Assembly (NCBI RefSeq): GCF_019059575.1
Contig: NW_024882709.1
Coordinates: 147,550 to 211,549 of the forward strand
Reading direction: 5' to 3'
Source of the DNA: Amphibalanus amphitrite
Taxonomy: Eukaryota; Arthropoda; Thecostraca; Balanomorpha; Balanidae
Length of the DNA stretch: 64,000 nucleotides
Each line of letters begins with the position of its first letter. Positions within the stretch are counted from its first letter, which is position 1. The notes below the pieces were generated by a model. The model was not told where the DNA came from. It saw only the letters and a list, made by a program, of their open reading frames with translations, and did no database searches. Both the position numbers and the translations under genes were made by a program. Positions 1 to 64,000 of this stretch are shown here, one piece after another.

Positions 1-3000
1 AGCCAGCGGTGCGTGTGCGACGTCTCCTGTACCGCTAGCGACTAGCCTACGATAATTGCGACGCACTAGGTCGGGATTAACTGGCCTGTCTCCTAGCCAG
101 TCTGCTTGAAAATCAAAGCCAGCCGGATTGGCAATGCCGGCCGCGGCCACCCCTGGTACGCAATTTGCTTCCCCATCATCCGCCGACCTATCATCCCCCC
201 GATTACCTAGCATTGCGTCTAGAGCCGTCTGATAAAAACGATCGGGCAAACGCGTCGCATTCGCCTCCGGCTCCACTGGTTCATTTTGTTCTAAAACAAC
301 TTGATCTTCGGGATCGGGGTCGTCGCTATCCGACGACTCGGACGCACTCGAATCGTCGTTGGCGTCAGACGGGTGAAAATGATTATGATACCGCCGCACA
401 AAAGCCGGAACGTCTAAGCCTGTTGACAGCAGACGATGGTACCTACAGATCCAATGGATGCACACCTCAGCCGGTGAAGCCTGCTGAGACGGCATCAGGT
501 CCTCTGCGAGCAAGCAGGGTTCACACCAAAGAACAATATCGCGGGCGTATTTCCAGAAGCCCTGCCTGGACGGATTGGCGCTACTTTTACCGTAGTGTGG
601 AGTCAGACGGACGCACACACGTGACCCGCAAACCTGGTGACGCCGACGCCCAATTGTCATTACCTTTTGATCACCTATCTTTTTCTCAGAGACTACAAAA
701 GTATCAAAAAATTGACGAACCGACATGACACGCTGAAACTCGTCGGCAGCTATGCCGCCATGATGCACATTATCATTTAGACGCGCGTTGAAATGCTCCA
801 GACGGCTAGCAAACACATATTCTCCGGCATCTTCCGCAGAAATTGGCCGCAGAAGGCGAGTACCACTAAAGCCGAAACCGCGCGCGCGAATATTCCTATA
901 CAGCAGAGGCAGCTGCCAATTTTTGTGCATTGCCTGAAAGATTGACTGACACCTTGCCGACGAAACTGCATTGTACATTCGCATGACTACGCCAGCGTCT
1001 ATATTTGCGGTGGCGCCGCGCGTCTCCAGAGCCGTAAGAAGAACATCGGCCGGAGTTCGCACGGGAGCAACTGGCTTAAAGCCGTACTTTAGCGCGTATT
1101 CTACGTTAGCATCACCTGACCCGATTGCCAACTGCATTGTGAAAGAAAAGGCTACACCATCGTCTGTTGTCACGCTTTCCCAAACGACAGACGGCGGCCG
1201 CGCCAGCCACGCCGGAACGACCGCTTTATCGTCTACGTTATTCAAAATGTGCAAGACGGCGAATGGATCATGCCCTCCCATCCACACGTCATTGCACGCC
1301 GTTTCACACTGTTTTATACGCCTATCGTGAGAGTCTGACGCAACGACCGATTCCGTCCGGAGACGACGAGGCATCCGCCTTTTGCACCGAACAACCTCTT
1401 TCTTCACTGGTGCCGCGTTAGGATTTACTCTACGTGCTTCCGCGGTGGCTGCCTTGTCGACTTTCAGACGTTTAACTGCACATCCGTCTTTCAGCGACGG
1501 TGCTGTACCCCTACCGCTGTGACCCGTGTGGCGAAGTGTGCCGTTAATTACGCTCACATACAGCTGGTCAATATAAGCAAAGTCACCGGAGGACATGGCC
1601 TTATCGAGCTCGGCGGCCATTCGCGCGCGACAAACGGTTGTTTTCCTATCGTAGGCAAATTCAAATGTGCGCCGACCACCCTTAGTAAAGCCCGCGTTCC
1701 AATTTGTGTACATGTTCTCAATGCGCCTAATGTAGGACTGCTGACAAGACTGCCACGCCGCGCGCACCTGTGTCTCGACCGCGCTGCGGGACGTGTCCCG
1801 TGCCAGCGTTGGGTCCTCGTTGCGCGCCGCGCGGTCAATCCTTTCAGCCTCAATGCGAAGTTGAATCTGAAGACGATGCAAGAAAGTAGAAAACGATTCA
1901 CTAATTATATTACGGTGAATGTGAGGATTGGCGTTCGCGCCCCACTCCGCACGCACAATATGATACGTGGCGGAGTAACGCACGCGCGCCAAGGCAAGGG
2001 TGTCCATTTCCCCAATGAACGCTGTGACCCACGAAACGATGCCCGGATGCTTAAGGGTGCTGGCAAATCGAGCGTGTAAATACTGCTCGTCACTAAGTGT
2101 TTCGCTGGCGGCTGCGCCGTCAGACAGACGATGAATAGCGGGATGGTGGTTATACGGGACGGCCCTAGTTTGCCAAAGATGAACTACGAGCGGAATGTCA
2201 CCAACCCGCCATGACGGCGGGTCTTCTAGATCACGAATAGCGCCTATCATTTCGTGCTTGTGTGCACGCCAAAATGCATCCGAATCATCCAATTTTGTTT
2301 GAAAACAGAGCAGAGAGCGAGCCAGCGTGCGGCACAATTGGGGATCGTCTACTAGCTGCTGTTTTGTGGGGAGACCATCTGGAAAATCGGTCAGATTTAG
2401 AGCGACGGTGGCATCGCGATTTGAACAGTCCCTACTCTTTTGGTTGCTTATTACAAATTGTAGCTCAATGTTGCCCTCGGATTCTGGCTGCTGAGCTAGC
2501 CAGTGCAAATATGTCTGACGCCAAGTCGTTATCGGTTGACGAATAAGAACAGGCCGCTCCTGAAACGGGTCGGCATCACCAGTTAAAAAGACGTCTGGAA
2601 AACAGAGCTGAAAATAGCCGGGCGTCCACTCCGGCAATGGATGTTCGCGGTCGGCCGGAGGCATGCTAATACGGTGCAAGGCTGTCTGTGCCAGTCCTCG
2701 CTGACGAATGTCCTCCGGCCGTTCACTTTCGGGTGCGGCAACGCCGCCTACCGCCACGCCGCTGGCTCCGCCCTCGTCATTACCAAATTCACGGCTTAGA
2801 ATTTCGAGTTCCTCGCAGCACATCAGCAGAAGCGTAGAACCGCGAGGAACAGTGCCTGCCGCCTCGTCTTCGACGGACGGCGCTAACAACCAGTGACGCT
2901 CCACCGCGCACTGAACTACGTGTCGTATCGTTACGTTAACATCGTCATCGTCGCCCGACCCGTCGTCCCGTGAGTCCCTGACAGCATTGCGAATTTCATC

Positions 3001-6000
3001 CCAAAGATTTTTCAAGCAAGTCTCGCTCGTGTCCGCGCCCTCACCCCCGTGCTCCAGTGAGTAGCTGGTGCGGAGTATGTCCGCCATCGGAAAGCCCGAC
3101 TCTAGCCAGTTAACAAACTGATTAAAATGTAAAACTTTATTTACGCGCGCGTGAACCTCATCTACGTTAAGTACGCGCAGACCGTGTGGCTGGCAGGGAC
3201 GGTTGCGTTCGGGAAGGCGACTCTGAAGCTCCCGCAAATTTTCATTGGAAAATGGCACCCACTGCTCGGCCACAAAGCGATAGAAGGGCCGCGTGTTTCG
3301 CGGATTGTACTTGCACGGCATTAGCCTTTCCATGAGGTGCCTAGCTTTTAGAATTGTCTCCATGTTAACCATAGCCTCGCAATGGGTGCCGTCACGCCTG
3401 TTTTGCTGAACGACAATGAACGGCAGCTGGGCAAAATCGTACCAAGGCAGACGCGCGGCTTGGACGGGACGCTTCATGGGATAGCAAATTGATCCGTGCT
3501 TTGTGAAAGGTACGTTATTGGCCCTGGATCTGAGCACGGCAACAGTAAGATGAACGGGGCGCAGAATCATGGTTTCCGCACGAGTCCACGAATTAACAAA
3601 GAGACGGTACTCATCATCACCATAAACGTCAGTAGACATTAAATTTCGTGCAGAATAGGGGCAAATGTGAGTACGGGGACCATTTAGCTCCTCAGAATCC
3701 TGACTATCGCCGGCAACGTCTGCCATATCGGCAGACGCACCGGCCTGTGAAGACGGCAGCGACTGGTCCGTGTCGGACACAAGTGGTCGCGGTACGATGT
3801 TATTCAAAGGGTCAATTTGGAATGAGGGGGAACACGTTACGCAGACGCCTAAGGCTTCGCGGTCGGTTAAAACGGTGCCGTTGGCACCGACGAATTCCGG
3901 ATCTAACCTAACCGTACACTTGTTATCTCTACGCAAAATTTCTGAATTTGACAGCGCGTCGTCTACGATACCTCCCGGCACGAGCTGGACCATGTTGCCG
4001 CGTTCCGGGACACGAACTACCAAGCCCGGATGCGGCAGCCCTGGCGTTTGTTTTTTACAAATGATACAACGAACTTGACGAAGCGAATCATACACGGCAT
4101 GCAAGTCTCTGAGCACCTGCAAAGAGCCTACGGTTAACTCTACCGACGGATCCTCGTGGTCAATGCCGTCCCCAATAGGATCGTGCCAAGCCTGACAACA
4201 CTTGGCCTCGCGCGGAGTGGCCACCGTGAAGCGAGCGGCCGTGAAAGGTAAGTTCCGCATTGCCTGAAAACGTTTACGGCGCGACATTAAACCTACAGTT
4301 ACTTTACCTACCGGTGAGGTCCGCGTCACGAGCGAGCCGCGGTCACGCCACACGACGGATCCCGAATCCCCGCGATGGCAGTAGGAGCCCATAATTTGAT
4401 TTTCCTCCTTACAATCCCCAAAGTCCAGTACCCGCAATGTCTGTAGCCGGATGACGGCCGGCGGCAAATGGTCGCCGAGCTCGCTGACAGCTAACGCTAC
4501 CCATGTTGAGGGTTTCTCTTGGCGGCTGCACTGCGCAATGTCTATGGCTGTGCCGCAGGTAGTACCTACCAGACGGTCACAAGTGAACTTTATGGTTTGT
4601 TTCCCACCGGCGTAGGTGTAGGAGCCTAACGGATATTTGGCGGCCGCTCTGCCGTCTATCACGCGAAGTTTATCACATTCACAGCAGCGACGAATGAAAA
4701 AGGTTGGGAATTCACGACCTACGTCGTCGCTGCTGACGTCTGCGGTCTGCTGCGAACCGGCGAGCGGCGGACGGTTACGACCGCCGCCCGGCGCCCTACC
4801 CTGATGTGATGTGAATTTAACGTCATAATCTACGCGAGCACTGTAAGCCCTATCCTCATGGCATTGGGGACCCGCAAAAGTTTCAAAGAGGTGTGTATAC
4901 CGGGCATGATTTTTCCGAATTTTTTCATGAACCTGCCTAAGCAGCTGCTCAAAGTGTTGCTCGGACACTGTGTCCGTCTGAGGATTGGCCTGGAATTGCT
5001 CCCAACCGTCCCGGCCGTACATATTACAAAATTCGTCCTGGAATGTAGTCTTTCTATAATACATATACCACCCCCTACCGTAATAGTGCAGCTTAAGTAA
5101 ATTGTAGGCATCCTCCCAACGTTGTGGACCTCTGTGGGGTTCTAGACCCTCCTCCTCTACACAGCGTGAGTGCATTGAATAGTAACGGTTAACTTCACCA
5201 AGAATTTTCATGAAAAGATACTCGCTGTCAAGGACGTCTGCCACTGAGTGACCAGACTTCTTTGCAAAATCTTTAAACCTCAACCATGAATAAAACCTGA
5301 AATTAACATGACTACCACGAGTCGGGTCGCAAAAGCCCCGCCTACAAAGATTGCACCAATTAGTCCGACGCCGCTCCCCTATCTCACCGGTTAAATAGGT
5401 GATAATCACCTTCGTACTATCCCTGTACGCCCATGGACCGTTAAGATCGGACGTTGCGCCTAAAAGGTCAGTCTGAACGGATTCTATAACTATATCACTA
5501 TTGCTGCGCTCTTCCAGCTCTTCGAGCATGGCGCGCGTCAAGAATGATACTCTGTTTAAGTCTAAGGGGTTGATTTGCCTTGAGACAAGACGATTAATAT
5601 CCGCTTCACTGTACACTGATGGTGCACTTTCCCTATCGGACCCTACCTCGGGGGGTGCCTGACACGCGCTGCTATTTGAACCCGTACCCTCCACGATTTT
5701 GTCTGCGGGTGTCTCCCTGGCAGCGGCCACCTCCTCATTTGGAGGAGCGCTGCCAGTCGAGGGGCGCCTAGTAAACCGCCCCCGTTTACTTCCCTTTCCC
5801 CTTCCTCCAGGGCGTCGGACGGTATCATGTGAGGCCGATTGTTTATCAGCCGGGGAAATCGTTAAAACGCTAACGTCAAAAATATCTGGACTTACACTAC
5901 GCGACGGCGCCCGCTTTCCTGATTTCCTACCTCTGTTTCCCCTACCGTGACCCCGCAAAACGCCACGGGCCCTTCCCCTACCCGCGGGCCTGCCTACACC

Positions 6001-7017
6001 ACTCGATTCCGGCTGAATCACTACAACCCGCGGGGGGAACTGGATCTGCGGGGCGCCGTCTGCAAGAATATCTACAGTTACAGCACGATTGGGAGAAAGC
6101 CCGTTTTCAACCATCCCACCCCTGCCACGACCGCGCTTAGCCCTACCAACCTTTACCCACGGCTCATCAGCCGGCTTCTGAGCCTCGGAGCCGACTACGG
6201 TACTACCTACTGGTTCGTCTACTGTTAGCAGGGGTGACTGTACACTTTGTGCACAGTCACCGGCACTGAGCATCGGCACTGAGCTCGACACTTCGGTGAC
6301 AATTTTCTTTGGGACCTCTACAGCTGTGGTGACCTCTACAGGGGAAGATACGACAGGCTCAGATGGAGCCGGGACCGCCTGACTAATACCTACACTACCT
6401 AGCACGAGATCGAACGCCTCCTTATGGGAAGCGAACGTTCTCTTGCCCCTACCACGCATCGTCTTACCCGTCTTTGAGCGTTTGGGACGGCGCGAGGCGG
6501 ACACTGCGGGGGTCTGGGCGCTATCGGAGGGGGGTTTCTTGACCTGCGTTTCGCGGGTCACCTGGGACGGCTGGGGGGATGATGACCTAGGCGGCACAGC
6601 ATACAGGTCATAATGACCACCGTCCATTACCCCAGTGTACCGCACATGAATTTCGGGGTGATCCGAGTTCCCATGGCGCTGCATAACTTGCCCATTGCGC
6701 CAGACGACGATGCGGCGCCTCACGACGGCAGCCGCCGCGGTCAGCTCCGGCTCGGCGCCCCACTCTGCCCTAGGCACCACCCTCCTATTTAGGTAATCCT
6801 CAAAGTCTCCCACGATGAACCCCTCAAAGTCGGCGCGGTTAGCCCACATGTAGGTCACTACCATGAAACGCAACATTTCCGCGTCGATGACCCCACCTCC
6901 GACGCCGCGCGAGATAGCATGGAACATACAGTCCCCATCCATGGGCATGTTGATGATGTTTAGGTTCTGGGGGCCACTTCCCGTTTTGACTACCTCCGCA
7001 TAGGTGTTGAGCGCCAT
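1..7017 (-). CDS. Helitron Rep/helicase polyprotein with N-terminal OTU domain, copy A (partial, C-terminus outside window)
   Basis: I read the minus-strand frame codon by codon from the ATG at 7017 to base 1 and found no stop: 2339 uninterrupted codons, continuing beyond the left edge. The start has A at -3 and G at +4 and aligns with the internal Met of copy B. Visible in order: OTU domain (MPMDGDCMFHA, Asp27/Cys30, later HYDLY), a low-complexity basic linker (about 180-480), a Cys-rich segment, GDSGS at 883-887, the Helitron N-terminal region, the HUH motif PHIHR (His1699/His1701) and the two-tyrosine motif YALKYGFK (Tyr1974/Tyr1978). The PIF1-type helicase would follow outside the window. 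The frame is almost identical to copy B except in the linker, where indels are all multiples of three. The protein should nick and transfer single-stranded DNA in rolling-circle transposition. Family assignment is firm; activity is inference. Confidence 0.9.
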   Translation of the reverse strand, partial: MALNTYAEVVKTGSGPQNLNIINMPMDGDCMFHAISRGVGGGVIDAEMLRFMVVTYMWANRADFEGFIVGDFEDYLNRRVVPRAEWGAEPELTAAAAVVRRRIVVWRNGQVMQRHGNSDHPEIHVRYTGVMDGGHYDLYAVPPRSSSPQPSQVTRETQVKKPPSDSAQTPAVSASRRPKRSKTGKTMRGRGKRTFASHKEAFDLVLGSVGISQAVPAPSEPVVSSPVEVTTAVEVPKKIVTEVSSSVPMLSAGDCAQSVQSPLLTVDEPVGSTVVGSEAQKPADEPWVKVGRAKRGRGRGGMVENGLSPNRAVTVDILADGAPQIQFPPRVVVIQPESSGVGRPAGRGRARGVLRGHGRGNRGRKSGKRAPSRSVSPDIFDVSVLTISPADKQSASHDTVRRPGGRGKGSKRGRFTRRPSTGSAPPNEEVAAARETPADKIVEGTGSNSSACQAPPEVGSDRESAPSVYSEADINRLVSRQINPLDLNRVSFLTRAMLEELEERSNSDIVIESVQTDLLGATSDLNGPWAYRDSTKVIITYLTGEIGERRRTNWCNLCRRGFCDPTRGSHVNFRFYSWLRFKDFAKKSGHSVADVLDSEYLFMKILGEVNRYYSMHSRCVEEEGLEPHRGPQRWEDAYNLLKLHYYGRGWYMYYRKTTFQDEFCNMYGRDGWEQFQANPQTDTVSEQHFEQLLRQVHEKIRKNHARYTHLFETFAGPQCHEDRAYSARVDYDVKFTSHQGRAPGGGRNRPPLAGSQQTADVSSDDVGREFPTFFIRRCCECDKLRVIDGRAAAKYPLGSYTYAGGKQTIKFTCDRLVGTTCGTAIDIAQCSRQEKPSTWVALAVSELGDHLPPAVIRLQTLRVLDFGDCKEENQIMGSYCHRGDSGSVVWRDRGSLVTRTSPVGKVTVGLMSRRKRFQAMRNLPFTAARFTVATPREAKCCQAWHDPIGDGIDHEDPSVELTVGSLQVLRDLHAVYDSLRQVRCIICKKQTPGLPHPGLVVRVPERGNMVQLVPGGIVDDALSNSEILRRDNKCTVRLDPEFVGANGTVLTDREALGVCVTCSPSFQIDPLNNIVPRPLVSDTDQSLPSSQAGASADMADVAGDSQDSEELNGPRTHICPYSARNLMSTDVYGDDEYRLFVNSWTRAETMILRPVHLTVAVLRSRANNVPFTKHGSICYPMKRPVQAARLPWYDFAQLPFIVVQQNRRDGTHCEAMVNMETILKARHLMERLMPCKYNPRNTRPFYRFVAEQWVPFSNENLRELQSRLPERNRPCQPHGLRVLNVDEVHARVNKVLHFNQFVNWLESGFPMADILRTSYSLEHGGEGADTSETCLKNLWDEIRNAVRDSRDDGSGDDDDVNVTIRHVVQCAVERHWLLAPSVEDEAAGTVPRGSTLLLMCCEELEILSREFGNDEGGASGVAVGGVAAPESERPEDIRQRGLAQTALHRISMPPADREHPLPEWTPGYFQLCFPDVFLTGDADPFQERPVLIRQPITTWRQTYLHWLAQQPESEGNIELQFVISNQKSRDCSNRDATVALNLTDFPDGLPTKQQLVDDPQLCRTLARSLLCFQTKLDDSDAFWRAHKHEMIGAIRDLEDPPSWRVGDIPLVVHLWQTRAVPYNHHPAIHRLSDGAAASETLSDEQYLHARFASTLKHPGIVSWVTAFIGEMDTLALARVRYSATYHIVRAEWGANANPHIHRNIISESFSTFLHRLQIQLRIEAERIDRAARNEDPTLARDTSRSAVETQVRAAWQSCQQSYIRRIENMYTNWNAGFTKGGRRTFEFAYDRKTTVCRARMAAELDKAMSSGDFAYIDQLYVSVINGTLRHTGHSGRGTAPSLKDGCAVKRLKVDKAATAEARRVNPNAAPVKKEVVRCKRRMPRRLRTESVVASDSHDRRIKQCETACNDVWMGGHDPFAVLHILNNVDDKAVVPAWLARPPSVVWESVTTDDGVAFSFTMQLAIGSGDANVEYALKYGFKPVAPVRTPADVLLTALETRGATANIDAGVVMRMYNAVSSARCQSIFQAMHKNWQLPLLYRNIRARGFGFSGTRLLRPISAEDAGEYVFASRLEHFNARLNDNVHHGGIAADEFQRVMSVRQFFDTFVVSEKKIGDQKVMTIGRRRHQVCGSRVCVRLTPHYGKSSANPSRQGFWKYARDIVLWCEPCLLAEDLMPSQQASPAEVCIHWICRYHRLLSTGLDVPAFVRRYHNHFHPSDANDDSSASESSDSDDPDPEDQVVLEQNEPVEPEANATRLPDRFYQTALDAMLGNRGDDRSADDGEANCVPGVAAAGIANPAGFDFQADWLGDRPVNPDLVRRNYRRLVASGTGDVAHAPLA

Positions 7018-7645
7018 TTTGCTTTGTTTTTTAAGGAAATATAACTAGAACAAAAAGCCAACTGGCTAACTGATCTGCGAACCAATGCAGATCCAAGCAA
7101 GATGTTTAAACAAAAATCAAGATGCGTGCAGGAAAGGAACTACAAACTGGCGCAACAGGCGCAAACAACAAGAGGAAGTTGGCAGTTGTGTGTGGCCGTG
7201 TGCCTCTCAGAACTGCTCGGCAGACAGGACAGGACAGGCCTGGAAAAGGAAACATCCCATCAGATGTTAGGACCGCTGAGAGATACATTCTTGTGGGGCG
7301 ACATCCGAGAAGGGACACGGGTGGGGACACTTATGAGTTGTAGCCACAACTGCAAGGTAGGAGGGGGGAGGAGCAGTGGAGGCGGAACACCTTCAATTAA
7401 GGGGGACACTGCCGACCTTTGGTCCCATTCTTTCCATGCAACGCCCACTGGGCTAACGCCCCTAGGCCTAATGGCAGCGTGCTGCTAGCGCATTTCGACT
7501 CCAGACTGTGGCAGTGTTGGAGATACGAATCTGTTGATGTATCCATAGCAGGGCTGCGGAGTCGATGGATTTTGAGGTGACTCCGACTCCGACTTACAAA
7601 ATCGACTCCGACTCTGGACATTGCTCATTGAGTCCATATAATTAA
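7018..7645 (-). promoter_or_regulatory. 5' leader/upstream region of Helitron copy A with twin hairpins
   Basis: This non-coding stretch is conserved with copy B (57475-58106). About 55-75 bases upstream of the start codon lie two adjacent inverted repeats present in both copies: GATCTGC/GCAGATC around an 8-base loop (7072-7093), and the near-palindrome AGCCAACTGGCT beside it. Further out, from 7374, is a fragment related to the small hAT-type element at 17259-17415, and from 7549 a fragment of the GACTCC element. No TATA box is obvious. The region probably holds the promoter, but that is inference. Confidence 0.5.
7549..7621. repeat. GACTCC-type hAT-like element, 5' fragment
   Basis: It begins CAGGGCTGCGGAGTCGATGG, the same terminus as the three elements at 46015-46805, and continues with GACTCCGACTCC reiterations but has no matching 3' terminus. 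The same fragment sits at the same place in copy B (58010-58082), so it was present before the two Helitron copies separated. Confidence 0.7.
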
Positions 7646-8436
7646 ATCAATTTTTCATCTTGGTTGAAGCGACCCTTTGCGCAATGCGCATTCCAAGTCT
7701 TTACGTTGCAAAAAGTTCTTTTAAATTTTTCCACCTTCTAAAAAGTACCGTTTAGGATTCGGAAATGTTACTCATGATTTAGTGACGAATTCTGCAAGTT
7801 TTTACGCGTTTTCATCTTATACTTTTTGAAATATTGCGACTTTTATATTTCATTGTGACGTCATTAAGATCGGATCTGTGACGTAATGAAGGATTTACTT
7901 CATGTCAATGTGGAGGGAAATTTGGCAGCAAATATTTTTGCTCTCAAATATGACGCGGCTCATACAATAGCAAAAGTAGCTCTGATTGGCTTGTTCGTAA
8001 ATCAAGTGATACTTCATTTGATTGCGTGACAAGCGTTCAAAAGGCAAATGACGTCATCAGATTGCCGTTAATGGTTAAGAGATTGGGCCTTGCGCAGGGC
8101 TCATTTTCAAATGAAGGGAACGAATTTCTTCAACACCACGAGGCCGCGGGGTGGGATAATCCCTTTAAAATAACATGCAAAAACAGGTTTTGACGCAGCA
8201 GCCGTCTTCAGTTTCTTTTTCAATGAAAACGGTCGTCCAAAACAGGGTATGTGTGGCCTTAGCTTCAACAAAATTTGATTCTGAGAGGTCAACGAGCAAA
8301 AGATCGTCAAGCAACCAGATGAAGGACATGACTTAGAGCCATGCAGTGTGAACCAGGGTATATTGAATTAGGTGTGAACTCCGACACCGGTCGGAGTTCC
8401 AGTCGGTTTCCAGTCGGTAAGATTTTAGTGATTTCA
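7646..8436. other. AT-rich stretch without recognisable gene
   Basis: I see no coding frame, RNA gene or structured repeat here, except GACTCC/CGGAGT-rich bases at about 8374-8444 that continue on the far side of the hAT insertion at 10884. Short frames on the minus strand have no recognisable motif. Confidence 0.6.
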
Positions 8437-8592
8437 ACTCCGACCAAGGGCGGCGCCACCGTGGGGGCAGTGGGGGCAGACTGCCCCCACTGGCAGGAGG
8501 CCGTGGGGGCAAGACTATGTTTTTGCCCCCACAAAATTTGGCTGATGTATGGGAACAGAAGACCGGTGCAACATTCATTATAGGCGGTTATA

Positions 8593-8804
8593 ATAGTACG
8601 CCTGTTTTTGACGGTCCTCGTATCAAGTGCGTCAGCAGAACGTTCGTTCTCGGACGGTCTGTCGCATATCTCCTACTCCCACTCATTCTCCTGCTCATTT
8701 TCATTCACCAAAAGGCTGCCCTCGAGCTTGATCTCGAGGAGATTGAGAAGCAGTTTATCAAAAGTCGGCCAGAGAAGAGATCACCCTCTTTTGGGAACCC
8801 TTAG
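8593..8804 (+). pseudogene. hAT transposase C-terminal dimerisation domain, frameshifted remnant
   Basis: Plus-strand codons near 8596-8655 read LFLTVLVSSASAERSFS, the hallmark block of the hAT C-terminal dimerisation domain. After a frameshift between about 8655 and 8700 the next frame reads HQKAALELDLEEIEKQFI, matching the helical tail of the same domain. The rest of the transposase (BED finger, DDE core) is absent upstream: only about 150 bp separate this block from the left terminus. It is an inactive relic. Confidence 0.8.
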
Positions 8805-9139
8805 ACTGAGACTGAGCTCAGAGAGGTATGACAAAATGTGATAGGTATGTATATCCCGGGTTATCTGGAATTGTATGTGGGTCGCCCTTATGGAGCTTAT
8901 TCTCGTACCTATATCAATCGTATGTGAGAGAATCGCACATATATACGTACTACGGGGAAAAGGAGGAATAGGTACTGACCATAGTTTTGAGGAACACACC
9001 ATTTTACATCTCAACGAACAACATAACGTTTTCACAGGTTTGTGTCTCGCAATCTAGTTTTATAGTTTTATTTCGGCCGGGTCCGGGGGTAATCCTAACC
9101 ACCGCAGCCCGGGGTAGCCCTCCCCCCCGTTTAACTCTG

Positions 9140-9599
9140 TTAAAGGAAATAGTTCACTTTTAACATGGGGTTTTGAGCTGGAATAGCAGTTTCGTAGCTT
9201 GAGCTGAGACTAGCACAAATCAGGAGCTTTTACGGCTCAACGATCACCCTAGACGAAGAAATTCCATTTCTCGTTCCGAAAAGAGTGCCTTGTAGAGGAA
9301 TGCGTGCCTTGCACAGGAATGCAGCCACGTCATCGTCAGCCAATCAGCGTGCTGCTTACAGCCAATGCAGTATTCGTAGGTTTGAGCTACGCAATATGAT
9401 TGGTCAATGCGTAATAAGCTTCCGCGTCAAACATTATTTTACATAGAATATAGTTCGCCCTATATTAAAATAAAGAAAATAATTGTTTTTACAAAAAGGT
9501 TTTATTTTATTTCATGATTATTTTGAGCATAAAAAATCATAAATCAATAGCAAAATACTGATTTCAGGAAAGTGGACTGTTTCCTTTAATAAGGCAGCT
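9140..9599. mobile_element. MITE with TTAAAGGAAATAGT termini
   Basis: The left end TTAAAGGAAATAGTTCAC and right end GTGGACTGTTTCCTTTAA are inverted repeats over about 18 bp with two mismatches. The palindromic TTAA at each end could be a TTAA or TA target duplication; the sequence does not decide. The same ends bound the 3.6-kb composite at 14468-18082, and the subterminal sequences on both sides also match. No coding capacity is seen. Confidence 0.75.
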
Positions 9600-9654
9600 A
9601 CGGAAACAAAAATGGTACCAAACGAAAAGTATCTATGAGAAGATTCTAAAGCAC

Positions 9655-10720
9655 CTAAACTTTTTGACCTTAGGTCAGTTTTCAAGGTCAGAATTCAAGG
9701 TCAAAGGCAAAAACCGGCATTTATGTAGTGGTCTCAAAGTACGTGTTCCAGAGGACGGCATGGTGCATAAAATCGGCTAAAAGGGATGTTGAACAAAAGA
9801 AGAGAATCCGTGGATTCCGATGATGTGCATAACATTCGAATTCAAGGTCACGATCATGCTCAAAATTGACCACAAACTTTGCACTTTTTCTTATATCTTG
9901 TATACTAAATTCCGAGATGTTTTGATATGTTTTCAAGCTTAGCGGACCCCTATTTGTGCTTTAGCTTACGATACAAGGCTGCTACAAGGTCAAAGTCACA
10001 AGAGAGTACCTATCCTTGCTAGAGGCTATTTCACTATTCAAGTCAGGCATAATAATTAAGACATGTTTTGCCATACTGAGGCTCTAAATGAATGCTTACA
10101 GCAAAATGGATGCCAGAGGCCCAGAATCGTGATCAGCGGCCACGAAATCATCACAAATGACCTTCCATGTGTAAAAAATCAACCAAATGTCATTCGAGGT
10201 CACATGAGGTCAACATAAAACTTGACCTTTTCCAAACAATATATATGTCATTCGACGCGTCTCGACAAGACTAATGCGAAGGTACCACTGCCGTAGCTCC
10301 AGGACCATTTTTGTTGAAGTTATTTGCGAAAAAAGAAACTAAAGCCCCAGCTCGGGGTCGTTGCCCTGACCTCTGACCTCAGGTCACCAAAGTTACTTAA
10401 GTATTTTTTTTTCTAGGTCAAATGCTACACAACCGTGCTCGTAATTTGTCTTTATCTCTAAAACTCAATTTTTGGCAGCTGGTTGAAGTTCACGTCTGTG
10501 ACGCCGAAGTTTGCCGTGCAGGAGTCTAAAAAATCGGCCCTGAGACATTATCACGGAGGCTAGGTCCAAATTTTTTGCTTCAAAAGATGTCAAATTAATG
10601 GGGGATAAGGTACAGCAAGTTTCGTCTTTCTATCCCTAAGCGTTCGTGAGGTATCGCAAATATTCGCCAGGGGGAGGCGAAAAACGCCCCCCCCCCCCTT
10701 CCGGGCCCGCGAGGGTTAAT
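9655..10720. repeat. Dispersed AGGTCA-rich repeat
   Basis: The stretch holds many AGGTCA/TGACCT half-sites, several as TCAAGGTCA, and ends in a poly-C run followed by GAGGGTTAA. The same style recurs at 15370-15690, 21340-21545, 43390-44240 and 62480-63780, where homopolymer G/C runs next to GAGGGTTAA are also present. No gene is visible. Confidence 0.6.
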
Positions 10721-10883
10721 GGTTAAACTCAATACGCCTATGCATGAAACCTGAAACCAAAATAATTTTGAATGACATCTAGGGACAAGGTGCTCATGGA
10801 TTTTGCAGATCGGCGTTATCAGACAACAGTCGGGTCAGTCTCAAGCTTGCCCCCACTGGCGAAAATTCGTGGCGCCGCCACTG

Positions 10884-11242
10884 ACTCCGACTCCTGGCAA
10901 AACTGCCGACTCCGAATAAAATACAATGCAAAACCAACATGAAATCAATGCTGGATCGATGTCAAAAGTCGGCTGATCCTCGATGTTGACAATCAACCTG
11001 GATTCAAGCAATTAGGTATAACGCAAAATTAAACGTGAAATCAATGCTAGATCGATAACGAAAGTCCGTTGATCCTCAATGTTGACAATCAACTTAGATT
11101 TAACCCGTTCTAATGTTGAATCAATGTTGTGTGCTACTATGGAGCCAGCCATTCCAAATGGGGTCCACCTAGGCTAAAAGAAGGAATCCAAGCGAAGGTT
11201 GGCATGGGCAACATCTGGGCTTTTATTTGGACTCAATATCTG
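10884..11242. other. GACTCC repeat remnant and unremarkable flank
   Basis: Bases 10884-10925 continue the GACTCC repeat interrupted by the hAT element. A local near-repeat follows: AAATCAATGCTGGATCGATG at about 10943 and a related copy about 98 bp downstream at about 11039. I see no gene. Confidence 0.5.
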
Positions 11243-11749
11243 CAGACTGGTGTTTGATTCATCTGTGATTGAATCGATTGGATTGAATCAAACAAAATTT
11301 GTTGAATCAAAAAGGTTTGATTCACCGTCAGGATTGTTAGATTCACAAGCCATGATTGAATCAAACGCATTGGGAATCAGGGTTGATTGAATAAAAAAAA
11401 ATTAATGATTCATGAACTTAAAAAATTGAACTGAACGAACATAGTTCATTATCAAAAAATATTAACACTACTGCCATTACATGACAACAAAAAGAACACA
11501 ACAAATACAATACTATCCCTGATATTTTGTATATTTTATTTTTTAATTGAATCAAAAAAGAATCATTCAAGAAAAAAAATTGGCTGAATCAAACATGAAT
11601 CATTCCTTTTATTGTTTTTTGATTCTCTGAATCAAAAGGAATCGATTCACCAATTTTTTTGAAGGAATCAAACGGTGATTGAATCAAACAAAAATCAAAT
11701 GAATCAATGATTGAATCGATCCAAAAAAGGTGAATTAAAAACCAGTCTG
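11243..11749. mobile_element. hAT-type MITE rich in TGAATCAA words
   Basis: The left end CAGACTGGTGTTTGATTCA and the reverse complement of the right end CAGACTGGTTTTTAATTCA form TIRs. Flanking octamers AATATCTG and AATATGTG match at 7 of 8 positions, consistent with a hAT target duplication. The 507-bp interior is dominated by TTGATTCA/TGAATCAA words on both strands and has no coding capacity. Confidence 0.75.
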
Positions 11750-12001
11750 AATATGTGGCCCATATGGGTTGACCACAAGCTGAAGCTTTTCTAGGGTTCC
11801 AACATGAATTGCATGAGTAAGCCTACATGGCTTATCCAGTTCATGTTCCTCCAGATCAGATATGATCAATTTGCTGTGGCCTTGGTCAGACCAAATTCAC
11901 TCATCTGGCCTCAGGGGCCCAAATGGGCTGTTGGGTCCACCCAGGACCAGAAAGAGCAGCCAAAACCAGCACAATTCATACAATGTTCTCAAAAGCAAGT
12001 T

Positions 12002-12036
<35 letters not shown>

Positions 12037-12559
12037 TTGGGGTTTTTGGGCGCCCGGACTACAGTGGTCATCGGCGCCCATAAAAAGCAAGTTATGAAGT
12101 CTTGCATCCAAAACCAGTGTCCAACTCTGTTCATCTATGTACAATGTCCTCAAAAGCAAGTTACGAAGCATTACATCTAAAACCAGTGTCCAACCCTGTT
12201 CATCTATGTGCCCAGGACTCTGGAGGACTTTGAAGCAAGTCTTCATTATGTTTAGATTTATTTTCGGAACTTGTCAAATTTCAAAACTCAATCATTTCAG
12301 TTTTTACATATCATCATATAGATAATTCATGAATAAATCTTAATAAAATCAAATTAATGAAATGCTGGTTCAGTTTTTCCCTTTACCGGTCTCGCAGAGC
12401 ATGGGCGTAGGAACCTCACAAAAAGTGGGGAGGGGGAGTGGGCAGAGAAACTTCAATGTCACGTTATGGGAGCTCCAATACCCCTATGAAGAAGTTCTTT
12501 TTAGTTTAAAAAAAAGTTAGTTAGTTTAGTTTTAGTTTAGTTAGTTTAGTTTTAAAAAA
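11750..12559. other. Non-coding AT-rich stretch with (GAT)n microsatellite
   Basis: Bases 12002-12034 are an uninterrupted run of about eleven GAT/ATG triplets. A near-duplicate of about 60 bp (CAAAAGCAAGTTA...AAAACCAGTGTCCAAC) occurs twice around 12050-12210. From 12515 TTAGTTTAGTTT words repeat. The acidic or Met-rich frames here only reflect the triplet run. Confidence 0.6.
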
Positions 12560-12680
12560 GTGTAAAAAAGGTCAACAAAATTGTGCCAATCCATAGTCTC
12601 TCTTGTTTCCAGAACAACACAAAACTGAGCCTATTGAGCCTAAACAATAGATTACAATGACAAGATCTGATTGAGTAGAT
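12560..12680 (+). pseudogene. Non-LTR retrotransposon reverse transcriptase tail, short fragment
   Basis: This stretch matches the DNA at 58838-58950 and 59130-59250, where the reading identifies the C-terminal end of a CR1/jockey-like reverse transcriptase. Here only the segment ending at GATCTGATTGAG remains, with stops and frameshifts. Confidence 0.6.
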
Positions 12681-13035
12681 CCAATTACAAGTAGATCCAA
12701 GAACAATAGGTCAGCTGTTGAAACTTAGGAAAAGGAGAACTTTGCATCATTTCAGAATATATATTACTGAACAGCTCTGGGAAATAAAAATGGAAACCGA
12801 GGTCCTTAAAATTTGTTGGCATGAGGCATAGCTGAGTGGTTATCAGAGACTTTTTGAAGACCAAGGTTTCCATTTTTCTTCCAGAGCAAGTTCAGTAAGT
12901 TATTTCCAAATTCCAATACGTCATTTGGCTATCCATTCACAAACTCACAACTGTATTGTTTCCATCACCTTTAAAGGTATTTTATTATGAAATCACCAGT
13001 ACTGTAGGTCATCAACCCTTGCCGGAAAACAGTGT
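12677..13035. repeat. Paralogous block, part 1 (pairs with 59300-60216 and 60556-60581)
   Basis: The sequence is collinear with 59300-59547, 60126-60216 and 60556-60581. Octamer ACGTCATT at 12918-12925 is the intact empty site for the hAT-type element that occupies 59548-60125. The element at 13036-14117 in turn splits this copy but not the other. Confidence 0.8.
12818..12900 (+). repeat. Possible tRNA-derived SINE fragment
   Basis: TAGCTGAGTGGTTA resembles an internal RNA polymerase III A box, and AAGGTTTCCATTTTT about 40 bases further on is a degenerate B-box position. Copies occur at 13328-13375 and 59447-59520. No intact tRNA fold can be drawn, so SINE ancestry is a suggestion only. Confidence 0.35.
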
Positions 13036-14117
13036 CAGTTGTGCAAACTAGACCTTTGGAATCAAAACATGGAGGCATCAAAAGATTGATTCCTTATGAC
13101 CATGTATGGGCATAAATGCAGACCATTTCTAACTTACCAAACACATAAAAATAAGAGTGTTTCAAGAAGGAGCATGCCTGATCTTGAACAGAAATGCTGG
13201 AAGTATCTCCTAAGCAAAATAATATTGCTCCTATCATAACAATTTGAATTCTATAGGCAGTGAAAGGCCATCAAGGAATTGATTCACTTTAAACAGATAA
13301 TCATTGATTCACATCATTGATCATCATTGGCATGAGGCATAGCTGAGTGGTTATCAGAGACTTTTTGAAGATCTTTCCTTGGATCTACTTGGATCTACTT
13401 TAGTTGACCTTTTTTGGTGAATCATCATTGATTCACTAAGCCAGCTGATTCACCATCAGCTGGCTAATCATTATTTTGATTCACAGGTAATGTTAACATA
13501 TAGGCAACAATGACTTGCAAGAATATAGCATTTATCTTGCTATTATTCTCATTTAGTGGTATCCTCAGCACCACAACAGATAGGTACCTATAGCATTGTT
13601 GTACTTTACCTTCACTACATTTGATAACAATTCACAATTTTTAAATGTCAAGAATACAAAAACTGAAGCAACAGGTAAAAACCATAAAATAGATATAAAA
13701 ACACTACAACAATGGTAATTAGGGGTTTGAAAATTTCATTTTGCTATTTTACACAAATACTGATTGTTTAGTATGCGATTCATGATACAAAAATGACATA
13801 GAGTGTGATTTCCTCAAAACAGCTTTAACGTGATGGACAGTGCCCCTGTCTTTTTCCCATTCACAAGGCCAAAGGGACAATTTCTTAGTTTTGAGGTAAC
13901 ACTTTTTGCAAACCTACCACATTTTTCTACCTTTTTAAAGAAAAATCTCACCATCATGGGCCTTTTTTCAACCATTACAATACATTTGAAGTCAAAAGTG
14001 TACCCAAATGAATCAAAAAATTGATTCCATGCCCATATTTGGTCATGGCTCCTCCCACCAGAATCAAATTATTGATGCCTCCAAATTTTGATTCCAAAAG
14101 TCTAGTTTGCCCAACTG
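13036..14117. mobile_element. 1.08-kb TIR element with long inverted repeats
   Basis: The left end CAGTTGTGCAAACTAGACC and the reverse complement of the right end CAGTTGGGCAAACTAGAC start inverted repeats that stay recognisable for about 70 bp (GGAATCAAAA, GGAGGCATCA, then CATGACCA-type words). GTGT occurs on both sides (13032-13035, 14118-14121) and the paralogue at about 60578-60590 reads straight through, giving an empty site. The interior holds a SINE-like fragment and no gene. Superfamily is uncertain: CAG termini suggest hAT, but an 8-bp duplication is not evident. Confidence 0.75.
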
Positions 14118-14467
14118 GTGTGGGAAAGATCACTTGCAATGTTTCCTGCACGGCTAGGATAATGCTTCAGGGATATCTTGGCGTATAGGAAGCAAGTTTT
14201 TCACCAACAGAATTGTGGAATCACATCATGGGGTCAGTGTGGATGGATCTATCCATGCCGCTTGTGCCACACAGGATTACAAAACTAAGTGTGGTTATCC
14301 TACATGTTATATCATATCTATGCTGCCACCCATTTGTGAAAAATTGCTATAGCCTTAACTCACCAATTCTTGTTCACTAGAAGTTCACTGGTCAACTCAC
14401 TGGCTGCTTGCAAGGCAGACATAGCACATGCTACCATTTGCACGAGATTGCATCTTTCTAACCAAAC
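14118..14467. repeat. Paralogous block, part 2 (pairs with 60582-60905)
   Basis: The stretch is nearly identical in order and sequence to 60582-60905, from GGGAAAGATCACTTGC to GACATAGCACATG. The last about 36 bp (CTACCATTTGCACGAGATTG) also recur at 18285-18325, a local duplication. No coding frame is recognised. Confidence 0.75.
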
Positions 14468-14649
14468 TTAAAGGAAATAGTTCACATTTTAACATGGGTT
14501 TTGAACTGGAATAGCAGTTCCGTAGCTTGGGCTGAGACGAGCATAAATCAGGAGCTTTTACAGCCCAACGATCACCCTAGGCAAAGATATTCTATTTCTC
14601 GTCCCGAAAAAGGTGCCTTGCGTTGAGGATGTGTGCCTTGCATATATTT

Positions 14650-14708
14650 GCATCCAGTATGAAACGAGCATGGGTCCCGAAAATTCTTCAGAAACTAGAG
14701 AAATTATC
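14650..14708. repeat. Left arm of a 57-bp inverted repeat (partner 17858-17918)
   Basis: The arm runs from ATCCAGTATGAAA through GAGCATGGG and CCCGAAAATTCTTCAGAA to AGAGAAATTATC. The reverse complement is found at 17858-17918 with about three mismatches. The arms enclose about 3.15 kb, so they may be ends of an inner element or two halves of the original palindromic MITE centre pulled apart by insertion. Confidence 0.7.
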
Positions 14709-14837
14709 TACGAGAACTCTAGAGAAATTCTCGTACTGATCAATAAGGACATTCAGGGGAACATTATCGCCCTTGCCAGTAAAACTAGTAAAAGGGCTAA
14801 CTTTGCATGGTTCTTTAATCTTTAATGCATTATTTCA

Positions 14838-15000
14838 CGCACTGGCGGATCCAGGGTTTCAGCGCGGGGGGGGCATACCAGGTCACGGAGCCAAACCTTC
14901 TCCTAGGGTACCCCCAAATCCTGTCTTCTCATCGGATTTAGGCCACTTATTTTTCGTCATAGCCCTGATACGATAGTTTTTTTTTTCTTAAAAAAAAACA
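14838..15000. repeat. Fragment of the CAGTGGCG hAT-type family
   Basis: It starts CACTGGCGGATCCAGGG and shares the internal stretch CTAGGGTACCCCCAAATC and the words TTAGGCCACTTATTTTTC with the complete element at 59548-60125. The right terminus is not found here. It is followed by TTTCACCGGTGATAGCAACA at about 15023, a terminus related to the MITE at 18336-18493. Confidence 0.5.
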
Positions 15001-15696
15001 AATGGTATGCCACCTGGGCCCTGTTTCACCGGTGATAGCAACACGCTGCTATTACACGTGGGGCGTTCCACGACAAATCGACAAATAAAAAATTAAATTT
15101 GCACCCTCATATTTTATTTTTCGTTGAAAACTGGTGTAAGGGGTTGTGATGGGCGGGGAAGCCAGCTGTGACAAGGATTTTTTCTTCGAACAACGGTTTC
15201 CGAGATATAGCCTCGGGCAATTCCAGCAGGTCGCGCTGCAGCCCTATGTTTGGCGGCCTATAACTCAGAAACTATTGGTTTTCTACGATAAAAACTTTAT
15301 ATGGTTCAACTCACAATCAGCCAACAAACATTTTGGCTATCTCGCATTTTCAATTTTTGAAAATTTTGATCACGTGACCTTTTGACCTATTTTTCGAAGA
15401 GTGACCTTGATATTTTCCCCACTGAAAGTTGTAATTTTGTCTGATGACGATTAAAGCCTTATCAATTGTCATTCATATACGAAAATAAAAAAGTGGATAT
15501 CGCCCTGCGTTGACCTCAGGTCAGGTAATTTTTATGACCTGTCCATTATTACGAGCGGGAGCGACAGCGAGATCTCGAGAATAAAGCAAGATAGCGACAA
15601 GCGGTAAACGGTGCAGGGTACAAATGGATAAGGTCTATAATTTTTACTGAGGTCATTTTCAGGTCAGGTCAAAGATGACGTCACACTTGCCGGCCT
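15001..15696. repeat. AGGTCA-containing dispersed repeat
   Basis: The stretch contains TGACCT/AGGTCA half-sites at about 15376-15420, 15510-15540 and 15650-15670, in the same setting as the repeat at 9655-10720. I see no gene. Confidence 0.45.
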
Positions 15697-16060
15697 ATCT
15701 TGCCGGCCCTCACTTGCCGGCCCTCACTTGCCGGCCTATCTTCAGGAGCCCTGTGGAGTCCTTATAGATCGGCATGGGACTCTCAGGCGTCGCTGCAGCG
15801 ACGCCTGAGGGCTCTCATGGGAGGACTCCCTGGGAGCCCTCAGAGTCACCAGTGTGGGGCCCACAGAGTTGCAGGTAGGTAGCCGTCAGATGCGCTTGTG
15901 TAAGACCTTCAGAGGCGCCAGTGTGGGGCCCTCAGAGCCGCCGCCGATGTAGGCCCTACATTGGTGTTAGTCCCTCAGATTGGTGGTATTGGGCTCTCAG
16001 AGGCGCCGGTGTGAGGCCCTCACAGGCGCCGTTATGGACCCTCAGAGACACTGGTGTGAA
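15697..16060. repeat. GC-rich minisatellites and a perfect 28-bp palindrome
   Basis: CTTGCCGGCC words repeat at 15688-15738. A perfect palindrome with 14-base arms (CTCAGGCGTCGCTG and its complement) spans 15782-15809. Degenerate units of about 25-30 bp built on CCCTCAGAGGCGCCGGTGTG run from about 15835 to 16060 and fade towards 16330. Confidence 0.7.
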
Positions 16061-16782
16061 GCCGTTCCATGCGGGTATGGGTCAGGACCCTAATTAGAGC
16101 TGAGCTGACGCTTAATGGGTCAGCAAGAGCACTCAGAGGCCAGCACAGGGCTATCAGAAGTCGGAGTGGGGCCGTTATGGAGATGTGTGATGTGTGGCGA
16201 CTCAGGAGCCCGTGTCTCCGTGAGGTGCTCTCACGAGTCCTGCGGGTCTTATATCAGTCGAAATGAGGCTCGCTTGGACCCTGAGCGGCCACTAATTGGC
16301 ACTGCAGGGCCTCTCGGGCCCATAGGGCACCATGCATCTAATGAGGCGGCACGCGCCCCTTGTGCCCCCCCCCCGCTTACGCTGCGCTGGCTGCGGCCAT
16401 ACAGGTAAATCGTATTCTAACCGTCCCTATTCCCAAGCATAGGCGGCGGCCGATTCCTGGCTTGCGCAATATGACTGCCGTCGTTACGCAATACGGTCAA
16501 TAGGGTTGAAGCGGCATTGCTCCCTTGTGGTAAGAAGCAACATATTTTTAGACAAAATAAAGGCAATGACAACTAAATTGAGGTTACTAAAACGACTCTG
16601 ATCACAAAAGTATCTAGTTACTAGGAAGGCTTTCTAATTAATTTTTATTTAGTTCCTCGTTAAAGGCGTAAGAAGTGTAAGTCTGAATGGGGGGGCATAC
16701 TTGTACTGAATGCCCCTCAGGCTCCTGTCCGGGGGGCATATGCCCCTAACCTATTAATTTGAGGACTCGTTTTAGGGCCTTG

Positions 16783-16938
16783 GGCGGGCGGGCGGGCGGA
16801 TGGGGTCTGGGGAGACAGATAGACGGACGGACGAACATACGGAGAGACGGATGGACGGACGGATGGATGGACGGACTGAGAGACGGAAGGGCGGACGGAC
16901 GGACGGAGAGACGGACAAAGAGATGGACAGACGGACGG

Positions 16939-17037
<99 letters not shown>

Positions 17038-17107
17038 AGAGAGAAAGAGAGACTGAGAGAGAAAGAGAGACTGAGAAAGAAAGAGAGACTGAGAGAGAAA
17101 GAGAGAC

Positions 17108-17156
<49 letters not shown>
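16783..17156. repeat. Microsatellites (GGCG)n, (GGAC)n and (GA)n
   Basis: GGCGGGCGGGCGG is followed by GGACGGAC/GGATGGAC words to about 16938, then long GA runs with interspersed CTGAGAGAGAAAGAGA units to 17156. The strand is pure purine for about 200 bases, so it may form triplex DNA. The Arg/Glu and Ser/Leu frames here are by-products. Confidence 0.9.
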
Positions 17157-17158
<2 letters not shown>

Positions 17159-17258
17159 GGTGGTGAGAGAAAGGAGGATAAGACTAATGAAGGAAAAGGA
17201 AAAGACTAACAGAGATTTCAGGGAGGACGGCAAGGAGACTGATACCTACAGAGAGGAA

Positions 17259-17415
17259 CAGTAGCGGCGGAACACCTTCAATTAAGGGGGGGGGGGGGGG
17301 CACTGCCAACTTTTGGTCCCATTCTTTCCATGCAACGCCCATAGGGCTAATGTTAAAATGCCAAAATCAAAGGGGGGGACGGTGCCCCGATGCCCTCCCC
17401 GTTCCGCCGCCTATG
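17259..17415. mobile_element. 157-bp hAT-type MITE
   Basis: CAGTAGCGGCGGAAC and the reverse complement of its right end CATAGGCGGCGGAAC form TIRs. The octamer GAGAGGAA is duplicated perfectly on both sides (17251-17258, 17416-17423). The left half matches sequence inside the leader of both Helitron copies (from 7374 and 57833). A run of 15 G follows the left TIR region. Confidence 0.85.
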
Positions 17416-18335
17416 GAGAGGAAAGATGAGTGAGCAAGGGATTTGAGAGATAGGTAAAGAGACAGGGGAGAAATGAGATTTTATTGCTCCGCTCCTAATA
17501 ACACTTCCTAAAATAAAATATAATTGGCCGTAATTATCGAATAAGAATCGGAAATTGTCAATTGAACGTCTGATTCGCTTACATTAATCGACAATCCGCC
17601 CTATACCATGTTTGACATGTTTGCAGTTTGCACCAAAGCCAGCTTGCAGGCTATAGCCTATACATCGAGGCAGTGGTATATACTATACATCCCGGTGAAT
17701 TCCTGCATATAGCCGAGACCTCCGGCGGTATTTTCCCACGATCAGCCGGATTTCAAAGTCGTGTATTTTTCGTCCATGGCAGGCGGCCGGCGCAATCTCG
17801 GGGAAAGAGGCGCTCCAGTAACAAAAGCATGAGCAGATCGCCCAAATGCCGGTGGCCGCGATAATTTCTCTAGCTTCTGAAGAATTTTCGGGGCCCATGC
17901 TCTTTTCATACTGGATCGCGTGTGCCTTACAGAAACTGAAAAGTTCTTCCTATATCAAAAATATAGAAAATAATCTTTTGTTATAAAAAGGTTTTATTTT
18001 CTTTGCTGATCATTTTGAACATAAAAAATCATAAATCCATTGCAAAAAAAATAATTTCGTGAAAGTGAACTATTTCCTTTAAGCAAAGCGAACCTAACGA
18101 AACCTGACCTACATACTCCTTTCTACAACCCACAACCAAAAACCTATGGTGTCACATTATTTATGCTGTTTGAGCTTCAGAGCATATGAATAGGAAACTG
18201 TGTTTATTTGGTATAAATAGCTACTCACCAACTCTTGAGATATTTACGCAAAGTCCACTGGGTGCTGGTAACGCAGACATGGCAAAAGCTACCATATGCA
18301 CGGAATTGCATCTTTCTCACCAAACCAAAAGGGTG
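17416..18335. other. Non-coding remainder of the composite and its flank
   Basis: Apart from the right inverted arm (17858-17918) and the AT-rich end of the composite up to 18082, I see no gene or repeat. From about 18190 the sequence is collinear with 60900 onwards. Confidence 0.5.
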
Positions 18336-19344
18336 GTGTTTCACCGTTGATAGCACCACGTTGCTATTACACACGTCAAATTGGGTTTCCATAGACGTCA
18401 ACAAGCAGATTGCTCCAACACTACCATAAGTGTGACATCAGCTCTCAAAATGGAGAGGCAGCATGCTGCTACCACCGCCCACCGGTGAAACACTACCAAG
18501 AAAACAAACCTAACCAACCTTACCTGCTACCTGCAGCCTACTTTCTAGAACCTACAACCAACATTATCACAAATGGCAGCTCATGCTGTCTGCCCTGATA
18601 CCAAGTGCTTACAAAAAGTTACGAGCCGAGAGCCCTACCCCAAATCTATGACAGCACACGTGGACATGCCATGAGTACCTTATATGCTTTATCTCAGCAT
18701 TTTACATCAACATCCTGCACACAATCCAGTGATCCAAGAAAACAAGAGCAGTCTCAAGAATGAGTAGGTAGGTAGGTACCTACCTAGTCTTATAATTTGA
18801 ATTATATGGCAGCACCTGAAACACCCACTATGAAACTACCCTAAATTGAAATGCTTTATCTCAGCATTTTACATCAGCATCCAGCATGTAGGTTGAACAA
18901 GCCAGGAAAATGATTGTTTTCAGCTTCAAGCGCGTTATATATGCGTCGGAATTGCCGCATCATAAACTTCTAGCCATAAATAGCTTCAGGGCCTTGGCTT
19001 CAGCATGGGAGAAAAGCAAAACCCAACACTATCTATATTTTCCACAACCAATACCATTAATTTTGGCAGCATACATACACTTCATAATGTCAAATTTCCA
19101 CTTTATATCTATCCGAATAAAATGTCAACCACCTACCTTCTAGCTCATGCCGAAGCAGGCCGTTAGAAGTGGCGGGAAGTAACAAGTGTAATTTCTTATT
19201 ATTCAAATTTTGGGCTGCAATTTGGAGCGACAGACCCTTATTTGTCTGTATATCTTCTTTAATTTTTCATATTATTAATCAAATGGAGCGAAATAAAAAA
19301 TCCTCGACATATTTTCAATGAAAGCTATGGTTGCAAATAATTAT
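18190..19344. repeat. Paralogous block, part 3 (pairs with 60905-62024)
   Basis: Order and sequence match 60905-62024 closely, including a frame reading SFKRVIYASELPHHKLLAIN (18910-19143 and 61578-61799) whose differing indels argue against a maintained protein. The block ends at the target site of the 1261-bp element. Confidence 0.8.
18336..18493. mobile_element. 158-bp MITE with GTGTTTCACCG termini
   Basis: The left end GTGTTTCACCGTTGATAGCA and the reverse complement of the right end GTGTTTCACCGGTGGGCGG are imperfect inverted repeats. A diverged copy sits in the paralogous block at 61028-61165, so the insertion predates the duplication. No target duplication is clear. Confidence 0.5.
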
Positions 19345-19355
19345 GGACGCGTGTA

Positions 19356-19830
19356 CCTATATCACACCACGGTGAGATTTACATAATGCATCGCACTGTA
19401 GTGTAAACCTCACCCGGGTGTGATTTACACAATACACTACTCCTGTGTATATCACACCACGCGGAGTGTGATTTACACAGTGGGCCGGCAATGCGTAAAT
19501 CACACCGGGGTGTGATATACACAATGTGCTCCTAGTGTGTAAATCACACCCGGGTGTCAGACCACGCAGCACCTGGGTGTGATTTACACAGTAGGCCCGG
19601 CAAATGCGTAAATCACACCGTGGTGTGATATACACAATGTGCTCCTAGTGTGTAAATCACACCTGGGTGTCAAACCACGCAGCACCTGGGTGTGATTTAC
19701 ACAGTAGGCCTAGCCAATGTGTAAATCTCACCAGGGTGTGATATACACTGTGTGCTCGGTAGTGGGTAAATCACACCTGGGTGTCAAACCACGCAGCACC
19801 TGGGTGAGATTTACACAGTAGGCACGGTAA
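19356..19830. repeat. Palindromic minisatellite, period about 114 bp
   Basis: The units contain GTGTAAATCACACC followed by GGTGTGATTTACAC or GGTGTGATATACAC, so each unit holds overlapping palindromes around CCGGGG, CCGTGG or CCCGGG centres. About four units are visible, separated by GGCCGGCAATGCG- and ACCACGCAGCACC-type spacers. A shorter run of the same words occupies 20443-20605 at the other end of the element. Confidence 0.85.
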
Positions 19831-19864
19831 CAAGACACTTAACCAAACCTTAGACCTGACCTGA

Positions 19865-19913
19865 CCTAACCTAACCTAACCTAACCTAACCTAACCTAAC
19901 CTAACCTAACCTG
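19865..19913. repeat. Interstitial (TTAGG)n telomere-like array
   Basis: About ten uninterrupted CCTAA pentamers read on the plus strand (TTAGG on the minus), flanked by CCTGA variants. TTAGG is the common arthropod telomere repeat. Here it is internal to a mobile element, so it need not reflect a chromosome end. Confidence 0.85.
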
Positions 19914-19963
19914 ACCTACTGATTTTTGCCTACCCGTGGATGAGGAAGAAGTTACTCGCATGA

Positions 19964-20098
19964 AGAGATTGCAAGCAATGGTAAGTCAAATATTTTAAGG
20001 TTAAGTGGTTGTGCATCAGGCTTCAGGCCTTCGGCCTGAAGCCAGATACACAACCACTTAACCTAAAAATATTTGACTTACCATTGCCTGTAATCTCT
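19964..20098. repeat. 135-bp near-perfect inverted repeat (hairpin)
   Basis: The left arm, AGAGATTGCAAGCAATGGTA through GGTTAAGTGGTTGTG to GGCTTCAGGCC, pairs with the right arm, GGCCTGAAGCC through CACAACCACTTAACC to AATCTCT. Only a few mismatches occur and there are almost no loop bases (centre about 20031). It could be a nested foldback MITE or an integral part of the element. Confidence 0.9.
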
Positions 20099-20241
20099 CC
20101 TAAGGCATTGCCTTCGGCACTGCACCGCTTCGCCACGAGCATTCAGACGTCGCTTTCCATATTGTATTGGTGCTTTTAAACTTGTCGGTCGGCAGCGAAC
20201 CCACCGCTACCAAGGAAAAGCGAAAATGCGGGAAAAAGCGC

Positions 20242-20317
20242 CCGCGCCGACGGGACTCGAACCCGCAACATTCGTATCATGGTGCAAGCACCTTCACCAC
20301 TAGGCCAGGCGGTCAGC
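20242..20317 (-). repeat. tRNA-like sequence (pseudo-tRNA or SINE head)
   Basis: The minus strand has TGGCCTAGTGG (A-box pattern), a plausible four-pair D stem, and a T arm GCGGGTTCGAGTCCCGT with a B box. The acceptor halves do not pair and the anticodon stem is poor, so I call it tRNA-derived rather than a working tRNA. Confidence 0.55.
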
Positions 20318-20605
20318 TGATTCCGAGAGAGAGGACGCCCGGAATCCCGCCGGAATATTCGTAGTGCTTAGTCTGATCTGACCAATGGGCGAGCAGAGTC
20401 ACTGCTCTGACCAATGGACGTTCAGCGTTGCTATGACGTCACATCGTGGTGAGATATACACACAGCTGCCCTCTCTGTGTATTCCTCACCCGGGTGTGAT
20501 TTACACTACGTAGTAGATTTTGTGTATATCACACCGGGGTGGGTGTGATTTACACAAATGGCCGGTATTGTGTAAATCTCACCGTGGTGTGATATACACG
20601 GTCCC

Positions 20606-20945
20606 AATAATTATGTTATTATTTTAAGTCGTTGATATAAATATGAGCTACAACTTGGCGCATATGTTTCAATAATGATTCATTTGAAGCATTTTGTAAA
20701 CACTTTTGAAGTGTGCATATTTTTATCCCCACCAGAAATCACAAACAAGGTCTCTGCAATACCGGGCGAGTATCTAACAAGCAAAAGAGAAGAGCAGACA
20801 TGCCAATGCTCCGAAAAAGTTCGACCGATTTAAATAATTACTGCACAATTCGATAGCGGAGACCGAGGATCGTTGCCGTTTTTCGGTGATAGATTACTCT
20901 GGGCGGACCAACAGGCAACAAGAGTGAGGACCAAATCGGTCCAGA
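20606..20945. repeat. Paralogous block, part 4 (pairs with 62016-62342)
   Basis: The sequence resumes the paralogous block after the 1261-bp insertion and matches 62016-62342 from GTTATTATTTTAAGTC to GGGCGGACCAACAGGCAACA. No gene is recognised. Confidence 0.8.
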
Positions 20946-22060
20946 TTCCAGAACCAACCAAACCCCCCCCCCCCCCCGCTAAAAGCAGACGAGCCCATCA
21001 TAGGGCTGTTCGGGTCCCTGCAGCATAGATCTGTATACTGCGTGCGTCATACTTGGGTGACGTCAGCCGCCCGGCTCCACCCACCCTCCGCCGGCACGCC
21101 GGGGCCGAGCGCCGCTGCAGCCTGCAGCCTATTCCAACCGTGGCGAACCGTGGCGCTGAGAGACTGGTGATTGTTGTTCAAATAACGGTTAAAATGCGTT
21201 CAAATATGGTCAATACCAATGCATGCCATTGAAAAGAGTGAAAATGAGTGGTAATCAGTAAAAGAGTGATAAAGAGTAAAAGAGTGATAATGAACGTGAC
21301 TAACATCTGAATCCACCGGGCCCAGTCTAGCTTTAAATATGTGGTAGTATATTTAACCCTCGCATGTGTAGGGGGGTCGGATGGACCCCCCCCCTTGGTT
21401 TTTCGCGAATAACTCGCGTAAAAGGCGGCCGATCGCGACGAAACTTTCAGTACACTCGAGTTGATCAATTCTACACCTAGCCTGAAAATTTCATGACCCT
21501 GACCCAAATGACCTTTGACCTGTGACCTACTTTTCAAGACCAGGTTTGGCCGGAATCGCGATTCGGCGTATGTCGGCTCTAGAGGTGGCAAAACAAGGAA
21601 CCGAGGACCCGGTCCAAAGAACCAGTCTGGACCCATATGGGTCCAGACCGGTTCCTGGAAATTTTCTGACGGGTCTAACCGGGTCCTACCATAAACTTGC
21701 CTACCATAAATCTTGCACACTACACATTATTGCAAAATATGAAGTGAATGAAGTGAATGTTTCTTTGCACACAGTAGCTCATGAGTATTCTCAGTGGGAA
21801 ATAAGCTGTTTTACATGAGGCAACTAATGATCCTACAAGTAGTTTGTATTAATTGACTTTTGGGGAACGGGTCCAACTGGTTCCGATTCCAACTAAGACC
21901 GGGTCCGACTGGTTCCAGAAATGTCGTTAATTGCAGACTGCAGTCTTTTCGTGGTTTCCAGCGTTCAAACATGTGATATGATGTTGCCCCCATGCATTAG
22001 GGTGGGTGTCAAGGTCACCTGAAGGTCAGATCAGGTCATTGACCTTTCGTAACCTCGGTT
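20946..22060. other. Non-coding repeat patchwork with 36-bp palindrome
   Basis: A run of 15 C lies at about 20965. Bases 21340-21545 belong to the AGGTCA/GAGGGTTAA repeat family. A palindrome with 18-base arms and one mismatch (GAACCAGTCTGGACCCAT and its complement) spans 21619-21654, inside a zone where GGTCC/GGACC words recur to 21920. The 180-aa minus frame here has no recognisable family and overlaps these repeats. Confidence 0.5.
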
Positions 22061-22205
22061 CACTCTTTCGAGTTTTACATGTTTCTAGACCAGTTTTTCG
22101 AGCTAAATACGAATTTAGCAACCATATGTACGTTTTCGAAGTAGTTTTGGTGCCTTCGTAACATACGAAGCTGTCAGAGGCTGTTGCCACCTACTACGAA
22201 TATCC
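22061..22205. repeat. TTCGTAAC repeat family (pairs with 62353-62470 and 23555-23650)
   Basis: Three copies share CGAATTTAGCAACCAT or a close variant and GGTGCCTTCGTAACAT. Two of them contain the perfect 18-bp palindrome TTCGTAACATGTTACGAA (23614-23631 and about 62416-62433); the copy here has lost part of it. Confidence 0.75.
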
Positions 22206-22235
22206 CAGGGCATATTTTAACAAATTTTTACTGCG

Positions 22236-22440
22236 TCCCAAGTTGAGCAGAGGGCACGCGCTACGACTAAGGGCACAGGGCAAGGAACAGAGTAGGGCAC
22301 TGAGGAGGGCAGAAAGTAGGGCACGGCAGGTTACAGGGCATGGCACAGGACATTTTAGAGGGAAGGGTACAGGTAAGGGCACACAGCAGGGCACATGTCA
22401 GGGAACCGGACAGGGCACAGAGCAGGGACGCAGTGGGTCA
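22236..22440. repeat. Degenerate GGGCACAG minisatellite
   Basis: Loosely spaced GGGCACAG/AGGGCA words recur every 8-20 bases. The Arg/Gly- and Cys/Pro-rich frames that cross it are by-products. Confidence 0.7.
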
Positions 22441-23001
22441 AATCAGCAGGGGCTACGTCCCACCATCGGCCAAGTCTGGCACCAAGAACAGATGAGGTGA
22501 AGCGCTACTCCAGCTGCACTGAGATGGCCGCGAGCTGGAGACGATTTTGCCGGCGGGCGTGGTCTGCTGCAGTAGAGCTGAACTGGCGGCGATGCTGGCC
22601 TCCCCCACCTGCCTGCGGAGAGCCGATCCGCATTGGTCGGACTCCCGCTCAGGAGTCCAGCTCCTGCAGCGCAGCCCGGATGCTCAGCAGCTCATCAGGG
22701 TCGCACCTTTGCAGTGATGATGATCGCGATGGAAAGTGTTTGTGAGTGTTCAGGCATTTGCATTCAAATATACATGTTTTAATCATAAAGCGTTTATTCA
22801 CAGACAGGATTTCGTAGACTGATCACAGTAGGTAATATTTGGACATTACTTTCCGAAATCGAACCGAGACAGGGCATCATCCCCATGAGCCTCAGACACG
22901 TAGGTACGGCCAATGACCATGCATCCGCGCAGCTCTGCGCCGGCCGTTACTGGGGGTCGCCGGTAGACTGGGGAGGGAGCCGCCTCTGTTCAGGCACGTT
23001 G
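22441..23001 (-). other. GC-rich stretch, possible decayed exon on minus strand
   Basis: Bases 22854-22940 read on the minus strand as a short open tail containing GCMVIGRTYVSEAHGDDA and FDFGK before a stop. An in-frame TGA lies shortly upstream. I do not recognise the family. GC content and codon texture differ from the surrounding AT-rich DNA, so a captured gene fragment is possible but unproven. Confidence 0.2.
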
Positions 23002-23316
23002 CAGGGGCGCAGCCAAAGGGGGGGGGGACACACTGGTCTTAAACCCCTCCCAAATCTAGCAGGCGCCCTCTGCGAAGACGATCATTTCCGGGCGCCGAAG
23101 GCGCCTTTCCAGTGTCCAACACTCTAGGCGCCCTCGACAGTAAGCCATTGCGGTACACCACGCGGCACTGGCGCTAAGGCTTACAATTTCACATCTTTTA
23201 TGAGTGAAGACGCGAAATTGGCGCCCTTCCAACCCGAAATTGGCGCCCTACTGAGCCAAAATTGGCGCCCTTATCAATTCAAGCCCCCCCCCGGATTTTT
23301 TCTGGCTGCGCCCCTG
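23002..23316. mobile_element. 315-bp TIR element (CAGGGGCGCAGCCA ends)
   Basis: The left end CAGGGGCGCAGCCAAAGGGG and the reverse complement of the right end CAGGGGCGCAGCCAGAAAAA form TIRs. Inside, GGCGCCCT recurs several times. Flanking octamers (GCACGTTG and GCGCAATG) match only partly, so a hAT-type target duplication is not secure. Confidence 0.65.
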
Positions 23317-23654
23317 GCGCAATGATGTCCTCCTTCGAGCCGATCGGAGGAGCCTCCAGCGCCAGCTGTCTTCCGCTTGTCAGCCAAGAACCCTGAGCAG
23401 ACCATTTGAGTTTAACATTCCTTGGCTCGGATCAGGATGCGGTCAGCCCACTGCACCACCCTGATCGGCACAGCACCGGTCCTCTTTCCAGCAGCCTGCA
23501 GCAGCCGCCTCCTGCGGGCTGTGACAGCCAACCGAAACCGCTGTCTGAGTTAGTTTTTGGAGCCGATTTCGAATTTAACAACCATTTGAACATTTACGAA
23601 ATAGTGCTGGTGCCTTCGTAACATGTTACGAAGCTGCAGTGACAGGTGACACCT
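23317..23654. other. GC-rich stretch followed by TTCGTAAC repeat copy
   Basis: No gene is recognised. Bases 23555-23650 are a copy of the TTCGTAAC family with its 18-bp palindrome. The macrosatellite begins immediately after. Confidence 0.5.
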
Positions 23655-25910
23655 ATCCTAATCGGACCATATTTGGCAAAGTTGTGGACATATTGCGTTT
23701 TGCGGCATAAATGGCGCATTGGACAAGGGTGGTGCATTGCGGCAAACGCGGCGCATTGTTATTGTCGTTAGAGCATGCATCATAACGCCAAATCGCATCC
23801 TTATCGGATCATGTTCGACAAAGTTATGGACACTTCTCGACTTGCGGCGTAAATGGCGCATTGTGACAAATGTGGCGCATTGCGGCAAACGCGGTGCAGT
23901 TTTCCTTGTTGCTTAATAGTGCATCCATCCATCAAAATCTAGTCCAATCGGACCATAATTGACAAAGTTATGCGTATTTAGTATTTCGCTATGAAATATC
24001 TCCGCCACGAAGGTGCCCATCTTCGCACGTGTGCCACGTGACCACTGGTGGTGTAAGCAGGACTTGTCCCCTCGCCGGTTGCACCATTTCAGGCTTACTG
24101 ACTGGTGCTGTTTTCGTGCTATAACGCCACAAATCGGCAAACACACGATAATCTGGGAGGTACTCGAATCAAACACGTGGCCACGTGGCACGTGCCGGAC
24201 CTTTGATAGCTTCACCGTTCACGCCACGTGATGACCCATCGACGTGGCCATCAGCATATAAAAGATGACCCCGGCCGGTGTCACCGTCCCTGAACAGTGG
24301 ACGGGTAAACTCGAAAAACGGGAAAATTTAGGGAAATTTCACCTTTCGAATATATAATTTCCCCAGAATTTTGAATTTTTCATTTTACAAAAAAACCGAG
24401 ATAGCAGTTTTTTAGGCCCCTTCATTCTGTGCCTACACCCGTTTTCAGATCAACCCTATCATAAAATCTGACGGCCTGCCGGCTATTTCCCCCATTCCTT
24501 GCATTTCACAATGCTAGTATATTTAAGCACCAAAATTGACCCCGTGCCACGGCACGTGCAATAGCACGTGCGCCACGTGACCACTAGTGCGACAAGCTGG
24601 ACTCATCTGCTCACCGGCTGCGTTGATTTGGTGTCGCTAGGTGGAGTGGTTTTCACGCCATAGGACCCCCAGTTGGCCAATGTCGGATTTTCCCGGAGGT
24701 TACCCCATCAAACACGTTTGCACGTGGCACGTGCTTTTCAATCGCCCCATATCTGACCCATACCACGTGGTAGCCGACACCCCGGGGCACAACATATTGG
24801 AACTTTTTCAAAATCTAACGTGGAAATTTTTTGCAAAATCGATTTGAAAATAATTTTTCGAATTCGCCATAGGCTCAGCATGGGGTAACTGTCCTTAACG
24901 ATTACCCAAAATTTTGTCAATTATATTTTAAATGCTTACCACCATGAGGTGGGGTCCCGGCCCGGGAAGCGACCCTAAAAATATAATTCATTTCTAACGT
25001 GGAGTTTTTACGCAAATCGCATTTTAAATTTTCCCCCATGTTAACCCTATGGGGAAATGCACGTGCCGATTAGGCCCGGGCAGCGCTTGTCGAACAGCAC
25101 TGCGGATCCGAAGGTTGGGACTTTAATTGTGAAAAACCGCCCGCCCGCCGCCAAACGCAAACACCGCAAAACGCGCAAAACGCACGCCTAAAACGCCAAC
25201 GCAAACCTCGCAAAAAACAATCGCCCGCCCGCCGAAAACCGCGGAAAAACGCACAAAATGCCGCAAAAAAACGCGCGTCCGCCGCAAAACACAAACACCG
25301 CAAAAAACGCAAACACCGCCGCCGCAAAAAAAAACGCCCGCATCGCCCGCCGCCAACCGCGAAACGCCGCAAAAAACGTCCGCACGCCGCAAACCGCAAA
25401 ACGCCGCAAAAACGGCCGCCCGCCGCAAACCGCTAAACGCCGCAAAAAACGACCGCCCGCCGCCCGCCGCTAACCGCAAATAACGGCCAGCCGCCAAAAA
25501 CCGCAAAACGCCGTAAAAAACGGCCGCCCGCAGCAAACCACAAAACGCCGCAAAAAACGGCCGCCCGCCGCAAACCGCAAAACGCCGCAAAAAACGGCCT
25601 CCCGCCGCAAACCGCCGCTAAAACGGCCGCCCGCCGCCAAACGCAAACAGCAAAAACACCCGCATCGCCCGCCCGCCCGCCGCCAAACACAAAAACCGCA
25701 AAAAAACGCAAACACCGCCGCAAAAAAAAAAACGCCCGCAACGCACGCACGCCCGCCGCCAACCGCAAAACGCGGCAAAAAAAACGGCCGCCCGCCGCCA
25801 AACGCAAACACCGCCAAAAACGCAAAAACGGCCGCCCGCCGTCAAACGCAAACCCCGAAAAAAACGCAAACACCGCGGCAAAAAACGCCCGCCGTAGGCA
25901 AAACGCTAAC
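23655..25910. repeat. Macrosatellite unit 1
   Basis: This is the most diverged unit at its left edge. I counted 13 CACGTG sites between 24026 and 25065. TATAAAA is intact at 24257-24263. The foldback cassette is reduced to a single GGATCCGAAGGTTGGGACTT arm. The T-poor block spans about 25131-25905. Confidence 0.9.
24020..24300 (+). promoter_or_regulatory. E-box cluster with TATA box, unit 1 (putative promoter)
   Basis: Two CACGTG sites at 24026-24041, three packed at 24175-24196 and one at 24217 precede TATAAAA at 24257, with TCACCGTCCCTGAACAG about 25 bases downstream where an initiator would lie. This is the geometry of an RNA polymerase II core promoter with bHLH-type sites. TATAAAA is also intact in unit 2 (26460-26466) and unit 3 (28884-28890), but reads TGTAAAA in units 4-8. 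Transcription is inference. Confidence 0.4.
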
Positions 25911-28333
25911 ACTGACGCATTAAGACAAATATGGCGCCCTGCGGCAAATGTGGTGCATTCATATATGCCGTTTAAGCAGCCATCCCTTAATTACAGCGCA
26001 TCCTAATCGTCCAATGTTCGACAAAGTTACGCACATTCTGCGCTTTGCGGCAAAAATGGCGCTTTGAGACAAACGTGGCGCACTGCAACAAACATGGCGC
26101 ATTCGTTCATGTCGCTTAACAATTCATCCACCCACCAAATTCTAGCCCAATCGGACCATATTTGACAAAGTTATGCACATTTAATATTTTGCTATGAAAT
26201 ATCTCCGCAACGGAGGTGCCCAGATTTGCACGTGTGCCACGTGACCACCGGTGGTGCAAGCAGGACTTGTCCCCTCACTGATTGCACCATTTCAGTGTTC
26301 CTGGCTTGTGCTGTTTTCGTGCTATAAGGCCACAAATCGGCAAACACACGATAATCTGGGAGGTACGCGACTCAAACACGTGGCCACGTGGCACGTGCCG
26401 GACCTTTGATAGCTTCAGCGTTCACGCCACGTGATGACCACTCAACGTGGCCATCAGCATATAAAAGATGACCCCGGCCGGTGTCACCGTCCCTGAACAG
26501 TGGACGGGTAAACTCGAAAAACGGGAAAATTTAGGGAAATTTCACCTTTCGAATATATAATTTCCCCAGAATTTTGAATTTTTCATTTTACAAAAAATCC
26601 GAGATAGCAATTTTTTAGCCCCTTTCATTTTGTGTCTAGATCCGTTTTCAGATCGACCTTATCATAAAAATTGACGGCCTGACGGCTATTTCCCCCATTC
26701 CTTGCATTTCACAATGCTAGTATATTTAAGCACCAAAATTGACCCCGTGCCACGGCACGTGCAATAGCACGTGCGCCACGTGACCACTAGTGCGACAAGC
26801 TGAACTCATCTGCTCACCGGCTGCGTTGATTTGGTGTCGCTAGGTGGAGTGGTTTCCGCGCCATAGAACCCCAAATAGGCCAATGTCGGATTTTCCCGGA
26901 GGTTACCCCATCAAACACGTTTGCACGTGGCACGTGCTTTTCAATCGCCCCATATCTGACCCATACCATGTGGTAGCCGACACTCCGGGGCACAACATAT
27001 TGGAACATTTTCAAAATCTAACGTGGAAATTTTTGGCAAAATCGATTTGAAAATATTTTTTCGAAATCGCCATAGGCTCAACATGGGGTAAATGTCCCTC
27101 CCGATTACCCGAAATTTTGTCATTTATATTTTAAATAAACACCACCATGAGGTGGGGTCCCGGCCCTAGATTCGACCCTAAAAATATAATTCAATTCTAA
27201 CGTGGAGTTTTTGCGCAAATCGCATTTTAAATTTTCCCCCATGTTAACCCTATGGGGAAATGCACGTGCCGATTACCCCAAAACGTGTCAATTATATTTT
27301 TTGCAACTTTGCCAGAAGGTAGCTCCCCGATACGGGACCAAACGCTGAAAATGGCAAAAAATTCTACCGTGCCGTTTTGGCCCCAATCAAAATGTCCAAA
27401 ATCGCGGCAGAAACGCTAAACACCCCCCTAGAGAGGTAGCTCAGGTTGGGATTTTCAATAGAAAATCACAATTCTAAAGAATAGTGATTGTCCCTATTGA
27501 AAAGTCCCAACCTTCGGATACCCCAAAACGTGTCAATTATATTTTTTGCAACTTTGCCGGAAGGTAGCTCCCCGATAGGCCCGGGCAGCGCTTGTCGAAC
27601 AGCACTGCGGATCCGAAGGTTGGGACTTTAATTGTGAAAAACCGCCCGCCCGCCGCAAAACCGCAAAACGCGCAAAACGCACGCCCAAAACGCCAACGCA
27701 AACTCCGCAAAAAAATCGCCCGCCCGCCGAAAACCGCAGAAAAAACGCAAAAAAAAAACGCCGCCAAAAACCGCCCGTCCGCCGCAAAACGCAAACGCCG
27801 CAAAAACGCAAACACCGCCGCCGCAAAAAGAAACCGCATCGCCCGCCTCCAACGGCGAAACGCCGCAAAAAACGGCCGCCCGCTGCAAACCGCAACACCG
27901 CAAAGAACGCCCGGCCGCCGGCAACCGCAAAACGCGGCAAAAAAAACGGCCGCCCGCCGCAAACCACAAAAAACGCCGCAAAAAACGGCCGCCCGCCGCA
28001 AACCGCAAAACGCCGCAAAAACGGCCGCCCGCCGCAAATCGCAAAACGCCGCAAAAAAACGGCCGCCCGCCGCAAACCGCCGCCCGCCGCAAACCGCCGC
28101 TAAAACGGCCGCCCGCCGTCAAACGCAAACACCGCAAAAACACCCGCATCGCCCGTCCGCCCGCCGCCAAACACAAAAACCGCAAAAAACGCAAACACCG
28201 CCGCAAAAAACGCACGCACGCCCGCCGCCAACCGCAAAACGCCGCAAAAAAAACGTCCGCCCGCCGCCAAACGCAAACACCGAAAAACGCAAACACCGCC
28301 GCAAAAAACGCCCGCCGTAGGCAAAACGCAAAC
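25911..28333. repeat. Macrosatellite unit 2
   Basis: TATAAAA is intact at 26460-26466. A full foldback lies at about 27432-27525, followed by a repeat of the GTGTCAATTATATTTTTTGC segment before the T-poor block at 27636-28330. Confidence 0.9.
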
Positions 28334-30958
28334 ACTGACGCATTAAGACAAATATGGCGCCCTGAGGCAAATGTGGTGCATTCATATCTGCCGTTTAAGC
28401 AGCCATTCCTTAATTACAGCGCATCCTAATCGTCCAATGTTCGACAAAGTTACGCACATTCTGCGCTTTGCGGCAAAAATGGCGCTTTTAGACAAACGTG
28501 GCGCACTGCAACAAACATGGCGCATTCGTTTCTGTCGCTTAACAATTCGTCCACCCACCAAATTCTAGTCCAATCGGACATAAACTGATAAAGTTATGTT
28601 TATTTGAATATTTCACCATAAAATATCTCCGCAACGGAGGTGCCCGGAATTGCACGTGTGCCACGTGACCACCGGTGGTGTAAGCAGGACTTGTCCCCTC
28701 ACTGATTGCACCATTTCAGGCTTTTTAACTGGTGTAGTTTACGTGCTATAAGGCCACAAATCGGACAACACACGATAATCTGGGAGGTACGCGACTCAAA
28801 CACGTGGCCACGTGGCACGTGCCGGACCTTTGATAGCTTCACCGCTTACGCCACGTGATGACCCATCGACGTGGCCATCAGCATATAAAAGATGACCCCG
28901 GCCGGTGTCACCGTCCCTGAACAGTCGACGGCTAAACTCGAAAAACGGGAAAATCTAGGGAAATTTCACCTTTCGAATATATAATTTCCCCAGAATTTTA
29001 AATTTTTCATTTTACAAAAAATCCGAGATAGCAGTTTTTTAGACCCCTTCATTTTGTGTCTATACCCGTTTTCAGATCGACCCTATCATAAAAACTGACG
29101 GCCTGACGGCCATTTCCCCCATTCCTTGCATTTCACATTGTTGGTGTATTTAAGCACAAAAATTGACCTCGTGCCACGGCACGTGCAATAGCACGTGCGC
29201 CACGTGACCACTAGTGCGACAAGCTGGACTCATCTGCTCACCGGCTGCGTTGATTTGGTGTCGCTAGGTGGAGTCGTTTCCGCGCCATAGAACCCCAAAT
29301 AGGCCAATGTCGGATTTTCCACGAGGTTCCCCCATCAAACACGTTTGCACGTGGCACGTGCTTTTCAATCGCCCCATATCTGACCCATACCATGTGGTAG
29401 CCGACACCCCGGGGCACAACATATTGGAACATTTTCAAAATCTAACGTGGAAATTTTTTGCAAAATCGATTTGAAAATAATTTTTCGAAATCGCCATAGG
29501 CTCAACATGGGGTAACTGTTCGTCACGATTACCCGAAATTTTGTCATTTATATTTTAAATGCTTACCACCATGAGGTGGGGTCCCGGCCCGGGAAGCGAC
29601 CCTAAAAATATGATTCATTTCTAACGTGGAGTTTTTACGCAAATCGCATTTTAAATTTTACCCCATGTTAACCCTATGGGGAAATGCACGTGCCGATTAC
29701 CCCAAAACGTGTCAATTATATTTTTTGCAACTTTGCCGGAAGGTAGCTCCCCGATACGGGACCAAACGCTGAAAATAGCAAGAAATTCTACCGTGCCGTT
29801 TTTGCCCCAATCAAAATGTCCCAAATCGCGGCAGAAACGCTAAACACCCCCCTAGAGAGGTAGCTCAGGTTGGGATTTTCAATAGAAAATCACAATTCTA
29901 AAGAATAGTGATTGTTCTTAATTGAAAAGTCCCAACCTTCGGATACGGGACCAAACGCTGAAAATAGCAAGAAATTCTACCGTGCCGTTTTTGCCCCAAT
30001 CAAAATGTCCAAAATCGCGGCAGAAACGCTAAACACCCCCCTAGAGAGGTAGCTCAGGTTGGGATTTTCAATAGAAAATCACAATTCTAAAGAATAGTGA
30101 TTGTTCTTAATTGAAAAGTCCCAACCTTCGGATAGGCCCGGGCAGCGCTTATCGAACAGCACTGCGGATCCGAAGGTTGGGACTTTAATTGTGAAAAACC
30201 GCCCGCCCGCCGCAAAACGCAAACACCGCAAAACGCGCAAAACGCGCGCCCAAAACGCCAACGCAAATGCCGCAAAAAAAAAAAATCGCCCGCCCGCCGA
30301 AAACCGCAGAAAAAAAACGCACAAAATGCCGCAAAAAACGCGCGTCCGCCGCAAAACGCAAACACCGCAAAAACGCAAAGACCGCCGCCGCAAAAAAACG
30401 CCCGCATCGCCCGCCGCCAACCGCGAAACGCCGCAAAAAAACGGCCGCACGCCGCGAACCGCAAAACGCCGCAAAAACGGCCGCCCGCCGCAAACCGCTA
30501 AACGCCGCAAAAAACGACCGCCCGCCGCCCGCCGCTAACCGCAAATAACGGCCGGCCGCCGGCAACCGCAAAACGCCGTAAAAAAACGGCCGCCCACCGC
30601 AAACCACAAAACGGCCGCCCGCCGCAAACCGCGAAACGCCGCAAAAAAACGTCCGCCCGCCGCAAACCGCCGCTAAAACGGCCGCCCGCCGCCAAACGCA
30701 AACAGCAAAAACACCCGCATCGCCCGCCCGCCCGCCGCCAAACACAAAAACCGCAAAAAACGCAAACACCGCCGCAAAAAAAAACGCCCGCAACGCACGC
30801 ACGCCCGCCGCCAACCGCAAAACGCCGCAAAAACGGCCGCCCGCCGCCAAACGCAAACACCGCCAAAAACGCAAAAACGGCCGCCCGCCGTCAAACGCAA
30901 ACACCGAAGAAACGCAAACACCGCCGCAAAAAACGCCCGCCGTAGGCAAAAAGCAAAC
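28334..30958. repeat. Macrosatellite unit 3 (longest, foldback duplicated)
   Basis: TATAAAA is intact at 28884-28890. The segment from ACGGGACCAAACGCTG through the foldback is tandemly duplicated (29755-29945 and 29944-30137), which explains the extra length. The T-poor block is 30193-30955 and nearly identical to that of unit 4. Confidence 0.9.
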
Positions 30959-33389
30959 ACTGACGCATTAAGACAAATATGGCGCCCTGCGGCAAATGTG
31001 GTGCATTCATATCTGCCGTTTAAGCAGCCATCCCTTAATTACAGCGCATCCTAATCGTACAATGTTCGACTAAGTTACGCACATTCTGCGCTTTGCGGCA
31101 AAAATGGCGCTTTGAGACAAACGTGGCGCACTGCAACAAACATGGCGCATTCGTTCATGTCGCTTAACAATTCATCCACCCACCAAATTCTAGCCCAATC
31201 AGACTTAAACTTACAAAGTTATGTACATTTGAATATTTCACTATAAAATATCTCCGCAACGGAGGTGCCCAGATTTGCACGTGTGCCACGTGACCAGCGG
31301 TGGTGAAAGCAGGACTTGTCCCCTCACCGATTGCACCATTTCAGTGTTCCTGGCTTGTGCTGTTTTCGTGTTATAAGGCAACAAATCGGCAAACACACGA
31401 TAATCTGGGAGGTACGCGACTCAAACACGTGGCCACGTGGCACGTGCCGGACCTTTGATAGCTTCACCGTTCACGCCACGTGATGACCCATCGACGTGGC
31501 CATCAGCATGTAAAATATGACCCCGGCCGGTGTCACCGTCCCTAAACAGTGGAAGGCTAAACTCGAAAAACGGGAAAATTTAGGGAAATTTCACCTTTCG
31601 AATATATAATTTCCCCATAATTTTAAATTTTTCATTTTACAAAAAATCCGAGATAGCAGTTTCCTAGCCTCCTTCATTCTGTGTCTATAGCCGTTTTCAG
31701 ATCGACCCTATCATAAAAACCGACGGCCTGACGGCTATTTCCCCCATTCCTTGCATTTCACAATGCTAGTATATTTAAGCACCGAAATTGACCCCGTGCC
31801 ACTGCACGTGCAATAGCACGTGCGCCACGTGACCACTAGTGCGACAAGCTGGACTCATCTGCTCACCGAATGCGTTGATTTTGTGTCGCTAGGTGGAGTG
31901 GTTTCCACGCCATAGGACCCCCAGTTGGCCAATGTCGGATTTTCCCGGAGGTTACCCCATCAAACACGTTTGCACGTGGCACGTGCTTTTCAATCGCCCC
32001 ATATCTGACCCATACCATGTGGTAGCCGACAACCCGGGGCACAACATATTTAAACATTTTCAAAATCTAACGTGGAATTTTTTTACAAAATCGATTTGAA
32101 AATAATTTTTCGAAATCGCCATAGGCTTAGCATGGGGTAACTGTCCGTCCCGATTACCCGAAATTTTGTCATTTATATTTTAAATAATTACCACCATAAG
32201 GTGGGGTCCCGGCCCGAGATTCGACCCTAAAAATATAATCCATTTCTAACGTGGAGTTTTTCCGCAAATCGCATTTTAAATTTTTCCCCATGTTAACCCT
32301 ATGGGAAAATGCACGTGCCGATTACCCCAAAACGTGTCAATTATATTTTTTGCAACTTTGCCAGAAGGTAGCTCCCCGATACGGGACCAAACGCTGAAAA
32401 TGGCAACAAATTCTACCGTGCCGTTTTCGCGGGGATCAAAATGTCCCAATTTCCGGCAGAAACGCAAATGTCCCCCTAGAGAGGTAGCTCAGGTTGGGAT
32501 TTTCAATAGAAAATCACAATTCTAAAGAATAGTGATTGTCTTATTGAAAAGTCCCAACCTTCGGATAGGCCCGGGCAGCGCTTATCGAACAGCACTGCGG
32601 ATCCGAAGGTTGGGACTTTAATTGTGAAAAACCGCCCGCCCGCCGCAAAACGCAAACACCGCAAAACGCGCAAAACGCGCGCCCAAAACGCCAACGCAAA
32701 TGCCGCAAAAAAAAAATCGCCCGCCCGCCGAAAACCGCAGAAAAAAAACGCACAAAATGCCGCAAAAAACGCGCGTCCGCCGCAAAACGCAAACACCGCA
32801 AAAACGCAAAGACCGCCGCCGCAAAAAAAACGCCCGCATCGCCCGCCGCCAACCGCGAAACGCCGCAAAAAAAACGGCCGCACGCCGCGAACCGCAAAAC
32901 GCCGCAAAAACGGCCGCCCGCCGCAAACCGCTAAACGCCGCAAAAAACGACCGCCCGCCGCCCGCCGCTAACCGCAAATAACGGCCGGCCGCCGGCAACC
33001 GCAAAACGCCGTAAAAAAACGGCCGCCCACCGCAAACCACAAAACGGCCGCCCGCCGCAAACCGCGAAACGCCGCAAAAAACGTCCGCCCGCCGCAAACC
33101 GCCGCTAAAACGGCCGCCCGCCGCCAAACGCAAACAGCAAAAACACCCGCATCGCCCGCCCGCCCGCCGCCAAACACAAAAACCGCAAAAAACGCAAACA
33201 CCGCCGCAAAAAAAACGCCCGCAACGCACGCACGCCCGCCGCCAACCGCAAAACGCCGCAAAAACGGCCGCCCGCCGCCAAACGCAAACACCGCCAAAAA
33301 CGCAAAAACGGCCGCCCGCCGTCAAACGCAAACACCGAAGAAACGCAAACACCGCCGCAAAAAACGCCCGCCGTAGGCAAAAAGCAAAC
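30959..33389. repeat. Macrosatellite unit 4
   Basis: The TATA site reads TGTAAAA at about 31508. The foldback is at 32492-32570 and the T-poor block at 32625-33386. The first about 1.6 kb is practically identical to the start of unit 5 at a constant offset of 2431. Confidence 0.9.
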
Positions 33390-35725
33390 ACTGACGCATT
33401 AAGACAAATATGGCGCCCTGCGGCAAATGTGGTGCATTCATATCTGCCGTTTAAGCAGCCATCCCTTAATTACAGCGCATCCTAATCGTACAATGTTCGA
33501 CTAAGTTACGCACATTCTGCGCTTTGCGGCAAAAATGGCGCTTTGAGACAAACGTGGCGCACTGCAACAAACATGGCGCATTCGTTCATGTCGCTTAACA
33601 ATTCATCCACCCACCAAATTCTAGCCCAATCAGACTTAAACTTACAAAGTTATGTACATTTGAATATTTCACTATAAAATATCTCCGCAACGGAGGTGCC
33701 CAGATTTGCACGTGTGCCACGTGACCAGCGGTGGTGAAAGCAGGACTTGTCCCCTCACCGATTGCACCATTTCAGTGTTCCTGGCTTGTGCTGTTTTCGT
33801 GTTATAAGGCAACAAATCGGCAAACACACGATAATCTGGGAGGTACGCGACTCAAACACGTGGCCACGTGGCACGTGCCGGACCTTTGATAGCTTCACCG
33901 TTCACGCTACGTGATGACCCATCGACGTGGCCATCAGCATGTAAAATATGACCCCGGCCGGTGTCACCGTCCCTAAACAGTGGAAGGCTAAACTCGAAAA
34001 ACGGGAAAATTTAGGGAAATTTCACCTTTCGAATATATAATTTCCCCATAATTTTAAATTTTTCATTTTACAAAAAATCCGAGATAGCAGTTTCCTAGCC
34101 TCCTTCATTCTGTGTCTATAGCCGTTTTCAGATCGACCCTATCATAAAAACCGACGGCCTGACGGCTATTTCCCCCATTCCTTGCATTTCACAATGCTAG
34201 TATATTTAAGCACCGAAATTGACCCCGTGCCACTGCACGTGCAATAGCACGTGCGCCACGTGACCACTAGTGCGACAAGCTGGACTCATCTGCTCACCGA
34301 ATGCGTTGATTTTGTGTCGCTAGGTGGAGTGGTTTCCACGCCATAGGACCCCCAGTTGGCCAATGTCGGATTTTCCCGGAGGTTACCCCATCAAACACGT
34401 TTGCACGTGGCACGTGCTTTTCAATCGCCCCATATCTGACCCATACCATGTGGTAGCCGACAACCCGGGGCACAACATATTTAAACATTTTCAAAATCTA
34501 ACGTGGAATTTTTTTACAAAATCGATTTGAAAATAATTTTTCGAAATCGCCATAGGCTTAGCATGGGGTAACTGTCCGTCCCGATTACCCGAAATTTTGT
34601 CATTTATATTTTAAATAATTACCACCATAAGGTGGGGTCCCGGCCCGAGATTCGACCCTAAAAATATAATCCATTTCTAACGTGGAGTTTTTCCGCAAAT
34701 CGCATTTTAAATTTTTCCCCATGTTAACCCTATGGGAAAATGCACGTGCCGATTACCCCAAAACGTGTCAATTATATTTTTTGCAACTTTGCCAGAAGGT
34801 AGCTCCCCGATACGGGACCAAACGCTGAAAATGGCAACAAATTCTACCGTGCCGTTTTCGCGGGGATCAAAATGTCCCAATTTCCGGCAGAAACGCAAAT
34901 GTCCCCCTAGAGAGGTAGCTCAGGTTGGGATTTTCAATAGAAAATCACAATTCTAAAGAATAGTGATTGTCTTATTGAAAAGTCCCAACCTTCGGATAGG
35001 CCCGGGCAGCGCTTGTCGAACAGCACTGCGGATCCGAAGGTTGGGACTTTAATTGTGAAAAACCGCCCGCCCGCCGCAAAACGCAAAACCGCAAAACGCG
35101 CAAAACGCACGCGCAAAACGCCAACGCAAACTTCGCGAAAAAAAAACAATCGCCCGCCCGCCAAAAACCGCAGAAAAAAACTAAAAAAACGCCGCCAAAA
35201 ACCGCCCGTCCGCCGCAAAACGCAAACACCGCAAAAACGCAAACACCGCCGCCGCAAAAAGAAACCGCGTCGCCCGCCGCCAACCGCGAAACATCGCAAA
35301 AAAACGGCCGCCCGCCGCAAACCGCAACACCGCAAATAACGGCCGGCCGCCGGCAACCGCAAAATGCCGCAAAAAACGGCCGCCCACCGCAAACCGCAAA
35401 ACGCCGCAAAAAAACGGCCGCCCGCCGCAAACCGCCGCAAAAAACGGCCGCCCGACGCCAAACGCAAACACCGCAAAAACACCCGCATCGCCCGCCCGCC
35501 CGCCGCCAAACACAAACACCGCAAAAAACGCAAACACCGCCGCAAAAAAACGCCCGCATCGCACGCCCGCCCGCCTCCAACCGCAAACCGCCGCAAAAAA
35601 AACGGCCGCCCGCCGCGAAACGCAAACACCACAAAAAAACGCAAAAACGGACGCCCGTCGCAAACGCAAACACAAAAAACGCAAACACCGCCGCAAAAAA
35701 CGCACGCCGTCCGCAAAACGCAAAC
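33390..35725. repeat. Macrosatellite unit 5
   Basis: The first about 1.6 kb matches unit 4 almost base for base, then the T-poor block (35057-35722) switches to a different, shorter version. This places a crossover near 34990. The TATA site reads TGTAAAA. Confidence 0.9.
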
Positions 35726-38055
35726 ACTGACGCATTAAGACAAATATGGCGCCTTGCGGCAAGTGTGGTGCATTCATATCTGCTGTTTAAGCAACCAACC
35801 CTCCATCAGCGCATCGTAATCGTCCCATGTTCGATAAAGTTACGCACATTCTGTGATTTTCGGCAAAAATGGCGCTTTGAGACAAACGTGGCGCACTGCG
35901 ACAAACGTAACGCATTCGTGCCTGTCGCTTAACAATTCATCCACCCACCAAAGTCTAGCCCAATCGGACTTAAACTGACAAAGTTATGTTCATTTGAATA
36001 TTTCACTATAAAATATCTCCGCAACGGAGGTGCCCAAATTTGCACGTGTGCCACGTGACCGCCGGTGGTGTAAGCAGGACTTGTCCCCTCACTGATTGCA
36101 CCATTTCAGTGTTCCTGGCTTGTGCTGTTTTCGTGCTATAAGGCCACAAATCGGCAAACACACGATAATCTGGGAGGTACGCGACTCAAACACGTGGCCA
36201 CGTGGCACGTGCCGGACCTCTGATAGCTTCACCGTTCACGCCACGTGATGACCCATCGACGTGGCCATCAGCATGTAAAAGATGACCCCGGCCGGTGTCA
36301 CCGTCTCTGAACAGTGGACGGCTAAACTCGAAAAACGGGAAAATTTAGGGAAATTTCACCTTTCGAATATATAATTTCCCCAGAATTTTAAATTTTTCAT
36401 TTCACAAAAAATCAGAGATAGCAGTTTTTTAGCCCCCTTCATTCTGTGCCTATACCCGTTTTCAGATCGACCCTATCATAAAAACTGACGGTCTGACGGC
36501 CATTTCCCCCATTCCTTGCATTTCAAAATGCTAGTATATTTAAGCACCAAAATTGACCCCGTGCCACGGCACGTGCAATAGCACGTGCGCCACGTTACCA
36601 CTAGTGCGACAAGCTGAACTCATCTGCTCACCGGCTGCGCTGATTTGGTGTCGCTAGGTGGAGTGGTTTCCACGCCATAGGACCCCCAGTTGCCCAATGT
36701 CGGATTTTCCCGGAGGTTACCCCATCAAACACGTTTGCACGTGGCACGTGCTTTTCAATCGCCCCATATCTAACCCATACCATGCGGTAGCCGACACCCC
36801 GGTGCACAACATATTGGAACTTTTTCAAAATCTAACGTGGAAATTTTTGGCAAAATTGATTTGAAAATAATTTTTCGAAATCGCCATAGGCTCAGCATGG
36901 GGTAACTGTCCGTCAAGATTACCCGAAATTGTATCCTATGATTTTTAAATAATTAACACCAAAAGTTGAGGTGCCAGCCCTAGATCCGACCCTAAAAATA
37001 TCAGCAAATATAATTGACGAAATTTTTCGCAAATCGAATTTTAAATTTTTCCCCATGTTAACCCTATGGGAAAATGCACGTGCCGATTACCCCAAAACGT
37101 GTCAATTATATTTTTTGTAACTTTGCCACAAGGTAGCTCCCCGATACGGGACCAAACGCTGAAAATGGCAAGAAATATAATGGAGCCGTTTTCGCGGGGA
37201 TCAAAATGTCCAAAATCGCGGCAGAAACGCTAAACACCCCCCTAGAGAGGTAGCTCAGGTTGGGATTTTCAATAGAAAATCACAATTCTACTCTGCGGAT
37301 CCGAAGGTTGGGACTTTAATTGTGAAAAACCGCCCGCCCGCCGCCAAACGCAAACACCGCAAAACGCACACCCAAAACGCAAACGCAAACTTCGCAAAAA
37401 AAAACAACCGCCCGCCCGCCGAAAACCGCAGAAAAAAACGCAAAAAACGCCGCAAAAAAACGCCCGCCAGCCGCAAACCGCAACAACGCAAATAACGCCC
37501 GGCCGCCGTCAACCGCAAACGCCGCAAAAAAAACGGCCGCCCGCCGCAAACCACAAAAAAACGCCGCAAAAAACGGCCGCCCGCTGCAAACCGCCGCTAA
37601 AACGGCCGCCCGCCGCAAACCGCTAAACGCCGCAAAAAACGGCCGCCCGCCGCCCGCCGCTAACCGCAAATAACGGCCGCCCGCCGCAAACCACAAAACG
37701 CCGCAAAAAACGGCCGCCCGCCGCAAACCGCAAAACGCCGCAAAAAACGGCCGCCCGCCGCAAACCGCCGCCAAAACTTCCGCACGCCGCCAAACGCAAA
37801 CAGAAAAAACACCCGCATCGCCCGCCCGCCCGCCGCCAAACACAAAAACCGCAAAAAACGCAAACACCACCGCAAAAAACGCCTGCAACGCACGCACGCC
37901 CGCCGCCAACCGCAAACCGCTGCAAAAAACGGCCGCCCGCCGCCAAACGCAAACACCGCCAAAAACGCAAAAACGGCCGCCCGCCGTCAAACGCAAACAC
38001 CGAAAAAAACGCAAACACCGCCGCAAAAAACGCCCGCCGTAGGCAAAACGCAAAC
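35726..38055. repeat. Macrosatellite unit 6
   Basis: The TATA site reads TGTAAAA at about 36273. The foldback is truncated after its first arm at about 37290 and joins directly to CTGCGGATCCGAAGGTTGGG. The T-poor block is 37322-38052. Confidence 0.9.
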
Positions 38056-40436
38056 ACTGACGCATTAAGACAAATATGGCTCCCTGCGGCAAATGTGGTG
38101 CATTCATATCTGCCGTTTAAGCAGCCATCTCTTAATTACAGCGCATCCTAATCGTCCAATGTTCGACAAAGTTACGCACATTCTGCGCTTTGCGGCAAAA
38201 ATGGCGCTTTGAGACAAACGTGGCGCACTGCAACAAACATGGCGCATTCGTTCATGTCGCTTAACAATTCATCCACCCACCAAATTCTAGCCCAATCGGA
38301 CTTAAACTGAAAAAGTTATGTACATTTCAATATTTCACTATAAAATATCTCCGCAACGGAGGTGCCCATCTTCGCACGTGTGCCACGTAACCACTGGTGG
38401 TGTAAGCAGGACTTGTCCCCTCGCCGGTTGCACCATTTCAGGCTTCCTGACTGGTGCTGTTTTCGTGCTATAACGCCACAAATCGACAAACACACGATAA
38501 TCTGGGAGGTACGCGACTCAAACACGTGGCCACGTGGCACTTGCCGGACCTCTGATAGCTTCACCGTTCACGTCACGTGATGACACATCGACGTGGCCAT
38601 TAGCATGTAAAAGATGACCCCGGCCGGTGTCACCGTCCCTGAACAGTGGACAGCTAAACTCGAAAAACGGGAAAATTTAGGGAAATTTCACCTTTCGAAT
38701 ATATCATTTCCCCAGAATTTTAAATTTTTCATTTAAAAAAAAATCCGAGATAGCCGTTTTTTAGGCCCCTTCATTCTGTGCCTACACCCGTTTTCAGATC
38801 GACCCTATCATAAAATCTGACGGCCTGACGGCTATTTCCCCCATTCCTTGCATTTCACAATGCTAGTATATTTAAGCACCAAAATTGACCCCGTGCCACG
38901 GCACGTGCAATAGCACGTGCGCCACGTGACCACTAGTGCGACAAGCTGGACTCATCTGCTCACCGGCTGCGTTGATTTGGTGTCGCTAGGTGAAGTGGTT
39001 TCCACGCCATAGGACCCCCAGTTGGCCAATGTCGGATTTTCCCGGAGGTTACCCCATCAAACACGTTTGCACGTGGCACGTGCTTTTCAATCGCCCCATA
39101 TCTGACCCATACCACGTGGTAGCCGACACCCCGGTGCACAACATATTGGAACTTTTTCCAAATCTAACGTGGAATTTTTTTGCAAAATCGATTTTAAAAT
39201 AATTTTTCGAAATTGCCATAGGCTCAACATGGGGTAACTGTTTGTGACAATTACCCGAAATTTTGTCAATTATATTTTAAATAATTACCACCGTCAGTTG
39301 GGGTGCCATCCCGAGATCCGACCCTAAAAATATCAGCAAATATAATTGACGAAATTTTTCGCAAATCGAATTTCCAATTTTCCCCCATGTTAACCCTATG
39401 GGAAAATGCACGTGCCGATTACCCCAAAACGGGTTAATTATATTTCAAGCGACCGATGCCAGCCGGTAGCTCCCCGATACGGGACCAAACGCTGAAAATG
39501 GCAAGAAAGTTTACCGTGCCGTTTTCTTCCCTGTCAAAATGTCCTAAATCGCGGCCGAAACGCTAAACACCCCCCTAGAGAGGTAGCTCAGGTTGGGATT
39601 TTCAATAGAAAATCACAATTCTAAAGAATAGTGATTGTCTAATTGAAAAGTCCCAACCTTCGGATATCGAACAGCACTGCGGATCCGAAGGTTGGGACTT
39701 GAATTGTGAAAAACCGCCCGCCCGCCGCCAAACGCAAACACCGCAAAACGCACGCCCAAAACGCAAACGCAAACTTCGCAAAAAAACAATCGACCGCCCG
39801 CCGAAAACCGCAGAAAAAAACGCAAAAAACGCCGCAAAAAAACGCTCGTCCGCCGCAAAACGCAAACACCGCAAAAAACGCAAACACCGCCGCCACAAAA
39901 AACGCCCGCATCGCCCGCCGCCAACGGCGAAACGCCGCAAAAAACGGCCGCCTGCCGCAAACCGCAACAACGCAAATAACGCCCGGCCGCCGGCAACCGC
40001 AAAACGCCGCAAAAAACGGCCGCCCGCCGCAAACCACAAAAAACGCTACAAAAAACGGCCGCCCGCCGCAAACCGCAAAACGCCGCAAAAAACGACCGCC
40101 CGCCGCAAACCGCAAAACGCCGCAAAAAACGGCCGCCCACCGCAAACCGCCGCTAAAACGGCCGCCCGCCGCCAAACGCAAACACCGCAAAAACACCCGC
40201 ATCGCCCGCCCGCCCGCCGCCAAACACAAAAACCGCAAAAAACGCAAATACCGCCGAAAAAACGCCCGCACCGCACGCCCGCCCGCCGCCAACCGCAAAC
40301 CGCCGCAAAAAACGGCCGCCCGCCGCGAAACGCAAACACCACAAAAAAACGCAAAAACGGCCGCCCGCCGCCAAACGCAAACACAAAAAACGCAAACACC
40401 GCCGCAAAAAAAGCACGCCGTCCGCAAAACGCGAAC
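38056..40436. repeat. Macrosatellite unit 7
   Basis: The TATA site reads TGTAAAA at about 38606. A full foldback lies at 39589-39668 and the T-poor block at 39706-40433. Confidence 0.9.
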
Positions 40437-42783
40437 ACTGACGCATTAAGACAAATATGGCGCCTTGCGGCAAGTGTGGTGCATTCATATCTGCTGTTTA
40501 AGCAACCAACCCTCCATCAGCGCATCCTAATCGTCCCATGTTCGACAAAGTTACGCACATTCTGCGCTTTGCGGCAAAAATGGCGCTTTGAGACAAACGT
40601 GGCGCACTGCAACGAACTTGGCGCATTCGTTCCTGTCGCTTAACAATTCGTCCACCCATTAAATTCTAGCCCAATCGGACATAAACTGACAAAGTTATGT
40701 TTATTTGAATATTTCACTATAAAATATCTCCGCAACGGAGGTGCCCAGATTTGCACGTGTGCCACGTGACCACCGGTGGTGTAAACAGGACTTGTCCCCT
40801 CACCGACTGACCCAATTTAGTGTTCTTGGCTGGTTCTGTTTCCACGCTATACGGCCACCAGTTGGCCAAAACACCAATATGTGGGAGGTACTTGGCTCAA
40901 ACACGTGGCCACGTGGCACGTGCCGGACCTCTGACAGCTTAACGGCTCACGCCACGTCATGACCAATACAAGTGGCCATCGGCATGTAAAAGACGACCCC
41001 GGCCGGTGTCACCGTCTCTGAACAGTGGACGGCTAAACTTGAAAAACGGGAAAATTTAGGGAAATTTCACCTTTCGAATATATAATTTCCCTAGAATTTT
41101 AAATTTTTCATTTTACAAAAAATCCGAGATAGCAGTTTTCTAGCACCCTTCATTCTGTGTCCATACCCGTTTTCAGATCGACCCTATCATAAAAACTGAC
41201 GGTCTGACGGCTATTTCCCCCATTCCTTGCATTTTACAATGTTGGAGCATTTAAGCACAAAAATCGACCCCGTGCCACGGCACGTGCAGTAGCACGTGCG
41301 CCACGTGACCACCAGTGCTACAAGCTGGACTCATCTGCTCACCGGCTGCACTGGTTTAGTGTCGCTAGATGAAGTCGTTTCCGCGCCATAGGACCCCCAG
41401 TTGGCCAATGTCGGATTTTCCCGGAGGTTACCCCATCAAACACGTTTGCACGTGGCACGTGCTTTTCAATCGCCCCATATCTGACCCATACCACGTGGTA
41501 GCCGACACCCTGGGGCACAACATGTTGGAACAATTTCAAAATCTAACGTGGAAATTTTTTGCAAAATCGATTTGAAAATATTTTTTCGAAATTGCAATAG
41601 GCTCAACATGGGGTAACTGTCTGTGCCAATTACCCGAAAGTTCTCTAATTATATTTTAAACGGTTACCACCGACGGGTGGGGTGCCAGCCCAAGAACTGA
41701 CCCTAAAAAAGTGGACAAATATTACTGAACAGATTTTGCGCAAATCGCATTTTAAATTTTTCCCCATGTTAACCCTATGGGAAAATGCACGTGCCGATTA
41801 CCCCAAAACGTGTCAATTATATTTCTTGTAACTTTGCCAGCAGGTAGCTCCCCCACACGGGACCAAACGGTGAAAATGGCAAGAAAATCTAACGAGCCGT
41901 TTTCGAGGGTATCAAGATGACCCAAATCGCGGCCGAAACGCTAAACACCCCCCTAGAGAGGTAGCTCAGGTTGGGATTTTCAATAGAAAATCACAATTCT
42001 AAAGAATAGTGATTGTCTAATTGAAAAGTCCCAACCTTCGGATATGCGGATCCGAAGGTTGGGACTTTAATTGTGAAAAACCGCCCGCCCGCCGCAAAAC
42101 GCAAACACCGCAAAACGCGGAAAACGCACGCCCAAAACGCCAACGCAAATGCCGCAAAAAAACAAAAAAATCGCCCGCCCGCCGAAAACCGCAGAAAAAA
42201 TCAAAAAACGCCGCAAAAAATCAAACCGCCCGCATCGCACGCCAAAAAACGCCCGTCCGCCGCAAAACGCGAACACCGCAAAAAAAACGCAAACACCGCC
42301 GCCGCAAAAAAAAACGCCCGCTGCCAACCGCAAAAAACGGCCGCCCGCCGCTAACCGCAAAACGCCGCAAAAAACGGCCGCCCGCCGCTAACCGCAAAAC
42401 GCCGCAAAAAAACGGCCGCCCGCCGGCAACCGCAAAACGCTGCAAAAAACGGCCGCCTGACGCAAACCGCAAAACACCGCAAAAAACGGCCGCCCGCCGG
42501 CAACCGCAAACCGCAAAAAGGCGCCCGCCTCAAACCGCCGCAAAAAACGGCCGCCCGCCGCAAACCGCCGCCCGCCGCCGAACACCGCAAAAACGCAAAT
42601 ACCGCCGCAAAAAACGCCCGCCCGCCGCCAACCGCAAAACGCCGCAAAAACGGCCGCCCGCCGCGAAACGCAAACACCACAAAAAAAACGGAAAAAACGC
42701 CCGCCCGCCACCAAATGCAAACACCAAAAAAAAAACCGCAAACACCGCCGCAAAAAAAAACACGCCGTCCGCAAAACGTAAAC
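40437..42783. repeat. Macrosatellite unit 8
   Basis: This is the most diverged unit in the E-box zone (several substitutions around 40800-41000). The TATA site reads TGTAAAA at about 40985. The foldback is at 41965-42045 and the T-poor block at 42074-42780. Confidence 0.9.
41965..42066. repeat. Foldback cassette at the satellite block boundary (representative copy)
   Basis: AGGTTGGGATTTTCAAT with ATCACAATTCT pairs with AGAATAGTGAT and ATTGAAAAGTCCCAACCT to form a stem of about 30 bp. Its right arm, CCCAACCTTCGGAT, can alternatively pair with ATCCGAAGGTTGGG just downstream, so two hairpins compete. Full copies lie at about 27432, 29870, 30055, 32492, 34923 and 39589; a half copy lies at 37255. 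Confidence 0.85.
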
Positions 42784-42990
42784 ACTGACCTATTAAGACA
42801 AATATGGCGCCGTGCGGGAAGTGTGGTGCATTCATTTCTGCCGTTAAAGCAGCCACCCTCAATCAAAGCGCATCCTCGGATTTTCCACGAGGTTCCCCCA
42901 TCAAACACGTTTCCATGTGGCACGTGCTTTTCAATCGCCCCATATCTGACCCATACCAGCTGCCGGACATTGGTCACGTGACCACATTTT
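42784..42990. repeat. Truncated ninth satellite unit
   Basis: The unit start (AAGACAAATATGGCGCC) runs to GCGCATCC and then jumps to TCGGATTTTCCACGAGG, skipping roughly 900 bp that the other units have between those points. It ends near 42960 after TGACCCATACCA. This is the right edge of the array. Confidence 0.85.
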
Positions 42991-43390
42991 CCGTGTGACC
43001 TTGAGTTGGCACCAGATTTTGTCGACAGATGTGGCGCAGCTTATTTTACTGCATTATTTTAGATACTAAATATTTAGACGTGTGGTGGTAAATGATACCG
43101 TGCAAATACTATTGAATCATCGGTGACATAGTTACCATTGAAACTTGAATAGCATCAATAAAATACAATTAAACTATTATTAATCTTTCATTGATTTTAT
43201 TGTGTTTGCAGGCATAGGTAGAAACTGAAGAGCTGAGCCTGCAGCTTACAGTTGTTCTAAACTTTATGCATGAATCAAGGCTACTGAGGGCTGCAAATTT
43301 GTTCCACTTATCTTTAATAACTTATACCCTACCTTCATCAACCATTATCTGTAAGAATCTTGCATCAATCATCACCAGACTTATAAGTTT
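42991..43390. other. AT-rich stretch, nothing recognised
   Basis: No gene, RNA or repeat structure is seen apart from short AT-rich runs. Confidence 0.6.
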
Positions 43391-44240
43391 TTTTTACATA
43401 CCTTCGCCCCGGCCGCGAGAGTGGGGGGGTACGACTCCCTCGCCCTAATTGAGCTAGCCTGGCGGAAAAAACAAGCATGTGTACTGTTACGGGACCGCCG
43501 ACGCAGTGATTTATGCACGGTTTAAAAGTCTCAGGTCAACTAATTGCCTCTGAGGGTCAGGTCAAGTGCCCCGAGGGCCAAAATACGATTTCGGGTTTTG
43601 AAAAATAACTTTGCCAAAAAACGGCGCTGAATCGCGATTTTAGTACCATCATGTTTGTCATGCTCCGGTGCGTCAAATAGTACACTTTTGTTTGGGTGGG
43701 GTCAACATAAGGTGTTCACATCGGGTCAAAGTCAGGTCAAAGGCACTCAGGTCACGAAGTTGGTCGGAGGAGGTTATATCGTATATCATTCGATTCGGTA
43801 GGTCTTCCCGAGTCCATTGGCGACTTTTCCGACTTGCCAGTTCAATTTTATCAGGAGTTATTGACGAAAAAACTTGTGACCTTTGTGACGTCATAAATGA
43901 CGTCACGCTAGGTTAAAGATGCAAAAGTGAAGCATTGGACATTGCAAGAAGTGCATGAAATTGCGATTCCACGTGCTTGAGCTAGGTTTAGATCATTCTC
44001 GGCGTCAAAATTACAGTTTCCATATTTTCCCCATTGACTTGTAATGGTGACGTCACGCGATCGGCCTGACCTCATGTGACCTCTAGGAGAAATCCTAGAT
44101 ATACAAGTTTTGAGACTTCTGGAGGATACTAGGTCCTGTGAGTATCATCTCGCTGAGACAGCTCCTCTGGCACCGAGGGCATAGCGAAGTTTCGGTATTT
44201 TGGGACTATTGCAGAGGTTCACGTGTGACGTCATAAGTCA
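43390..44240. repeat. AGGTCA-rich dispersed repeat (pairs with 62860-63640)
   Basis: The stretch is collinear with 62860-63640: a G-run with GTACGAC, AATAACTTYGCCAAAAA, AGGTCACGAAGTTGGTCG, CATATCATTCGATTCGG, GTCATAAATGACGTCACG and CCCCATTGACTTRTAATGGTG occur in the same order. AGGTCA half-sites occur in several orientations. No coding frame is shared between the two copies. Confidence 0.8.
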
Positions 44241-45554
44241 GTGATCTGACCTGAAACGGAAATGCAGTTGGTTTCCAAAGATGCGTATGGAAGCAAAGAT
44301 AAGGTGTGCTAAATAGCAGCCCTCTGGCTGTAAGGTGTTTTGAGCTATCGCCAAAAGTCGTCAGTGGAGCGCTACTGACTCCTCCGGTCGGCCGCCGGGG
44401 GTTAGGAGGCGTGCAGGGTATCGGAAAACCACCTGGTACTTAGCGAATTTTGCCGATAAAAATACGTTTCTTATGCTGACGTATAGCCAAAAGACGACTG
44501 AATCTCAAACCAGTCGTATCCTTGCACTAAATGGCTTGGTTTAGACACGATAGGTCTGAAAAGAAAAGGTCCCATGTAATCTCTATGGGCGCCGCGAGGC
44601 CGTTGGCACCAGAGTTTCGGGAAGTGCCCTCGCCACAACCGCACGTGCAGATTTGGTCACGTGACCAAGCGCATTTGCCGCCACTGTATTTATATACACT
44701 GTGACCCATACCATGTGGTAGCCGTATAAAAATGTCTTATTGTATTGCCCGGCAACGGTCTGTCCTGGCACGTGGCATAATTTTGGAGATAGGTATATCC
44801 TGTATGCTATTTTCGTGTAGTAATGAATAGGTACAACAAACACTAAGAATAGCTTGAGATAGCGGGATACGTTTAGTGAGATGGTTGCGTGCGAGAGTTA
44901 TTTTTAACAACAATTAGCTGCTAGAAACGTGCTGGGTATCAACAATTATCAAGCGTCCAGAAGTCTCATTATAAAGCGCAATACAAGTCGTACATTTATG
45001 ATCGTATGAGACGTTCTGCATTGATCTTATAACCACTTTTCAAACAGACAAAATAGCAACTAAAAAAGTAATTATGCAGCGAACTATGTGAACTTCATTC
45101 GACGTCAGGCAACCATCTCTCCGGGGGCGCCACGAGGAGGCATCCCACAGTGTGGCATATCGGCAAACACAGATCTGCTGTAGCAGGTGAATATTATTTA
45201 CCCTGCCGATGGCATTGGCAGCAATAGCCGATATTCCCACTGTCCGCCCCCATAAATTTTGCCTGTGGCAATGCAAGCCACTCCATTCATTATGAATGGT
45301 TTACCTTATTGTTCAACATCAAAACTAATAATGGGTCAGCTACTCAGGACGAGTCAGCAGCACCTAGCCTTACGTAGCATACATTGCTTTTTTGCGAATA
45401 GTTGATGAATGCGTCTATAGCTTCAATTTAAAATTGGACGCCATTTACCCCAAGAAAAACTTGCGAAAAGTTTGCTGAATGGATGCCAATGAGATAGGTC
45501 ATTAGAACGCTTCTTTGAAGTTTCAGATTTAGACATTGCAGCCACTAAAAACGG
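44241..45554. other. Unassigned stretch with a stray satellite fragment
   Basis: At about 44698-44725 the words GTGACCCATACCATGTGG and TAGCCG are a fragment of the macrosatellite middle, about 1.7 kb outside the array. CACGTG also occurs at about 44641, 44657 and 44769. Otherwise I see no gene or clear repeat. Confidence 0.5.
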
Positions 45555-45790
45555 TTATATAGGGGATCAAAACCCAAACGGAGCTAGGAATCTGATGCAA
45601 CTCTCTTTTGTACCTTTCTTGACGTAATTACACTTAGTTTGCATGATACGTTCGTGGAACTGGTTAAGATAAACTTATTATATTACTGACACGTTTATAT
45701 TGGGGGATCAAAAGCCGAACGGAGATAACAGCCTGATGCAGCTGGTCATTGTACGTTTCTTGACGTAATTAGGATTAGCTTTCAAAAGAA
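45555..45790. repeat. Imperfect tandem duplication of about 140 bp
   Basis: TATAGGGGATCAAAACCCAA and TATTGGGGGATCAAAAGCCG start two diverged copies, each continuing ACGGAG, CTGATGCA and TTTCTTGACGTAATTA. No gene is seen, and none in the following 220 bp. Confidence 0.65.
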
Positions 45791-46014
45791 ATGGAACTGG
45801 TTCAAGTGTACATTTTTGCCCAAAGTCCAAGATATTGACGCCCCAAAACCTGCCATAACCAACAAATTTAACTAAAGAAGAAATGAGGTACATGCATTCT
45901 CAAATAGACCATGCGAGCACACATGCAGTACATGAAAGCACGTAAGTTTTTTTATTTTTTGAGGGTGGCATGCAAGCACGGAAAGTTTTTTTTTGTGGAA
46001 AATGGCATGTGACT

Positions 46015-46290
46015 CAGGGCTGCGGAGTCGATGGATTTTCGGCGACTCTGACTCCGACTCCGACTTTCAAAAACCAACTCCGACCCCGACTCCGACTCCG
46101 CGCAGAACTGTCGACTCCGACCGACTCCAACTCCCGACTCCGACTCCGCAGCACTGCCAGGACTGCGGAGTCGATTGATTTTCGGTGACTCCAACTCCGA
46201 CTCCAGATCCGGTTTCCAAAATCGACTCCGACTCCGACTCGACTCCGGGCAGATCTGACGACTCCGACCGACTCAGACTCCGCAGCCCTG
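46015..46290. mobile_element. GACTCC hAT-like MITE, copy 1 of 3 (dimeric)
   Basis: It begins CAGGGCTGCGGAGTC and ends GACTCCGCAGCCCTG, a perfect inverted repeat. The octamer ATGTGACT flanks it on both sides (46007-46014, 46291-46298), a hAT-size target duplication. The middle (about 46144-46172) has an internal right end fused to an internal left end (CCGCAGCACTGCCAGGACTG), so each element is a head-to-tail dimer. Confidence 0.85.
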
Positions 46291-46298
46291 ATGTGACT

Positions 46299-46560
46299 CA
46301 GGGCTGCGGAGTCGATGGATTTTCGGCGACTCTGACTCCGACTTTCAAAAACAACTCCGACCCCGACTCCGACTCCGCGCAGAACTGTCGACTCCGACCA
46401 ACTCCAACTCCCGACTCCGACTCCGCAGCGCTGCCAGGACTGCGGAGTCGATTGATTTTCGGTGACTCCAACTCCGACTCCAGATCCGGTTCCAAAATCG
46501 ACTCCGACTCGACTCCGGGCAGATCTGTCGACTCCGACCGACTCCGACTCCGCAGCCCTG
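46299..46560. mobile_element. GACTCC hAT-like MITE, copy 2 of 3 (dimeric)
   Basis: It has the same ends and internal fused junction as copy 1. It is separated from copy 1 only by ATGTGACT and from copy 3 by AATTGTGACT, which contains the variant TTGTGACT. Differences from copy 1 are few. Confidence 0.85.
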
Positions 46561-46570
46561 AATTGTGACT

Positions 46571-46805
46571 CAGGGCTGCGGAGTCGATGGATTTTCGGCG
46601 ACTCTCACTCCGACTCCGACTTTCAAAAACAACTCCGACCCCGACTCCGACTCCGCGCAGAAGTGTCGACTCCGACCGACTCCAACTCCCGACTCCGACG
46701 CCGCAGCACTGCCAGGACAGCGGAGTCGATTGATTTTCGGTGACTCAAACTCCGACTCCAGATCCGGTTTCCAAAATCGACTCCGACTCCGACTCCGCAG
46801 CCCTG
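46571..46805. mobile_element. GACTCC hAT-like MITE, copy 3 of 3 (dimeric)
   Basis: It has the same ends; the second half is shorter, lacking the GGGCAGATCTG segment. After its right end the sequence is CGCAGCACACATGCAA, so the octamer is not repeated on this side. Confidence 0.8.
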
Positions 46806-46949
46806 CGCAGCACACATGCAATCGTACACGCAAGCACATATATATTTTAAAAAAAATGAATCTAAGGTGGCATGCAAGCACACATGCAAGACATGCAAGC
46901 ACGGAAAGTTTTTTTTGTTTTTTTTTTGTTTTTAATGGAAAATGACACG

Positions 46950-47640
46950 CAAGCACAAATGCAATCTCTGAGTGTTGGAATTGGAATAGATTGCTTAATG
47001 TCGTTTCGTTTTTAGCCTACCTAAGGTTCAGTAAACCCCTCATTTAATTACGGCGACGGGAAGAGGGATAGCAGTCTCCAGGCAGAACTTACGTCACCTT
47101 CCCACTATCCGTCTACCTACTTCATTCGATCTAACCTAATTTACCTAAGGGCCTCGCCCGCCATCCCCGGCGAACCGGGGAGCTGTGACTAGCCGTGACG
47201 ATTCAAAGATCTAATATTCATCCCACGCCTGGGCAAGGTTCCGTAAGTTCATACCTTGGAGACTGCTATGGGACGGAAAATAATGAGCGGGGACAGTGCA
47301 GCAAGCACACATGCAATCTCTGAGTGTTGGAATTAGAATAGATTGCGTAATGTCGTTTCGTTTTTAGCCTACCTAAGGTTCAGTAAACCCCCTCATTGGT
47401 TAATTAAGGCGACAGGGTGGGGAATAGCAGTCTCCAGGCAGAGCTTATGTTACCTCTCCACTAACCACCTACCTATATATGTCGGCTTCACCAGCAAGGA
47501 CTCGGCGAACCAAGTCTCGCCCGGATCACCCGCTATGTTACGAGCTAACGCAGCTCCCACGCCTGGACAAGGTTCCGTAAGCTCACACCTTGGAGACTGC
47601 TATGGGAGAAGAACAATGAGCGGGGACAGTGCAGCCTCGA
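46950..47640. repeat. 352-bp tandem duplication of unknown nature
   Basis: Two copies (about 46950-47301 and 47302-47640) share GCAATCTCTGAGTGTTGGAA, TCGTTTCGTTTTTAGCCTAC, AAGGTTCAGTAAACCC, ATAGCAGTCTCCAGGCAGA, CACGCCTGG and GGAGACTGCTATGGGA in order, with a diverged middle. AGCAGTCTCCA and TGGAGACTGCT form an inverted repeat in each copy, so each could fold. I do not recognise a snRNA or rRNA. It may be a small structured RNA or the outer part of the Helitron. Confidence 0.7.
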
Positions 47641-48060
47641 GATTTTTCACCTATGTACTTATTTTCAGGCTCTTTACATCCTCCTACCTAGGTATAATAG
47701 AATGAACGCCTAGCGACCTAGTACCACTTTTTTGACAGCTTCCTACCAGCGACGCGTATTGACCAGCTGGTGCAAACACCATGAGCGTTATTAATGGCAC
47801 CGGACCAGCGTAAAAATGTGCAGTTGTGCACTGCTGATGGGTGTGTTAAGGAAAGAAACTCCGGAAGCTCCTACGGTAGAAAGGGCTAAGGGCAGAAAGA
47901 AAGAAATACCGGTTGGCCTAGGCCTCCCAGACCCCGAATTCAACACCGACCTAACTGTGTGATATTCTGCTTCCGAACACGTAACGTAACCACCTTGTGG
48001 AGCCCATTGACACGCGCGTGACATAGTGTCGGTCGTATTCTATCCGATGAAAAGATAGCA
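47641..48060. other. Stretch between tandem duplication and Helitron stop codon
   Basis: This is presumably the 3' untranslated end of Helitron copy B. I could not identify a CTRR terminus with its preceding hairpin, and no second copy of this end is in the window for comparison. Confidence 0.4.
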
Positions 48061-51000
48061 TTACTGTGCAGGCCTACCAGTTTTGCGACCCCGCTTGGCG
48101 GGTCGTCCGCGACTAACTGAAGTGGACGCTGGCCTTTTAGCCCCGGTTGAAGACCGCTTACGCTTGGGAACGCTCATCTCTAGCTGTCTGTGTTTGGACT
48201 GAGTCAAATAGATGGGCCTGGCGAGTATCAGGCTTTCTTCTGTAGCTAACATTTTGTTTATAACCGCTACGACTTCCACCATTTCTACATGTCTGCCGGA
48301 TGCAGCGAGACATTGCAAAACAATTTCACCTACGTCCTGAACATGATGCTGTCTCCACGCCCTGTGTACGTAATCTGCAATCAAATTTTGCTCCCGTGAC
48401 CATTCAGCTCCGCCCTCTATCTCTACGTAAAGACGCCACGTTTTGGCGGCATTAATGCGCATTTGGCGCTCAAAAATTTCTGCTTCAATGACGTCATCAT
48501 TAAGGCGCTGAACATTTATTTCCTGCGCGGTAGGCCATTCTGTCTCAGGAATGTACATGTGCTTTGGATGTTTAACGCGCGAAACTACGACAGTCCAAAA
48601 GCCCGGATTGCCCACCCATTCCTTTACTTTAACTTCTACCCGAGACAAAGTGGCACCCTGGCCTTTAAAGCCGGTAAACGCGCTGCCCCCCTCGAGCGGA
48701 AAACCTACGCGAAATTCAGAACAGTTATCTTCAGAAACAGCGCTGCCCTTTTTGCGAGATGCACGGCCGCGTTTCACTGCACGGATGGGAACAAGATCAT
48801 CTGCGTCTTCTATGCCTAGAACGTTTTGACCACCGTTGGCGGTATAGCCAGGAACACGAACGACAATAAACTCGGGCAAATGAGGCGCACACTTTGGTGT
48901 GCGCAAAACTAGCTTAACAGGGTCCGCGGTGGCCACTAGTTCATCCAGACAGTTGCCCTCTAAATCATTGCCATTTACTTTAACGATGACGCTTCCCACC
49001 GGCACCTGATAAACGTTTTCCCTATCTGAGTGGGGCGTGTCGATAGGCTCCACAAGTGTCACACCTTCAACACGTACTTTTTCCGCAAAGTCGCGACGGC
49101 TAATAGTCACGAGCAAATCATCTTCTAGATATAGGGGACCCACAAACTCTACCTGAGACCCGTTAAATAGCCCGAAGCTGGGTGCTACATTTTCTAGCAG
49201 CATCAGCGGCAGACCCCTACACGCAAAGAGAACCGAAGGCACCGCGCGAAACTCTTTTGCCGATAATTTTTGTAATTTCTGAGCCTTCCTGGCTGGCATG
49301 TGCTGTGAATTTACGGCCATGACGTGAGCGCTCCTATCTGCAGCAAAATTAACCAGAGCACGAGCATTATCAGATTCTACTGTTGAACGGTTTGCAGCCC
49401 ACTCACTAAACCAGTGATACCCATGTAACGTTATAGCACATTTCCACGCAGGATCGGCAGACATGTCCTCAGTTGTGGCACAGTTTTCCTTGAGCCACTG
49501 AATTTTATCCGGGGTGGCCTTACCGTATCTCATAGACGGAAGAATCTCCTTAGTAAATTTTGCGGCTACCTCGTCATTTTCAACAGTACGACGCACCTCA
49601 TTTAAATAAACAGTTTCATAGTCGCCGTCGTACGCGGCGGCGCGAAAACGAGATACTTCCGCACGAACGCGGTCACTAAGATCAGCGCGGTTTACACCTA
49701 GCGTTTTTCTCCACGTTTCATACCCTGGCAAAGTGTCCAGCGCCGGCATTCTGAATAATTCACGGAAAGCTGCCATACCCAAAATAGACGCCTCACAGCA
49801 TGCATTACCGTCATCCGAGCGCTGACGCAAGCTCCAAATAGGAACATCCCCGATTGGAAAAATTTGCGCTGGATCACCGACAAACAGGACACCTATGTGA
49901 TCCATGTTAACACCTGCCTGACCGAGACGCTGCATTACCCAACGCATCATGCGACGCTGAATCATTGAAAACTCGTCAAAAATTATCAAGCCTAGCTCAG
50001 TACTAAGGCTATCACAAAGTTGCGAAAAGCGACGGCTATCCTCGGCCAGCGGCTCGTCCCCTGTTTGGCCCACGCTGATGGCGTATAAACGATGGATGGT
50101 AGTGGCGCCGTGCGCCATGTGAAAAGACGCACATCCTGTCGGTGCAGACAATTTAACTACATCTGTCCACTTGGCAAAATCATCACCTAACATTTCACTG
50201 AGCTGATGCACGGCCGAACGCAAAGTGAAAGATTTGCCGGCACCAGGATCTCCTAGCAGGAACGCGCGCAGTGCCTTCGGCGGCGTTTGCCGCAAGTCTA
50301 CGATATCCGGTCTGACGGGTGGGACCTGACGCGATGAGCCCGCCAGACGCCACTGCTTCACCTGCCTATCGTATGAATCCCACTGGCGACGCGAGCAAGC
50401 AAATTCCCTCTGTTGCGTTAAATAGCGCTTTAAAACCGCCGACAGCACGCGCTGACGCCCTGAGAGGGCAGCCAGCGGTGCGTGTGCGACGTCTCCTGTA
50501 CCGCTAGCGACTAGCCTACGATAATTGCGACGCACTAGGTCGGGATTAACTGGCCTGTCTCCTAGCCAGTCTGCCTGAAAATCAAAACCAGCCGGATTGG
50601 CAATGCCGGCCGCGGCCACCCCTGGTACGCAATTTGCTTCCCCATCATCCGCCGACCTATCATCCCCCCGATTACCTAGCATGGCGTCTAGAGCCGTCTG
50701 ATAAAAACGATCGGGCAAACGCGTCGCATTCGCCTCCGGCTCCACTGGTTCATTTTGTTCTAAAACAACTTGATCTTCGGGATCGGGGTCGTCGCTATCC
50801 GACGACTCGGACGCACTCGAATCGTCGTTGGCGTCAGACGGATGAAAATGATTATGATACCGCCGCACAAAAGCCGGAACGTCTAAGCCTGTTGACAGCA
50901 GACGATGGTACCTACAGATCCAATGGATGCACACCTCAGCCGGTGAAGCCTGCTGAGACGGCATCAGGTCCTCTGCGAGCAAGCAGGGTTCACACCAAAG

Positions 51001-54000
51001 AACAATATCGCGGGCGTATTTCCAGAAGCCCTGCCTGGACGGATTGGCGCTACTTTTACCGTAGTGTGGCGTCAGACGGACGCACACACGTGACCCGCAA
51101 ACCTGGTGACGCCGACGGCCAATTGTCATTACCTTTTGATCACCTATCTTTTTCTCAGAGACTACAAAAGTATCAAAAAATTGACGAACCGACATAACGC
51201 GCTGAAACTCGTCGGCAGCTATGCCGCCATGATGCACATTATCATTTAGACGCGCGTTGAAATGCTCCAGACGGCTAGCAAACACATATTCTCCGGCATC
51301 TTCCGCAGAAATTGGCCGCAGAAGGCGAGTACCACTAAAGCCGAAACCGCGCGCGCGAATATTCCTATACAGCAGAGGCAGCTGCCAATTTTTGTGCATT
51401 GCCTGAAAGATTGACTGACACCTTGCCGACGAAACTGCATTGTACATTCGCATGACTACGCCAGCGTCTATATTTGCGGTGGCGCCGCGCGTCTCCAGAG
51501 CCGTAAGAAGAACATCGGCCGGAGTTCGCACGGGAGCAACTGGCTTAAAGCCGTACTTTAGCGCGTATTCTACGTTAGCATCACCTGACCCAATTGCCAA
51601 CTGCATTGTGAAAGAAAAGGCTACACCATCGTCTGTAGTTACGCTTTCCCAAACGACAGACGGCGGCCGCGCCAGCCACGCCGGCACGACCGCTTTATCG
51701 TCTACGTTATTCAAAATGTGCAAGACGGCGAATGGATCATGCCCTCCCATCCACACGTCATTGCACGCCGTTTCACACTGTTTTATACGCCTATCGTGAG
51801 AGTCTGACGCAACGACCGATTCAGTCCGGAGACGACGAGGCATCCGCCTTTTGCACCGAACAACCTCTTTCTTCACTGGTGCCGCGTTAGGATTTACTCT
51901 ACGTGCTTCCGCGGTGGCTGCCTTGTCGACTTTCAGACGTTTAACTGCGCATCCGTCTTTCAGCGACGGTGCCGTACCCCTACCGCTGTGGCCCGTGTGG
52001 CGAAGTGTGCCGTTAATTACGCTCACATACAGCTGGTCAATATAAGCAAAGTCACCGGAGGACATGGCCCTATCGAGCTCGGCGGCCATTCGCGCGCGAC
52101 AAACGGTTGTTTTCCTATCGTAGGCAAATTCAAATGTGCGCCGACCACCCTTAGTAAAGCCCGCGTTCCAATTTGTGTACATGTTCTCAATGCGCCTAAT
52201 GTATGACTGCTGACAACACTGCCACGCCGCGCGCACCTGTGTCTCGACCGCGCTGCGGGACGTGTCCCGTGCCAGCGTTGGGTCCTCGTTGCGCGCCGCG
52301 CGGTCAATCCTTTCAGCCTCAATGCGAAGTTGAACCTGAAGACGATGCAAGAAAGTAGAAAACGATTCACTAATTATATTACGGTGAATGTGAGGATTGG
52401 CGTTCGCGCCCCACTCCGCACGCACAATATGATACGTGGCGGAGTAACGCACGCGCGCCAACGCAAGGGTGTCCATTTCCCCAATGAACGCTGTGACCCA
52501 CGAAACGATGCCCGGGTGCTTAAGGGTGTTGGCAAATCGAGCGTGTAAATACTGCTCGTCACTAAGTGTTTCGCTGGCGGCTGCGCCGTCAGACAGACGA
52601 TGAATAGCGGGATGGTGATTATACGGGACGGCCCTAGTTTGCCAAAGATGAACAATGAGCGGAATGTCACCAACCCGCCATGACGGCGGGTCTTCTAGAT
52701 CACGAATAGCGCCTATCATTTCGTGCTTGTGTGCACGCCAAAATGCATCCGAATCATCCAATTTTGTTTGAAAACAGAGCAGAGAGCGAGCCAGCGTGCG
52801 GCACAATTGGGGATCGTCTACTAGCTGCTGTTTTGTGGGGAGACCATCTGGAAAATCGGTCAGATTTAGAGCGACGGTGGCATCGCGATTTGAACAGTCC
52901 CTACTCTTTTGGTTGCTTATTACAAATTGTAGCTCAACGTTACCCTCGGATTCTGGCTGCTGGGCTAGCCAGTGCAAATATGTCTGACGCCAAGTCGTTA
53001 TCGGTTGGCGAATAAGAACAGGCCGCTCCTGAAACGGGTCGGCATCACCAGTTAAAAAGACGTCTGGAAAACAGAGCTGAAAATAGCCGGGCGTCCACTC
53101 CGGCAATGGATGCTCGCGGTCGGCCGGAGGCATGCTAATACGGTGCAAGGCTGTCTGTGCCAGTCCTCGCTGACGAATGTCCTCCGGCCGTTCACTTTCG
53201 GGTGCGGCAACGCCGCCTACCGCCACGCCGCTGGCTCCGCCCTCGTCATTACCAAATTCACGGCTTAGAATTTCGAGTTCCTCGCAGCATATCAGCAGAA
53301 GCGTAGAACCGCGAGGAACAGTGCCTGCCGCCTCGTCTTCGACGGACGGCGCTAACAACCAGTGACGCTCCACCGCGCACTGAACTACGTGTCGTATCGT
53401 TACGTTAACATCGTCATCGTCTTCCGACGCGTCGTCCCGTGACTCCCTGACAGCATTACGAATTTCATCCCAAAGATTTTTCAAGCAAGCCTCGCTCGTG
53501 TCCGCGCCCTCGCCCCCGTGCTCCAGTGAGTAGCTGGTGCGGAGTATGTCCGCCATGGGAAAGCCCGACTCTAGCCAGTTAACAAACTGATTAAAATGTA
53601 AAACTTTATTGACGCGCGCGTGGACCTCATCTACGTTAAGTACGCGCAGACCGTGTGGCTGGCAGGGACGGTTGCGTTCGGGAAGGCGACTCTGAAGCTC
53701 GCGCAAATTTTCATTGGAAAATGGCACCCACTGCTCGGCCACGAAACGATAGAACGGCCGCGTGTTTCGCGGATTGTACTTACACGGCATTAGCCTTTCC
53801 ATGAGGTGCCTAGCTTTTAGAATTGTCTCCATATTAACCATAGCCTCGCAATGGGTGCCGTCACGCCTGTTTTGCTGGACGACAATGAACGGCAGCTGGG
53901 TAAAATCGTACCAGGGCAGACGCGCGGCTTGGACGGGACGCTTCATGGGATAGCAAATTGATCCGTGCTTTGTGAAAGGTACGTTATTGGCCCTGGATCT

Positions 54001-57000
54001 GAGCACGGCAACAGTAAGATGAACGGGGCGCAGAATCATGGTTTCCGCACGGGTCCACGAATTAACAAAGAGACGGTACTCATCATCACCATAAACGTCA
54101 GTAGACATTAAGTTTCGTGCAGAATAGGGGCAAATGTGAGTCCGGGGACCATTTAGCTCCTCAGAATCCTGACTATCGCCGGCAACGTCTGCCATCTCGG
54201 CTGACGCACCGGCCTGTGAAGACGGCAGCGACTGGTCCGTGTCGGACACAAGTGGTCGCGGCACGATGTTATTTAAAGGGTCAATTTGGAATGAGGGGGA
54301 ACACGTTACGCAGACGCCTAAGGCCTCGCGGTCGGTTAAAACGGTGCCGTTGGCACCGAAGAATTCCGGATCTAACCTAACCGTACACTTGTTATCTCTA
54401 CGCAAAATTTCTGAATTTGACAGCGCGTCGTCTACGATACCTCCCGGCACGAGCTGGACCATGTTGCCGCGTTCCGGGACACGAACTACCCAGCCCGGAT
54501 GCGGCAGCCCTGGCGTTTGTTTTTTACAAATGATGCAACGAACTTGACGAAGCGAATCATACACGGCATGCAAGTCTCTGAGCACCTGCAAAGAGCCTAC
54601 GGTTAACTCTACCGACGGATCCTCGTGGTCAATGCCGTCCCCAATAGGATCGTGCCAAGCCTGACAACACTTGGCCTCGCGCGGAGTGGCCACCGTGAAG
54701 CGAGCGGCCGTGAAAGGTAAGTTCCGCATTGCCTGAAAACGTTTACGGCGCGACATTAAACCTACAGTTACTTTACCTACCGGTGAGGTCCGCGTCACGA
54801 GCGAGCCGCGGTCACGCCACACGACGGATCCCGAATCCCCGCGATGGCAGTAGGAGCCCATAATTTGATTTTCCTCCTTACAATCCCCAGAGTCAAGTAC
54901 CCGCAATGTCTGTAGCCGGATGACGGCCGGCGGCAAATGGTCACCGAGCTCGCTGACAGCTAACGCTACCCATGTTGAGGGTTTCTCTTGGCGGCTGCAC
55001 TGCGCAATGTCTATGGCTGTGCCGCAGGTAGTACCTACCAGACGGTCACAAGTGAACTTTATGCTTTGTTTCCCACCGGCGTAGGTGTAAGAGCCTAACG
55101 GATATTTGGCGGCAGCTCTGCCGTCTATCACGCGAAGTTTATCACATTCACAGCAGCGACGAATGAAAAAGGTTGGGAATTCACGGCCTACATCGTCGCT
55201 GCTGACGTCTGCGGTCTGCTGAGAACCGGCGAGCGGCGGACGGTTGCGACCGCCGCCCGGCGCACTAGCCTGATGCGAAGTAAACTTAATGTCATAATCT
55301 ACGCGAGCACTGTAAGCTCTATCCTCATGGCATTGGGGACCCGCAAAAGTTTCAAAGAGGTGTGCATACCGGGCATGATTTTTCCTAATTTTTTCATGAA
55401 CCTGCCTGAGCAGCTGCTCAAAGTGTTGCTCGGACACTGTGTCCGTCTGAGGATTGGCCTGAAATTGCTCCCACCCGTCCCGGCCGTACATATTAGAAAA
55501 TTCTTCCTGGAATGTAGTCTTTCTATAGTACACATACCACCCCCTACCGTAATAGTGAAGCTTAAGCAAGTTGTAGGCGTCCTCCCAACACTGTGGACCT
55601 CTGTGAGGTTCTAGACCCTCCTGCTCTACACAGCGTGAGTGCATTGAATAATAACGATTAATATCACCAAGAATTTTCATGAAAAGATACTCGCTGTCAA
55701 GGACGTCTGCCACTGAGTGACCAGACTTCTTCACGAAATCTTTAAACCTCAACCATGAATAAAACCTAAAGTTAACAAGACTTCCCCGAGACGGATCACA
55801 AAAGCCCCGCTTACAAAGATTGCGCCAAATGGTCCGGCGCCGCTCTCCTATCTCCCCGGTTAGATAAGTGATAACCACCTTCGTACTATCCCTGTACGCC
55901 CATGGACCATTAAGATCGGATGTTGCGCCTAACAGATCAGTCTGAACGGATTCTATAACTATATCACTATTGCTGCGTTCTTCCAGCTCTTCGAGCATGG
56001 CGCGCGTCAAAAATGAAACTCTGTTTAAGTCTGAAGGGTTGATTGGCCTAGATGAGAAGGGACGATTTATATCCGCTTCACTGTGCACTGATTGTGCATT
56101 TTCCCTATCGGACTCTTCCTCGGGGGGTGTCTGACACGCGCCGTTTTTTGAACCCGTACCCTCCACGATTTTGTCTGCGGGTGTCTCCCTGGCAGCGGTC
56201 ACCTCCTCATTTGAAGGAGCGCTGCCAGTCGAGGGGCGCCTAGTAAACCGCCCACGTTTACTTCCCCTTCCCCTACCACTAACATGTGGGACAGTATCAT
56301 GTGAGGCCGATGATTTATCAGCCGCAGACTGAATAGCTGAAACGCTAATATCTAAATCATCAGGGCTTAGACTACGCGGAGTAGCCCGCTTTGCTGGTTT
56401 CCTACCTCTGTTTCCCCTACCGCGACCCCCGAAGACTCCACGGGCCCTTCCCCTACCCGCGGGCCTGCCTACACCACTCGATTCCGGCTGAATCACTACT
56501 AACCGCGGGGGAAACTGGATCTGCGGGGTGCCGTCTTCAAGAATATCTACAGTTACAGCACGATTGGGAGAAAGCCCGTTTTCAACCATCCCACCACTGC
56601 CACGACCGCGCTTAGCCCTACCAACCTCCACCCACGGCTCATCAGCCGGCTTCTGAGCCTCGGAGCCGACTACGGTATTACCTACTGGTTCGTCTACTGA
56701 CAAGGGTGACTTTGCACTGTGTGCAGACGGCAGCGTCGGCACTGAGCTCGACACTTCGCCGACAATTTTGTCTGGGACCGCTGAGGTGGAAACTACAGGG
56801 GAAGAGACGACAGGCTCAGATGGAGCCGGGACCGACTGACTGATACCTACACTACCTAGCACGAGATCGAACGCCTCCTTATGGGAAGCGAACGTTCTCT
56901 TGCCCCTACCACGCATCGTCTTACCCATCTTTGGGCGTTTGGGACGGCGCGAGGCGGACACTGCGGGGGTCTGGGCGCTATCGGTGGGGGGTTTCTTGAC

Positions 57001-57474
57001 CTGCGTTTCGCGGGTCACCTGGGACGGCTGGGGGGATGATGCCCTAGGCGACACAGCATAGAGGTCATAGTGACCACCGTCTATTACCCCCGTGTACCGC
57101 ACATGAATTTCGGGGTGATCCGGGTTCCCATGGCGCTGCATAACCTGCCCATTGCGCCAGACGACGATGCGGCGCCTCACGACGGCAGCCGCCGCGGTCA
57201 GCTCCGGCTCGGCGCCCCACTCTGCCCTTGGAATCACCCTTCTGTACAGGTACTCTTCAAAATCTCCTACGATGAACCCCTCAAAGTCTGCGCGGTTAGC
57301 CCACATGTACGTCACTACCATGAAACGCAACATTTCCGCGTCGATGACCCCACCTCCGACGCCGCGCGAAATTGCATGGAACATGCAGTCCCCGTCCATG
57401 GGCATGCTGATGATGTTTTGGCTTTGGGGCCCACCTCCCGTTTTAACTACCTCCGCATAGGTGCTTCCAGCCAT
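48061..57474 (-). CDS. Helitron Rep/helicase polyprotein with OTU domain and GDSGS module, copy B (complete)
   Basis: The frame gives 3137 aa from the ATG at 57474, chosen because copy A starts at the aligned Met; an upstream ATG at 57510 would add 12 residues. Domains: OTU cysteine-protease fold (Asp27, Cys30, His135 in HYDLY; WGAE before it); basic low-complexity linker (about 180-480); Cys cluster CxxC 774-777 with Cys809/Cys817, CW-finger-like; GDSGSVVW at 879; CxxC 980-983; Helitron N-terminal region (about 1455-1700); HUH nuclease PHIHR (His1695/His1697); two tyrosines in YALKYGFK (1970, 1974); PIF1-type helicase with GDPGAGKS (2408-2415), IIFDEF (Asp2500/Glu2501), GDPAQ, FKGQGATL (2936-2943) and VSRVKHP; a Lys/Arg-rich tail likely for nuclear import. 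The role is rolling-circle transposition: nicking and transfer by Rep, unwinding by the helicase. OTU and GDSGS roles are unknown. The alternative of a host gene is unlikely given two copies. Confidence 0.93.
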   Translation of the reverse strand: MAGSTYAEVVKTGGGPQSQNIISMPMDGDCMFHAISRGVGGGVIDAEMLRFMVVTYMWANRADFEGFIVGDFEEYLYRRVIPRAEWGAEPELTAAAAVVRRRIVVWRNGQVMQRHGNPDHPEIHVRYTGVIDGGHYDLYAVSPRASSPQPSQVTRETQVKKPPTDSAQTPAVSASRRPKRPKMGKTMRGRGKRTFASHKEAFDLVLGSVGISQSVPAPSEPVVSSPVVSTSAVPDKIVGEVSSSVPTLPSAHSAKSPLSVDEPVGNTVVGSEAQKPADEPWVEVGRAKRGRGSGGMVENGLSPNRAVTVDILEDGTPQIQFPPRLVVIQPESSGVGRPAGRGRARGVFGGRGRGNRGRKPAKRATPRSLSPDDLDISVSAIQSAADKSSASHDTVPHVSGRGRGSKRGRFTRRPSTGSAPSNEEVTAARETPADKIVEGTGSKNGACQTPPEEESDRENAQSVHSEADINRPFSSRPINPSDLNRVSFLTRAMLEELEERSNSDIVIESVQTDLLGATSDLNGPWAYRDSTKVVITYLTGEIGERRRTIWRNLCKRGFCDPSRGSLVNFRFYSWLRFKDFVKKSGHSVADVLDSEYLFMKILGDINRYYSMHSRCVEQEGLEPHRGPQCWEDAYNLLKLHYYGRGWYVYYRKTTFQEEFSNMYGRDGWEQFQANPQTDTVSEQHFEQLLRQVHEKIRKNHARYAHLFETFAGPQCHEDRAYSARVDYDIKFTSHQASAPGGGRNRPPLAGSQQTADVSSDDVGREFPTFFIRRCCECDKLRVIDGRAAAKYPLGSYTYAGGKQSIKFTCDRLVGTTCGTAIDIAQCSRQEKPSTWVALAVSELGDHLPPAVIRLQTLRVLDSGDCKEENQIMGSYCHRGDSGSVVWRDRGSLVTRTSPVGKVTVGLMSRRKRFQAMRNLPFTAARFTVATPREAKCCQAWHDPIGDGIDHEDPSVELTVGSLQVLRDLHAVYDSLRQVRCIICKKQTPGLPHPGWVVRVPERGNMVQLVPGGIVDDALSNSEILRRDNKCTVRLDPEFFGANGTVLTDREALGVCVTCSPSFQIDPLNNIVPRPLVSDTDQSLPSSQAGASAEMADVAGDSQDSEELNGPRTHICPYSARNLMSTDVYGDDEYRLFVNSWTRAETMILRPVHLTVAVLRSRANNVPFTKHGSICYPMKRPVQAARLPWYDFTQLPFIVVQQNRRDGTHCEAMVNMETILKARHLMERLMPCKYNPRNTRPFYRFVAEQWVPFSNENLRELQSRLPERNRPCQPHGLRVLNVDEVHARVNKVLHFNQFVNWLESGFPMADILRTSYSLEHGGEGADTSEACLKNLWDEIRNAVRESRDDASEDDDDVNVTIRHVVQCAVERHWLLAPSVEDEAAGTVPRGSTLLLICCEELEILSREFGNDEGGASGVAVGGVAAPESERPEDIRQRGLAQTALHRISMPPADREHPLPEWTPGYFQLCFPDVFLTGDADPFQERPVLIRQPITTWRQTYLHWLAQQPESEGNVELQFVISNQKSRDCSNRDATVALNLTDFPDGLPTKQQLVDDPQLCRTLARSLLCFQTKLDDSDAFWRAHKHEMIGAIRDLEDPPSWRVGDIPLIVHLWQTRAVPYNHHPAIHRLSDGAAASETLSDEQYLHARFANTLKHPGIVSWVTAFIGEMDTLALARVRYSATYHIVRAEWGANANPHIHRNIISESFSTFLHRLQVQLRIEAERIDRAARNEDPTLARDTSRSAVETQVRAAWQCCQQSYIRRIENMYTNWNAGFTKGGRRTFEFAYDRKTTVCRARMAAELDRAMSSGDFAYIDQLYVSVINGTLRHTGHSGRGTAPSLKDGCAVKRLKVDKAATAEARRVNPNAAPVKKEVVRCKRRMPRRLRTESVVASDSHDRRIKQCETACNDVWMGGHDPFAVLHILNNVDDKAVVPAWLARPPSVVWESVTTDDGVAFSFTMQLAIGSGDANVEYALKYGFKPVAPVRTPADVLLTALETRGATANIDAGVVMRMYNAVSSARCQSIFQAMHKNWQLPLLYRNIRARGFGFSGTRLLRPISAEDAGEYVFASRLEHFNARLNDNVHHGGIAADEFQRVMSVRQFFDTFVVSEKKIGDQKVMTIGRRRHQVCGSRVCVRLTPHYGKSSANPSRQGFWKYARDIVLWCEPCLLAEDLMPSQQASPAEVCIHWICRYHRLLSTGLDVPAFVRRYHNHFHPSDANDDSSASESSDSDDPDPEDQVVLEQNEPVEPEANATRLPDRFYQTALDAMLGNRGDDRSADDGEANCVPGVAAAGIANPAGFDFQADWLGDRPVNPDLVRRNYRRLVASGTGDVAHAPLAALSGRQRVLSAVLKRYLTQQREFACSRRQWDSYDRQVKQWRLAGSSRQVPPVRPDIVDLRQTPPKALRAFLLGDPGAGKSFTLRSAVHQLSEMLGDDFAKWTDVVKLSAPTGCASFHMAHGATTIHRLYAISVGQTGDEPLAEDSRRFSQLCDSLSTELGLIIFDEFSMIQRRMMRWVMQRLGQAGVNMDHIGVLFVGDPAQIFPIGDVPIWSLRQRSDDGNACCEASILGMAAFRELFRMPALDTLPGYETWRKTLGVNRADLSDRVRAEVSRFRAAAYDGDYETVYLNEVRRTVENDEVAAKFTKEILPSMRYGKATPDKIQWLKENCATTEDMSADPAWKCAITLHGYHWFSEWAANRSTVESDNARALVNFAADRSAHVMAVNSQHMPARKAQKLQKLSAKEFRAVPSVLFACRGLPLMLLENVAPSFGLFNGSQVEFVGPLYLEDDLLVTISRRDFAEKVRVEGVTLVEPIDTPHSDRENVYQVPVGSVIVKVNGNDLEGNCLDELVATADPVKLVLRTPKCAPHLPEFIVVRVPGYTANGGQNVLGIEDADDLVPIRAVKRGRASRKKGSAVSEDNCSEFRVGFPLEGGSAFTGFKGQGATLSRVEVKVKEWVGNPGFWTVVVSRVKHPKHMYIPETEWPTAQEINVQRLNDDVIEAEIFERQMRINAAKTWRLYVEIEGGAEWSREQNLIADYVHRAWRQHHVQDVGEIVLQCLAASGRHVEMVEVVAVINKMLATEESLILARPIYLTQSKHRQLEMSVPKRKRSSTGAKRPASTSVSRGRPAKRGRKTGRPAQ

Positions 57475-58106
57475 GTTTTTTTTGTGTGTGTAGAAATACA
57501 ACCACAACAAAAGGCCAACTGGCTAACTGATCTGCGAACCAATGCAGATCCAAGCAAGATGTTTAAACAAAAATCAAGATGCGTGCAGGAAAAAAGAACT
57601 ACAAACTGGCGCAACAGGCGCAAACAACAAGAGGAAGTTGGCAGTTGTGTGTGGCCGTGTGCCTCTCAGAACTGCTCGGCAGACAGGACAGGACAGGCCT
57701 GGAAAAGGAAACATCCCATCAGATGTTAGGACCACTGAAAGATACATTCTTGTGGGGCGACATCCGAGAAGGGACACGGGTGGAGACATTTATGAGTTGT
57801 AGCCACAACTGCAAGGTAGGAGGGGGGAGGAGCAGTGGAGGCGGAACACCTTCAATTAAGGGGGGGGGCACTGCCGACCTATGGTCCTATTCTTTCCATG
57901 CAACGCCCATGGGCTAACGCCCCTAGGCCTAATGGCAGCGTGCTGCTAGCGCATTTCGACTCCAGACTGTGGCAATGTTGGAGATACGAATCTGTTGATG
58001 TCTCCATAGCAGGGCTGCGGAGTCGATGGATTTTGAGGTGACTCCGACTCCGACTTACAAAATCGACTCCGACTCTGGACATTGCTCATTGAGTCCATAT
58101 AATTAA
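57475..58106 (-). promoter_or_regulatory. 5' leader/upstream region of Helitron copy B
   Basis: Same structure as in copy A: GATCTGC/GCAGATC hairpin at about 57528-57549 beside the AGCCAGTTGGC inverted repeat, the hAT MITE fragment from 57833, and the GACTCC element fragment from 58010. Small differences from copy A are a few indels in A- and G-runs and scattered substitutions. Promoter function is inference. Confidence 0.5.
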
Positions 58107-58552
58107 TTAATATGGGCTAAATACAGGCCCCATCTGGGCCAAATATGGACCCCTCTGGGGTGCCCAGATGGGACCCAGATGGTTAAAAGTGTAGAAGTCT
58201 GAATGAAGATAAAAAACATAATCTGACCTGATTTAACCTTACCTACTCACCTACCAACCTAAAACCTATCAACCTACAACCTGACAATCCATAAAATGCC
58301 AACCTACAACATATTCAGACCTTTTAAATACCAATAACCCCAGCTGGATACCCATGACATATCCATCTGAGTCTGTGGTGGGCAGCCCGGAAGGGCCCCA
58401 CTTTGGTGCACACTTGGAGCCTCAAACAAATCACATTTTTAAGAGCAGATACATGACAAATTTAATAAATGCCATTTTCCATAATTCATTATGGAAAAAA
58501 CTTTTGAATAATAGCAAAGATTTCAAATACTGCTTCACCGACAACAGAGCTA
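58107..58552. other. Unassigned AT-rich stretch
   Basis: It contains GGGCC-AAATATGGACCC-like words and many AACCTAC/ACCTACC words, with no gene. It may include diverged upstream parts of the retrotransposon fragment that follows. Confidence 0.4.
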
Positions 58553-59012
58553 ATGCAAAACAGAAGTTGGGAGGCATTGCATCTGATGATTCAATGGCTA
58601 TTTTTTTTTTGTTGTTGTCAGACTCCAGCTGCAAAAGCCAACAAGGCTCTAAGATTATCAAGGATGGCTTTCAGCAATTTTACCATAAGGAATTTTAAAA
58701 TGCTATACACAGCTTATCCAAGTTGCTACGCGCCCTAACCCACAACAACAACTACACAGCTTATGCTCGACCACATTTGGATTATTGCATACAGGCAGAG
58801 GGGCCACATATGGCACAAGCTGTACACAAGTTTGAAAACGTGTAAAAAAGGTCAACAAAATTGTGCCAATCCATAGTCTCTTGTATCAAGAACAACACAA
58901 AACTGAGCCTATTGACCCCAAACAATAGATTACAATGAAAAGATCTGATTGAGGTGTACAATATTATGACTGGCAATGTGAACATTGACAAACATCAATT
59001 CTTTGAAATCCA
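58553..59012 (+). pseudogene. Non-LTR retrotransposon reverse transcriptase C-terminus (CR1/jockey-like), decayed
   Basis: Plus-strand readings in several frames give KANKALRLSRMAFSNF, then ARPHLDYCIQAEGPH, then RSTKL, then DLIEVYNIMTG and NVNIDKHQFFE. These are the ordered C-terminal blocks of CR1/jockey-clade reverse transcriptases. Stops and frameshifts separate them, and a GAAAACGTG-TAA stop interrupts the middle. Inactive. Confidence 0.8.
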
Positions 59013-59300
59013 AGTTGCTACGCGCCCTAACCCACAACAACAACTACACAGCTTATGCTCGACCACATTTGGATTATTGCATACAGGCAGAGGGGCCACA
59101 TATGGCACAAGCTGTACACAAGTTTGAAAACGTGTAAAAAAGGTCAACAAAATTGTACCAATCCATAGTCTCTCTTGTATCAAGAACAACACAAAACTGA
59201 GCCTATTGACCCCAAACAATAGATTACAATGACAAGATCTGATTGAGGTGTACAATATTATGACTGGCAATGTGAACATTGACAAACATCAATTCTTTGA
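59013..59300 (+). pseudogene. Tandem duplicate of the reverse transcriptase tail
   Basis: The stretch from AGTTGCTACGCGCCCTAACC is repeated with an offset of 292 bp (58721 and 59013), again reading ARPHLDYCIQAEGPH and DLIEVYNIMTG. The two copies differ at very few bases, so the duplication is recent compared with the decay of the reading frame. Confidence 0.85.
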
Positions 59301-59547
59301 ATAGGTAATGAATTACAAGTAGATCCAAAAACAATAGGTCAGCTGTTGAAACTTAGGAAAAGGAGAACTTTGCAACATTTCAGAATATATATTACTGAAC
59401 AGCTCTGGGAAATAAAAAATGGAAACCGAGGTCCATAAAATTTGTTGGCATGAGGCGTAGCTGAGTGGTTACCAGATACTTTTTGAAGACCAAGGTTTCC
59501 ATTTTTCTTCCAGAGCAAGTTCAGTAAGTTATTTCCAATACGTCATT
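59301..59547. repeat. Paralogous block B, part 1 (pairs with 12677-12925)
   Basis: The sequence is collinear with 12677-12925, including the SINE-like fragment (TAGCTGAGTGGTTACCAGA at about 59458). It ends with ACGTCATT at 59540-59547, the left target duplication of the next element. Confidence 0.85.
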
Positions 59548-60125
59548 CAGTGGCGCGGGAACTTCTTCCAGACTGGGGGGGGCTGAACCATCATAGAGAT
59601 CAACCTAGGGTACCCCCAAATCTAGTTTTCTCATCGGTTTTAGGCCACTTATTTTTCAGACCTTGGCCTTTTCAACGAAAAAGAAGAAGAAAATATTTGC
59701 AAAAAAGTGAGGTATTCCGTCTCAGCTGAGTGAAGAAACTACCGTTTTGGCAACCTGGAATAAAGGTTTTAAGCTGCCAAATGAGTTGCCGAGTCAGTAA
59801 AATAGGTAGATTTTTCACTTACATGCTTTCTTTCTTTGTGACTCACAACCCCTAATTTGGGGAGGACAAGCTGCCCCAACGGTTCTTGGCCTCATGAAAC
59901 GTTGTGAGGCACCGCCCCCACGGCCCCAGAGTTGTGAGGGCAAGCTTCCCCCACTGCCCTATCCCCCGGTTCCCGCGCCTATGTATGAATCTATGAAATT
60001 GTGTTGGTAGATTTCCGATTTCGATTCCTCCAGCTGGGGGGGCTCAAATACATTACGAGCCCCCCCCCAGCCGAAAAGTTGGAGGGGCTCAGCCCCCCCT
60101 AGCCCCCCCGGTTCCCGCGCCACTG
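59548..60125. mobile_element. 578-bp hAT-type MITE with empty site in the window
   Basis: CAGTGGCGCGGGAAC and GTTCCCGCGCCACTG are perfect 15-bp terminal inverted repeats. ACGTCATT is duplicated perfectly (59540-59547, 60126-60133), and 12918-12925 is the unoccupied site in the paralogous block. The interior contains GGGGGG/CCCCCC-rich subterminal stretches and no transposase. Confidence 0.93.
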
Positions 60126-60216
60126 ACGTCATTTGGCTATCCATTCACAAACTCACAACTGTATTGTTTCCATCACCTTTAAAGGTATTTTATTATGAAA
60201 TCACCAGTACTGTAGG

Positions 60217-60552
60217 CAGTGTTCTAAAATTGGATTTTGGTTGGGTGTGCTGATGAAGAAAAAAAATAGGATGAGAAAAAAGAAAGTAAATATCTGAAGT
60301 ATTTTTGCAAAATGTTGTAATGCTAATTTTTATGCCAACTGATACACCAGGATTTCATGTCAGGATCTTGACAGGGTGTGAAACAAAAGGATGTGGGTAC
60401 ATCAACTGTCAAGTGACATGTAAACTGGCTGTTCGAATGCATGAAATCTTTTTCAGAGATGAAGTAAAGTCAGTCATTCATATTTTTGGGATGAAAATAT
60501 TTTCCCCATCAGGTGTGCTTTGCCACCAAAAAGTCTGAGAAACGGAACACTG
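60217..60552. mobile_element. Insertion of about 336 bp with CAGTGTTC/GAACACTG ends
   Basis: This stretch is missing at the corresponding point of the other block (about 13010). Ends CAGTGTTC and GAACACTG are inverted repeats of 8 bp, but no target duplication is seen. It contains a 77-codon frame of no recognised family. Confidence 0.4.
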
Positions 60553-62342
60553 CCAGTTCATCAACCCTTGCCGGAAAACAGTGCGGGAAAGATCACTTGC
60601 AATGTTTCCTGCATGGCTAGGATAATGCTTCAGGAATATCTCATCTCGGTGTATAGGAAGCAGTTTTTACACCAACAGAATTGTGGAATCACATCATGTG
60701 GTCAGTGTGGATGCATCTATCCATGCCGCTTGTGCCACACAGGGTTACAAAACTAAGTGTGGTTATCCTGCATCTTATATCATATCTATGCTGCAACCCA
60801 CTTGTGAAAAATTGCTAGAGCCTTAACTCACCAATTCTTGAGACATTTATGTGAAGTTCATTGGTCAACTCACTGGCTGCTTGCAAGGCAGACATAGCAC
60901 ATGTGTTTATTTGGTATAAATTGCTACTCACCAACTCTTGAGAATTGAGATTTTACACAAATCTGCAGAGTTGTGGCGCAAGCACCAATGCACGGAATTG
61001 CATCTTTCTCACCAAACCAAAAGGGTGGTGTTTCACCATTGATAGCAACACGTGCTATACACATGTCAAATGGTTTCCATGGAGACGTCAACAAGCCCAT
61101 TGCTCCAACATACCATAGTGTGACATCAGCTCGCAAAATGGAATAGCAGCATGCTGCTACAACCGGTCTAAAACATAACAAAAAAAACAAATCAAACCAA
61201 ACCTTAACTGCTACCTACAGCCTACTTTAGAACCTACAACCAACATATCACAAATGGCAGCTCGTGCCGTCTGCCCTGATACCAAATGCCTTACAAAAAG
61301 TTATGAGCTTAAAGCCCTTTCCCAAATATATGACAGAACAGGTGGACATGCCATGAGTACCTTAAATACTTTATCTCAGCATTTTACATCAACATCCTGC
61401 ACACAATCCAGTGATCCAAGAAACAAGAGCAGTCTCAAGAATGAGTAGGTAGGTACCTAGCCTTATAATTTGAATTATAATTTATATGGCAGCACCTGAA
61501 ACACCCACTATAAAACTACCCTAAATGCTTTATCTCAGCATTTTACGTCAGCATCCAGCATGTAGGCAGGAAAATGATTGTTTTCAAATTTCAGCTTCAA
61601 GCGAGTTATATATGCGTCGGAATTGCCGCATCATAAACTTCTAGCCATAAATAGCTTCAGCATGGGAGAAAAGCAAAAAAAACACTATCCATATTTTCCA
61701 CAACCAATAACATTAATTTTGGCAGTATACATACACTTCATAATGTCAAATTTCCACTTAATATCTATCAGAATAAAATGTCAACCACCTACCTTCTAGC
61801 TCATGCCGAAGCAGGCCGTTAGAAGTGGCGGGAACGCCGGGAACGATTATTTACTGCGGGAACAAGTGTATTTTATATTATTCAAATTTTGGGCTGCAAA
61901 CTGGAGCGACAGACCCTTATTTGTTTGTATAACTTCTTTAATTTTATCATCTTATTAATAAAATGGCGCGAAATAAAAAATCCTTGACATATTATCGATG
62001 AAAGCTATGATTGCAAATAATTTTGTTATTATTTAAGTCATTGATATAAATATGAGCTACAACTTGGCGCATATGTGTCAATAATGATTCATTTGAAGCT
62101 TTTTGTAAACACTTTTGAAGTGTGCATATTTTTATCCCCAACAGAAATAACAAACAAGGTCTCTGCAATACCGGGCGAGTATTCAACAAGCATATGAGAA
62201 GAGCAGACATGCCAATGCTCCGAAAAAAGTTCGACCGATTTTAATACTTTCTGCACAATTCGATAGCGGAGACCGACGATCGTTGCCGTTTTTCGGTGAT
62301 AGATTACTCTGGGCGGACCAACAGGCAACAAGAATGAGGACA
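60553..62342. repeat. Paralogous block B, part 2 (pairs with 13010-13035, 14118-14450, 18190-19344, 20606-20945)
   Basis: It is continuous here where the other block is interrupted by the 1.08-kb element (empty site about 60580), by the 3.6-kb composite (about 60905) and by the 1261-bp element (empty site 62016-62024, AATAATTTT). No gene is recognised. Confidence 0.85.
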
Positions 62343-62480
62343 GGCAACAAGAGTTTCGAGCTAAATTCGAATTTAGCAACCATATGAACGTTTACGAAAG
62401 TAGTTTTGGTGCCTTCGTAACATGTTACGAAGCTGTCAGAGGCGGTTGCCACCTACTACGAATATCCGGCAGGACCCCTA
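62343..62480. repeat. TTCGTAAC family copy
   Basis: It matches 22061-22205 and contains TTCGTAACATGTTACGAA at about 62416-62433. It follows directly on the paralogous block here, whereas about 1.1 kb of other DNA lies between in the left block. Confidence 0.75.
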
Positions 62481-63650
62481 CTGGTTGACCTGACCTGACC
62501 CGACCTGGCCTAAATGAATGAAGACATCATCCGTGATAAAAACTGGCATGATATCGTGATCAGCACCCCGAAAAAAACTCCATTGCAGTCACACTTACCG
62601 ATGCTCTAACAGGTCACAATTTTCCCGACTTTTGGGTCATTGACCTGACCTGGAAGGTCAGCCGATGACCTAGGACCTTAAACTTGGGTATCATCGGCTT
62701 CCTCTCGTGAAGGGCAACACGCCCGTTTTTTCGCGAAGCTCTAGCTAGATCAGGGGCCAAACGCGAGGGGGTCTTACCTACCCCCTTCCCCCTTGTGCCG
62801 TCGAAGGACGCAAAATGGCCTGTGCCGGCGAGGGTTAACCCTCGGGACCTATTGGTTTTCTACATACGCGCCGGCCGAGGGGGGGGGGGGCGGGTACGAC
62901 CCCCCTCGCCGTTTCGCCCCTGGTGGAGCTAGCGCGTCGCGGAAAAAACGAGCGTGTGCGCCGTTACGAGACGCAGAGATTGGTACCCGATTTTAAGGTC
63001 CTAGGTCAACCGGTGACCTCTGAGGTCAGGTCAAGTGCCCCAAGGTACGGTTCAGTTTTTGTTGAATAACTTCGCCAAAAACGGCCACAGAGCCGCTATT
63101 TTGGCAGCATCGTGTTTGCCTCGCTCAGGCGCATCGAATGATATACTTTTGTTCGGGTCAGGTCAACTTGAGGTGTTGACCTCAGGTCAAGGTCAGGTCA
63201 GCACCCCCAGGTCACGAAGTTGGTCGAAAGAGGTCATGTCGCATATCATTCGATTCGGCAGGTCTTCCTGAGTCCATTGGTGGATTCCGCGACTCGCTAG
63301 CTCAATTTGATCAAGGGTTATTGACGAAAAACTAATTTGACCTTGATGACGTCATAAATAACGTCACGCAAGGTCAACATTGCAAAAGTGACGCATCTAA
63401 CCTTGCAAGGAGTGCATAAAATCACGATTCTGTGTGCTTGAGATAGTTGGAGATCGTTCCCGGCGCCAGAATAGCAGTTTTTTTTTCCCCATTGACTTAT
63501 AATGGTGAGGTCACGAAAATGACCTGACCTCATATGACCTTTAGGAAAAATCCGAGATATACAAATTGTGAGAGATAATGGATACTAGATCCTGCAAGTT
63601 TCATTTCCCTGTGACATCTCCTCTGGCAGTGAGGGCGTTGCGAAGCTGCG
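62481..63650. repeat. AGGTCA-rich dispersed repeat, right copy
   Basis: The stretch is dense in AGGTCA/TGACCT; for example 63155-63225 has about eight half-sites in 70 bp. Bases 62860-63640 align with 43390-44240. GAGGGTTAACCCTCG lies at about 62829 and a poly-G run with GGGTACGACC at about 62880. No coding frame is recognised. Confidence 0.75.
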
Positions 63651-64000
63651 ACATCAACCCTATGGGGGGGGGGGGCGGCACCCGCCCCCCCCCCCCTCGG
63701 CCGGCGAGGGTTAACCCGCGCCCGCTGGGGGGGGGCCTATTCATCGCCCCCCTCCCGTTTTTCTGCAATAACTTCTAAACCGCTTGACGTATCGCCGCCA
63801 AACTTTCAGTACCTTCGGCTGCATCAATTTGACACCTTGTGTCCAAATTTGAACTAATATCTATGATAGGTCGGCCGGAAATGACGTCAGAGTGACGTCA
63901 TGTTCGGCCGATTTCGACACAAAACATTGAACCACGGGAATCGCTCCAAGAGCTCAGTTTTTTTAGCTAGATCCAATTTCTTTGCATGAGAGGACTCAAA
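63651..64000. repeat. Start of a further copy of the GAGGGTTAA repeat
   Basis: Poly-G and poly-C runs flank CGGCGAGGGTTAACCC (about 63700). AAACTTTCAGTACCTTCG at about 63799 matches the setting at about 21440. Runs off the right edge. Confidence 0.55.

What the first reader, a model, noticed from the sequence alone, without database searches (positions are those of the whole stretch)
23655..42990. E-box-dense macrosatellite: about 13 CACGTG sites per unit
In unit 1, 13 CACGTG palindromes occur where about 0.6 is expected by chance, and most are kept in the other seven units; the word CACGTGGCCACGTGGCACGT packs three sites in 21 bases. An array of roughly a hundred sites could titrate bHLH factors, seed chromatin, or act as a tandem promoter array.
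Basis: partly seen in the sequence, partly recalled or inferred. Interest (0 to 1): 0.8.

Follow-up and report, generated by a model that had tools for sequence, protein, structure and literature searches.

The report
Tandem jumping genes packed with E-boxes
The repeated block is a head-to-tail row of a non-coding jumping gene that also sits alone elsewhere in the genome, and its CACGTG sites, shared with a second, otherwise unlike and far more abundant jumping gene, change more slowly than the DNA around them, which suggests the elements need a protein that reads that word.

Summary
In detail: 96 CACGTG lie in 23655-42990 against 5.2 expected. The interpretation needs changing. The "macrosatellite" is a head-to-tail row of a 2.4 kb non-coding element that also occurs singly: 7 of 16 fetched loci hold one end to end, three of those without a single substitution between them, so it moved recently. 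Its triple-E-box word has 849 exact places in the 807 Mb genome. The ends (17-bp subterminal inverted repeats, a hairpin near one end, an internal minisatellite) resemble non-autonomous Helentrons (HINEs). A second HINE-like family, without detectable homology outside the sites, carries CACGTG doublets; its 18-bp palindrome TGCACGTGCGCACGTGCA occurs at 22,694 places. In both families CACGTG changes about 2-5 times more slowly than neighbouring bases. In family 1 shared mutations avoid the sites while private ones hardly do, pointing to selection on copies that spread; family 2 agrees less clearly. I infer that the sites are cis-acting parts of the transposons, read by a host bHLH factor or the element's own machinery. 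Binding was not testable; the empty-site search did not complete; no autonomous partner was identified. Array-level roles (titration, tandem promoter) lack support.

The parts
23655..25070 (-). Element copy 1, partial (E-box core and neighbouring subrepeats only, 13 CACGTG)
   Evidence: self-BLAST and core alignment; counts
25071..27521 (-). Element copy 2, complete: on the minus strand 5' TATCCGAAGG... (27521) to ...GGGCCTA 3' (25071)
   Evidence: same ends as 7 dispersed full-length copies of 2375-2409 bp
27522..27575 (-). Short extra piece repeating internal element sequence at the junction of copies 2 and 3
27576..29946 (-). Element copy 3 (12 CACGTG, counted together with the following duplication)
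   Evidence: junction words at 27576 and 29927-29945
29947..30132 (-). Second copy of the 5'-terminal 189 bp of the element (tandem duplication, 99% matches)
   Evidence: TRF
30133..32565 (-). Element copy 4; direct ...GGGCCTA|TCCGAAGG... junctions at both ends
32566..34996 (-). Element copy 5, 0.1% diverged from copy 4 in the core (recent duplication)
34997..37290 (-). Element copy 6, 5' end truncated at the junction with copy 7
37291..39666 (-). Element copy 7, 3'-terminal hairpin missing
   Evidence: no TAGGCCCGGGCAGCG at this junction
39667..42044 (-). Element copy 8, 3'-terminal hairpin truncated
42045..42958 (-). Element copy 9, fragment without the 3' hairpin: minisatellite, then an 83-bp piece of block B (42876-42958)
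25071..25123 (-). 3' end of copy 2: subterminal inverted repeat AAGTCCCAACCTTCGGA, hairpin, then about 6-9 nt to the end
   Evidence: sequence; predicted fold of this end
27437..27521 (-). 5' end of copy 2: TCCGAAGGTTGGGACTT subterminal inverted repeat inside a long hairpin
   Evidence: words; a typed 5' end (dispersed copy continued with window letters) folds at -22.4 kcal/mol
25282..25870 (-). Internal C/A-rich minisatellite of copy 2 (about 37-nt unit); similar arrays in copies 3 to 9
   Evidence: TRF; skew
26229..26433 (.). E-box block A of copy 2 (6 CACGTG; gaps 3, 2 and 1 bp)
26756..26936 (.). E-box block B of copy 2 (5 CACGTG; gaps 6 and 3, then 1 bp), an old duplicate of block A
27263..27268 (.). 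Last E-box of the core; this site is exact in 26 of 26 copies that reach it
44642..44774 (.). Separate small E-box block outside the array (3 CACGTG), sharing the 23-mer TGACCCATACCATGTGGTAGCCG (44702-44724) with block B of copy 2
   Evidence: density

Best explanation
Shown: 23655-42958 is a head-to-tail row of copies (one partial, seven complete or nearly so, one fragment) of a 2.4 kb non-coding element that also exists as single insertions elsewhere, three of which are so alike that they must be recent. It has, on the minus strand, an end structure like that of non-autonomous Helentrons (HINEs, rolling-circle transposons). A second HINE-like family, without detectable homology outside the sites, carries the same kind of CACGTG doublets at high copy number, and in both families CACGTG is kept better than neighbouring sequence. 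Inferred: the row arose when rolling-circle replication ran past the element's 3' end (which would also give inner copies without the 3' hairpin) and/or by unequal crossing-over. Inferred: the E-boxes are cis-acting parts of the transposons, bound by a host bHLH factor or by an element-encoded protein, and copies with intact sites were the ones that spread, for example by being opened, transcribed or replicated in the germ line. The array is a by-product, not a machine of its own.
For: Full-length single copies with the same ends in different flanks, 2375-2409 bp, 7 of 16 loci fetched; L010, L011 and L014, on three contigs, differ by 0 substitutions and 3-7 gap bases over 2.4 kb, other pairs are 92-94% identical. 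849 exact places of the triple-E-box 20-mer, reversed control 0; one of the best-conserved site-free 20-mers has 721 (one word each, difference not tested). Ends: 17-bp subterminal inverted repeats, hairpins, internal minisatellite, compared with passages on HINEs in PMC4067079 and PMC7492417. Three of the array's junctions lack or truncate the 3' hairpin, as PMC7492417 says of inner tandem copies. Constraint, family 1: 28 copies, 9 sites not used to find them, 1.2% change against 3.2% within 15 bp, 4.2% within 60 bp, 5.1% elsewhere; CpG inside sites 1.0%, outside 6.6%; resampling p 0.002 and 0.0001. Family 2: 29 copies not chosen by its sites, 3.7% against 19.7% elsewhere and 16.3% within 15 bp; 34 of 36 further copies, selecting palindrome masked, 36 of 888 positions (4.1%) against 8.5%. 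Families 1 and 2 with sites masked: score 14, shuffled mean 13.1, maximum 20; yet they share TTTGCACGTGGCACGTGC. Family 1 shared mutations avoid the sites (3 in 54 bp against 329 in 1240 bp, p 0.0004); private ones hardly do (12 against 334, p 0.31).
Against: No binding data. No autonomous element with these ends was found. Within 15 bp the array alone gives only p 0.020, and some site-free stretches are as well conserved. In family 2 private mutations also avoid the sites (ratio 0.54, p 0.037; 0.32, p 0.0007 in array-borne copies), and in the window array too (ratio 0.43, p 0.048); that fits host selection or gene conversion better than selection on spreading copies alone. In the 34 family 2 copies CpG inside sites is only modestly better kept than outside (6.1% against 9.3%), and two sites are weak (12 of 17 and 22 of 29 exact). 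Copies in arrays are not independent. Target-site duplication was not settled: TA precedes the 5' end in 6 of 7 and follows the 3' end in 7 of 7 family 1 copies, so a TA duplication is not excluded. Gaps of 1-2 bp are not among the CLOCK:BMAL1 spacings in the passages read of PMC12424780.
Confidence: 0.6

Rival explanations
1. The E-boxes have no function: both transposons inherited or amplified short CACGTG-containing words, and the apparent constraint reflects subfamily structure, concerted evolution and chance.
For: Array copies are not independent (copies 4 and 5 differ by 0.1%). Some site-free stretches are as conserved. Private mutations hit family 1 sites at near background rate.
Against: Two families without other detectable homology share the doublet arrangement and an 18-mer. 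Between two family 2 consensus sequences 0 of 42 site positions differ against 79 of 521 others (p 0.0013). Blocks A and B, about 66% alike, keep 4 of the 5 words of the aligned stretch; the sites help to drive that alignment, but with sites masked it still scores 31 against at most 19 in 500 shuffles.
Confidence: 0.25
2. Host function: the arrays and dispersed copies were co-opted as bHLH platforms (insulator, enhancer, decoy or chromatin nucleator), and the host keeps the sites in each copy.
For: Family 2 sites resist private mutations too, as do the window array's (ratio 0.43, p 0.048). Block B gaps of 6 and 3 bp, intact in 24 of 28 copies, match CLOCK:BMAL1 spacings reported on nucleosomes (PMC12424780 passages). 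Mouse RSINE1 is a precedent for E-box-carrying elements (PMC8240256 passages).
Against: The sheer number of copies makes selection on each one implausible (inference). Family 1 private mutations are not significantly reduced over all 28 copies. The TATA-like word is degenerate in 23 of 28 copies.
Confidence: 0.2
3. A cut-and-paste DNA transposon or foldback element rather than a rolling-circle one, inserted at TA with a TA duplication, tandemised by recombination.
For: TA lies before the 5' end of 6 of 7 and after the 3' end of 7 of 7 full-length copies, and three array junctions read CTTCGGA-TA-GGCCC.
Against: The inverted repeat is subterminal on one side, with a hairpin and a unique tail outside it. 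In the second family T follows the recognised 3' end in 26 of 26 loci, although that T could be the element's own last base and duplication was not tested there.
Confidence: 0.12
4. A true regulatory macrosatellite like DXZ4 that happens to have shed single copies.
For: Rows with about 2.4 kb spacing occur on several contigs in the capped list (C2, C18, C33, C80, C81, C103).
Against: Seven single copies start and stop at the same bases as array units, and three of them, on different contigs, have no substitution between them; shedding would not obviously give that.
Confidence: 0.04

Closest known systems
HINE / DINE-1 (non-autonomous Helentrons), Thomas et al. 2014, PMC4067079 (passages read)
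   Same: Non-coding, subterminal inverted repeats, hairpin near the 3' end (about 6-9 nt from it; published about 8-35), internal tandem repeats, high copy number; tandem clusters are reported there for Helitrons
   Different: Subterminal repeat 17 bp (published 12-15 in mites), its 3' copy about 36 nt from the end (published 38-60); TA rather than clear T-rich flanks in family 1; dense CACGTG arrays, a word pair (E-box) that one search counts 0 times in that paper
Cg_HINE satellite-carrying Helentrons of oyster, PMC7492417 (passages read)
   Same: Satellite-like repeats carried inside HINEs; tandem copies whose inner members often lose the 3' end
   Different: Here the whole element, not just its central repeat, makes the array; E-box content not mentioned in the passages read
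RSINE1 in mouse, PMC8240256 (passages read)
   Same: Interspersed elements that spread E-boxes through a genome
   Different: Near-miss E-boxes in its consensus, perfected after insertion; here exact CACGTG doublets are in the consensus and kept
ISX element of Drosophila miranda (start of abstract only, PMC4384637; that it derives from a Helitron is recalled)
   Same: A mobile element family that disperses many protein-binding sites
   Different: Dosage-compensation complex sites on a new X chromosome, 77 of them; here CACGTG and far more copies
DXZ4 / D4Z4 macrosatellites (recalled, and titles and abstract starts)
   Same: Kilobase-scale tandem units with repeated factor sites
   Different: Not dispersed mobile elements with fixed ends (recalled)

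Membership tests
HINE (non-autonomous Helentron) | Subterminal inverted repeats close to the 5' end and some tens of nt from the 3' end | tested here: met
   TCCGAAGGTTGGGACTT at the 5' end (one base changed in L013), its complement about 36 nt from the 3' end, in 7 full-length copies; slightly outside the published 38-60 nt
HINE (non-autonomous Helentron) | Hairpin near the 3' end (published about 8-35 nt from it) | tested here: met
   GCAGTGCTG..CAAGCGCTGC, 9 nt from the end by eye, 6 nt in the predicted fold
HINE (non-autonomous Helentron) | Tandem repeats inside (some copies), no coding capacity | tested here: met
   37-nt minisatellite; the frames of 120 codons or more in it are low-complexity (not searched against Pfam)
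HINE (non-autonomous Helentron) | T-rich target, no target-site duplication | tested here: inconclusive
   Family 1 has TA before the 5' end in 6 of 7 and after the 3' end in 7 of 7 copies; family 2 is followed by T in 26 of 26 loci with a recognised 3' end; the empty-site search did not complete
HINE (non-autonomous Helentron) | Autonomous partner with matching ends and Rep-helicase | tested here: inconclusive
   The window carries an OTU + PIF1-helicase ORF, but no Pfam model matched its middle and the element's subterminal word occurs in the window only in the array; a genome-wide partner search was not run
[quoted passage not shown]
   5 intact 3' ends and 3 lost or truncated
Classical satellite / macrosatellite | Exists as tandem arrays rather than dispersed units with fixed ends | tested here: not met
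   7 of 16 fetched loci hold one complete unit with the same ends in different flanks
CLOCK:BMAL1-type tandem E-box element | CACGTG pairs with 6-7 (or 3) bp between them | tested here: inconclusive
   Gaps 6 and 3 are intact in 24 of 28 copies, but 1- and 2-bp gaps are commoner
bHLH-bound element | Occupancy by a bHLH protein | not testable with these tools
   no binding data
Tandem Pol II promoter array | Conserved TATA-type core promoter in each unit | tested here: not met
   TATA word intact in 5 of 28 copies; TATA-less promoters not tested

The most novel reading that the evidence does not exclude
In this genome, rolling-circle transposons have independently come to depend on closely packed CACGTG doublets (gaps 1-3 and 6 bp) as a cis-acting requirement for spreading, read by a host bHLH protein or by their own replication protein as iterons. 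The result is a genome saturated with palindromic E-box doublets (22,694 places of one 18-bp word) on which the host's bHLH network must operate.
Probability: 0.35. Interest if true: 0.78.

Novelty: new variant of a known kind. Interest (0 to 1): 0.58.

Why it matters
It replaces a puzzling "E-box macrosatellite" with a recently mobile element and a testable idea: which internal sequences non-autonomous rolling-circle transposons need is poorly known (recalled), and here a six-base word is kept in two families without other detectable homology. If a host bHLH factor reads it, the transposons have spread tens of thousands of potential sites through the genome, with consequences for how that factor finds its real targets. 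If an element protein reads it, it is a rare handle on how such transposons are recognised.

Tried and rejected
Rejected: structured RNA or tRNA array (no Rfam match at gathering threshold; no tRNA). Coding unit (frames of 120 codons or more in the array are low-complexity, from the T-poor minisatellite; not searched against Pfam). TATA promoter array (word degenerate in 23 of 28 copies). CpG hypomutability as the cause in family 1 (CpG outside sites changes 6.6%, inside 1.0%). Relationship of families 1 and 2 (masked alignment at noise level). Relatives outside this genome: 0 in viral contigs; 1 chance match in a Streptomyces. The window's OTU/PIF1 element as autonomous partner: its ends do not show the array element's words.

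Weak or contrary results kept in view: the array alone within 15 bp of sites gives p 0.020; private mutations in family 2 and in the window array are also reduced; CpG in the 34 family 2 copies is only 6.1% against 9.3%; one family 2 site reads CCCGTG in 12 of 29 copies, others are exact in only 12 of 17 and 22 of 29; the 5' end word of family 2 was found in only 8 of the 26 loci with a 3' end.

Literature: searches were searched. One search (Helentron, E-box, transcription factor binding, Helitron; at least 3 of 4) listed 9 papers, none with both Helentron and E-box. Absence from that library under those terms is all I claim.
Full report
Observation. The count is right. 23655-42990 holds 96 CACGTG against 5.2 on average and at most 13 in 300 dinucleotide shuffles; the window has 107 against 15.3. 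In the eight cores 91 of 96 consensus sites are exact against 76% of other hexamers; sliding the site set along the core reached this in 8 of 1358 positions. Counting columns with a change on a tree of the units, 5 of 72 site columns vary against 33 of 188 within 15 bp (p 0.020), 125 of 593 within 60 bp (p 0.0017) and 338 of 1292 elsewhere (p 5e-5).

What the unit is. The window lies in an 807.55 Mb assembly of 2644 contigs. The triple-E-box 20-mer has 849 exact places there, none for the reversed control. In the capped list of places many are about 2.4 kb apart (tandem), others stand apart. Of 16 loci I fetched around places that looked isolated, 7 (L010, L011, L013, L014, L016, L019, L022) hold one complete unit, 2375-2409 bp, with the same ends and different flanks (a few flanks share short interspersed repeats further out). 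The others: L017 truncated, L021 interrupted, L025 tandem, and L012, L015, L018, L020, L023 and L024 with the E-box core (and in some the minisatellite) inside a longer E-box-rich repeat. L010, L011 and L014, on contigs C3, C8 and C45, have no substitution between them over 2.4 kb, only 3-7 gap bases, while other pairs of the seven are 92-94% identical. The unit is therefore a mobile element with recent activity, and the "macrosatellite" is a row of it.

Ends. Read on the minus strand the element begins TCCGAAGGTTGGGACTT within a long hairpin and ends AAGTCCCAACCTTCGGA, a hairpin, then CCGGGCCTA, with a C/A-rich minisatellite towards the 3' end. Passages of PMC4067079 give for mite HINEs subterminal inverted repeats of 12-15 bp, 38-60 nt from the 3' end, and a hairpin about 8-35 nt from it; here the values are 17 bp, about 36 nt and about 6-9 nt. 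[quoted passage not shown] In the window five 3' ends are intact (25071, 27576, 30133, 32566, 34997), three of them abutting the next copy directly as GGGCCTA|TCCGAAGG (30133, 32566, 34997), and three junctions (37290, 39664, 42042) lack or truncate the 3' end. TA precedes the 5' end in 6 of 7 full copies and follows the 3' end in 7 of 7, so a TA duplication is possible; the empty-site search that would decide did not complete. I call it HINE-like, not a proven HINE.

A second family. The longer repeats led to TGCACGTGCGCACGTGCA, an 18-bp palindrome with two E-boxes, at 22,694 places in the genome, reversed control 0. Ten loci around such places show an element of about 650 bp with doublets about 126-149 bp apart, inverted ACGGAGCGAGCGA repeats and a CGCCCCAAAAGGCG hairpin near one end. 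The 3' end was recognised in 26 of 36 loci and T follows in all 26 (it could be the element's own last base; L045 and L057 share flanks); the 5' end word was found in 8 of those 26. With sites masked, families 1 and 2 align no better than shuffled sequence (14 against a mean of 13.1, maximum 20 of 60 shuffles), yet share TTTGCACGTGGCACGTGC.

Constraint. Family 1: 33 hits reduced to 28 distinct copies (identical ones dropped); the three sites used to find the loci were set aside. The other nine change at 1.2% per position against 3.2% within 15 bp, 4.2% within 60 bp and 5.1% elsewhere; CpG inside sites 1.0%, outside 6.6%; nine random nearby hexamers do as well in 0.2% of draws, nine CpG-centred ones in 0.01%. 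Family 2: 29 copies lying in eight loci fetched for the family 1 word or next to it (pieces under 250 columns and overlaps dropped; several copies per locus, so not independent) change at 3.7% in sites, 16.3% within 15 bp and 19.7% outside, and no draw of 20,000 random hexamer sets does as well. Then 36 loci on contig C1 taken from the palindrome list (L064 left out as the same site as L037): in 34 of them (two too short), with the selecting palindrome masked, 36 of 888 site positions differ (4.1%) against 8.5% both near and elsewhere, CpG 6.1% against 9.3%, hexamers exact 88% against 66%. Between two family 2 consensus sequences 0 of 42 site positions and 79 of 521 others differ (p 0.0013). 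Genome-wide, one of the best-conserved site-free 20-mers of family 1 has 721 exact places, against 849 for the triple-E-box word (one word each).

Mode of selection. In family 1, mutations seen in one copy only hit sites almost as often as elsewhere (12 in 54 bp against 334 in 1240 bp, p 0.31), but mutations shared by copies avoid them (3 against 329, p 0.0004; 0 against 140, p 0.0026, in 11 copies outside the window, 7 of them from loci with a single unit or an interrupted one). That is what selection on spreading lineages would leave. Against this, in family 2 private changes are also reduced (ratio 0.54, p 0.037; 0.32, p 0.0007), and in the window array (0.43, p 0.048). I therefore favour a role in the elements' own spread, at moderate confidence, and keep host selection as a rival.

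Who reads the sites. Adjacent sites are mostly 1, 2, 3 or 6 bp apart (start distances 7: 105, 8: 73, 9: 55, 12: 32 in the own-genome loci then held and the window, some places counted twice). The 6+3 triple of block B is intact in 24 of 28 copies. PMC12424780 (a preprint, passages) reports CLOCK:BMAL1 preferring 6-7 bp, and 3 bp on nucleosomes, so block B would suit such a factor. The 1-2 bp doublets would not obviously hold two bHLH dimers (inference), which leaves room for one dimer per doublet or an element-encoded protein. Flanking G/C next to the core resembles Hairy/Hey-type sites (recalled).

Titration: about 100 sites here against tens of thousands genome-wide. Tandem promoter: TATA word intact in 5 of 28 copies. 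Centromere or chromatin role: not testable here.

Verdict. The array is a tandem cluster of a HINE-like transposon. What is unusual is that two HINE-like families without other detectable homology, one very abundant, keep CACGTG doublets against mutation. New variant of a known kind.

Noticed in passing
48061-57522 (-) and 1-7645: A 3153-codon open frame with an OTU protease domain and a PIF1-like helicase; 50470-58106 is 96% identical to 1-7645 (the left copy runs off the window and its frame was not examined). Perhaps an autonomous Helitron/Helentron on both sides of the array; no Pfam model matched its middle even at E 1.
   Followed up: partly
43390-44189 and 62856-63645: An interspersed repeat (75% identical copies, also matching L022 and L018) with several GGTCA half-sites and TGACGTCA words, a second repeat with transcription-factor-like words.
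   Followed up: partly
L010, L011, L014: Three single insertions of the 2.4 kb element on different contigs with 0 substitutions between them, so the family moved recently.
   Followed up: yes
19840-19918: Short interstitial (TAACC)n array, a rotation of the arthropod telomere repeat TTAGG (arthropod assignment recalled).
   Followed up: no
46007-46797: About 278-bp repeat rich in CGACTC; the same kind of word stands just inside the right-hand ends of the two Helitron-like copies.
   Followed up: no
19401-19827: Tandem palindromic GTGTAAATCACACC...GGTGTGATTTACAC repeat.
   Followed up: no
L015, L012, L018, L020, L023, L024, L026: Large composite E-box-rich repeats; in L012, L015, L018, L020, L023 and L024 the family 1 core, family 2 modules and, at least in L015, a third repeat with GTGGCACGTGGCACGTGCG lie close together.
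   Followed up: partly
G000 contig C80 about 869-997 kb: A long row of family 1 units that switches from the plus to the minus strand near 939-943 kb, so the array is arranged as two opposed halves.
   Followed up: no
18199-19345 and 60902-62025: An 84% identical repeat pair on either side of the array.
   Followed up: no
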